A stretch of DNA of 35,324 nt from a virus. The DNA lies in the IMG/VR virus record IMGVR_UViG_3300030385_001778, positions 1 to 35,324 of that record. One strand, given 5' to 3'. Positions within the stretch are counted from its first letter, which is position 1. Each line of letters begins with the position of its first letter. Position numbers and translations under genes: made by a program. Below are positions 1 through 35,324 of this stretch, piece after piece. The notes beneath the pieces were generated by a model. That model saw nothing but the letters and a program-made list of their open reading frames with translations. It ran no database searches and was not told the origin of the DNA.

Positions 1-589
1 CCGTGTCCTTAACGTCTTGTAAAGCATCATGGGCATTTTCTTTGCTTATTCCAAACAAATCACGCATAGAGTCCATGCTTAAAGACTTAACATCGGCGTT
101 GTTTTCCATCCACATCCAAACATTGTCCATTACATCAATTCTGTGAATTTTATTGAACAAAGTTTGTTTTCCGGTTTTTTTGTCGATAGGGCCATATAGC
201 CCACACATGCGCTGAACAATGGGGAGGTCAAAACCAACAATGTTATATCCAGCAGCTACTGGGGCGTAATAAGGAGTGCCTTTAAAGTTATACCTATTGA
301 CGAAATTGGTAAACTTTTTCCAAACCGTTCTGGCAGCGGGAGCTTTGGATAGCTCTTTTCTTGTTTTGCCGTTCACGGCGAGGGCTTCATCCTCTATTGG
401 GTCTAATCCTTTTTCGATGGCTTTTTCGTCGTCTAATATGGGACGAATTAAACTTTCAAAGTATCCCTCTGGCTGAACGGTTAGCTTTCTTCCATGTATA
501 GCTACAGCGGCGATTTGAACCGGCTGTGTCTTGTCTGGATTGCGGGAGCCGGTTTCAAAATCGAATACAATTATGTCTCTATAGTTCAT
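1..589 (-). CDS. DnaQ-like 3'-5' exonuclease, C-terminus cut by window edge
   Basis: A DEDD-family 3'-5' exonuclease, probably the proofreading partner of the phage polymerase encoded just upstream. Translating the minus strand from the ATG at 587-589 gives 196 residues before the window ends. ExoI is VFDFETG with Asp10 and Glu12. ExoII is the NIVGFD stretch near the middle. ExoIII is HDALQD followed by VKDT at the very end, so all catalytic residues fall inside the window and only a C-terminal tail is missing. The start overlaps the upstream stop in an ATGA junction, so it is translationally coupled to the small gene at 586-810. DEDD exonucleases also act in RNA processing or as stand-alone DNases. 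The position beside a DnaE-type polymerase makes proofreading the best guess. Confidence 0.85.
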   Translation of the reverse strand, partial: MNYRDIIVFDFETGSRNPDKTQPVQIAAVAIHGRKLTVQPEGYFESLIRPILDDEKAIEKGLDPIEDEALAVNGKTRKELSKAPAARTVWKKFTNFVNRYNFKGTPYYAPVAAGYNIVGFDLPIVQRMCGLYGPIDKKTGKQTLFNKIHRIDVMDNVWMWMENNADVKSLSMDSMRDLFGISKENAHDALQDVKDT

Positions 590-810
590 CTAATTTTCCT
601 TCTTATTTCAAAAAATTTATCTAGTGCCTCGTCAACGTCTTCATACAATTGACTAAAAAAATATGAATGCACTTGGTATCTAATTTTTCCGCTCATTAAC
701 GGATAAAAATCATTTATTCTACAAATAGAAAGACCCTTATACTCCGTATGCCTTCCATTTTCGATTCCGCTCTTGATGCTTTGCCGGTAGCTTTTGTTCT
801 GTTTAAACAT
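586..810 (-). CDS. Small basic protein of unknown function
   Basis: A 74-residue protein I do not recognise. It is rich in Lys, Arg, Tyr and Phe, and ends in a probable amphipathic helix (DVDEALDKFFEIRRKIR). It has no cysteine cluster or membrane segment. I chose the ATG at 810 because the upstream-most start at 822 is a TTG. The ATG gives an 8-nt overlap with the polymerase stop, a junction type repeated elsewhere in this operon. It sits between a half-length polymerase gene and the exonuclease, so a role as a replication accessory factor is possible but not shown. It does not resemble the missing polymerase C-terminus, which should be several hundred residues long. Confidence 0.6.
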   Translation of the reverse strand: MFKQNKSYRQSIKSGIENGRHTEYKGLSICRINDFYPLMSGKIRYQVHSYFFSQLYEDVDEALDKFFEIRRKIR

Positions 811-2716
811 TTTCGCTTTCAAGTTGATCTCTTACGCCCATGATTTTATCCAGTAGTGAAATTCCAAGTATGTCAAATTTTACATGACCCATAGACTCAA
901 GGTCGTTCATTTCCATTCCTGCTATTTTTTCAGAACCCTTTTTGTCTCTAACCATTGGGCAGACCTCATCCAGCTTGTGGGAAGATATAACAACGCCCGC
1001 CGCGTGTTTGCCCTGAGATTTAAAAGTTCCCTCTATTCTCATTGCTTGGGCAAAGAGCTTAGAATAATCACCTTCTAATTGGCCCTTGTCATCTAATCTA
1101 CAATAGTCCCTTAGCGTTTCTGGTTGATTCATCAGAGTCCATTTGATTACCGATGGATTGTCCATCTCTGCTAATTGGTCAGAAACTTCATGTTCGTGAG
1201 GCAGACTTTTTGTGATTGTATTCATTTCGTCAAAACCGCAAGCCTCATTCATGCGTAAAACCTCTTTGAGGGCGCTGCGCCCTTGCAGTCTCCCAAACGT
1301 AACCATTTGGCCGACTCTTTCTGAGCCATATTTATTTCTTATGTAATCTATGGTATCGTCGCGTTTTGAAGCCGGTACGTCAATATCAATATCAGGAAGA
1401 GAAATATGATCGTCAGTATTACGGCCAGCATTATAAAATCTTTCAAAAATTAGGCCATATTCAATTGGGTCTACTTGGGTGATTCCTACTAAGTATGAAA
1501 TTAGGCATCCAGCGGCAGAACCTCTTCCCGGCCCCGGAATATAATTCTTTTTATGAACACTGTTAACTATGTCTCTAACAATGAGAAAATACCCAGATAG
1601 GTTAGCTTGGCTTATAACATCAAGCTCTTTTTTTACCCTCTCTGTATATAGCTCCTTCGTTTCTGTGGTGCTAACTTTTCCAGTTGGGGCAAGCCTGTTT
1701 GTCCAACCCTCTCTACAAAGATCGCGAAGATGATCTTCTTCTGATTGATTTTCAGGACAGGTAAATTGTGGAAGCATGGGGCGACCAAGAATGTCATAGT
1801 CTTCACACATTTCAGCAATTTGCATGGTGGTTGCAATTTCGTGTGGTTGATTAACAGCCTGTATTTCTTCAAGTGAGGGAATGTGAAAATTGTTTGATTT
1901 CATAAACCCACCGAAAGCTACGTCTTTGTTTTCTCGTAGCTTTTTCTTAATCCCGCGCAGGGTGGTTTTCATAGCGGAGCAGAGCAGTAGTAATTGATCG
2001 CTAGAGTCGTGTTTTTCTGGATAGTGAGAGTCTGCCGTGGCTACACTTTGAAAGTCATATTTCTTCGCTATGTACCTTAGCCCCTGCACAACTAAACTAG
2101 CGGCGGGAGAATTTTCTTGATCTATTGCTTGTATTTCAATAAAGAAATTTTCTTTGCCAAAAATGTCTCGATATTTATTTGCCAAAGACAAAACGTTTTC
2201 CACCCATTCTGGATGAATGTATCTTTTAGCTTCTTCTTCTGTTGGGGCGGCGTAGGCTGATTTTACATCAGCAAATATAGCATTGGCTAAGTCGCTTCCA
2301 AGATGGCCGCTAAAGGCAATCAAATCGCCACCTGCAAATTGACCAAGAGTATTCAAATCAAGACGAGGCTTGTAATAAAAGTTTTCTTCATCATTACTTT
2401 TTGAAACAGCTTGGATTAAGTTGTTCCAGCCGTTTTTGTTTTTAGCCAACACGCAAAGATGACTAAGCTTTCTGTTTTCTTCGTTCTTGATTGTGCAATC
2501 GGCTGGGCTTAGGTAGAACTCGCATCCAAGTATTGGCTTAATATTCTTGGAACGACAAGCCTGTGTGAAGGCCACAGCGCCCGATATAGTGCCGTGATCG
2601 GTCAGGGCGCAGGACTCAAAGCCCAGCCCTGAACAGCGTGAGGCGACCTGTGAGGGCTTCGAGAGGCCGTCTAAGAGGCTGTAGTGTGTATGCAGGTGTA
2701 ATGGTGTCCAATTCAT
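803..2716 (-). CDS. dnaE: DNA polymerase III alpha (DnaE-type), N-terminal half only
   Basis: The replicative C-family DNA polymerase, or its N-terminal part. The 637 residues start with a PHP domain: His7/His9/His11 in HLHTH, Asp40-His41, Glu66, His138, and Asp229-Ser-His231. Then comes the polymerase palm, with the PGPGRGSAAG loop at 394-403, the PDIDID carboxylates at 441-446, HAAGVV at 571-576 and VKFDILG at 612-618, whose Asp615 should be the third catalytic carboxylate. The protein stops about 20 residues after that motif. Bacterial DnaE is usually about 1,100-1,200 residues, so the fingers, clamp-binding and OB regions are absent. The next two genes downstream do not encode them. The start ATG overlaps the upstream nuclease stop (ATGA). 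The PHP ligands look intact, unlike the degraded E. coli PHP site. Confidence 0.92.
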   Translation of the reverse strand: MNWTPLHLHTHYSLLDGLSKPSQVASRCSGLGFESCALTDHGTISGAVAFTQACRSKNIKPILGCEFYLSPADCTIKNEENRKLSHLCVLAKNKNGWNNLIQAVSKSNDEENFYYKPRLDLNTLGQFAGGDLIAFSGHLGSDLANAIFADVKSAYAAPTEEEAKRYIHPEWVENVLSLANKYRDIFGKENFFIEIQAIDQENSPAASLVVQGLRYIAKKYDFQSVATADSHYPEKHDSSDQLLLLCSAMKTTLRGIKKKLRENKDVAFGGFMKSNNFHIPSLEEIQAVNQPHEIATTMQIAEMCEDYDILGRPMLPQFTCPENQSEEDHLRDLCREGWTNRLAPTGKVSTTETKELYTERVKKELDVISQANLSGYFLIVRDIVNSVHKKNYIPGPGRGSAAGCLISYLVGITQVDPIEYGLIFERFYNAGRNTDDHISLPDIDIDVPASKRDDTIDYIRNKYGSERVGQMVTFGRLQGRSALKEVLRMNEACGFDEMNTITKSLPHEHEVSDQLAEMDNPSVIKWTLMNQPETLRDYCRLDDKGQLEGDYSKLFAQAMRIEGTFKSQGKHAAGVVISSHKLDEVCPMVRDKKGSEKIAGMEMNDLESMGHVKFDILGISLLDKIMGVRDQLESENV

Positions 2717-3726
2717 TTTTTCTTATCCGCTAGTCTGCCACCACCATCGCCATAGGTGGTAATTTTATCAATATTTCCATACTCTTCAACGACTGTGTTT
2801 ATGCCCTTCTTGACAATTTCATCTCGTATATGCTGGCACAAACTTTTACCCGTGTCTTTGTAGGGTTCACTAAACTTACAAAGCTTTTGACACTTCCAGT
2901 GTTTGTTTTGGTTAGAAAGTAGTCGAGGATGTTGTATGTTTCTTATTTGTTCAAATTTTTTCTTAAGTATCTCTTCTGCCTTTTGATAATCATCTTCATC
3001 AAAGGCCATTGAAAACAATCCACCATCATTGATGTAATAGATGCTTATTGAAAACTCGAAGTCTGGATACATATTTTTCAAGGCATAATAATACAGAAGT
3101 AGTTGTGTGTCGCCTTGTAGCTTTTCGTGTGTTTTCTCTTCTCCTGTTGCCCAGTTTATTCTCTTTCCGGTTTTGTAATCTATTATCTCGTAGTACCCAT
3201 CCGAATGTTCTACTATGAGATCAACGGTTCCTTTGATTGCCAAATAGCCTTCAATCGTTTTCCCGCCAAGTTCATAAGAATATTTCGCCCAAGGCTTTTT
3301 GATTTCAAAATCAAAGAACAACTCGGTGGCAAAAACGTTTTGATTTCTAGGATCAAGCGCGCCATCATTATAAGCTATTGCTTTGTCTGCCCATTTTTTG
3401 CAGGTTTTGCGGTCGGACTCTGTAATGTTTACTTCTGGAAAGGACGAGCTATAGTAATCAAATGCTAAATCATTAATGAATTCAATGTTGTCACATTCTT
3501 CAAGAGATATCTTCTTTTTTGTTTCGTCGTCTTCTACAAAGTCTAAGCCCTTTTCCATAGCGATCTTTTTATCGCCAAGCGTTTGCATTACTTTGTGAGT
3601 AATTGTACCCATCAAAGCTTTTTTATTAGTCTTGTCTTTAAAAGACAGATTGTATTGTAGGAAAAATTTTTGTTCGCAGAAGTCTAGGGTTCCTATACTA
3701 CTGCTTCTATGGTAACAAATTATCAT
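2713..3726 (-). CDS. Cas4/RecB-like PD-(D/E)XK nuclease with probable Fe-S cluster
   Basis: A 337-residue nuclease of the RecB/Cas4/AddB type, expected to cut or resect DNA ends during replication or recombination. Visible motifs are an N-terminal CEQKFF with Cys17, the metal-binding pair GTVDLI and EIIDYKTGK (Asp, then Asp-x-Lys), and a QLLLYYYAL helix matching the family's Q-x3-Y motif. Near the C-terminus are three more cysteines (CQKLC and a later Cys). Cys17 plus this C-terminal trio is the layout of the four-cysteine iron-sulfur cluster of Cas4 and AddB. There is no CRISPR array or other cas gene here, so a replication or recombination role is more likely than spacer capture. It is coupled to the polymerase by an ATGA overlap. 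Confidence 0.85.
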   Translation of the reverse strand: MIICYHRSSSIGTLDFCEQKFFLQYNLSFKDKTNKKALMGTITHKVMQTLGDKKIAMEKGLDFVEDDETKKKISLEECDNIEFINDLAFDYYSSSFPEVNITESDRKTCKKWADKAIAYNDGALDPRNQNVFATELFFDFEIKKPWAKYSYELGGKTIEGYLAIKGTVDLIVEHSDGYYEIIDYKTGKRINWATGEEKTHEKLQGDTQLLLYYYALKNMYPDFEFSISIYYINDGGLFSMAFDEDDYQKAEEILKKKFEQIRNIQHPRLLSNQNKHWKCQKLCKFSEPYKDTGKSLCQHIRDEIVKKGINTVVEEYGNIDKITTYGDGGGRLADKKK

Positions 3727-4270
3727 CTAGCGGTTCTATTTCCGATATGGGAAGGTTGTACATATCTACATGAGTTTTAAATCCATTTGTTATATCAACA
3801 TCTCCAGCTTGCCAAATCTTGGCTCTTGCAAAATAATCTTCAGGCTCTGCCTGCCCTAAAATCCAAATGTTTTTGATACCGCGATAGGCGCGTTTTCCGT
3901 TTTCCATCGCCATGTTTTCAAATTCAATACTTGCAAAAATATATAAATCAGGTCTTTGGTGTCTACTGGTCTTTGCAACCGACACATCGTAATAATCTAG
4001 AGGTGGAACTGTTCTTCTTTTGGTTTTTACTTCTATTCGTCTTTTGTTCTTCCAGATATCGTAATTGTATTTATCGTCGCCGTCGTTGCAGCTAATAATT
4101 TCTGCATTAATGTATGACGCAACGGCTTCTTCTCCCAAATACCCCGCAAGATTTCCACCCCCTTGGAGAATCGAATTTCTTATCGCCCCCAGTTTCTTGG
4201 CCTTCTTTCTGGCGCGATCTATCATTAAAGCATCCCAAGGGACGTTTATGATCCTTTTGTTTGCAACCAT
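3707..4270 (-). CDS. Putative PD-(D/E)XK endonuclease
   Basis: A 187-residue protein with a restriction-endonuclease-like core. An early Glu lies in GYLGEEAV, then come YDIW and RIEVKTKRR, fitting the E, D and E-x-K metal site of the PD-(D/E)XK superfamily. The N-terminus is basic and could bind DNA. The specific family is not clear to me; Holliday junction resolvase and phage restriction-like nuclease are both possible. I use the ATG at 4270 because the longer start at 4276 is a TTG and AAGGGG is well placed for the ATG. It overlaps the dNMP kinase gene by 25 nt and the Cas4-like gene by 20 nt. The surrounding genes suggest work on replicating phage DNA. Confidence 0.6.
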   Translation of the reverse strand: MVANKRIINVPWDALMIDRARKKAKKLGAIRNSILQGGGNLAGYLGEEAVASYINAEIISCNDGDDKYNYDIWKNKRRIEVKTKRRTVPPLDYYDVSVAKTSRHQRPDLYIFASIEFENMAMENGKRAYRGIKNIWILGQAEPEDYFARAKIWQAGDVDITNGFKTHVDMYNLPISEIEPLDDNLLP

Positions 4271-5007
4271 CCCCAACCCCTTAACACCTCCATTAAAGCC
4301 CTGTTGGTTTCGTCTAAGCTAGAGTTTGCGTTGTCTAGCACATGATCAAATCCTTCATAATCATCTAGCGCCGTTTCGCTTTCGTGTTGATCGTCATGTG
4401 GAGATCTAGTTAATCGAATAACTTTACCCCCAGCCTGCTTAATGGCGTCTGCCTCGTTTGGGAAGCGAACGTCTGGAACAATTGCAAGCTCGGTTCCGCT
4501 TTCTAGCATCCTGTTAATACAACTCTCAACCCAAATGTTAGGTTTGATTTTCCTGCAAATATCAGTTCCAAAATATTGCAAGAATTCTCTAGCAGTTAAA
4601 TTTCCCTTTTTCATCCCCGCGCGGGGCAGGTCTTCCCACTTAATATCTACAGGCGTGTTCTTTTCCTCGTCTGTTCCATAGCACTGCTCTTCAGTTAACC
4701 CAAACAACTGTATTGAAATGATTTTAAGAGGGTCTGCAAAACTAAAAGCTCTTGCGTAGGGCCAAATTGACCTACTTGCATACTCAACAAAGTCTACGTC
4801 TTTTCTTTCGATATCTAAAAACCCAAGACCTTCGACCTCTTTTCCATTTTCATCAATTTGAATCGCATTTACTATAAGGTTGCCTTCTTCGTCCATGAGA
4901 AATTTCTCAACTACGTCGTGTAGCCTGAGTTGGTATCCATGTAAAAATTTGCAGCAGGTGGTTTTTCCACTTTGCTTAACACCAGAAAATCCTAAAATAT
5001 TCGTCAT
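4246..5007 (-). CDS. Deoxynucleoside monophosphate kinase
   Basis: A 253-residue P-loop kinase of the phage dNMP kinase type, which phosphorylates dNMPs to dNDPs for DNA synthesis. The Walker A loop is GVKQSGKTT near residue 10. The DVRFPNEADAI stretch followed by GGKVIRLTR is characteristic of phage dNMP kinases. It also has a lid-like region rich in Asp/Glu and an HESE motif. It lies between the primase and a nuclease in the replication operon, and its start overlaps the primase stop by 1 nt (TAATG). It fits with the reductase, dUTPase and dCMP deaminase encoded further upstream in the same direction. Substrate preference cannot be read from sequence. Confidence 0.85.
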   Translation of the reverse strand: MTNILGFSGVKQSGKTTCCKFLHGYQLRLHDVVEKFLMDEEGNLIVNAIQIDENGKEVEGLGFLDIERKDVDFVEYASRSIWPYARAFSFADPLKIISIQLFGLTEEQCYGTDEEKNTPVDIKWEDLPRAGMKKGNLTAREFLQYFGTDICRKIKPNIWVESCINRMLESGTELAIVPDVRFPNEADAIKQAGGKVIRLTRSPHDDQHESETALDDYEGFDHVLDNANSSLDETNRALMEVLRGWGWLQTKGS

Positions 5008-6062
5008 TATATATGCTCCTTTAGTTGCGGCTTAATCTCTTGATTGATTTGTTCGACAGACATGTCGCCTACGTCTTTGGTGGAAAGTTCTATTTCAATA
5101 ATATTAAATGTTCTTTCGCACTTTTTGCGTATGGAATTTCTCGCCTTTTTCCCCGCTTCATCGTTGTCTGTTAGCAACACCAACGTAAAGGCTCCAGACG
5201 TTTCCAGAATTCTTATTTGCGTGTCTGTAAGACCAGACCCAAACATTCCAACCACGTTTTTTATGTCAGCCTCCCAAAGCCTCCAAACGTCGCCCTGTCC
5301 TTCGACTAGAATTGCTGTTCTTTTTTCACGAATTTTGTCTTGAGATAACCAATACCCGTAGAGCCAAGCTCCAGAGTAAAAATTTTTTGAATTGACCCAC
5401 TTTTTCCCCTTGTAGTTCTCATGCATGACTCTGCCCACGCATCCTACCATGCGCTCAAAATCATCATCATAGACGGGGGCAACTACTCTATTTCGCATTT
5501 GTTTAGTTGAATCCAAGCATACCCCAACATCAAATTCATCCAAAACTTCTTTTGAATATCCCCTCTCTATATAATACTTGGCCGGTCTTTTTAGGGAAGC
5601 CCTAACCTTGTATCGCTCAACACCATTGGCCTTATTTTTTTCTCGTCTTTGTAGGGCTTTTTCAAACTTAGAAAATGTACTAAAGTTCACATTTTTAGAC
5701 TCTTTGTTCAAATCTTCAAAATTAGTTTCAACTAGCTTCATGCAATATTCAACCGTTTGGTCAAACGTAACTTCTTTGTCTTCTATATCTGATATCAACA
5801 ATCTAATCAAGCCAACCGGTGTATTAACGTTGTCTTCTTCACACCCCTGTGTCCAGCATTTCCATAATCCAAAGTAGGGATGCTCTAAGTCTGTGTTCAT
5901 GGTAAAAGCGTTCGGGTTATCACCTTTGTGTATTGGGCAGGAACAAGAAATATAGTCTTCAAAGTCATTTATTTCAACACCAAACTGCCCAAGTATGGGT
6001 ATTATGTTTTGAGCAATTTTGTCTGACAGCTTCTTCAATTCTTTTGTTGTAAGTTTTTTCAA
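5007..6062 (-). CDS. dnaG: DnaG-type DNA primase
   Basis: Makes RNA primers at the phage fork. The 351-residue protein has a CHC2-type zinc finger (Cys40/Cys42, His45, Cys69, Cys74) and then a Toprim domain with Glu254 in ILVEGQGD and Asp299/Asp301 in LLTDNDEAG. It is shorter than bacterial DnaG (about 580-600 residues) and ends soon after Toprim, so it lacks the helicase-binding C-terminal domain. It would need another way to contact the helicase. The start is a TTG inside a TTGA overlap with the helicase stop. There is no later ATG before the zinc finger, and GGAGAAG sits at good spacing, so the rare start is well supported. Confidence 0.9.
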   Translation of the reverse strand: MKKLTTKELKKLSDKIAQNIIPILGQFGVEINDFEDYISCSCPIHKGDNPNAFTMNTDLEHPYFGLWKCWTQGCEEDNVNTPVGLIRLLISDIEDKEVTFDQTVEYCMKLVETNFEDLNKESKNVNFSTFSKFEKALQRREKNKANGVERYKVRASLKRPAKYYIERGYSKEVLDEFDVGVCLDSTKQMRNRVVAPVYDDDFERMVGCVGRVMHENYKGKKWVNSKNFYSGAWLYGYWLSQDKIREKRTAILVEGQGDVWRLWEADIKNVVGMFGSGLTDTQIRILETSGAFTLVLLTDNDEAGKKARNSIRKKCERTFNIIEIELSTKDVGDMSVEQINQEIKPQLKEHI

Positions 6063-7552
6063 AATGGCTTCTCCGGGTCTATTTCTTCTTCTAAAACAAA
6101 CCCCTCTTCACCACTGTTTACATTATTATCAAAGCCTTCTTTTTTCTTTTTGCCAGCCAAAATGTATTCGGATTTAGTGAAGCCTTCGTCTATGCGCCCG
6201 TACTCGCCCCTCATGCTCATATTAATGTAATCAAACTCATCGGCTAGCCCACCGCCATGACGAGCCACAATGGGTACTAACTTTCTGTTCCCACTTTCTC
6301 CGTTGTCCTCTGCCGTTTCTTCGTCTGATTTTCTCTTAAAAATAGTAAAGCTACTGCAAAGCCAAATCAAGCGATCAGAGCCGCTAACAACATCGGTCGA
6401 TTCTTTCGTAATTCCATCCCTGTTTAATTGAACAAAACTAAGACAGGGAACGTCATACTGAACAGCAAAGTTATGAAGTTGTGTAATCTGAAATCCTAAA
6501 ATTTGAAATTCTTTTAAACCGTCAGACATTTGGTCTGAATGCATGAGCTTTAAGTAGTCATAGACAATCATGCAGGGGTTGGTTCTTCCGTTTTCATCAA
6601 AGCCAACCTTTTTAACAATCCACCTTCGCATAATTGACAAGGTTTCTTCAAATGATTTTCCCGCAATAGTAATATAATCATATGGGATACTTTTGAGTTG
6701 TTCCGCTGCTTGTGTAACGCGCTCTTTTCCGCCTTTGGATTTAGAAAAGCCGCCAGTGGCAATTTCATTAATCTCAATGTCACTCAAGTTTGCCAAGAGG
6801 CGATTGACGTGATCTTCCTTAGACATTTCTGTGTCGAGCATGAGAACTGGTATTTTGAGCTTGCCAGCAATGTGCAAGGCTACATTATCAGCAAACATGC
6901 TTTTACCAATCTTGGGTCTAGCGGCAATAAGGTCTACGCACTTCCTTCTAAATCCACCCCCAATTGATTTATCAAACCTTGGAAAACCACTGCTTATACC
7001 AAGCATCTCTGATGGATTTTCTATTAAGTGGTTTATATATTCTTCTATGTCCTCGCTAATGATTACTGGTCTGTCTTCAATTTTGTTGTTTAGCGAAGAA
7101 GACAACTCAAAAAACGGTTTTTCTCCAATGCTAATAATTTGATCAACGGTTTCGTCTCCGGTGACATCTATGATGCTGGCTATAACGCGCTTTGCTGTTA
7201 GCCGAACGTCTCTGGCTATTTCTAGTTTCTTAAGCTTAATCGCATGGTTTCTTACATTGCCAATAGCAATGTCTAGATTCATTATCGACCTAACGTGTTC
7301 AGGCGATATTCTATTTTCAAACGCTGCATCTAGACCGATATCTTTTGCCGCGCTTAGTATTGATGGAAAATCTACTTCATTGTTAGTTTCAAATATTTTT
7401 GTTAGACATGCATATAATATTTGATTTTCTTCAAGCGTAAATACACTCACGCTTATGATGTCATCAACATCAATGAAAGCCTCCGATCCATGCTTTACCA
7501 AACCGGCTATGACGGCACGTTCAGAGGCTGTGTTTCCGATCTGCTCTGTCAT
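6059..7552 (-). CDS. dnaB: DnaB-like replicative helicase
   Basis: A hexameric fork helicase, 497 residues, close to the usual DnaB length. An N-terminal helical domain (about 1-150) precedes the RecA-like motor, with Walker A ARPKIGKS at 211-218, a conserved LDTEMS segment after it, and a Walker B-like MIVYDYLKLM. The C-terminus is acidic and may bind a partner. I place the start at the ATG 7550-7552, which makes a TAATG junction with the upstream stop. A longer reading to 7564 adds only four residues and has no advantage. The gene feeds directly into the primase gene. No separate helicase loader is recognisable, though one of the nearby unknown genes could be it. Confidence 0.93.
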   Translation of the reverse strand: MTEQIGNTASERAVIAGLVKHGSEAFIDVDDIISVSVFTLEENQILYACLTKIFETNNEVDFPSILSAAKDIGLDAAFENRISPEHVRSIMNLDIAIGNVRNHAIKLKKLEIARDVRLTAKRVIASIIDVTGDETVDQIISIGEKPFFELSSSLNNKIEDRPVIISEDIEEYINHLIENPSEMLGISSGFPRFDKSIGGGFRRKCVDLIAARPKIGKSMFADNVALHIAGKLKIPVLMLDTEMSKEDHVNRLLANLSDIEINEIATGGFSKSKGGKERVTQAAEQLKSIPYDYITIAGKSFEETLSIMRRWIVKKVGFDENGRTNPCMIVYDYLKLMHSDQMSDGLKEFQILGFQITQLHNFAVQYDVPCLSFVQLNRDGITKESTDVVSGSDRLIWLCSSFTIFKRKSDEETAEDNGESGNRKLVPIVARHGGGLADEFDYINMSMRGEYGRIDEGFTKSEYILAGKKKKEGFDNNVNSGEEGFVLEEEIDPEKPF

Positions 7553-8010
7553 TAGCCAACACACTTACCGCAGCGATGAAATTGTCCAGCTTTGTATTTA
7601 ATATTGATTTCTTCCTTCGCTCCGCAAATATGACAGGTCACTTCAGTTAGACTTACTGGAGGTCGCCTTTGCGTTAAAGGAACGCTTGGTGTTTTCAGTT
7701 CTGGATCTTCTGAAACCAACGCCTCCGTACCATCGTCAACAAATTGATTTTTTTTAGCCCTGACTGGCTCACGCTGGCCGTGGTCAGAGTCTTCTCCTTC
7801 TTTTGACCCTGTCGAAAAATCTAAATCTTTCGACCGCACTTGCGCTGATGGCCGCACGGCTTCTTCTGTGCTTGGTTCTTCTGGCTTTTCTCCTTCTTCT
7901 TCTCCTTCTCTTGGTTCAATTTTTTCTCCTGTGAGCAGCCCGAAGCCTTTGATGATTTGCTGCATGTCATTTTCAATAATACCTTTTCTAATTTTATCTA
8001 TAGGACTCAT
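7552..8010 (-). CDS. Acidic protein with C-terminal zinc ribbon
   Basis: An unrecognised 152-residue protein. The middle (about 30-110) is low-complexity, dominated by Glu, Pro, Ser and Asp, and is probably disordered. The last 27 residues form a neat zinc ribbon: CHIC, a 14-residue gap rich in Lys and Ile, then CGKC near the end. It is directly upstream of the helicase gene in a TAATG junction and overlaps the preceding gene by 17 nt. A disordered linker with a zinc ribbon suggests a small adaptor that binds nucleic acid or a replisome protein, but nothing in the sequence fixes the role. Single-stranded DNA-binding or helicase-loading functions are open possibilities. Confidence 0.7.
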   Translation of the reverse strand: MSPIDKIRKGIIENDMQQIIKGFGLLTGEKIEPREGEEEGEKPEEPSTEEAVRPSAQVRSKDLDFSTGSKEGEDSDHGQREPVRAKKNQFVDDGTEALVSEDPELKTPSVPLTQRRPPVSLTEVTCHICGAKEEINIKYKAGQFHRCGKCVG

Positions 8011-8485
8011 GTTTCTTTCTCCTGCTAAGTTCTAATAACGTGTCGGCCTGTCTTCTAATGTCTCGTATGGTGTCAGATAGTAAAGTGGTTCGGCCTTCTG
8101 CGACCCTCTTTGTTCTCCAAACCTTTTGAATAAAATCATCCCCTCTTATTACCGCAGCTACTTTAACTTCCCATTTTGTATACTTGTCAAAATTATTAGC
8201 CTGTTTTGCCACGGCGTGATTAATGAATTCTTCGCACCATCTTGTACGAACTAAATGGGTGTTGTATATTTTTTGTAAAAAATTACAGTAGCCCTGCAAG
8301 CAAAAAGCCTTTTCACAGCACTCTTCTCCGGTTAAAGATTTCAATTCAAATCCAGTAAGGTTAATTATGTTTTCAATCTCTGGATTAAGTTTTGCGCTTA
8401 TAACGCCTTCACTAGAGACATAGTCTTCTAGATCTTGGATGAACTTATCCAATTGTTCGATTGATAATTCGTTCTCTCCATTCAT
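7994..8485 (-). CDS. Unknown alpha-helical phage protein
   Basis: A 163-residue, mostly helical protein I do not recognise. It contains several cysteines (EECCEKAFCLQGYC) spaced unlike a standard zinc finger, and a basic C-terminus (ELSRRKKHESYR). The start ATG at 8485 gives a 41-nt overlap with the upstream nuclease, longer than usual here, but no later start codon with a ribosome site is visible. Its location between a nuclease and the zinc-ribbon/helicase pair places it in the replication module. A helicase loader or recombination mediator would fit such a position; this is a guess from context only. Confidence 0.6.
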   Translation of the reverse strand: MNGENELSIEQLDKFIQDLEDYVSSEGVISAKLNPEIENIINLTGFELKSLTGEECCEKAFCLQGYCNFLQKIYNTHLVRTRWCEEFINHAVAKQANNFDKYTKWEVKVAAVIRGDDFIQKVWRTKRVAEGRTTLLSDTIRDIRRQADTLLELSRRKKHESYR

Positions 8486-8876
8486 CTTCTGTTTCCGAAT
8501 AGATTAATGTGATAAGGTCAATAGAATTTATTTCAAGCCAATTAATCTTGTCTCTGTCTCTGGCTTTAGATTTTCTAAATCCCCGCATGTCACTATGAAA
8601 ATGAGCGACAAACTCAAAGTGTTGTCGCCCATGAACCTCAACCGCCAAAGAACTTGACGGTATCAAGAAATCAACAAACAAAGTAGATTTTCTTGATGGC
8701 TTGTGTGAACCGGGAAGCGGAACCTCCTCAAAGATTCTATCATACGGGAACTCTTTTCGCAAGATCTTTCTGGCAAGAATGTGGAGGCTGGAGCGTGGTC
8801 TGGTGTCGTCCCCCGAAACAACACATTTAGACAGGCTCCATTTTCGATCTCTACCGTCAAAGCCCGTTGCTCTCAA
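8445..8876 (-). CDS. Vsr/DUF559-like PD-(D/E)XK endonuclease
   Basis: A small 143-residue endonuclease-like protein. The core reads TLFVDFLIP, then LAVEVHGRQHFEF, then a run of charged residues (KARDRDKINWLE) and ITLIYSE. The Asp in the first strand and VEVxGxQH in the second match the Vsr/DUF559 branch of the PD-(D/E)XK fold, which includes nicking and very-short-patch-type enzymes and some homing endonucleases. The start is TTG at 8876 in a TTGA overlap with the recA stop, the same arrangement as the primase start, with AAGGAA upstream. It may resolve or nick recombination intermediates made by the neighbouring RecA. A homing role is less likely because nothing here looks interrupted. Confidence 0.65.
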   Translation of the reverse strand: MRATGFDGRDRKWSLSKCVVSGDDTRPRSSLHILARKILRKEFPYDRIFEEVPLPGSHKPSRKSTLFVDFLIPSSSLAVEVHGRQHFEFVAHFHSDMRGFRKSKARDRDKINWLEINSIDLITLIYSETEDEWRERIINRTIG

Positions 8877-9940
8877 AATAACATTTCCTTCAATAAGCCC
8901 TCAAGAGCGTCCCATAGTTTATTTTCGTCCAAAAATTCGCGCATCTTTTGTTGGCCTTGAAATTTAACAAACTTAGTGATCTTTTCTTTATCTTCAGGGT
9001 CGATATTGTTTTCCTTTAGAGGGGCAGAAATTAATTTTGGATTTTCCACAAGGAAATCACAGGTGTACCACGCCCCAGCCGCAGAAATCAAATCGAAGTC
9101 ATTAGCTTGGTCAAATAGCTCTTGCTTCTTGTCTATTCCTGAGCCATACCTAAGCCAGCCAATCGCCTCGCCTCCAACAAAGCCGCCGAGAGCAGAGGTA
9201 ACAACTTTCCAATGCATGGCCTGTCCTATCTGACGGCCTTCGTTCTTTTCTTTCCAAGCCTGAATCCATGCTATCTCAAGAATCGTATCTGCCTGATACC
9301 TCACCTTGACGCCGCCGTCTGCCACCTTCTTTTTTCCCATGCCTGCGGTGTTAGCTATAAAATGCGTAACCATAATGATGATTGCTTTTTGTTTTGGCAC
9401 AACGCTGCTCATTTTTTTGCAAAAGTTTGAGAGAATCTTAGGTACTCCCGGCCTATAGTCTCCCCGAACCTCTTCGTCTAAATCTTTTTGAGCTATAAGG
9501 CTAGAAATTGAATCAATAATCACAACACAATTGGGGTGTGACTTAACTAGCTTTTCTACCGCCCCAAGATATTGCTCTGCGCTTAGAGGTTCCTCTTCGG
9601 CTTGCACTACGGTTATTTTGTCTGCTTGCAGTCCTTCAACCCCTTCAAAGTTTTTTGTGCTTAAGCGGGCTTCTACGTTTATATAGAAAATCGGACGTTC
9701 GCCATATTCTTTCTTTTGACAAGTAGCCGCAAATTGCAAAGCCGTTGTGGTTTTTCCAGATTTAGGATCTCCAATCATTTGAATCCAAGTTCCCTCTCTA
9801 AAGCCACCACCAAGGGCATAATCCAAGGCTGGGCTTACAGGAATTACCTGCATGTCTTTTAGGTCTTCAAAAACCTGCGCTCCATTTACTAGTATGTTTC
9901 CATACTTTTTTGTAATGGCTTTTAATGTTGCGTCACTCAT
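8873..9940 (-). CDS. recA: RecA/UvsX-like recombinase
   Basis: A strand-exchange ATPase for recombination-dependent replication and repair. It has 355 residues, near the usual RecA length. Walker A is GDPKSGKT at 57-64. YINVEARL around residue 85 occupies the place of the RecA FIDAEHAL segment. Walker B is VVIIDSIS around 138-145. The putative DNA-binding loops are in the AQKDLDEEVRGDYRPG region and the AGMGKKKVADGG region. It differs enough from bacterial RecA to be phage lineage. It overlaps the upstream unknown gene by 8 nt and the nuclease downstream by 4 nt. The acidic-helical C-terminus fits RecA-type autoregulation. Confidence 0.9.
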   Translation of the reverse strand: MSDATLKAITKKYGNILVNGAQVFEDLKDMQVIPVSPALDYALGGGFREGTWIQMIGDPKSGKTTTALQFAATCQKKEYGERPIFYINVEARLSTKNFEGVEGLQADKITVVQAEEEPLSAEQYLGAVEKLVKSHPNCVVIIDSISSLIAQKDLDEEVRGDYRPGVPKILSNFCKKMSSVVPKQKAIIIMVTHFIANTAGMGKKKVADGGVKVRYQADTILEIAWIQAWKEKNEGRQIGQAMHWKVVTSALGGFVGGEAIGWLRYGSGIDKKQELFDQANDFDLISAAGAWYTCDFLVENPKLISAPLKENNIDPEDKEKITKFVKFQGQQKMREFLDENKLWDALEGLLKEMLF

Positions 9941-10358
9941 TGTCTAGCTTCCTTAATTCAGATATCTTGCTTTGTTTCCCATATGGTTTATTGGGAACAA
10001 GGCGGCTGCTATCTTTATATTCTATTTCTTTAATTGGTCTTTGGCCAAGCTTGTCTAATTCATTTTGTTCTTTTCTTATCAACTCGTCTAGAAATTTAAC
10101 CCTCAGAGAATAAACAGTTTTACCTCTATAAGAGTTTAAAGCATTGATGATGGCTTTTTCGTGATAATTTTTTAGAAGCTGGTAGGCTCTGGTGACTTGG
10201 CTCTGGAATTTCTTCTTCCATTTTTCTGTGTTCCACAGGGCATATGCTGGCCTACCAACGTTTTGCTTTTCCGCTTCTCTTAAGCAAACCATTTCAGCTA
10301 TATATTGAGCCGCATTACAAGGTTGTCCTGTGGTTTTGTGCTTGTAATTTTTGTTCAT
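9933..10358 (-). CDS. Unknown basic phage protein upstream of recA
   Basis: A 141-residue lysine-rich protein of unknown role. It carries a motif-like stretch (GRPAYALW, then WKKKFQSQV and AYQLLKNY) with regular aromatic and basic residues that suggests an ordered helical domain in the first two thirds. The tail is highly charged. AAGGAA lies upstream of the ATG at good spacing. It overlaps recA by 8 nt and the upstream gene by 44 nt. Its basic charge and place beside recA hint at a DNA-binding recombination accessory, but I see no recognised domain. Confidence 0.6.
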   Translation of the reverse strand: MNKNYKHKTTGQPCNAAQYIAEMVCLREAEKQNVGRPAYALWNTEKWKKKFQSQVTRAYQLLKNYHEKAIINALNSYRGKTVYSLRVKFLDELIRKEQNELDKLGQRPIKEIEYKDSSRLVPNKPYGKQSKISELRKLDNE

Positions 10359-10797
10359 TCAATATTCCTTTTTTGGCAATGATACATTCTGGAAGATCGT
10401 AGGGATCTCTTTCTTCAATTTCTTCTGGAACCAATTCAGGAAGCCTCCACTTCCTTACGGAGAGTTTCTCTCCTTCTAAAAACCCCAAGACAAAAGCATG
10501 CTGGGTCATGTCCCCAAACATTAAAGCCCCCGCGCTCTTGCAAAAGAAATAACCATCATAGTCAGATCCTATGTCTTCTATATGCGACCTGTTTCTTACT
10601 TTTATATTTGTGATGTATAAATTATTAACTTCACAATATTTTTTTAGCCTAACCCATGCGCTTGGCGGTTCTACATTTGGCCTACCATCATCTTGGTAGA
10701 TAGTTTCTCCGTTAGAAAGGGTAGCTATCCACATGGGGTTGTTATCCGCATACACATTAATGTATGTATCAAACTCTTTAGATAAAAAGATATTCAT
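10315..10797 (-). CDS. Unknown phage protein, 160 aa
   Basis: A 160-residue protein, mixed alpha/beta in composition, with no motif I can name. It begins with a strand-rich region (YINVYADNNPMWIATLSNGETIYQ, here only described as residues 12-35) and includes GYFFCKSAGALMFG around the middle, then an acidic segment (LVPEEIEERDPYD). The start ATG forms an ATGA overlap with the upstream gene, so it is translationally coupled. The 44-nt overlap at its 3' end is long. It belongs to the replication operon by position only. Confidence 0.55.
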   Translation of the reverse strand: MNIFLSKEFDTYINVYADNNPMWIATLSNGETIYQDDGRPNVEPPSAWVRLKKYCEVNNLYITNIKVRNRSHIEDIGSDYDGYFFCKSAGALMFGDMTQHAFVLGFLEGEKLSVRKWRLPELVPEEIEERDPYDLPECIIAKKGILNEQKLQAQNHRTTL

Positions 10798-11114
10798 TTT
10801 TTCTTAATTATATGAATGGCGTTCTTGTGTCTCTGAGTAATCTTAACTCTACTGGGTCTAGTTTGATCAGCAGCCTCTGACGCTGCGGGTGTCATAATTG
10901 TTACACCGCCGTCTTCTTTGTGACCCATTAGCTTGCCAACATTAGATTTTTCATCTTGAACTGTGTCTGTGTGACCAGCGTCCACCGTGCTGTGCTTTTT
11001 AACAAAAGACACGGGCCTGTTAAGGTCTTTTGCAAGATCCTCTACAGTCTTGTCTGAATTGTTTTCTATATAAAACTTTTCAACCTTAGTTATCTTTCCT
11101 GTATTTTTAGACAT
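10794..11114 (-). CDS. Small protein with a possible helix-turn-helix
   Basis: A 106-residue protein. Its N-terminal part (KVEKFYIENNS, then TVEDLAKDLNR and VSFVKKH) looks like a helix-turn-helix of the kind that lets a small regulator bind DNA or a polymerase. The middle is polar and probably flexible, and the C-terminus is basic (RVKITQRHKNAIHIIKKK). I choose the ATG at 11114: AAAGGAG is 8 nt upstream of it, but only 2 nt from the alternative ATG at 11120. This gives an 8-nt overlap with the gene before it. It could be a small transcription or replication switch protein. No target is evident. Confidence 0.6.
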   Translation of the reverse strand: MSKNTGKITKVEKFYIENNSDKTVEDLAKDLNRPVSFVKKHSTVDAGHTDTVQDEKSNVGKLMGHKEDGGVTIMTPAASEAADQTRPSRVKITQRHKNAIHIIKKK

Positions 11115-11427
11115 CGACATTGCTCCTTTCAGCCCAAGTAAGGCTGTTTCTTTGTTTGGTCTTTAGATAGTCTACATAAAAATCAAATGTCTCTTTTTTG
11201 ACCTTGGAAAATTTACCAAGTAACGCTTTTATTTTATTGGAATCCATGCCCTCTGGATCAAACAAGGAACCCCTCAAAACTTTCACGTAATATATTTCCT
11301 TGTCGTTTACTGTTGCGATATAGGCACAGGAAATCTCTACGTTTTCCGTAATGACGTTGGCGTCCTTGTCATAATAGGTATATTCTACCTTTTCATAGTC
11401 AATAAATTCAGAAATATCTTCAGGCAT
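11107..11427 (-). CDS. Unknown small phage protein, 106 aa
   Basis: A 106-residue protein I cannot assign. The first half is strand-rich (YEKVEYTYYDKDANVITENV region, residues 12-31) with conserved-looking aromatics, and the second half is helical (KIKALLGKFSKVKKETFDFY). The ATG at 11427 is preferred over the TTG at 11433 because GGAG lies at normal spacing and it gives the 8-nt overlap typical of this operon. Neighbours are a zinc-ribbon protein upstream and the possible helix-turn-helix protein downstream. Confidence 0.55.
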   Translation of the reverse strand: MPEDISEFIDYEKVEYTYYDKDANVITENVEISCAYIATVNDKEIYYVKVLRGSLFDPEGMDSNKIKALLGKFSKVKKETFDFYVDYLKTKQRNSLTWAERSNVDV

Positions 11428-11731
11428 CTTCAATCTCCATTATTAATCTAAATGAGTTTTCTTCTTCTTGTTCTTCCATTTCACCAAGCATCAACCCTTC
11501 TGGGGGAGCTTGAAAGTATTTACCGGAAAGTTCGACAATCCAACTTTCTCCATCGCAGAAAGGACATTCTACAACAAGCTTTTGTTTCTCTTCTGATTGT
11601 TGAACACGAACAAGCTGCAAAAGAGCCTTATCGCAGTCAGCACATTTTACCTCTACATCTTCTAAGTCTTCAACCTTGATTACAGCCTTCTTAGAATCTG
11701 CTTTTCCTTCAAAATCAAACTCGTCCATCAT
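11420..11731 (-). CDS. Zinc-ribbon protein, 103 aa
   Basis: A small acidic protein built around one zinc ribbon: CADC near residue 30 and CPFC near residue 58, separated by about 25 residues that should form the beta hairpin. The N-terminus and especially the C-terminus (GEMEEQEEENS) are strongly acidic. Zinc ribbons of this kind are common in transcription factors and in small phage regulators. The start overlaps the FmdB-like gene stop in an ATGA junction. It is one of three zinc-ribbon genes in this operon (with 7552-8010 and 11728-12087). What it binds is not visible. Confidence 0.7.
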   Translation of the reverse strand: MMDEFDFEGKADSKKAVIKVEDLEDVEVKCADCDKALLQLVRVQQSEEKQKLVVECPFCDGESWIVELSGKYFQAPPEGLMLGEMEEQEEENSFRLIMEIEDA

Positions 11732-12087
11732 TTTTTTCCTTTGCGTATATAATTTGCCTTTTGAGTTTTTGTCATTTTGCTAATCTCTGACTTGGTTGCG
11801 TCTCCAGATTCTTCTACCCAGTTCTTTGTGATGCCAAGCTGGTTACCCTTTTTTTGCCAGTCTCTTTTATCATCTAATTCATATTTTCCCATTTTTGCAG
11901 TATTGCGTTCTGAAAGCTGACCCAAGGTAGTTGGCTCCCCCTTCACAAAAATTGTAGGCGGGTTGATTACCTGATACAAAGAATACTTTCCGCAATCTGG
12001 ACATTTCTTTTTATGTGGATCACCAAAGGCTTTTACTATTTCAAAATTATGATCACATTTTTTGCATTGGTATTCGTAAGTTGGCAT
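11728..12087 (-). CDS. FmdB-like zinc-ribbon protein
   Basis: A 119-residue protein whose start (MPTYEYQCKKC) is the hallmark of the FmdB/CxxC-CxxC small zinc-ribbon family: CKKC at 8-11 and CPDC about 18 residues later. In bacteria the family is annotated as putative regulators with little experimental support. Phages often carry a version near PhoH or a terminase. The C-terminal two thirds are basic and polar and may be unstructured, ending in a Lys-rich tail (NYIRKGKK). It sits 4 nt after phoH and overlaps the next gene by 4 nt. Function unknown beyond probable zinc binding. Confidence 0.75.
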   Translation of the reverse strand: MPTYEYQCKKCDHNFEIVKAFGDPHKKKCPDCGKYSLYQVINPPTIFVKGEPTTLGQLSERNTAKMGKYELDDKRDWQKKGNQLGITKNWVEESGDATKSEISKMTKTQKANYIRKGKK

Positions 12088-12091
12088 TTTA

Positions 12092-12757
12092 TTAGTGTAA
12101 AGCGTTTAGTATTTTTGATATTATCTTATTTCTTATTATATCATCTTCGGTCAGTTCTGCAATACCAACACCATCAACTTGGTCTAGTCGATCTAAAAAC
12201 TCTTCTAAACCCCCCTGATCCCTTTTTATCAAATCTGTTTGGTCTATATCGCCGTTTATAACGGCTTTTGAATCCCAGCCTATTCTGGTAATAAACATTT
12301 TAAGCTGTTCAAAGGTGGCGTTTTGGGCCTCATCTAATATCATAAAGCAATTATGAAAATTTCGCCCTCTCATGTATTCTAAGGGGCATACTTCTATTTT
12401 GCCATCATCCCTATAGGATTGTACTCGATTGCTATTCAGTCTATAGGTCATTTCCTCTATGACGGGTACGAGATATGGATGTATTTTTTCTTCAAAAGTT
12501 CCGGGCAAAAAACCAAGCCCTTTACCAGATTCAATTACTGGTCTAGTTACTATGATTTTTTCTACTCTTTTGTCAAGAAGATAATCGCAAGCAAGCCCAA
12601 CGGCTACTGCCGTTTTTCCAGTGCCTGCTGGCCCAGTACAAAAAGTAACATCATTTTCTGTCACAACCCTGATGTATTCTTCTTGGTTTTTAGTTTTTGG
12701 CTTTAGTGATTTTCTCCTAGCGGTGTGTCCTGACTGCGGTTTTTTTCTTCTGCTCAT
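12092..12757 (-). CDS. phoH: PhoH-like ATPase
   Basis: A PhoH-family P-loop ATPase, common in phages, whose cellular homologues are linked to phosphate starvation and RNA metabolism. The 221 residues begin with a basic tail (SRRKKPQSGHTARRKS). Walker A GPAGTGKT follows at 42-49, then IIVTRPV and Walker B MILDEAQN around 139-146, with QLKMFITRIG and a GDIDQTD sensor-like motif after it. The core is complete and close to the usual length. It lies between dUTPase and the zinc-ribbon genes, within the nucleotide and replication operon. Whether it acts as a helicase, RNase partner or something else is not settled for phage PhoH. Confidence 0.9.
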   Translation of the reverse strand: MSRRKKPQSGHTARRKSLKPKTKNQEEYIRVVTENDVTFCTGPAGTGKTAVAVGLACDYLLDKRVEKIIVTRPVIESGKGLGFLPGTFEEKIHPYLVPVIEEMTYRLNSNRVQSYRDDGKIEVCPLEYMRGRNFHNCFMILDEAQNATFEQLKMFITRIGWDSKAVINGDIDQTDLIKRDQGGLEEFLDRLDQVDGVGIAELTEDDIIRNKIISKILNALH

Positions 12758-12760
12758 ATA

Positions 12761-13219
12761 TTATTTACCCGTGGAGCCAAAGCCTCCAGAACCCCGTTCT
12801 GTTGAATCAAGCTCTTCTACTTCATGTAGTCTAAGAATTGGAATTTCCTGAATTAACAATTGCGCAATCCTGTCTCCGCGCTTGATTTTATGAAAGTCGC
12901 TACTCGCGTTATGTAAACAAACCTTAACTTCTCCGCGATAGCCAGAGTCAATAACGCCTGCGTATCTATGTACACCCTTTACACCCATAGAAGATCTATC
13001 CCAGATTAAACCAACAAAATGTTTTGGAAGAGACATTGCTATTCCTGTTGAAATTAACTTTGTTTCCTCTGGCCAAAGTTCAACGTCTTCGTCGGCATAT
13101 AAATCCCACCCAGCATCGCTGGGGTGTCCTTTGGTTGGAATGTGTGATGAATCGGTTAGCTTCTTAACTTCAAAATGTTTGTATCCAGTAATACTTGCTT
13201 CTGCTACGTGTACCGTCAT
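12761..13219 (-). CDS. dut: dUTPase
   Basis: A trimeric-type dUTP pyrophosphatase (152 residues, normal length) that converts dUTP to dUMP, keeping uracil out of DNA and supplying dTMP synthesis. The five motifs can be followed: AGWDLYAD (1), RSSMGVKG (2), GVIDSGYRGEV (3, with the catalytic Asp and Tyr), RIAQLLI (4) and the Gly-rich RGSGGFGSTG (5) at the C-terminus. Motif 3 has the expected IDSGYRG. An AGGAGA site precedes the ATG. It is located between the reductase and phoH and works with dCMP deaminase to route deoxyuridine nucleotides. Confidence 0.93.
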   Translation of the reverse strand: MTVHVAEASITGYKHFEVKKLTDSSHIPTKGHPSDAGWDLYADEDVELWPEETKLISTGIAMSLPKHFVGLIWDRSSMGVKGVHRYAGVIDSGYRGEVKVCLHNASSDFHKIKRGDRIAQLLIQEIPILRLHEVEELDSTERGSGGFGSTGK

Positions 13220-13233
13220 ACCAATCTCCTTAG

Positions 13234-15435
13234 CTAAAGAACATCACATTTTCCACCAGCACACGCCCATTCTTGTTCTGGTTGTACGTTGTTTTCTTCT
13301 TCTATCACTTCAGTGTAATCAACAGAGTTATATTCTCTATTAAGATCAACCCACTCTTTCCAGTTATACACATCTTTCATACAATATGTAAGCTTTCTTA
13401 AGTCTCCCCCAAAGTATTTATCGGAAAACCTATTGCATCTATCTGACCATTCTTTTTTGCCGTTGCCTTTGACTTTAGCTCCAATACCAAGCAGCGAATC
13501 ACAAGCTGCCCATAAGTTATCTTCCCATAGATTCAGAGCAACCTCGATTAGCCCACTAACAAACAGTGAGGCATCTCCATAATGGCGAACTTGTTCGGTG
13601 GGTAAATAAACGGCGGTAAATGGGGCTTGCGGATAGTCTTTATCTCCAGTAATCGGCAACAAGGAGATGCCACAAAAGAATTTTCTGTTTTTGAAGATAA
13701 AATTTTCTACTTCATCCCACTCACTTGGTTTTACGTTGATTGTATTTGACACGTTGTGAGTAAGCCACGGCTTGGTACACAGGGTTTTATTTGTCCCCGG
13801 AATAACCCAGCTTTGCTGTGTGCTTTTAACGTGAGTCAAAAGATCAATAGCTCCGACTTGGTTCTTTGTTTTTGAACCGGCAGGGACTTCTATGCAAAAA
13901 GCGACCACGTCATCGCTCTCGTTGTTAGACCAAACAGACTCTTCGCAGGCTCTTGGATTTACTTCTTTGAAGTAGTTGTAGATCGGCTCAAGCTTATTAG
14001 CTTGCACCCGTCTAATATAACGCTTGGCATGATGAGGATGAATACCAGAGCTAGTCCCAAGAACGCAACTGCTAGTCCCTTCAGGTTTGATACAAGTAGT
14101 CCTAGCAGCTTGATTGATTCCAATGATTTTAGCGATTCTTTTATTTTCATCTTTAACCACCTTGGCTCCATCTTTTTGTATCTTAGGATCTAAACATATT
14201 TCATATTGTTCCATTATGCCAGTCATAGACACGCCAAGCAGGGCTTCTCTTTTAACTATGGCCTCACTGGTTTTTCCAAGATATGGAAAGCTGGAAAAGC
14301 CAGCCTGTAACGTGCCAATAATTGAGGCCGCTTTGCAGGCATCTAGGAAATCTTCTTCTGTTTTAATTTTCGCACAATTGATGGTGCTTAAATTACAAGC
14401 TTGCCAGCCACTTTCTCCTGTTTCTTCATCGACTGGCCACATTCCGATTTCTACACACGGGTTGACAATGAGTTCCGTAGAGTCAGCCCAGACAAATCCG
14501 GGTTCACCGAACTCTTTAACCGATTTCATTAGTTTAGCAAACTGCTTCTTTGTTGTTTTTTCTCTCAGTAAAATGGCTGAGTTATTGGATCTCCCACGTT
14601 GTGGGTTTTCTACAAACCAAGAACCCGTTTTGGCTTTAGCCATGTCTTCGTCGTCAGGACTAAACAAACAAATAGTAGCACTACGCCTAACTCCACCAGA
14701 AATAACAGCATCAGCGCCGTACATAACAATATCGTATGCTTCGATTGGTTCTAGTCTTCTTCCTTCACCATGACAAAATTCTAGATTTTTAAGAGCTTTG
14801 TCTAAAACCTTTTTTATATTGGTTAGGGCGTTTTTAAGTGGTTCTGGGCCGGGAGCTTTTCCACCGCTGGAGTTTAGGAAAGACCCCGCAGGTCTGATTT
14901 CTGAGTAATCAAAGGTTACATTTTTTCCTTGGTGTTCAGGAAACAATTCATCCTGTTCAAAATAGCTAGAGATAAGAAGGCCAACAGCATCAGACCACCC
15001 CTCTATGCTATCGGGAATGGTAAACTTTTTTGTTCCCTCTTTTTGTTTGATTAGACGGGGAAGCTTTTTAATGTGGTGTTTTTGAACAGAAAACCCAGCG
15101 CCACAACCACATAGTAATAGATACATGCACTCTTGAAAGAATTTTAACCGATCAGCATAGGAAGTGATGCAGTTGTAAATTCGAGCGTTGTGTTTAAAAA
15201 TTGGCTTACCGCCAAATTGCATAGCGCGTTGAGAACCAAGCACCCGCTTTGTGCGCATCATTTCATATGCCCACTCTACATCTTCGTGAATTTCTGGGAT
15301 GTCAAAATATTTATTCAACATCATTTCTTTAACGCGATTAACAGCTTCGTTCCAAGTTTCTCTTCTTTTCTTTTCTGGTATCCATCGGGCGTATTTTGCT
15401 ACAAATGTGTAGTCTTGAAGCTCCCTGACTGACAT
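13234..15435 (-). CDS. nrdJ: Adenosylcobalamin-dependent (class II) ribonucleotide reductase
   Basis: Reduces ribonucleotides to deoxyribonucleotides with a B12 radical and no oxygen requirement. The 733 residues resemble the monomeric class II RTPR type. Cys89 is in IYNC and the ISGGVRRSA motif is near 246. NPCVEI follows at 325-330 (thiyl Cys327 and Glu329), with Cys347 in QACNLSTIN. A C-terminal CAGGKC redox pair lies at 725 and 730, with the same spacing as the Lactobacillus leichmannii enzyme. I use the ATG at 15435 because AGAGGAA precedes it and MSVRELQ starts the conserved N-terminus. The longer reading from 15486 begins with TTG. A 173-nt leader with inverted repeats and a promoter-like motif lies upstream. 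The two thioredoxins at 19.1-19.7 kb are plausible reductants. Host cobalamin is needed. Confidence 0.93.
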   Translation of the reverse strand: MSVRELQDYTFVAKYARWIPEKKRRETWNEAVNRVKEMMLNKYFDIPEIHEDVEWAYEMMRTKRVLGSQRAMQFGGKPIFKHNARIYNCITSYADRLKFFQECMYLLLCGCGAGFSVQKHHIKKLPRLIKQKEGTKKFTIPDSIEGWSDAVGLLISSYFEQDELFPEHQGKNVTFDYSEIRPAGSFLNSSGGKAPGPEPLKNALTNIKKVLDKALKNLEFCHGEGRRLEPIEAYDIVMYGADAVISGGVRRSATICLFSPDDEDMAKAKTGSWFVENPQRGRSNNSAILLREKTTKKQFAKLMKSVKEFGEPGFVWADSTELIVNPCVEIGMWPVDEETGESGWQACNLSTINCAKIKTEEDFLDACKAASIIGTLQAGFSSFPYLGKTSEAIVKREALLGVSMTGIMEQYEICLDPKIQKDGAKVVKDENKRIAKIIGINQAARTTCIKPEGTSSCVLGTSSGIHPHHAKRYIRRVQANKLEPIYNYFKEVNPRACEESVWSNNESDDVVAFCIEVPAGSKTKNQVGAIDLLTHVKSTQQSWVIPGTNKTLCTKPWLTHNVSNTINVKPSEWDEVENFIFKNRKFFCGISLLPITGDKDYPQAPFTAVYLPTEQVRHYGDASLFVSGLIEVALNLWEDNLWAACDSLLGIGAKVKGNGKKEWSDRCNRFSDKYFGGDLRKLTYCMKDVYNWKEWVDLNREYNSVDYTEVIEEENNVQPEQEWACAGGKCDVL

Positions 15436-15466
15436 CGCTGTTCCTCTTGCCATTCTAGTAAAAAGT

Positions 15467-15608
15467 GAGCGACACTGTTTTACCAAGAAATTTGTTTTGT
15501 TAGATTGGTTATTTTGAATAAGATTAAACTACTGTCTTGGTGCAACAATGGCGTGTCGAAAAAGTGTCGCTCTAGCTCTTACTAAGCTTATTTAAATTCC
15601 GACACTTT
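15467..15608 (-). promoter_or_regulatory. Cluster of CGACAC/GTGTCG elements in the reductase leader
   Basis: The leader of the reductase gene holds four copies of CGACAC or its complement: 15470-15475, 15553-15558, 15564-15569 (complement strand sense) and 15600-15605. Two pair exactly. AAAGTGTCG at 15561-15569 matches CGACACTTT at 15600-15608, a 9-bp stem with a 30-nt loop. GAGCGACACT at 15467-15476 matches AGTGTCGCTC at 15563-15572 across 86 nt. One half-site touches the predicted transcription start. They may be operator sites or alternative RNA stems controlling reductase expression. They do not match the NrdR box as I know it. Confidence 0.45.
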
Positions 15609-15617
15609 ATTATACAC
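15609..15617 (-). promoter_or_regulatory. Putative phage promoter (GTGTATAAT) for the reductase operon
   Basis: Minus-strand GTGTATAATAAAG, with the -10-like TATAAT at 15614-15609, overlapping the last base of the dCMP deaminase stop. No -35-like hexamer is seen. It is one of four intergenic copies and would start the long replication operon with a leader of about 170 nt. Confidence 0.55.
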
Positions 15618-16111
15618 TAGAACAAGAAGGGTTGCTTCTGGTTTTCTTTACCCTCTATTAGTTCGTTCAAGTAAGACTTCTTTGGGGTAATACGCTCAAT
15701 CTTCAAGCCATTATCAACCAAATGGTTGTAAACAATTTTATCTTCCACAGAATGGCTTTTAACATTACGCCCCTCTGGTATCTTCCATGATCTAATATTA
15801 TTTTGCCACAATAATTTTGCACACCCACCACATGGAACGTGTGTTATGTACGCAGTTATACTTCCGCTTGGTTTAATGGTCATGTTGCTGATAGCATTTT
15901 CTTCAGCATGAACCATGTATGGATATTTGCACGGCCTAGAGACTGGCAAAGAGTCTTCAATAACGCCAGAACAGAATCCATTGTATCCAATACTAATGAC
16001 TCTGTTTTCGTAGACGAGTACGCAGCCCACTTTAGTTTCTGAATCGTGGCTACGGGTTGCTGCTAGAAATGCAAACTGAGAAAAATACTCATTCCACGTT
16101 GGCCGTTCCAT
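15617..16111 (-). CDS. dCMP deaminase
   Basis: A zinc-dependent deoxycytidylate deaminase of 164 residues that turns dCMP into dUMP, the precursor of dTMP. The active site is clear: HAEENAI around residue 69 (zinc His and catalytic Glu) and PCGGCAK (two zinc cysteines). An N-terminal ETKVGCVLV strand and the IGYNGFCSG loop are typical of the family. An AAGGAAG site precedes the ATG. It is the last gene before the putative reductase promoter, so it belongs to the transcription unit that starts upstream. With dUTPase it makes two routes to dUMP. No thymidylate synthase is present in the window. Confidence 0.92.
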   Translation of the reverse strand: MERPTWNEYFSQFAFLAATRSHDSETKVGCVLVYENRVISIGYNGFCSGVIEDSLPVSRPCKYPYMVHAEENAISNMTIKPSGSITAYITHVPCGGCAKLLWQNNIRSWKIPEGRNVKSHSVEDKIVYNHLVDNGLKIERITPKKSYLNELIEGKENQKQPFLF

Positions 16112-16158
16112 AGTCTCGCTTCCTTGCTCGAATTCTGCGCTCGCGTTTTAAGCGTTTC

Positions 16159-16356
16159 TTATCTCTTTTGCTTTTTTTTCTTACTGTTTTGCCCATTTTT
16201 GTAGTCGGGATGAATCCAGACAATCTCGGTTCCACGGGCATAGGCTATCATTTTACGAGCCTTGTCAATTTCCGGCAACACCCATGCCCACCTGTCGCCA
16301 GAAATTTGTAGTTTTTCAGCCCGATTTTTTCGAGCCAGATCCTCATTGAATGTCAT
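16159..16356 (-). CDS. Small basic protein, 65 aa
   Basis: A 65-residue protein with a mixed N-terminal half (Trp-containing GDRWAWVLPEIDKARKM) and an extremely basic tail (NSKKKKQKR). I do not recognise it. The start ATG overlaps the propeller gene stop (ATGA), supporting real translation. A strong positive tail suggests nucleic acid or membrane-surface binding, which is inference only. A 47-nt gap with a good ribosome site follows before dCMP deaminase. Confidence 0.55.
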   Translation of the reverse strand: MTFNEDLARKNRAEKLQISGDRWAWVLPEIDKARKMIAYARGTEIVWIHPDYKNGQNSKKKKQKR

Positions 16357-17300
16357 TCTAAAATCTCCAATCCATGAATTGCGTGCCTTATATCTTTTTC
16401 CAGTGCAATTTCTTTTTCAAATTTTCGGGTTTTCATATCGTAAACCACTATCCTTGCCGGAGACGACCCAATAACAAGTTTGTCACCCGCTCTAGCAAGA
16501 CCTCTGTTCCAGTTATTTACTGCTACGTCATCTACTTGATATTTGACATCCTTAGACCGTGGTATGCTAACGTTATTGTACCACCCATACCCAACAAAGT
16601 CTTTATAGAAAAATCCAATAGCGCTATAGCTAGTAAGGTTGGCGACAAACACATCTTCATACTCATAAAAATTATGCACAAAACTGTTTTGATTGCCTCC
16701 CGGCTTATCATCAATCATAGAAATTGTTGGCACTGAACACACCTGCGCCATGTCGTCAAAATTATATAACGGTGTTAATAGTCCAGAAATTCTTAAATTT
16801 CCATCGCTAACAAAAAGAGAGTTTATGTGATAGTTATCATTTTCGGTTTTAGTCTCTGGGGTAATCTCTTTTTTCCCAGTCAGAGCCTTGTGATTCTCTA
16901 TATTTTCACCTAATATTTCCCAGAAGCCTTTTATATTAAAGTCAAGATCTAGCTTTACAACTGCGTCATGCGCTGTTGAAGTAGCCCACAGATGATCTTC
17001 ATGGAAAGCTATTTCGTGTATGCTTTTAAAGTAGTCGGGATTCTGAAAAGTTCTTTTAATCTCGTAGCTGCTCTTATCTAGTTCTATAAAACCAGCAGAA
17101 TCCGAAACAATAATTCTATCATCAAGAACAACTATACCCCTTAGCCCTCTTTCTCCACCCCTCTCGTTATCATTAACGAACTCTTTTTCATACGGCGCAT
17201 AATGCAATATTTCTTCAGAGTCTATATCTATAACATATAGACCTCCGTGTATATCGCCTTGTTTAGCCGCCCGCACGACTGTACTGCAAATAATCTTCAC
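16353..17300 (-). CDS. Beta-propeller protein, DUF4915-like
   Basis: A 315-residue protein with repeated strand patterns of a propeller: GGLYVIDIDSEEIL, then GLRGIVVLDDRIIVSDSAGF, IHEIAFHEDHLWATSTAHD, INSLFVSDGNLRISG, and finally NRGLARAGDKLVIGSSPAR and RIVVYDMKT. The NRGLA...GSSPAR segment resembles the DUF4915 family, often found beside glycan genes. There is no signal peptide. The start is uncertain: the GTG at 17300 begins the first predicted strand and a TTG lies at 17306. There is no ATG before the domain. It overlaps the transferase gene upstream by about 38 nt. A sugar-binding or modification role within the cassette is an inference. Confidence 0.65.
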   Translation of the reverse strand: MKIICSTVVRAAKQGDIHGGLYVIDIDSEEILHYAPYEKEFVNDNERGGERGLRGIVVLDDRIIVSDSAGFIELDKSSYEIKRTFQNPDYFKSIHEIAFHEDHLWATSTAHDAVVKLDLDFNIKGFWEILGENIENHKALTGKKEITPETKTENDNYHINSLFVSDGNLRISGLLTPLYNFDDMAQVCSVPTISMIDDKPGGNQNSFVHNFYEYEDVFVANLTSYSAIGFFYKDFVGYGWYNNVSIPRSKDVKYQVDDVAVNNWNRGLARAGDKLVIGSSPARIVVYDMKTRKFEKEIALEKDIRHAIHGLEILE

Positions 17301-18150
17301 GTTCAAATCTCGTTATAAATTCTTGATATGGTTTTGATATGTGTGTAAAGTCAAAAAAATCATAGCTGATGGTGCTTCCAGAAAGATACCTGTCGTTTAG
17401 TCCAAAATCAGAAACCCCAAAGTCAGACTCACCAGAAACTCGTTTTGCAGAATTGGTTATCGCAACACTATATTCTGGACACGCCATGTTCGGTGGTATG
17501 AACCCCGTAAAAGCGCCCATGTATAAATTATCCTGAAGGTTTTTTTCAAAATTTTCAATTGCGTCTATGGGAGTTTTTTCTAGTATAAAATTTATCAGCT
17601 TTGTTGTATAGACATGGCCATTGTGGGAAAATGGCATACTAAAATTGGTAAAAGGCTTTACTAAGGATGCGTCCCATAACATAAAATGATCCAATATAAA
17701 CTCCCCAGTCTCTGGTTTGTTAATAAAGTAGTCATTTACGCTGTATGCATTTTGTATTATGGTATTGTTGCCAAGCCTAAGAGATAGGGCGGATATATCA
17801 TTTGTTCTGAATAACTTCATTATCTTTTTATATGAAGCGGGCCTGCCGAACATGATATTTTCATCGTTAAAAACACATGTCAAGTCTCTGTATGGGAGCA
17901 GATGCTCCATGATGTCGAGGCTTATGTTTTCGTGTTGTCTCGGAAACCATTTTATTGGAAAGCCGAGGCCGTATCTGTCTTTATAGAAAAAGAACTCTCT
18001 TGTTTTTTCGTAACCCTCTTCAAAAACGGCGTTACTAAATTCGTATATAACTCTTATATCGAATAGGTTTCCACTATTTCTTTGGAGGCTTTCTAAAAGC
18101 AAGTGAAGCTGGGGAGCTTTGTCTTTTGATAGAATTATTGCTGTTATCAT
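17263..18150 (-). CDS. GT-A-like glycosyltransferase, paralogue of 27384-28220
   Basis: A 295-residue protein with a GT-A-type beginning (AIILSKDKAPQLHLLLESL) followed by a nucleotide-binding-like strand and VFNDENIMF, in the place of a DxD metal site. It is clearly homologous to the protein at 27384-28220: both share LSK, QL-LLLESL, a GYEK helix, the FR-LG-NT motif and a GHV/GHI-T/RTK segment. I do not know the sugar or acceptor. It lies between the epimerase-like gene and the propeller gene, suggesting a sugar-building and attachment cassette. The start ATG overlaps the upstream stop (ATGA). The DxD replacement (NDE) leaves open a changed metal use. Confidence 0.7.
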   Translation of the reverse strand: MITAIILSKDKAPQLHLLLESLQRNSGNLFDIRVIYEFSNAVFEEGYEKTREFFFYKDRYGLGFPIKWFPRQHENISLDIMEHLLPYRDLTCVFNDENIMFGRPASYKKIMKLFRTNDISALSLRLGNNTIIQNAYSVNDYFINKPETGEFILDHFMLWDASLVKPFTNFSMPFSHNGHVYTTKLINFILEKTPIDAIENFEKNLQDNLYMGAFTGFIPPNMACPEYSVAITNSAKRVSGESDFGVSDFGLNDRYLSGSTISYDFFDFTHISKPYQEFITRFEREDYLQYSRAGG

Positions 18151-19127
18151 CTGACTAAAATAGAATCTTGACTTACATAACTAGGCACTAAGTTTTCGTT
18201 GTGCCATTTTATAGTTTTCTCAAGACCTTCGTTCATGTCTACTCTTGGAATCCAACCAAGTTCTTTTTTAATTAGGGAAATATCTAGAAATGTTCTTTCT
18301 TTTACGTCTAGATCTAATTCCTTCCAAGTCGTCTTTCCTTGGTATCCCATGATGTCAGCAACCTTTTCGTGTAGTTTGCGAATAGATATGTCATCGCCTT
18401 GGGATGCGTTATAGGTATTCGGAGTTTCCGCGTATTCAATGGCGTAATATATGGCCTTTACCGCGTCGTCAATATAAATAAAATCTCTGGAAGACTTTTT
18501 GGTAACTTCCATTTCTATATCAATTTCGCTCTTTTGTGCGGCTGCTATGTTTGTTATTACATTTTCAATGATGAAGTTTCTTCTTGGGTTGAACCTACTT
18601 CTCGGCCCGTAGACCTCTGGGAAAATCAGATTAACCCCAACGAAGTCTTCAAATTGTGTACCGAAAGCCATGTTTAATTCCATCATGACTTTTGCGGAGT
18701 TTCCATAATACCTTTTATTCCAGTAAGGTGCGCCTTCCCACAGGTCGCTTTCTTTATGTGGAAGTATTTGGTGTTCTGGATAACAAGAAGAGTCCCAGAC
18801 CATTATGAATTTTTTGCAACCGCCCATTCTTGCTTCTTCAAGAATTTTTGTAGTCACAAAAATATTTTCGTACATCATGCCTGCTGGATGTTCTAAGCAA
18901 TTTTCTTTACTGGGTAGCCTAGTCGCTAAGTGTACGACAACCTCTGGGTTAATGTCAAAAGCCCACCCGACTGTTGCGTCGTCGCCCAAGTCAACGCCAT
19001 TTCTAGTGCCAGCTAGCGCATGGACTTCGCTAAACCCTTGTTCGGCTAGATATGAACCCAGTTCTTTTCCGATTCTACCCTGACCGCCAGTTATGAGTAT
19101 GTTGGTTTTCTTATCCATTAAACTCAT
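18147..19127 (-). CDS. NAD(P)-dependent sugar epimerase/reductase (GDP-fucose synthase-like)
   Basis: An extended SDR enzyme of 326 residues that should modify a nucleotide sugar, nearest in pattern to GDP-L-fucose synthase or related epimerases. The dinucleotide loop GGQGRIG is near residue 14, NPEVVVHLAT follows, then SSCYPE (catalytic Ser region), GVNLIFPEVYGPRSRF, and RDFIYIDDAVKAI. The catalytic YxxxK is irregular: the sequence reads YYGNSAK, so no Tyr lies four residues before the Lys. That suggests a shifted or lost active-site Tyr. The ATG at 19127 is assumed. One at 19118 would give the common 8-nt overlap. It feeds the neighbouring transferase. Confidence 0.8.
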   Translation of the reverse strand: MSLMDKKTNILITGGQGRIGKELGSYLAEQGFSEVHALAGTRNGVDLGDDATVGWAFDINPEVVVHLATRLPSKENCLEHPAGMMYENIFVTTKILEEARMGGCKKFIMVWDSSCYPEHQILPHKESDLWEGAPYWNKRYYGNSAKVMMELNMAFGTQFEDFVGVNLIFPEVYGPRSRFNPRRNFIIENVITNIAAAQKSEIDIEMEVTKKSSRDFIYIDDAVKAIYYAIEYAETPNTYNASQGDDISIRKLHEKVADIMGYQGKTTWKELDLDVKERTFLDISLIKKELGWIPRVDMNEGLEKTIKWHNENLVPSYVSQDSILVR

Positions 19128-19410
19128 CTAAAAATTGAACCAAGTCTTCCGGGGACATATTGTGTGCGCGCTTTTTGATATTGTGATCTTCGTCCATAAT
19201 TACCACTGTTGGATATCTTTCGATGTCAAATTCATCTACCAGATACCTATTCTGAGGTTTGTTGCAGGATATATAGGCTGGCTTGCCACCGTGGTATTTC
19301 TTCATGGAGTTTAGAACATTTTGATCTACCCAAGAGGTTTGCCTCATGGTTCGGCAGTGGGGACACCATTCAGTAATAAAAACCACAACTTGATGCTTTT
19401 GCTTGTTCAT
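19111..19410 (-). CDS. Thioredoxin-like protein with CPHC active site
   Basis: A 99-residue single-domain thioredoxin fold. The active site is EWCPHC near residue 15, and the cis-proline loop is ERYPTVVIMD. CPHC is the dipeptide of DsbA-type and some glutaredoxin-like proteins, making it more oxidising than CGPC, but there is no signal peptide, so it should act in the cytoplasm. It starts 1 nt after the stop of the second thioredoxin and overlaps the epimerase gene. Plausible roles are reducing the class II ribonucleotide reductase or adjusting the redox state of host proteins. Confidence 0.85.
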   Translation of the reverse strand: MNKQKHQVVVFITEWCPHCRTMRQTSWVDQNVLNSMKKYHGGKPAYISCNKPQNRYLVDEFDIERYPTVVIMDEDHNIKKRAHNMSPEDLVQFLDEFNG

Positions 19411-19411
19411 T

Positions 19412-19690
19412 TTAGCTTAAAAATTGAAGTGTTTGGTTAACGTCCATAGTGCTACCAGCTTTTACCGGAGCGCCCTCTTGGTCAACAATATAGATCATTG
19501 GAACGGCGCTAACTCTATAAGTAATGGCCATCTGAAAGTTTTTGGGGTCGTCTATGTCTATAAAGCTTACAGAATTAAAATCGTATAGCTTTTCTTTGAT
19601 GGTTGGGTCTTGCCAGACTTGAGCTTTCATCATCCTGCAAGGGCCACACCACTTAGCTGAAAAAACTAGAAGATGTTTTTCTTTGTCCAT
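19412..19690 (-). CDS. trxA: Thioredoxin with CGPC active site
   Basis: A compact thioredoxin of 92 residues (usual about 105). AKWCGPCRMM is near the N-terminus, a FIDIDDP strand follows, and the cis-Pro loop is SAVPMIYIVD. It is a probable electron donor to the B12-dependent reductase. It is the first of a tandem pair with the CPHC protein. The start ATG at 19690 follows TATAATTA directly, and a possible GGATGG ribosome site lies farther upstream. If TATAAT were a promoter the transcript would begin inside the gene, so I treat it as coincidental. A long hairpin precedes it at 19710-19765. Confidence 0.88.
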   Translation of the reverse strand: MDKEKHLLVFSAKWCGPCRMMKAQVWQDPTIKEKLYDFNSVSFIDIDDPKNFQMAITYRVSAVPMIYIVDQEGAPVKAGSTMDVNQTLQFLS

Positions 19691-19709
19691 TAATTATACC
19701 ATCCAAAAG

Positions 19710-19765
19710 GACAGCAGCCCACCTGCGGGTACTAAGATGGGTTAGATAAAAGGTGGACTGCTGTC
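19710..19765 (-). ncRNA. Long stem-loop RNA element before the thioredoxin genes
   Basis: Arms 19710-19724 and 19751-19765 pair over 15 bp with a 26-nt loop that can form a small inner CTAA/TTAG stem. The one irregular position is a G-U wobble in minus-strand RNA but a C-A mismatch in plus-strand RNA, so the structure belongs to the minus-strand transcript. Only CCTTTT follows, a weak T-tract. It could be a terminator, an mRNA processing or stability element, or a structured leader for the thioredoxins. Confidence 0.6.
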
Positions 19766-19784
19766 AATTGGATCATTAAAACTT

Positions 19785-19967
19785 CTATTCCGTAACTCGA
19801 AGGCTATCGCCAACGATCCATGCTCCAGCAAGCAAAGTAACCATTTGAACTGTTTCTGGATTCACTGTACCTTCGCCAAAAAAACTATCGGCACAAATAA
19901 CAACAACTCCAGCTATACCAACCCAAAATCGACGACTACCTATCATAGCCTTAAGCTTCGCTACCAT
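19785..19967 (-). CDS. Holin-like small membrane protein
   Basis: A 60-residue protein: basic start (MVAKLKAMIGSRRFW), a hydrophobic segment (WVGIAGVVVICADSFFG), a short polar linker (EGTVNPETVQ) and a second hydrophobic segment (MVTLLAGAWIVGDSL). Small phage membrane proteins with this RRFWVGIAGVVV/NPETV/AWIVGDS pattern are often annotated as holin-like. AAGGAGTT precedes the start. It is close to another membrane protein and an M19 peptidase, so a lysis role is plausible. Two-helix topology is predicted by eye only. Confidence 0.6.
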   Translation of the reverse strand: MVAKLKAMIGSRRFWVGIAGVVVICADSFFGEGTVNPETVQMVTLLAGAWIVGDSLRVTE

Positions 19968-19987
19968 AACATAACTCCTTTAAAAAA

Positions 19988-20305
19988 TTAAAAGAAACTC
20001 TTTACCTTATCTACTATCCCACCAAGACCACCAAAGCCACCGCTTGATATCACAAAGTAAGCTACTAGTGCAATACCTATTAAGAATACCAACCACTTAC
20101 GCTTGGTTGCTACTGCATAAGCTTTAGCTGTAAGCTCTTTGATCTTTTCTATCTTATAACTTCTTTTGTTTGCTTTTTTGTCTTCCGTTTTTTCTTTTCT
20201 GTACTCTTTCTCAGCCAGTCGTTCCTGCGCTTGTTGTTCGCGGGACTTCTTTTCTTTTTCTATGTTTCTTTCTTCTAGCGTGTCTTGTAATCTATTTTTA
20301 GCCAT
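19988..20305 (-). CDS. Coiled-coil protein with C-terminal membrane segment
   Basis: A 105-residue protein. Residues 1-65 are extremely charged (Glu/Lys/Arg/Gln) and should form a long coiled coil. A single hydrophobic segment follows (WLVFLIGIALVAYFVIS), then a glycine-rich GGFGGLGG and a basic KVKSFF tail. It resembles the layout of phage lysis accessory or spanin-like proteins, but it lacks a signal peptide or lipobox, so membrane insertion would be C-terminal. It overlaps the M19 peptidase gene by 8 nt. Unassigned; could be a holin regulator or a virion injection protein. Confidence 0.6.
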   Translation of the reverse strand: MAKNRLQDTLEERNIEKEKKSREQQAQERLAEKEYRKEKTEDKKANKRSYKIEKIKELTAKAYAVATKRKWLVFLIGIALVAYFVISSGGFGGLGGIVDKVKSFF

Positions 20306-21551
20306 TTTTCTTCCATCCCTCCGTTAAGAAACGCATAGCGTTTCCTCCTAGTATACCTTTAAGAACATCTTCTGGATATTTGTCTGTATCTATCCCTGAT
20401 TTTAAGCAAGATAAGTATTTAGTCAATCTAGGTAATTCTGAAATATCTGTCATCTCATCTGGTGGATCAGTAAATCCGTCATAATCTGTTCCGATTCCTA
20501 TTATTTCATGACCACCTATATTTCTTATATGATCTATAGTTTGTTCAATATATTTCAAACCAAGGCCAGTATCAATAGGACTAATCCAATAATTCATAAA
20601 GATTATGCCAATCAAACCATTATGATCTGACAGCCACTTTATTTCCCAGTCTTCCAAATTGTAAGGATCTGGATTAACTCCAAAGGCACCAACATGGCTA
20701 GCGAAAACCCTAGATAAATCATTGCCTACAATGTCATAAACTTCCTGCCTTGCCTTTGGTGTGCAGTGACTTATATCTATAAGCATACCCATATCTTTCA
20801 TGGTTTGCACAACCTTTTTTCCAATGGACGTAAGACCCTTGTTCATGTCCCACTTTCCCAATGTCTTTTTCCACTTTAAATGCTTGCTTCCATATTCTGG
20901 ATAGGGAAATACTGGATGAACAACATGGTTTTCATAGAAGTGGGCCAAGGTTATATAGGCTACGCCCCTGTTGTAGAAATGCTCAAGGTTGATAAGAACT
21001 TCGTTTTCTAGCAGGGGAGCGAGGGCGGTGGCTTCCTCCACTTTTCTTTTACAAAGCTCCCCATGCAGGCTGTGTGCGCCTTCTATTGAATGAACGATAG
21101 AGATGTCTCCCCTTTCTATATTTGCTAACAATTCATTAACAGAAAGGGCCATTGATACAGGACGAGAGCCTTCGGAGAGGTCTTCGTTATAGGTTTTAAC
21201 TTGGTTTTCCATTTCATCAAGCATGGCGTTGGTGGCATCAAAATAGGTAGGATCAACTATTTTTTTACGAACACTAGAGAACCACCATAGGAGAAACTTT
21301 ATCAGCCTTATGTCGTCTATCCACCCTTGCTCAAGTATGTACGCCGTGGAAAACATTACATCTACACCACCCTCTTCTAGCTTGGGAAAGGTGATTCTTT
21401 CACTGAACGGCCAGAACCCATATTTAGCGAGGGTTGACAAGAACCTTGTCTTTTTCCCGCCTAAGTTTCTATGAAACATCATACTCTTCAAAGATGGATG
21501 AGTATGTAAATCGACTATAGTCGCGTCTTTGTGTGTTTCTTCCCAATTCAT
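20298..21551 (-). CDS. M19 (renal dipeptidase-like) peptidase
   Basis: A metal-dependent dipeptidase of the amidohydrolase fold. Bacterial M19 enzymes cleave dipeptides, often L-Xaa-D-Xaa, which can come from cell wall turnover. The 417 residues show the metal ligands: DLHTH at 14-18 (an HxH variant of the family HxD), Glu157 in SIEGAH, His262 in DISHCT, His286 in ASHVG and Asp356 in GTDYDG. There is no signal peptide or membrane segment, so it is cytoplasmic unless released by a holin. It is unusual in phage. It lies directly upstream of two small membrane proteins. Peptidoglycan-peptide digestion at lysis or nutrient salvage are the two main ideas. Confidence 0.85.
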   Translation of the reverse strand: MNWEETHKDATIVDLHTHPSLKSMMFHRNLGGKKTRFLSTLAKYGFWPFSERITFPKLEEGGVDVMFSTAYILEQGWIDDIRLIKFLLWWFSSVRKKIVDPTYFDATNAMLDEMENQVKTYNEDLSEGSRPVSMALSVNELLANIERGDISIVHSIEGAHSLHGELCKRKVEEATALAPLLENEVLINLEHFYNRGVAYITLAHFYENHVVHPVFPYPEYGSKHLKWKKTLGKWDMNKGLTSIGKKVVQTMKDMGMLIDISHCTPKARQEVYDIVGNDLSRVFASHVGAFGVNPDPYNLEDWEIKWLSDHNGLIGIIFMNYWISPIDTGLGLKYIEQTIDHIRNIGGHEIIGIGTDYDGFTDPPDEMTDISELPRLTKYLSCLKSGIDTDKYPEDVLKGILGGNAMRFLTEGWKKNG

Positions 21552-21977
21552 TTAAATAACTCCAGAAACCGGAACCACAGGAACTTCATAGTCTTGATAA
21601 TTTTCAGGAAAGGGCATGACGAACACCTCTAGGTTCGATGGGTTGTCGGTGCTTAGGCTAGAAAGCTGTATGACTTCAGACGAGATGATTTCAGACGAAA
21701 AACTGTCTACATCACCTTCCAGTATCGCTTGGTCGCGTTCTAGCGGAGAAAAGGTTTGTATGGTAAACATTATTTCGGTTGGCTCTACCAGCAGTTTGCC
21801 CCCTTTGTCCCAAGCTGGAACAAAGAACTCTGCCGATGCTACCCATTCAGGATGTTCCTCTTGAAGAATTAGCTCTCCATTTTTGTAAACGTTCATGACT
21901 TGCAGGTTTCGGACACCAGCAAAATCGTAAGGGTTTTCTACAGGAGTCCATTCGGATTTTAGTTTTGGATATTTCAT
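21552..21977 (-). CDS. Unknown acidic protein, 141 aa
   Basis: A 141-residue acidic protein without signal peptide. It is strand-rich, with EWTPVENPYDFAGVRN at the start and EVFVMPFPENYQDYEVPVVP near the end, and a Ser/Glu-rich middle (DSFSSEIISSEVIQLSS). I do not recognise it. Composition resembles small virion or decoration proteins, but that is weak. It abuts the M19 gene, the stop at 21552 being next to the ATG at 21551, so the two are probably translated from one message. Confidence 0.5.
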   Translation of the reverse strand: MKYPKLKSEWTPVENPYDFAGVRNLQVMNVYKNGELILQEEHPEWVASAEFFVPAWDKGGKLLVEPTEIMFTIQTFSPLERDQAILEGDVDSFSSEIISSEVIQLSSLSTDNPSNLEVFVMPFPENYQDYEVPVVPVSGVI

Positions 21978-21981
21978 TGCT

Positions 21982-22467
21982 TTACCTCTTGTGAAAATGA
22001 TTTCTATCTTCTGTGCGAATTATGTCCCTATTTTCTATTTCTACATCATATGTAGTATGGGTTTCAGTTACCCAGCCGCACGTTACTTCTCTTAAAATTT
22101 TGTCTTGTCTGTCCCAAAAAATGCAGATATACTTTCCATTTCTTTTTATCAGCGATACCACTGAAACATTTTCTGGTCGAGAACTTCCGCTATAAGTTAC
22201 AAGATATTCCCTAACAACAAATCCAGAGCTTGAAACCCAATCTCCAGTATTTTTTCCATCTGTACCCTTTTCTGGTAGAAGCAGGTGGTTGTTCCATTTC
22301 CACCATATATATTGTACCATTCTTAGGTTTGCTTTGCCAGTTTCATCATCAATGTTATAAACATGATTTATTTCAACATAAGCACAAGAATCTTTGATTG
22401 TAACTTCGCTGGGGATAGAAGATGCGGTTAAAACAACCGCAGCTATTGCTACGATTATATGCTTCAT
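21982..22467 (-). CDS. Small secreted protein (planctomycete-like)
   Basis: A 161-residue protein with a Sec-type signal peptide: MKH, the hydrophobic IIVAIAAVVLTA, then SSIPSE. The mature part contains two cysteines (SCAYVEINH and VTCGWVTE) plus WWKWNN and REYLVTY. The pattern VEINHxYN near the start and a late LREVxxxxxxETxTTYD resembles small hypothetical proteins I associate with Planctomycetota genomes; that link is from memory and should be searched. It follows a strong terminator, so it may begin a transcription unit or be reached only by read-through. It may act in the periplasm during infection. Confidence 0.6.
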   Translation of the reverse strand: MKHIIVAIAAVVLTASSIPSEVTIKDSCAYVEINHVYNIDDETGKANLRMVQYIWWKWNNHLLLPEKGTDGKNTGDWVSSSGFVVREYLVTYSGSSRPENVSVVSLIKRNGKYICIFWDRQDKILREVTCGWVTETHTTYDVEIENRDIIRTEDRNHFHKR

Positions 22468-22478
22468 GATAACCTCAT

Positions 22479-22512
22479 AAAAAAAGGGGGGCGAGGATAA
22501 ACCTCACCCCCC
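22479..22512 (-). terminator. Rho-independent terminator
   Basis: In minus-strand RNA an 11-bp stem (22486-22496 with 22502-22512, GGGGGG-type GC base) closes a 5-nt loop and is followed by seven U (22479-22485). One pair is G-U on this strand and a mismatch on the other, confirming direction. It ends the transcript of the structural genes just after the gene at 22525-22833. Confidence 0.9.
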
Positions 22513-22524
22513 GTAAATTAGCTG

Positions 22525-22833
22525 TTACTTGTCCAGCTTTTGGTCTATCCTTTCAAGGATGTCTGCGATTCTCCTTTGGTCGTTAACAATCTTTGTCATT
22601 ACATGCTGCATATTGCGCTGAATTTCAGCCCAACTACGAGGCACATAAACCAAAGGTGTTCCATCGCTGTCACACTTTTCGTGTACTTCATGAAGTCCTT
22701 GCAACCAACCTCTTTCTTCGCTTGTCAAAACCGAGTTTCTACTCGATGTTTTAGAAATTAGCATTTCAATTACCTTTATCAATCCCATAGTAATGGCGAT
22801 TATAGCAACAAGTGCTGGCATTTCAGTATTCAT
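22525..22833 (-). CDS. Membrane-anchored coiled-coil protein, 102 aa
   Basis: A 102-residue protein. The N-terminal hydrophobic segment (ALVAIIAITMGLIKVIEML) follows a short polar start. A polar mid-region contains a Trp, and a C-terminal amphipathic helix (IVNDQRRIADILERIDQKLDK) is likely to form a coiled coil. This layout occurs in hemolysin XhlA-like phage proteins that assist holins, and in virion tail membrane proteins. It is the last gene before the strong terminator and follows the two structural paralogues. I would call it a candidate lysis protein, not a certain one. Confidence 0.6.
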   Translation of the reverse strand: MNTEMPALVAIIAITMGLIKVIEMLISKTSSRNSVLTSEERGWLQGLHEVHEKCDSDGTPLVYVPRSWAEIQRNMQHVMTKIVNDQRRIADILERIDQKLDK

Positions 22834-22861
22834 GATATACCTCTAATAAAACTAGACTGGA

Positions 22862-23839
22862 TTAACCGAGGAGTTCGCTGTAATCAACGTAGTTAGTCGT
22901 GAAACTAGCAAAGTTGAACAGGATCACCAGTTCGCCCGGAATAGCCCTAGTAGGATTGCCTTGATCAGCCGCAAACACAACTGTCGTACCACGACCAGTG
23001 ATACCAGCCTTGTCTGTACCATCACTCTGCTTCAGCAAGCCACTATAGAGATCGAAGACCTGAGTGGCCCACGTACCCTTACGGTGATACACAGTTGCAT
23101 GATGGAGATTACCAGAAGATCGACTAGTGTTATCTGAACCCGGCATTGCAAGAACGTTGTCAGTAGAAGCAATTCCACTAAGCAGCGTTGAAGTACCGCC
23201 TCTCATCAACCAACCGATGTTGGAAGTAGAGAGGGAGACGCTTCTGCCTTGAGGGTTATAAGCCAGAGTACCACCAGATCGTGCTAATTCAACACCTGCT
23301 TTACCAATACTTCCAGTCTTGAGAACAACCTTTGAGCCATATACTTCTCGACCTTTAGCCAAATCAAGATTACTCTTGATATTAGACTTGACATTGTATC
23401 CACCAGTAGTACCACCAGCGGCAACCGTGTGTCCATCAATGTCTTCTGCTCCACCACCGGCACCAAAATCCGTACTGGTGACATTAGTAATGTCTGAAGC
23501 AGGTGCAATAGAAGCCTTGTCCTTAAACCTATACGTCGCGTTCGCAATCAGAGTAAGGGTTAAGGTGCCAGAGCTATCAGCTACGGTAATGGAATTCGTA
23601 CCAAAACCAGCAGCATTGTCAATACAAAGCTTCAGGGCTGTTGCGGCAGCAGCAGCATCAGTGTTAATAAACTGAAGACTTCCTGCTGTCGTTGACCCCT
23701 TTGCTGTAAACGTTTTAGAAGTACCAGCAGCGTCGATGATTACAATAGTATCGTCAACAGCGCAGGCGCCTCCAAAAACAATAGTACCTGTGACGGTAGC
23801 ACCATCGTCGAGTGGCTGTGAATGTGAACTTAAAGTCAT
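22862..23839 (-). CDS. Putative virion structural protein, paralogue 2
   Basis: A 325-residue protein homologous to its neighbour at 23865-24848. The N-terminal third carries a domain familiar from phage structural proteins: VTGTIVFGG, DDTIVIIDAAG, SKTFTAKGS, then an Ala-rich helix (TDAAAAATALKLCIDNAAG) and a strand run. The rest is Gly/Ser/Thr-rich and ends with RAIPGELVILFNFASFT. There are no enzyme motifs and few charged clusters, consistent with a capsid-surface or tail protein present in many copies. AAAGG precedes the start. The late position before a strong terminator supports high expression. Exact virion role is unknown. Confidence 0.7.
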   Translation of the reverse strand: MTLSSHSQPLDDGATVTGTIVFGGACAVDDTIVIIDAAGTSKTFTAKGSTTAGSLQFINTDAAAAATALKLCIDNAAGFGTNSITVADSSGTLTLTLIANATYRFKDKASIAPASDITNVTSTDFGAGGGAEDIDGHTVAAGGTTGGYNVKSNIKSNLDLAKGREVYGSKVVLKTGSIGKAGVELARSGGTLAYNPQGRSVSLSTSNIGWLMRGGTSTLLSGIASTDNVLAMPGSDNTSRSSGNLHHATVYHRKGTWATQVFDLYSGLLKQSDGTDKAGITGRGTTVVFAADQGNPTRAIPGELVILFNFASFTTNYVDYSELLG

Positions 23840-23864
23840 AATTATTTACCTTTCATAAATAAGC

Positions 23865-24848
23865 TTATGCACCAGTGATGGCACTGTAATCTAGATTGTT
23901 ATTAGTAAACGTAACAAAGTCGAATAACAATGTCATTTCACCGGGAATAGCCCTAGTAGGCTGGGCAGCGTGGTCAGCAGCCAAAGATACGGTAGAACCA
24001 CGATTGGTAATACCAGCCTTGGCCGTACCATCGCTCTGCAATAGGTTTCCACCATATACATCGAAGATGGTAGTTGCCCACGTACCTGATTGGCGATACT
24101 TGTGTATGCTGGGAGGAAGTGTTCCACCGCGACGACTTGTGGTATCAGAACCACCACTAAGAATTGGGTTCACCGCAGTGCCAGCAATTTTATTTACGAC
24201 ACCACTCCTAATTATAAAACCAGAGTCAGGAGCGCTAGCAGCAAAATTAATAGCACGCTTTGCTACAGACGAACTGGGGTTGTAACCGAAAGTGCCGCTA
24301 GAGTTTGCTTTGCTAGTACCACTTTCGTGAGCGGTGCCAGTATTAATAACAAGCTGAGAGCCAACAACTTTTCGACCAGCAACTATGTCAATAAGACTTT
24401 TAGAATTGCCTTTGGCAGAAGCTATGTTGCCACCATTAAGAATGGTATGACCATCTTTGTCTTCTACGCCAGCGGCGCTACCAAATTGCGTAACGGTAGT
24501 GTTGCTAAGACCTTCGACAATAGAAGCCTTGTTCTTAAACCTATACGTTCCATCAACTAGAAGCGTAAGGGTTAAAGTACCAGAGGTGTCGTCGGCTACA
24601 GTAATAGAGCCATTGTGACCATTTGCATGTATAATGCAAGCTGCTAAAGCTGTTGCAGCAGCCGCAGCATTGGTCTTGATAAACTCAAGGTCTGTAGTTG
24701 AAGAAGAGTTTTTGGCAGTATAGGTCTTGGAGGTTCCAGCCGCATCGACGATAACAATAGTTTCGTCAAGAGTAGCAGCCCCAGCAAAAACAATAGTACC
24801 TGTTACCGTTGCGGTATCCACCGTGTGTAAGTGTGTGCTTAAAGTCAT
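23865..24848 (-). CDS. Putative virion structural protein, paralogue 1
   Basis: A 327-residue tandem paralogue of 22862-23839, sharing VTGTIVF at the start, DETIVIVDAAG, TYTAK, the Ala-rich helix NAAAAATALAACI, TYRFKNKASI in the middle, HKYRQSGTWATTIFDVYGG and the final RAIPGEMTLLFDFVTFT. The pair may form a mixed shell or tail layer. A putative promoter (24920-24928) and AAGGGT ribosome site precede it, so it is first in its unit. This kind of N-terminal domain is widely seen in phage tail and capsid-associated proteins. Which structure it builds is not determined. Confidence 0.72.
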   Translation of the reverse strand: MTLSTHLHTVDTATVTGTIVFAGAATLDETIVIVDAAGTSKTYTAKNSSSTTDLEFIKTNAAAAATALAACIIHANGHNGSITVADDTSGTLTLTLLVDGTYRFKNKASIVEGLSNTTVTQFGSAAGVEDKDGHTILNGGNIASAKGNSKSLIDIVAGRKVVGSQLVINTGTAHESGTSKANSSGTFGYNPSSSVAKRAINFAASAPDSGFIIRSGVVNKIAGTAVNPILSGGSDTTSRRGGTLPPSIHKYRQSGTWATTIFDVYGGNLLQSDGTAKAGITNRGSTVSLAADHAAQPTRAIPGEMTLLFDFVTFTNNNLDYSAITGA

Positions 24849-24919
24849 GATAGTTACCCTTCATATGACTATTTTGCACAGTGTCCTTTGGTTCCTATAT
24901 AAAAATCCAATCCATATAT

Positions 24920-24928
24920 ATTATACAC
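24920..24928 (-). promoter_or_regulatory. Putative phage promoter (GTGTATAAT) for the structural pair
   Basis: Minus-strand GTGTATAATATATATGG, 2 nt beyond the stop codon of the DeoC-like gene and 71 nt before the first structural gene. A TTGCAG lies 19 nt upstream of TATAAT, too far for a standard -35. A highly expressed virion gene is the expected target for a late promoter. Confidence 0.6.
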
Positions 24929-24930
24929 CA

Positions 24931-25563
24931 TTAAAGAAGGTCTTCTGCAATTTTTGGAGACATTAGTCTCAAACAGTGTATATCTAGCTCTTTAAATACG
25001 TCGTGGTATTTCTTATTAAACCCGCGCACACAAGAGGTTACAAGCACGCCTGTTTTTGTTTGCATTTCATAAGAAATTATGGCATTTTCAGACAGATCAT
25101 CCGCTATAAACCCAGTAGAATTAATGATATTAAAAACACCGGTAATGCTTAGTAACTCACACATTAACAACACGGTTTTAACGGGAAATAGTCTATATTC
25201 AATTATAGCTCTAAGCTCTACGTTGTTTTGATTACATACGGCAAGGCAGGCTTTTATATCTTCTCTAATTTTCCTCCAGTTTTCTTCCTTAATATAGCTG
25301 TTGTTAATAACGACATCTATAAAAGAAGCCCCCTGCCTGATAGCTAGGATTATTTCATGAACCCTCACTTGGGTGCTGGCTAATCCATAGGGAAAATCAA
25401 TGGCAGCAGAGAATTTTTGGTGTTTTAAGAATTCGTCAACACGACTCATAAAGCCAGAGGGGATAGCAACGGAGTCTATACTCTTTTCTGAAGCTATAAA
25501 AATGGCCTCTAAGATATCTGCATGTGTTGAATCTTGGTTATAGCAGGCTAATTCTGTAAGCAT
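24931..25563 (-). CDS. DeoC-fold protein lacking the catalytic lysines
   Basis: A 210-residue protein with the TIM-barrel sequence pattern of deoxyribose-phosphate aldolase. AAIDFPYGLASTQVRVHE is near 53-70 (compare the GFPHG-x-E/K-VKV segment), FIDVVIN follows with Asp83 (E. coli Asp102 position), REDIKACLAVC comes next, and INSTGF is at 147-152. The Schiff-base lysine (E. coli Lys167, in KTSTG) is Ile here, and the second lysine (Lys201) is replaced too. It may be a pseudoenzyme, or use another chemistry on deoxyribose-phosphate-like ligands. It overlaps the sigma factor gene by 16 nt. It is the last gene before the promoter of the structural pair. Confidence 0.7.
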   Translation of the reverse strand: MLTELACYNQDSTHADILEAIFIASEKSIDSVAIPSGFMSRVDEFLKHQKFSAAIDFPYGLASTQVRVHEIILAIRQGASFIDVVINNSYIKEENWRKIREDIKACLAVCNQNNVELRAIIEYRLFPVKTVLLMCELLSITGVFNIINSTGFIADDLSENAIISYEMQTKTGVLVTSCVRGFNKKYHDVFKELDIHCLRLMSPKIAEDLL

Positions 25564-26054
25564 TGTTTTAGCTTTTCTAAGGCTGAAAGTATTCTTCGTC
25601 TTGCTGTTTCTCTGCCATATCCATTTTCTTGTCCTATTTCCTTTGCGGTCTTTGATTCGTAAAATCTTTTAAAGATTATGTCTCTAGCTTCTTCATCTAA
25701 ATTTTCTAGCAGATCTGATATTTCAACAGAATCTGATTTCGCCTCATAACCACATATTTCAGCCATAAGAGAAGAAGCTTTGTCGCTTTTGGGTATTTTT
25801 CTACTTTTGTTTATTTCGTATAGCTGTTTTTGGCATTCCCAAAATAGCCTATTGCATAAAAAAGAAGTAAACTTACAATTGCCCTTGCTGGGGTCATATC
25901 GCTCTACAGCCTGCCAAACAGATATTAGCTTACACCTCTCCAATTCTTCGTAAGGAATCGTATCTATATATTTCATACAGATCTTGTTCATTACGTTTAT
26001 ATTGTCTCTATTTTGTAGAGCTTCCCTTAGCTCTTCGTCTGTTACTTTTCCCAT
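25548..26054 (-). CDS. Sigma-70 family factor (phage type)
   Basis: A 168-residue alternative sigma factor that would redirect host RNA polymerase to phage promoters. Region 2 is seen in LISVWQAVERYDPSKGNCKF then TSFLCNRLFWECQKQL. Region 4 is seen in EARDIIFKRFYESKTAKEIGQ followed by the recognition-helix stretch GYGRETARRRILSALEKLK. A middle linker carries little conservation. There is no region 1 or 3, so it is a minimal ECF-like or late-gene sigma. An AGGAAA site precedes the start. The four GTGTATAAT motifs in this window are obvious candidates for its target. No anti-sigma gene is recognisable next to it. Confidence 0.85.
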   Translation of the reverse strand: MGKVTDEELREALQNRDNINVMNKICMKYIDTIPYEELERCKLISVWQAVERYDPSKGNCKFTSFLCNRLFWECQKQLYEINKSRKIPKSDKASSLMAEICGYEAKSDSVEISDLLENLDEEARDIIFKRFYESKTAKEIGQENGYGRETARRRILSALEKLKQCLQN

Positions 26055-26068
26055 TTTCCTGTTCCGTG

Positions 26069-26686
26069 TTATTCGTTTTGATAAATTAGACCGCCATATT
26101 TATTCTTTCTTTTTTTATAATGCTCTAGGGTTTTTTTATAAATTTCATCGTCATCTTCATTCGTGCTGGTGTAAAGTATTTCTCCGCTTTTACACACAAA
26201 TATCGCCCAGTATCTATCAGAAGAAAGATTATCACGTATCATTTCTACTGTTTCTTCGGTTACTGTTTCTTCGGTGTCATCATCTAAGGAAGAGTCGCCA
26301 CGCAGAGATTCTTCAATTTCTCTCCTTACATCAGAGAAATCAAAAAGTTTCCCTATACCAAGAAAGAACCTGTACCGAGTCATGATGTTGAGAAGTTCAA
26401 CACCCTTTGTTTTCTCGATAACCTCTCTTACAGACTCTGTAATATCAAAATTGGTGTAGCCCATCCAGCAATCGAATTGATTCATGATATTCATTTTATC
26501 ATGAAGTTGGTACATCCCCATTGGGGTGGTGACAAGGGATGGTATTTTTTCTAGAAACGTGATGGCATTTTCAACTACTCCATCTTCGTCTTCTTGGTCT
26601 AGCTGGTCTGAATAAAATTCTTCGACTATTTCCTGTTCTATTACATCCTCGTCCCAGCGCTCCCAAGCGATTTTTTTGCGTGACAT
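26069..26686 (-). CDS. Unknown acidic phage protein, 205 aa
   Basis: A 205-residue acidic protein I cannot place. It begins RKKIAWERWDEDV and contains EEFYSDQLDQEDEDG early, a helical middle (VREVIEKTKGVELLNIMTRYRFF), a Asp/Glu/Thr-rich linker (SSLDDDTEETVTEETVEM) and a strand-rich end (WAIFVCKSGEILYTS). No cysteine cluster or membrane segment. It sits directly after a putative promoter and 14 nt before the sigma gene, so the two are likely co-expressed. An anti-sigma or sigma-partner role is possible by position but not shown. GGAGG precedes the start at ideal spacing. Confidence 0.6.
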   Translation of the reverse strand: MSRKKIAWERWDEDVIEQEIVEEFYSDQLDQEDEDGVVENAITFLEKIPSLVTTPMGMYQLHDKMNIMNQFDCWMGYTNFDITESVREVIEKTKGVELLNIMTRYRFFLGIGKLFDFSDVRREIEESLRGDSSLDDDTEETVTEETVEMIRDNLSSDRYWAIFVCKSGEILYTSTNEDDDEIYKKTLEHYKKRKNKYGGLIYQNE

Positions 26687-26716
26687 GACGTGGCCTCCAA
26701 GGGAATGATCTTATTA

Positions 26717-26725
26717 ATTATACAC
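26717..26725 (-). promoter_or_regulatory. Putative phage promoter (GTGTATAAT) for the sigma gene unit
   Basis: Minus-strand TGTGTATAATTAATAAG, 5 nt beyond the stop of the 132-aa gene and 30 nt before the 205-aa protein start. It would drive that gene, the sigma factor and the DeoC-like gene. If the sigma factor reads this motif, the arrangement is autoregulatory. Confidence 0.55.
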
Positions 26726-26730
26726 ATTTT

Positions 26731-27129
26731 TCATTCATTCCCTCTTAACACGCGCTCTCCTATGTCTGTTGGTTTAACTACGACTTTATCGACCTCTTCT
26801 TCTAGACTAATTCCCATAGATTCCATCATTGGCTGTAAATCTTCTTGCTGAAACGTAATAAGATTTTTAATAAAGCGAGCGAACTCCTCTTTATCCCCAT
26901 TTTTAAGGCATTCTTCCTTAATAAAATCTACCGAATTATCTAAGAGTTGGCTGCTATGTATCTTAAAAAACAATTCAGCGAAGGACTCATTGGCCATCTT
27001 TTCCTTTTTCTCGTCCCATCCAAAATCAATGTAGACAAAGCCATCAGTCCCAATAAGGTACTTTATATAAGCGACTGTGTTCTTGTTGACTTTTCGTTTA
27101 AATAAAGCCCTTTTAATCCACTTAAACAT
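26731..27129 (-). CDS. Unknown phage protein, 132 aa
   Basis: A 132-residue protein with a basic N-terminus (MFKWIKRALFKRKVNKN), a strand-rich first half (GTDGFVYIDFGWDEKKE) and a helical second half with acidic end (GISLEEEVDKVVVKPTD). Nothing I recognise. It follows a small gene with a 1-nt gap, so they are probably translated together. It is the gene just before a putative promoter and so ends the glycosyltransferase-type unit. Confidence 0.5.
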   Translation of the reverse strand: MFKWIKRALFKRKVNKNTVAYIKYLIGTDGFVYIDFGWDEKKEKMANESFAELFFKIHSSQLLDNSVDFIKEECLKNGDKEEFARFIKNLITFQQEDLQPMMESMGISLEEEVDKVVVKPTDIGERVLRGNE

Positions 27130-27130
27130 A

Positions 27131-27373
27131 TTAGTCTCTGGGGTAGTATTTTTCTAAAATCTCCAGCCTGTCTTCTGCATCAACAAGCATGTCAAGAGCT
27201 TCGTCTAGGTTTTGATAAAAATCACCAGTTGAATGATCTCCAATTCCCACGCCGTTGTTAAGCAAAAGATTAAGAGACAGCTCTGCCTTAGACATGTCAG
27301 TTTTTGCTTTGTTGCGAAGGTATTGCACCGCCTTGGTTCTATAGTCTTGAGAGCTTGAATTTTGTATCTGCAT
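27131..27373 (-). CDS. Unknown small helical protein, 80 aa
   Basis: An 80-residue protein, likely helical (RTKAVQYLRNKAKTDMSKAE, then LDEALDMLVDAEDRLEILEK), with no motif that identifies a function. Its second half could form a coiled-coil dimer. The gap to the 132-aa gene is 1 nt. It lies between a GT-A-like gene and unknown genes. An accessory to the glycosyl group is only a guess. Confidence 0.5.
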   Translation of the reverse strand: MQIQNSSSQDYRTKAVQYLRNKAKTDMSKAELSLNLLLNNGVGIGDHSTGDFYQNLDEALDMLVDAEDRLEILEKYYPRD

Positions 27374-27383
27374 TTTTATTTCC

Positions 27384-28220
27384 TTACAATTTTTTAAATA
27401 TTAGTTCAAATTCATTGTGTGACCATGTAACATTTTGAAACGCATATTCCATAGCCCTGAAGCTTATCACTTCACCATTTAAATATTTTTCATTTAGCTC
27501 TTCTTCTGAAAAAGGATGCATTGCCCCAGAAATAAGCGGGGGGTCTTGTACGCAATTACATGGTATGCTAAACAAGACGTTTTGTCTATATGATACCATC
27601 ATATTTCTGTCTGTTTCATTTCTGGACTTTCCAGCTATTATTCCCTCCCAATGTCTCAAGCAGTCAAATTTAAACTTATGAGACAAGTCTGATATTTCTT
27701 TAGTTCTAAAAATATGTCCATCGAGAGATATTGGATACCCATAATTAAGTCTAGAACTCCATTCTTTCCAATTCCATTTTACGCAGAATGGATTTGATTC
27801 ATATTTTCCAAGCTCAACAAACTCTGTGGGGACGAGATAGTCCTGCATGGTTGTGTTCAGCCCCAACCTAAAAGAAAAGCAAAAAACGTCATCTATCATT
27901 AGCGATTCTAGTTGGCTTGCTGTAGAGGGTAGTCTCTTATAGAAAATGCAGTCATCAACAATTCCACATATGAATTCTGACTCGCATGTTTTAAGAGCAT
28001 TTAGAAAGTCTGGAACAAAATCTTTTTCTTGTTCCCACACAATATTCGGAAGAATTTCCTCTGACTTTAGTTTTTCATAACCCTTTTCAAAATCCTCACT
28101 GGTCGAGGTGTAGATGATTTTGATTTTATCTAAAAGGTTTGGAGCATTTACTGACAAGCTCTCAAGCAAAAGTCTTAATTGGGAAGCCCTATTCTTTGAT
28201 AAGACCAGTCCATTTATCAT
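27384..28220 (-). CDS. GT-A-like glycosyltransferase, paralogue of 17263-18150
   Basis: A 278-residue protein of the same family as the gene at 17263-18150, starting GLVLSKNRASQLRLLLESL. GIVDDCIF is in the metal-binding DxD position (Asp-Asp here, which is more canonical than the Asn-Asp-Glu of its paralogue). Shared motifs include GYEKL, FRLGLNTT and GHIFRTKE. The first 30 residues are nearly the same in both copies. It overlaps the PAP2 phosphatase stop by 32 nt and is followed downstream by small genes. Its neighbours (PAP2, GT4, exostosin-like) suggest assembly of a surface or DNA-linked glycan. The acceptor cannot be seen from the sequence. Confidence 0.72.
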   Translation of the reverse strand: MINGLVLSKNRASQLRLLLESLSVNAPNLLDKIKIIYTSTSEDFEKGYEKLKSEEILPNIVWEQEKDFVPDFLNALKTCESEFICGIVDDCIFYKRLPSTASQLESLMIDDVFCFSFRLGLNTTMQDYLVPTEFVELGKYESNPFCVKWNWKEWSSRLNYGYPISLDGHIFRTKEISDLSHKFKFDCLRHWEGIIAGKSRNETDRNMMVSYRQNVLFSIPCNCVQDPPLISGAMHPFSEEELNEKYLNGEVISFRAMEYAFQNVTWSHNEFELIFKKL

Positions 28221-28878
28221 CCAAGTTGCCCTTCATGTTTTCCCATAAAACCCTAGCCAATAGCATGCCGACCTCATTATCGCTGGGATAATGTACGCCT
28301 TGCATGACTCTGGCATTTCCTACCAACCCAGCAAATTTTTGAAAAGTGGCTTTATGCTCTGGATACAAACTTGACAATAATTCAGCAATCATAGAACCTT
28401 GGCCTTGGTGTCCAGAGGGGTAGCTTGGCGTCTTATGTGTACTGGTTTCGATAACGGAAATAACATACCCAAGATGCGAAGATATCTGGAATGGCCTAGC
28501 TCTCTTAAATTTATACTTCAATTTCAGAGAAATAGCTTCTATGTGTTCAAGGGCGGTATCTATTAAATCTTGCGGATACATAAGACCCATTCTTTTAACG
28601 TAGGGTCTGAATAGATCTTCGATGTCATTGTCAATCATTATAACAAAATCAAAGTCTTCTTTAGACAGGTTTTTAGTTAGCCTCTGAACCTGCTCCAGAT
28701 CCATTTTAGTAATATCGCTTGTGTTGCTAGGAGGCTCTGGAAGAATAGAATTCCAATCAATCGTTATAAGAGGGGTTGGAACCTTCATCTGTCTTTGTCT
28801 TTTTGCGTCTGGAGTTCCTTCATATCTAATCAAATTAATCTGATCAGAACCACCCGTTGAATTAAGTACGTGAATCAT
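28189..28878 (-). CDS. Soluble PAP2-type phosphatase
   Basis: A 229-residue acid phosphatase of the PAP2/haloperoxidase superfamily. The three motifs are complete: K-x6-RP as KFKRARPF, PSGH in PSYPSGHQGQG, and R-x5-H-x3-D as ARVMQGVHYPSD. Unlike lipid phosphatases it has no membrane segments, so it is a soluble enzyme closer to class A acid phosphatases or vanadium haloperoxidases, and no signal peptide is evident. The ATG at 28878 is used because the longer start is TTG. It overlaps the GT-A gene. It may remove a phosphate from a sugar or nucleotide intermediate in the glycan pathway; substrate unknown. Confidence 0.8.
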   Translation of the reverse strand: MIHVLNSTGGSDQINLIRYEGTPDAKRQRQMKVPTPLITIDWNSILPEPPSNTSDITKMDLEQVQRLTKNLSKEDFDFVIMIDNDIEDLFRPYVKRMGLMYPQDLIDTALEHIEAISLKLKYKFKRARPFQISSHLGYVISVIETSTHKTPSYPSGHQGQGSMIAELLSSLYPEHKATFQKFAGLVGNARVMQGVHYPSDNEVGMLLARVLWENMKGNLDDKWTGLIKE

Positions 28879-29986
28879 TTTTCTCAATTGCCTCTATTAT
28901 TTTTGTCGCTGAATTTTCCCAGCTAAACTTTTTGGCGGTGTCAACGCCAGCTTGGTTTATGTTGAGATCGTCCTTCTTCTTCTTTTCATGAACGTCTCTC
29001 ATGTATTGAGCCAATTGGGTAATATGGGCTTCTTCTATTTTTGCCCATTGGCCTTGACCTCTAAACCATTTCGCGTCGTGAGCATCTTCTAGTTCTGTTG
29101 TTTCAATTAACAGGCAATTTTCTTCGTTGCAAAATTCTGTATGTGCAGAATAGTTGGTTGCCACAACAGACTTTCCGCAACTCATCATCTCTAATAGCTC
29201 AAGATTCCAACCCTCTGCTCTTGCGGGAAAAACACCACAGTCCGTCTGTGACATAATATTATACACTTCTTCTTGTGTTCTTTGTCTTGGTATAACTCTT
29301 ACTTTGTCACCAAGCTTGGAGGTTCTATACAAACGCTCCCACTTGAAGTTTTCATCTTCATCATAAAATGGATTATCGCACATCATCCATAGTTCTACAT
29401 TATCATCTTCATTAAAAGCTTCGTCAAACGCTTTCGTTAAGATGTCATGTCCTTTTCTAATCTCCCATTTTCCACAATTAAAAAATATGGTTTCTTCTCT
29501 ATGAGAAACAGACTCTTTGAAAATACCCCTATCTACGCCAAGTGGTATAACAGAGATTTTTTCCTTTAGGTCTTCTTCTGGATGAAATTTCTTTAGCTGG
29601 TCAACTAAAATTTCTTTAGACCACCCCGACGTAGCCATCCAATAATCAAGATAGGAGAGATGGTGCAATTCAAGGTCTGTAAACCTATCAAGCTCAAAAA
29701 TTGGAAACCCGTACTTATGACCAGTTCCTACAAACTGGCTCATGTCATGCTGATGCCACATTCTAATTGAAGGAGCGTTCCAGTCAGGCATCCTTGAGTT
29801 GGAAATCATCTGTTTTAGATCTTCATGGTAGTTTTCTGGAACCTCTATGTTTCCAATTACAAATAAAGCAACGCTTTGCTTTAAGTCGTGCAAAGCCTTG
29901 GATATATTAACGCCAGCAACGCCATAGCCCAATTGGTTAAGTGGGCAAGACAGATTAATGTTGTGAGTAGAGTTTAAGAATCCCAT
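28862..29986 (-). CDS. GT4-family (GT-B) glycosyltransferase
   Basis: A 374-residue retaining GT-B transferase. The acceptor domain starts LNQLGYGVAGVNISKAL (a Gly-rich loop). VIPLGVD lies near the middle. FNCGKWEIRKGHDILTKAF and the C-terminal nucleotide-sugar domain follow, with EGWNLELLEMMSCGKSVVAT holding the E-x7-E motif. A fungal/plant-type match is not needed; it fits the Glycos_transf_1 family. AAGGAA precedes the start. It is adjacent to the exostosin-like transferase (12 nt away) and PAP2. It contains an internal GTGTATAAT at 29258-29266 that is explained by the codons V-Y-N. Confidence 0.85.
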   Translation of the reverse strand: MGFLNSTHNINLSCPLNQLGYGVAGVNISKALHDLKQSVALFVIGNIEVPENYHEDLKQMISNSRMPDWNAPSIRMWHQHDMSQFVGTGHKYGFPIFELDRFTDLELHHLSYLDYWMATSGWSKEILVDQLKKFHPEEDLKEKISVIPLGVDRGIFKESVSHREETIFFNCGKWEIRKGHDILTKAFDEAFNEDDNVELWMMCDNPFYDEDENFKWERLYRTSKLGDKVRVIPRQRTQEEVYNIMSQTDCGVFPARAEGWNLELLEMMSCGKSVVATNYSAHTEFCNEENCLLIETTELEDAHDAKWFRGQGQWAKIEEAHITQLAQYMRDVHEKKKKDDLNINQAGVDTAKKFSWENSATKIIEAIEKNDSRT

Positions 29987-29998
29987 TCTTTTCCTTTT

Positions 29999-30955
29999 CT
30001 ATAATAAACCTCTAAGGTGTTCTATTTTGTTTTTCCAATAGTCTATCTTTATTTTATCCATATTGAAGTCAATTCTCCCCAAGATTTCTAACATTTCCTT
30101 TAAAAAATCTGGGGTAACATCAGACCAAGAATTTACTTTGACGTGTGGCAAGTCTTTTAGGTATGAATATCCTACCTCGTCTTCGACTATTGGTATACAC
30201 CCGCAGTATAAACACTCAAGAATTCTATAGCAATCAACACCGTTTCCCTGTGGGCATAACGCAAACTGGTGCAGACACAAGTCTTCAAGATATTCTTTGT
30301 AAGGCTTTGGTGAATGAACTATTGTCACCCAGTCTGGATTTAGATTAATGTATGCGTTTTTAAGTTTTGATCTCTCAAAAGTATTGTCTTGCCAATTGAG
30401 GTATACCCAATTCACTCGGTCAGAGCGATTCATAAGAAGCGGGTCAGATACGGTAGAACAAATATCATCGGGAGCATCTTTTCCTACCCCTAGTGGTATA
30501 CTGATTATTCTATCATCTTGAATCATAGAATTACACAAAAACCAACTAACAACATTGTTTGGTATATTTGGAATTGTAGAATATGTATAAGCATAGCACT
30601 TGATGGAATATTTGTCACTTAGTGTGCATCGTTCTTCTTCACATCTAGGAGGCATTTGTATCGGGGAATAGCCCATTTCAGGCGTAATCATTTGGTCTAC
30701 AAATGGAAGCCATTTTTTCATATCCATAGAAACTGGATGTTCTTCTTGAATGGCTAGGCCGTAATCACTGAAAGCACTTATAACCACGTATTTATTATCG
30801 GTTTGTTCACATTTTGCGAAAAACTTATGTATATGTTCTATATTGCAATAGACCACGCCGGATTCAGGTATTGAATCATCGTCGTGGTCTATTTCGTAGT
30901 TGCAGTCCCCAAGGGACATCCAAGACTTTACATTTATAATTTCATCTGGTTTCAT
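29999..30955 (-). CDS. Exostosin-like glycosyltransferase
   Basis: A 318-residue transferase whose C-terminal half carries the exostosin (GT47)-like signature: HQFALCPQGNGVDCYRILECL with GCIPIVEDE after it, and KEYLEDL before. The N-terminal part is less conserved (YVVISAFSDYGLAIQE). There is no signal peptide or membrane segment. It is preceded with a 1-nt gap by a 34-residue membrane protein, suggesting a membrane partner. With GT4, GT-A-like and PAP2 it makes a four-gene glycan group. Acceptor could be a phage protein, modified DNA base or host envelope sugar; the sequence does not say. Confidence 0.8.
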   Translation of the reverse strand: MKPDEIINVKSWMSLGDCNYEIDHDDDSIPESGVVYCNIEHIHKFFAKCEQTDNKYVVISAFSDYGLAIQEEHPVSMDMKKWLPFVDQMITPEMGYSPIQMPPRCEEERCTLSDKYSIKCYAYTYSTIPNIPNNVVSWFLCNSMIQDDRIISIPLGVGKDAPDDICSTVSDPLLMNRSDRVNWVYLNWQDNTFERSKLKNAYINLNPDWVTIVHSPKPYKEYLEDLCLHQFALCPQGNGVDCYRILECLYCGCIPIVEDEVGYSYLKDLPHVKVNSWSDVTPDFLKEMLEILGRIDFNMDKIKIDYWKNKIEHLRGLL

Positions 30956-30956
30956 T

Positions 30957-31061
30957 CTACCATTGTAGTATACTGGCCAATATTAGTCCAATAACAATAA
31001 ATGGGAATACGACAACCAAAATTAAAATTACAGTCTTGTTTATGGAATCCATTATTTTCAT
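30957..31061 (-). CDS. Very small membrane protein, 34 aa
   Basis: A 34-residue ORF: MKIMDSINKT, then a hydrophobic stretch (VILILVVVFPFIVIGLILAS) and ILQW. It starts in an ATGA overlap with the next small ORF, and its stop is 1 nt from the exostosin-like gene start, so the three are translationally linked. Single membrane-spanning with a Pro in the segment. Candidates are a holin-like mini-protein or an anchor for the transferase. Too short for ordinary gene callers. Confidence 0.65.
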   Translation of the reverse strand: MKIMDSINKTVILILVVVFPFIVIGLILASILQW

Positions 31062-31201
31062 TTGAACATTTCCATTGGCATTTCCCACCAACCCATCAAG
31101 ACTCCAAGAAGATATGCACCAATGCCCCAAAGCAAAATGCGGATCTTTTTGTTTTTGAGGGGGCTGCTAATACCGCTAATAAGACTTTTCAACAAGTTCA
31201 T
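31058..31201 (-). CDS. Small membrane protein, 47 aa
   Basis: A 47-residue ORF with AGGTG upstream of its ATG at 31201. It has a basic N-terminal part (SSPLKNKKI), one membrane segment (ILLWGIGAYLLGVLMGWW) and a Met-rich tail (EMPMEMFK). Its stop overlaps the 34-residue ORF start. The pair looks like a real mini-gene operon. It may be involved in lysis or in anchoring envelope-modifying proteins nearby; no family recognised. Confidence 0.65.
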   Translation of the reverse strand: MNLLKSLISGISSPLKNKKIRILLWGIGAYLLGVLMGWWEMPMEMFK

Positions 31202-31242
31202 AATACACCTCGCATTAAAAATAGTATTTAAGATGTCCTATG

Positions 31243-31602
31243 TTAATTACCTGTGAGAATTTTCAGGTCTTCCTCGGAAAGCTCACCATCCATGTAATTC
31301 TGTACGTTTACTCCATTTTCTCTTAAAAATTTCCTGATTAATTCATGGTCATATTTTTCCATGAGCATATTCTTAAAGCACAACGGACACCCACCCATGC
31401 GCTCTTCGTGGTTTTCTGCATAATGAAGCATTCTGACCTGAAGCCCCATAATTGTACGCTGGTTGGATGCTCTTTGTGCATTAAGAAGGAAAAGTTCATC
31501 TTGGGCTTCTCTGGTTTCAATTAGAGTTGTTCTTATTTCATAAACCAGAACAAAAATAGGGATCAACAAGAGAAAGTAAAACACTTTTTTATAAAGTTTC
31601 AT
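31243..31602 (-). CDS. Membrane-anchored coiled-coil protein with CPLC motif
   Basis: A 119-residue protein. The N-terminal membrane segment (VFYFLLLIPIFVLVYEI) is followed by a probable coiled coil to about residue 65 and CPLC near residue 73. A helical end (LIRKFLRENGVN, LSEEDLKILTG) completes it. The CPLC pair could bind metal or form a disulfide. The short N-terminus suggests an anchored protein facing the periplasm. A spanin-like or envelope scaffold role is possible. It is followed by two smaller membrane proteins, so this is a membrane-protein cluster. Confidence 0.6.
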   Translation of the reverse strand: MKLYKKVFYFLLLIPIFVLVYEIRTTLIETREAQDELFLLNAQRASNQRTIMGLQVRMLHYAENHEERMGGCPLCFKNMLMEKYDHELIRKFLRENGVNVQNYMDGELSEEDLKILTGN

Positions 31603-31609
31603 TTGTTAG

Positions 31610-32056
31610 CTACTTTTTATTATCTAAAGATCGGTATTCTCCGGTAGAAAAATTGAAAGTGTGGACAGCGCCAATGCCAGTATTGGCCGCTGATACACCT
31701 ATTCGTACATATCGACGATCTGGAGAAACAATAGCCCCAACCGTCATCATGTCTCCTTGTGGAAAGAAGGAAATAATTGGCCTATAGCCAACCGGCCCCC
31801 GTCTTTGCCCAAGAAACACACCGGCTAAAACCGCCCGCCTTCGAGCAACTATCAACTCCCTAACAGCCCGTGAATTTGTGGGTATATTAATCTGCCTATT
31901 AAGAGGCAAAGGAGAATCTATCTTTTTTTCTTCTGTTACACTCCTGATTACATTTATGGTTTTGTTTATCTCCACCTGCAAATCAACCTCTTTGTCTTCT
32001 GCGACAACAGATCCCGCCATAAAAATACAAACCATGAATGTTGAAAGAAGTCTCAT
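31610..32056 (-). CDS. Small secreted protein (planctomycete-like)
   Basis: A 148-residue protein that I start at the ATG 32056. This gives a clean signal peptide (MRLLSTFMVCIFMAGSVVAED) with an AXA-like cleavage site, and a GGAGAA ribosome site. The longer reading begins 51 nt earlier in the previous gene. The mature part contains GYRPIISFFPQGDMMTVGAIVS then DRRYVRIGVSAANTGIG. That AVxSxDRRYVRI pattern is one I associate with small secreted planctomycete proteins; search needed. Its neighbour is an exported metalloprotease. Function unknown. Confidence 0.65.
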   Translation of the reverse strand: MRLLSTFMVCIFMAGSVVAEDKEVDLQVEINKTINVIRSVTEEKKIDSPLPLNRQINIPTNSRAVRELIVARRRAVLAGVFLGQRRGPVGYRPIISFFPQGDMMTVGAIVSPDRRYVRIGVSAANTGIGAVHTFNFSTGEYRSLDNKK

Positions 32057-32057
32057 T

Positions 32058-32711
32058 TTATTTCTCCGGTTTTCCATATAGTTTCTGAATCTTCTTAATG
32101 TCATCACTCTTTGGTTTCAAGGAGTTGTTTATGTATGGATACATTAAGGCGTTTGGGTCTTGCGAATGATGAAGGCCAAGCAGGTGTCCTATTTCGTGCG
32201 CGGCAACAGATCGCAAAATAATTCCTATCTCTTTAGAGTCTGGCAATATCCAATTTTCTGCTAAGTCAAACTTTGATAAAAGTATTCCATCGAATTTTTT
32301 TGTTGGCGGCATTTGCGCCCATGCTAAAATGCCTCCATCTCGACCAAACCCTTCTTGTCTTTTACTTCCTACTGCAATGATTAAATCAAACTCATCTTGG
32401 ATTCCCACCTGCTTAAAAGTAAGAGGCGTGATTTCAGACCAAGAATCAAAAGCGAGTCTAAATTCATTGTCCCACACTTCTTCAGGCAAATCTTCCGAAT
32501 CTCTTGCTGCGATACAATATCTAAAATTATTTCTATTCCACTTCTCTTTGCCAAGAGAAATATTATTGGTAGCGCTGTCTGATGTGCTGCAAAAAGGGTG
32601 TGACTTCTCTTCAAATAAATTTTTTGCGGCTAGTTCATCACTGAGGGAAATATTCATTCCCAAAAATGATGCCATCCCGCATGCATGTACAAAATTTCTT
32701 CTATTAATCAT
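32058..32711 (-). CDS. Exported matrixin-like (M10) metalloprotease
   Basis: A 217-residue zinc metalloprotease of the MMP/matrixin group. The zinc site HEIGHLLGLHH lies at 172-182 (His172, Glu173, His176, His182), followed by a Met-turn at Met190 (ALMYPY). An upstream AFDSWSEITPLTFKQV, a Gly-rich GFGRDGGILAWA segment and a final IQKLYGKPEK are matrixin-like. The start MINRRNF has a twin-arginine-like motif before a hydrophobic stretch, resembling that of the DUF1501 protein. It should act outside the cytoplasm. Targets could be the host S-layer or coat proteins. AGGTGA precedes the start. Unusual in phage. Confidence 0.8.
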   Translation of the reverse strand: MINRRNFVHACGMASFLGMNISLSDELAAKNLFEEKSHPFCSTSDSATNNISLGKEKWNRNNFRYCIAARDSEDLPEEVWDNEFRLAFDSWSEITPLTFKQVGIQDEFDLIIAVGSKRQEGFGRDGGILAWAQMPPTKKFDGILLSKFDLAENWILPDSKEIGIILRSVAAHEIGHLLGLHHSQDPNALMYPYINNSLKPKSDDIKKIQKLYGKPEK

Positions 32712-32847
32712 AGTTCACCTGTAACTTGAGGACAACAGAATTAACAAATAAATAAAACTTGTCCTATTCGTGGATTCCTCCGTCAACTAGGTTACTTCTT
32801 TTTCCTCCGGTTTTTTGGCCTTCGTGTCATCTTGTGTTTTAATCTTC

Positions 32848-33171
32848 TTAGTTTGGCGACTCGGACAATGTTTCATGACCGGCTGTGCATCTCATAACAT
32901 AAAATATCTTAGCAAATATGGTTTTTGTTTTGCCCGTCCAAACAGTGTTGAAATTGTCATAAGGACATTTATACTTACTTGCGCCAGACTTTTCTTCTGA
33001 ATAAATTTCTTCTGTTCTGTTTAGTATGTGAGATTTATTTTTGTTTCTCCACTGACTGTGACAAAATGCAACCCTTTGTTTAGAGTCTGGAAAACTTCTC
33101 TTAGACTCTTCGCTAGACATGCATCTTGAAATGAAATCTTTTTGTATTTCGTTCTTTTTTGGTGCTGGCAT
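32848..33171 (-). CDS. Small phage protein with MPAPKK start
   Basis: A 107-residue protein. The start (MPAPKKNEIQKDFISRC) and FPDSKQRVAFCHSQW belong to a motif type I recall from many phage proteins of unknown role near head genes. Several cysteines (RCMSSEE, FCHSQW, KCPYDN, RCTAGHE) could bind zinc. No membrane or signal region. Ribosome site is weak (AAAAGAAA). It is between DUF1501 and the matrixin genes, with 85-nt and 136-nt gaps either side, unlike the tight spacing elsewhere. Confidence 0.6.
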   Translation of the reverse strand: MPAPKKNEIQKDFISRCMSSEESKRSFPDSKQRVAFCHSQWRNKNKSHILNRTEEIYSEEKSGASKYKCPYDNFNTVWTGKTKTIFAKIFYVMRCTAGHETLSESPN

Positions 33172-33216
33172 TTTCTTTTAATTCACTCGGTTAGAGCCTT
33201 TAAAACAAAGCGGGAA

Positions 33217-33247
33217 AGAAGGGGAGGAACGTGTTGAATCCCCTTCT
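33217..33247 (-). terminator. Possible weak terminator hairpin after DUF1501
   Basis: A perfect 8-bp stem pairs 33217-33224 (AGAAGGGG) with 33240-33247, with a 15-nt loop, in the 85-nt gap after the DUF1501 stop. In minus-strand RNA it is followed by TTTCCCGC, so the U-tract is poor. It may attenuate transcription between DUF1501 and the MPAPKK gene. Confidence 0.35.
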
Positions 33248-33256
33248 AGGATTATG

Positions 33257-34489
33257 TTATAGTATTGATTGAGTGCCAACTTCTAGGAAGTATCTTGGCC
33301 TTCCACCCATATCAAGACGCTGGGTGTGTTGATCTATACCAAAATGCTTCAATAAAGTTGCAGTAAGATTTTGGGGATTAAATGGGCTTGTCTTTGGTTC
33401 TTCCGCTTTACTCGTAGATTCACCAATAGCATATCCCATATCAAAATCACCACCAGAAATCATTAGCGGCGAGAGTCGAGGCCAGTGATCTCTGCCAGCC
33501 GATACATTAATTTTATAAGTACGACCAAACTCACCAGTAACAATAAGTAGGACATTTTTATTCAACCCTTTATTATGAATATCATTTATAAGAGCAGTTA
33601 AAGCCTTGTCAATTGGTGGAACCCTGCCTTTCAGAGCGCCAGATATATTTCCATGCATGTCCCAACCACCATATTGAACAGTGATAAATTTGGTTCCTCT
33701 TTCGGCTAAACGACGAGCTAATAGCAATTGCTCACCGATACCCTTGCCGTATGTTTCCATAGTCTTGGGATCTTCTTTCTTTACATCAAAAGCACTAGCG
33801 ATGTTTCCAAGAAGCATATCATAAGACTGATTACGAAGTCCAGAGTCACCCTTGAGCCTATCGAGGCTGTTCAATAAATCTTGACGACCAAGAAAATGAT
33901 CCTTGTCTATTTTTAGTTGGAGATTCTTAACGCCTTCGCCAGTAGCGTCATAGGGCTTATAGTCAGAACCAAGCCAAGCCCCGCCATCATAAGTGATGTT
34001 ATTAACCCGCACATAGGCTGGCATCCCCGTAATGGGGTTATTGGTTCCATAAGCACTAGCGGCTATAGAACCATGAGAAGGGTTATACGATGGCGATTGA
34101 GGGGTGTTGTCTGTGCTATTGTAGCCAGTCATTACCCAATGAGTGCCAGTTCTATGACTAGCATTGCCATGAGCGAAAGAACGAACGACATTTATTTTGT
34201 CGCCAACGCCTGCAAGATTAGACCAGTCAGCACCGATATGGTATCCACCAGCCGTTTTAACCCAACCATTAACTGCTCTTACATTATCTGGAGCGTCTGG
34301 TTTAGGGTCGAATGTTTCTACTTGTGTTGCCCCGCCACCAAGCCATACCCAAATCACAGACTTGTCGTTGGGCAATAAACAAACGGGAGCCTCTGCCCCC
34401 TGTATGTCTGTTAAGCCAATTGTACTTAGTCCAGCACTAATTCCTCCTACCTTCATAAAGTTCCTGCGGTCGAATTGCAGATGTATCAT
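33257..34489 (-). CDS. Tat-exported DUF1501 protein
   Basis: A 410-residue protein of the DUF1501 family (alkaline-phosphatase-superfamily-like, related to sulfatases), common in planctomycetes. The start has FDRRNFMKVGG, a twin-arginine signal, then a hydrophobic ISAGLSTIGLT. The conserved blocks are VIWVWLGGGATQVETFDPKPDAP, TGTHWVMTGYN, and TGEFGRT with GRDHWPRLSP near the end, where His would bind metal. It should act outside the cytoplasm. Substrate unknown; sulfated or phosphorylated glycans are possible. It overlaps the upstream gene by 53 nt. A phage carrying it probably took it from a host. Confidence 0.85.
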   Translation of the reverse strand: MIHLQFDRRNFMKVGGISAGLSTIGLTDIQGAEAPVCLLPNDKSVIWVWLGGGATQVETFDPKPDAPDNVRAVNGWVKTAGGYHIGADWSNLAGVGDKINVVRSFAHGNASHRTGTHWVMTGYNSTDNTPQSPSYNPSHGSIAASAYGTNNPITGMPAYVRVNNITYDGGAWLGSDYKPYDATGEGVKNLQLKIDKDHFLGRQDLLNSLDRLKGDSGLRNQSYDMLLGNIASAFDVKKEDPKTMETYGKGIGEQLLLARRLAERGTKFITVQYGGWDMHGNISGALKGRVPPIDKALTALINDIHNKGLNKNVLLIVTGEFGRTYKINVSAGRDHWPRLSPLMISGGDFDMGYAIGESTSKAEEPKTSPFNPQNLTATLLKHFGIDQHTQRLDMGGRPRYFLEVGTQSIL

Positions 34490-35033
34490 TACCGTATACC
34501 TTATTAAAGTCGAAAAATCGCCAGCGATTCAAGTGTTTTACATCTTTATCTTCATTGATATGATACAAATACTCAAGAGTTTCGCTCCAGTTTGCAAAAA
34601 CCATTTGGTGTGGCACAACCCCAAACATCCAGTTTGGAAGATTCTCCTTACCTTGTTTGCACATCACTACGACAGGCTTCTTTTGCCCTATAGCAACGAA
34701 CGCTTCATGGTAAGAACCGCATAAATGGCTTTCTACGTCTAAGTTCATTATGATGAAGTGCGCTATATCAACCATTCGTAAATCAACAGCACAAATGGGT
34801 TTCATAACAGAAGAAACTTCATCATACTTTCCTGATCTCTTTAGAGAGCTAATCAACGCCCTAGTGTCCTCATCTTCTGGAGCGTAGTCGCTGGGTTTAT
34901 TGCATGGGTTGAAAACACCAACACCAAGTTCCTGTAATTTAGGTGTGATATAGTCTCTCCACACTACGCCACCATCTTCCACCCTGTCCATAGCACCACA
35001 TAAATATGCGGTCATTCCTTTTAATCTATTCAT
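34437..35033 (-). CDS. Nucleoside 2-deoxyribosyltransferase-like protein
   Basis: A 198-residue protein similar to nucleoside 2-deoxyribosyltransferases and related DUF4406-type phage proteins. TAYLCGAMDRVEDGG is at the start, VDLRMVDIAHFIIMNLDVE in the middle (Asp and the following Asn in the active-site region), and CGSYHEAFVAI is the phosphate/sugar end. It could salvage or exchange bases on deoxynucleosides, or support base modification. It follows a putative promoter only 11 nt away; AAGGTGA lies between, so the transcript leader is very short. An alternative start at 35015 is possible. It shares a 53-nt overlap with DUF1501. Confidence 0.75.
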   Translation of the reverse strand: MNRLKGMTAYLCGAMDRVEDGGVVWRDYITPKLQELGVGVFNPCNKPSDYAPEDEDTRALISSLKRSGKYDEVSSVMKPICAVDLRMVDIAHFIIMNLDVESHLCGSYHEAFVAIGQKKPVVVMCKQGKENLPNWMFGVVPHQMVFANWSETLEYLYHINEDKDVKHLNRWRFFDFNKVYGNDTSAIRPQELYEGRRN

Positions 35034-35044
35034 AGCTTCACCTT

Positions 35045-35053
35045 ATTATACAC
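35045..35053 (-). promoter_or_regulatory. Putative phage promoter (GTGTATAAT) for the deoxyribosyltransferase unit
   Basis: Minus-strand GTGTATAATAAGG, 2 nt beyond the stop of the repeat protein. TATAAT ends 11 nt before the ATG at 35033, so a start 6-7 nt downstream would leave a 4-5 nt leader and place AAGGTGA outside the RNA. Either the message is almost leaderless or initiation uses a later start. Confidence 0.5.
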
Positions 35054-35055
35054 AA

Positions 35056-35324
35056 TTATAGGTTGGACTTGTCTAATGCAGCCTCAATCAAAGACTGATG
35101 ATCTTCAAAGACCTCTTTTTCGCAAACTCTAAGTACGGTTGCTCTAGCATCCCTTTTCTTAAATCCTGCATTATGTAAACCCGAAATAACATCTTCTATT
35201 AGTTGTGGGTCTGTTTGGGGCTGTGCCTCTGGCTGTGGCTGTGCCTCTGCCTCTGGCTGTGCCTCTGGCTGTGCCTCTGGCTGTGCCTCTGGCTGTGCCT
35301 CTGGCCGTGCCTCTGGCTGTGCCA
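35056..35324 (-). CDS. Repeat protein with RuvA-C-like end, N-terminus cut by window edge
   Basis: The last 88 residues of a protein whose start lies outside the window. It shows an AQPE repeat (coded by a 12-bp unit GCACAGCCAGAG with small variants), then QTDPQL and a helical domain EDVISGLHNAGFKKRDARAT with VLRVCEKEV, resembling the UBA-like domain III of RuvA, which binds RuvB. The stop is TAA at 35056-35058. The Pro/Glu/Ala/Gln-rich stretch should be a stiff, disordered linker. A role with a RuvB-like motor or in recombination is an inference from the C-terminal domain only. Confidence 0.6.
   Translation of the reverse strand, partial: AQPEARPEAQPEAQPEAQPEAQPEAEAQPQPEAQPQTDPQLIEDVISGLHNAGFKKRDARATVLRVCEKEVFEDHQSLIEAALDKSNL
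35220..35324 (-). repeat. 12-bp tandem repeat coding AQPE
   Basis: About eight to nine near-copies of CTCTGGCTGTGC (plus-strand reading) run to the window edge, with a 6-bp sub-period and one CCG variant. Codon period matches the AQPE peptide repeat, and the tract may continue beyond the window. Such tracts can gain or lose units by slippage in multiples of four residues. Confidence 0.85.

Follow-up and report, generated by a model that had tools for sequence, protein, structure and literature searches.

A structure to explain: why does a virus carry a gene for the alpha subunit of DNA polymerase III (DnaE) that stops directly after the palm, and where, if anywhere, is the rest of the enzyme? 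We analysed this gene in a window that is the whole 35,324-base IMG/VR record IMGVR_UViG_3300030385_001778; because the window is the entire record, there is no sequence to its left from the virus's own genome. We found that the half-length DnaE gene is a real, conserved arrangement and not a broken gene.

A DnaE gene that ends after the palm

The features that bear on this question are as follows; the evidence for each is given in brackets.

2..589, minus strand: gene for a DnaQ-like DEDDh exonuclease, open at the contig end (PF00929, RNase_T; PHROG 192)
586..810, minus strand: small ORF, 74 aa from its ATG, of no known family (Pfam, relatives)
803..810, minus strand: split point, an 8-nt overlap of the DnaE-N end (TAA, 805-803) with the small-ORF ATG (810-808) (sequence)
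803..2716, minus strand: DnaE-N, the N-terminal half of DNA polymerase III alpha (PHP, palm, thumb), 637 aa (Pfam, PHROG, PDB, AF2/Foldseek)
872..874, minus strand: codon of the third catalytic aspartate, D615, in VKFDILG (sequence)
1385..1393, minus strand: codons of the catalytic D442-I-D444 in the PDIDID motif, residues 441-446 (sequence)
2129..2701, minus strand: PHP domain, residues 6-196 (Pfam)
2713..3726, minus strand: PD-(D/E)XK nuclease gene, upstream of DnaE-N and in the same operon, with an ATGA overlap at the DnaE-N start (Pfam and sequence)
5007..7564, minus strand: primase (TOPRIM) and DnaB-type helicase genes, in a replication block shared with DnaE-N (as annotated here)

The first-pass annotation had described a 637-residue DnaE with a PHP domain and three catalytic carboxylates that stops about 20 residues past VKFDILG, and our searches bore this out. 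Pfam placed the PHP domain at residues 6-196 and DNA_pol3_alpha (PF07733) at residues 329-618 and found no finger domain in DnaE-N; the carboxylates are D442, D444 and D615, and the TAA stop at 803-805 lies 19 residues past KFDILG. DnaE-N spans positions 42-615 of the 1190 in PHROG 405, and in a PDB search it matched DnaE structures, with the alignment to E. coli alpha reaching residue 564. The AF2 model of this half alone had a pLDDT of 90.4 and matched DnaE in Foldseek with an E value of 1e-41. All nine PHP metal ligands are present in the window: H7, H9, D16, H41, E66, H86 and H138 lie inside the Pfam domain, and D229 and H231 just downstream of it.

The C-terminal part is absent from the window because the contig ends inside the exonuclease gene. 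As had also been proposed, the next genes do not supply it: the 74-aa small ORF, which is kept in nearer relatives only, had no Pfam match, and the gene after it encodes an RNase_T/DnaQ-type exonuclease that matched PHROG 192, 'DNA polymerase exonuclease subunit'. The small-ORF stop overlaps the exonuclease ATG in an ATGA, and the overlap at 803..810 is of a kind that may couple translation of DnaE-N and the small ORF. Further genes of the window encode a RecA-like recombinase, a dNMP kinase and a class II RNR.

Several other genes of the window are of separate interest. A DUF1501 protein (33257-34489) and a matrixin-like metalloprotease (32058-32711) have twin-arginine-like signals (RRNFMK, RRNFVH); they are unusual as phage cargo and possibly hint at the host. 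Two adjoining paralogues of approximately 325 aa each (22862-24848; MTLSxHxxxxDxxTVTGTIVF...) had no Pfam match and are probably structural. Genes for a membrane dipeptidase (M19) and a DeoC/LacD-like aldolase lie at 20298-21551 and 24931-25563.

DnaE-C and the conservation of the split

A search of IMG/VR identified 65 relatives with 37-98% identity. In the 97% identical relative L002, the missing half, DnaE-C, is a separate gene directly past the exonuclease: the order is nuclease, DnaE-N (7430-9343), small ORF (9324-9560), exonuclease (9557-10240), DnaE-C (10221-11813; 530 residues) and SSB. The general order in relatives is DnaE-N, small ORF where present, DnaQ-like exonuclease, DnaE-C and SSB, the last of these read from the sequence. 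The partner is thus encoded outside the window and on its left-hand side, where the first-pass annotation had suggested looking first; assembly on a host alpha C-terminal half, which it had offered as the other option, becomes unnecessary, as the partner in L002 lies approximately 0.9 kb from the DnaE-N stop and is neither distant nor host-derived. We infer that the virus of the window has its own DnaE-C left of the contig end.

DnaE-C matched DNA_pol3_finger (PF17657, E value of 4e-48) and HHH_6 in Pfam, and its ORF begins a few residues ahead of the finger domain. It spans 625-1075 of the 1190 positions of PHROG 405, and its family profile covers E. coli alpha 584-900 together with the OB fold at 948-1057, a fold that is also seen as strands in the model and as a PF01336 match in L049. 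Given that DnaE-N aligns up to residue 564 of E. coli alpha, the two halves together correspond to approximately residues 5-1057, with the tau-binding tail missing. Inspection of the region between the helix-hairpin-helix and the OB fold revealed no canonical internal clamp-binding motif. The AF2 model of DnaE-C alone (pLDDT 88.2) matched DnaE structures with moderate Foldseek TM-scores (0.5-0.7) and large rmsd, values that are to be expected when the OB fold and fingers of a multi-domain chain can move. Catalytic residues are invariant or nearly so in both polymerase halves and in the exonuclease: D442, D444 and D615 occur in all of the 119 distinct N sequences among the loci listed, and the DEDDh site (D10, E12, D121, H187 and D192) is kept wherever the region is present in these loci. 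The finger residues conserved in DnaE-C include the stretch LRKAIGKKK.

We then quantified how fixed the split is. Each IMG/VR scan returned its best 80 loci, and clade counts are therefore lower bounds; profile searches were run over 381 loci with 279 distinct N sequences, and an N-profile score of at least 400 bits defined a clade member. Among the loci listed, those at or above this threshold comprised 182 that were split with the C half seen, 17 in which N ends with no C in view, 5 that were incomplete and none that were fused; those below it comprised 69 fused, 3 incomplete and 3 split loci. The order N-Exo-C was found in every locus with both halves among the 218 listed, none of them fused; in a few, N or C has additional interruptions. 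Of the loci listed, 118 distinct ones have the plain N-Exo-C arrangement. The nearest other phage DnaEs listed are nearly all single-gene, and in a tree of the joined sequences the split clade forms one group, with 100% support and a long branch leading to it. Host or prophage copies were sought in 84,980 species genomes of bacteria and archaea, and no close relative was found there. The best match among 50,697 phage records had 34% identity, so the clade is without a close cultured member in the phage collection searched. Three more distant phage DnaEs (L336, L359 and L368) likewise consist of two ORFs; in L359 the cut is at the palm/fingers boundary and the genes overlap directly, the exonuclease not lying between the halves. 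These distant cases suggest that such splits have arisen repeatedly.

The end point of the N half is equally constant. Among 117 distinct relatives listed, the distance from KFDxLG to the end of the N protein is 12-40 residues (median 19), and the stop codons used among the relatives listed are TAA (65), TGA (32) and TAG (21). The DnaE-N stop is therefore not a sequencing error. End points shared by more than 100 distinct loci, together with the varied stop codons, rule out a sequencing frameshift or truncation, including the 3' frameshift that the first-pass annotation had named among the things that would refute its reading; its view of a genuine split in an interdomain linker stands. One could still read DnaE-N as a pseudogene or remnant, produced by random truncation or misassembly in a virus replicated by the host replicase, as its half length and the lack of a detectable beta-clamp gene in 18 long contigs might suggest. 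We give this almost no probability: the end point holds down to approximately 45% identity, the catalytic residues are invariant, the C half is always kept where the contig is long enough among the loci listed, and for the clade as a whole the conservation of both halves refutes it.

Splicing and frameshifting

A genuine split could nonetheless yield a mature enzyme of one chain, if the halves were joined by a split intein, a trans- or cis-intron or a programmed frameshift. According to work cited in PMC3919608, a split intein joins the two parts of cyanobacterial DnaE, and inteins do occur inside the N or C half of related loci (L060, L049 and L040). At the cut between DnaE-N and DnaE-C, however, merely 12-40 residues follow KFDxLG, the C ORF starts near the finger domain and Hint residues were found on neither side, which rules out a split intein at this position. 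An intron joining the halves is ruled out by the entire conserved exonuclease gene between them and by the lack of an Rfam intron in L002, L041, L061, L063 and L066. The DnaE-N stop is overlapped by a TTTAAAC that could have served a programmed -1 frameshift; its frame is wrong for N, however, and L002 has GTCTAAAC instead. Moreover, the C reading frame takes all three values relative to N among the loci listed, and the gaps range from -17 to 2,491 nt between N and the exonuclease and from -59 to 1,763 nt between the exonuclease and C; some hold unrelated genes, such as that for a TylF-like methyltransferase in L008. With stops, frames and gaps this variable and no intein residues at the cut, we conclude that neither splicing nor frameshifting joins the halves, and consider a one-chain mature enzyme extremely unlikely. 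The check for intein or intron signatures at the junction that had been advised at the outset thus came back negative.

Inteins and endonuclease ORFs do interrupt the individual halves in some relatives. In L060 (9998-12762), and also in L065 and L218, DnaE-N is broken at GPGRG/SAAGC in a split-intein-like manner with a TnsA-like endonuclease ORF between the pieces; this looks like a natural split intein in a fractured-gene arrangement. In L049 (13515-16340), split-intein-like halves of approximately 90 and 38 aa break DnaE-C at FNK/SH, the N piece having Hint and Intein_splicing Pfam matches and a NUMOD3/DUF559 endonuclease ORF lying between the pieces. The position at which a split intein sits in cyanobacterial DnaE is presumably three to four residues away from this break. 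DnaE-C of L040 (12313-14664) and L053 (12500-14866) contains a cis-intein with an HNH domain directly after IIRPG. Finally, a LAGLIDADG endonuclease ORF breaks DnaE-N just upstream of PDIDID in L061 (7895-10746) and L066 (9277-12406), where Rfam matched no known intron family.

A probable two-chain replicase among divided polymerases

Each of 18 clade contigs of 56-161 kb encodes one DnaE-N and one DnaE-C; in L060 and L066 an additional interruption breaks the N half. Neither PolA nor PolB, nor a second or full-length Pol III, was found in these contigs, which are genome fragments; a full-length polymerase elsewhere, which the first-pass annotation had held could do the job instead, was thus not seen in them. 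A search with PF02767, limited to the bacterial type of beta clamp, had no match in the 18 contigs. The split pair is probably the replicase of the clade.

We propose that the virus very probably encodes its own obligate two-chain C-family replicative polymerase, DnaE-N plus DnaE-C, with a DnaQ-like proofreader. DnaE-N would supply the PHP domain, the thumb and a palm that holds the full set of three catalytic aspartates, and DnaE-C, encoded just left of the window past the exonuclease, would supply the fingers, the helix-hairpin-helix and the OB fold. The tightly packed operon would yield two separate translation products; most likely each folds on its own and the two dock non-covalently where palm and fingers meet, giving a single active site like that of an ordinary Pol III alpha; both this association and the polymerase activity are predictions from sequence. 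Proofreading is most likely the task of a further subunit, the DnaQ-like DEDDh exonuclease whose gene lies between the halves, a partnership to which the conserved gene order points. Taken together, the N and C halves have the three-aspartate Pol-beta-like palm, the fingers and helix-hairpin-helix, and the PHP and OB domains in DnaE order that mark the C family. They do not form a single polypeptide, being separate ORFs in every clade member listed with both halves; as split members of the C family exist, a single chain is usual for it and not required.

The PHP domain varies within the clade. All nine ligands (positions 7, 9, 16, 41, 66, 86, 138, 229 and 231) are present in 65 of 119 N sequences, which have a His where many DnaEs have Cys, and the site is degenerate in the other 54. 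Some of the latter, such as L063, also lack approximately 110 PHP residues. The exonuclease is intact everywhere and the palm aspartates are invariant despite this degeneration, which would fit proofreading that rests on the exonuclease. The same pattern bears on the possibility that DnaE-N acts alone or pairs with the C-half of host alpha, in the form of a hybrid polymerase or a PHP nuclease, while DnaE-C does something else. Complete PHP ligands in the window's subclade would suit a nuclease, but the ligands are lost in those 54 sequences while the palm aspartates never are, and the operon invariably encodes a cognate fingers protein of the phage's own, itself with conserved residues. Fingers are needed for nucleotide binding in C-family enzymes, which counts against DnaE-N working alone, and we regard this possibility as very unlikely. 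A bolder version of the two-chain replicase would make the cut functional instead of neutral, with the exonuclease as an extra, structural subunit keeping palm and fingers together in a three-chain core whose fingers are exchangeable or dissociable. We think this improbable; to our knowledge, no such family C replicase has been described.

Split phage Pol III alpha enzymes are already known, and the initial description of the locus as a novel replisome form was too strong in view of those reported (PMC7824862, PMC7302621) and of a two-piece T4-like polymerase (PMC2988022). Group 2.2 jumbo phages encode a minimal Pol III alpha as two proteins from distant genes, in addition to a PolB; one part binds NTP and the other Mg and template, and PHP and other Pol III domains are lacking (PMC7824862). 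Their enzyme resembles that of the clade in being a C-family polymerase made of two stand-alone phage proteins that are proposed to reconstitute it. The clade pair, by contrast, is near full length, includes PHP and OB domains and has all three aspartates on one chain; its halves adjoin with the exonuclease gene between them, and neither PolA nor PolB was found in the 18 contigs. In Microbacterium EF phages, Pol III alpha is encoded by two genes (PMC7302621). We found two DnaE genes in Poultress and RikSengupta (Microbacterium EF and relatives) and in the Mycobacterium phages Onyinye and Rope, which thus share with the clade a Pol III alpha in two adjoining phage genes. The annotated Microbacterium phages analysed here are cut between PHP and palm (bacterial reference residues ~287-292), whereas the clade is cut between palm and fingers (~566-579), and the annotation of the Microbacterium and Mycobacterium phages shows no exonuclease gene separating the two halves.

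The closest parallel in cut site is the cultured Rossellomorea phage phiT1 (L069, PV767480), in which the cut between gp20 and gp18 falls in this very palm/fingers linker and a small ORF separates the two genes. Both of its 'DNA polymerase III subunit alpha' entries (3989-7271) are halves of one split enzyme. phiT1 is approximately 30% identical to the clade and lacks the exonuclease between the halves, and a search of IMG/VR with its own peptides found no relatives. In the tree it lies beside unsplit phage DnaEs, apart from the clade; the tree thus favours two origins for the two splits, although a grouping of phiT1 with the clade, as a single origin would have it, is not rejected by the AU test (p 0.12). 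Two further two-gene entries that we considered appear to be of another kind and at other sites: that of Pseudomonas phage PA5 looks like a frameshift, and that of Bacillus phage KLEB27-3 like an HNH-interrupted gene.

Outside the phage Pol III enzymes, gp43A and gp43B of a T4-like Aeromonas phage form a two-piece polymerase that co-purifies and has activity (PMC2988022). This is likewise a replicative polymerase in two polypeptides, but it belongs to family B, and an untranslated spacer or a homing endonuclease gene lies between its genes. Cyanobacterial DnaE also has two genes, but a split intein makes it one chain, and its cut lies in the fingers, in the YCFNKSH motif.

The clade pair differs from the jumbo-phage, Microbacterium and T4-like enzymes in its cut site, in its domain content, in having the exonuclease gene between its halves and in its apparent role as sole replicase. 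The clade is large, its counts being at least those listed, and its long contigs show no replicase other than the split polymerase. To the few known divided replicases it contributes a cut at a domain boundary, and automatic annotation that sees one half will go on labelling DnaE-N a truncated polymerase. An active site built from two chains would be a natural experiment on which palm-fingers contacts are enough for function and, if it is so built, would offer biochemists ready split points.
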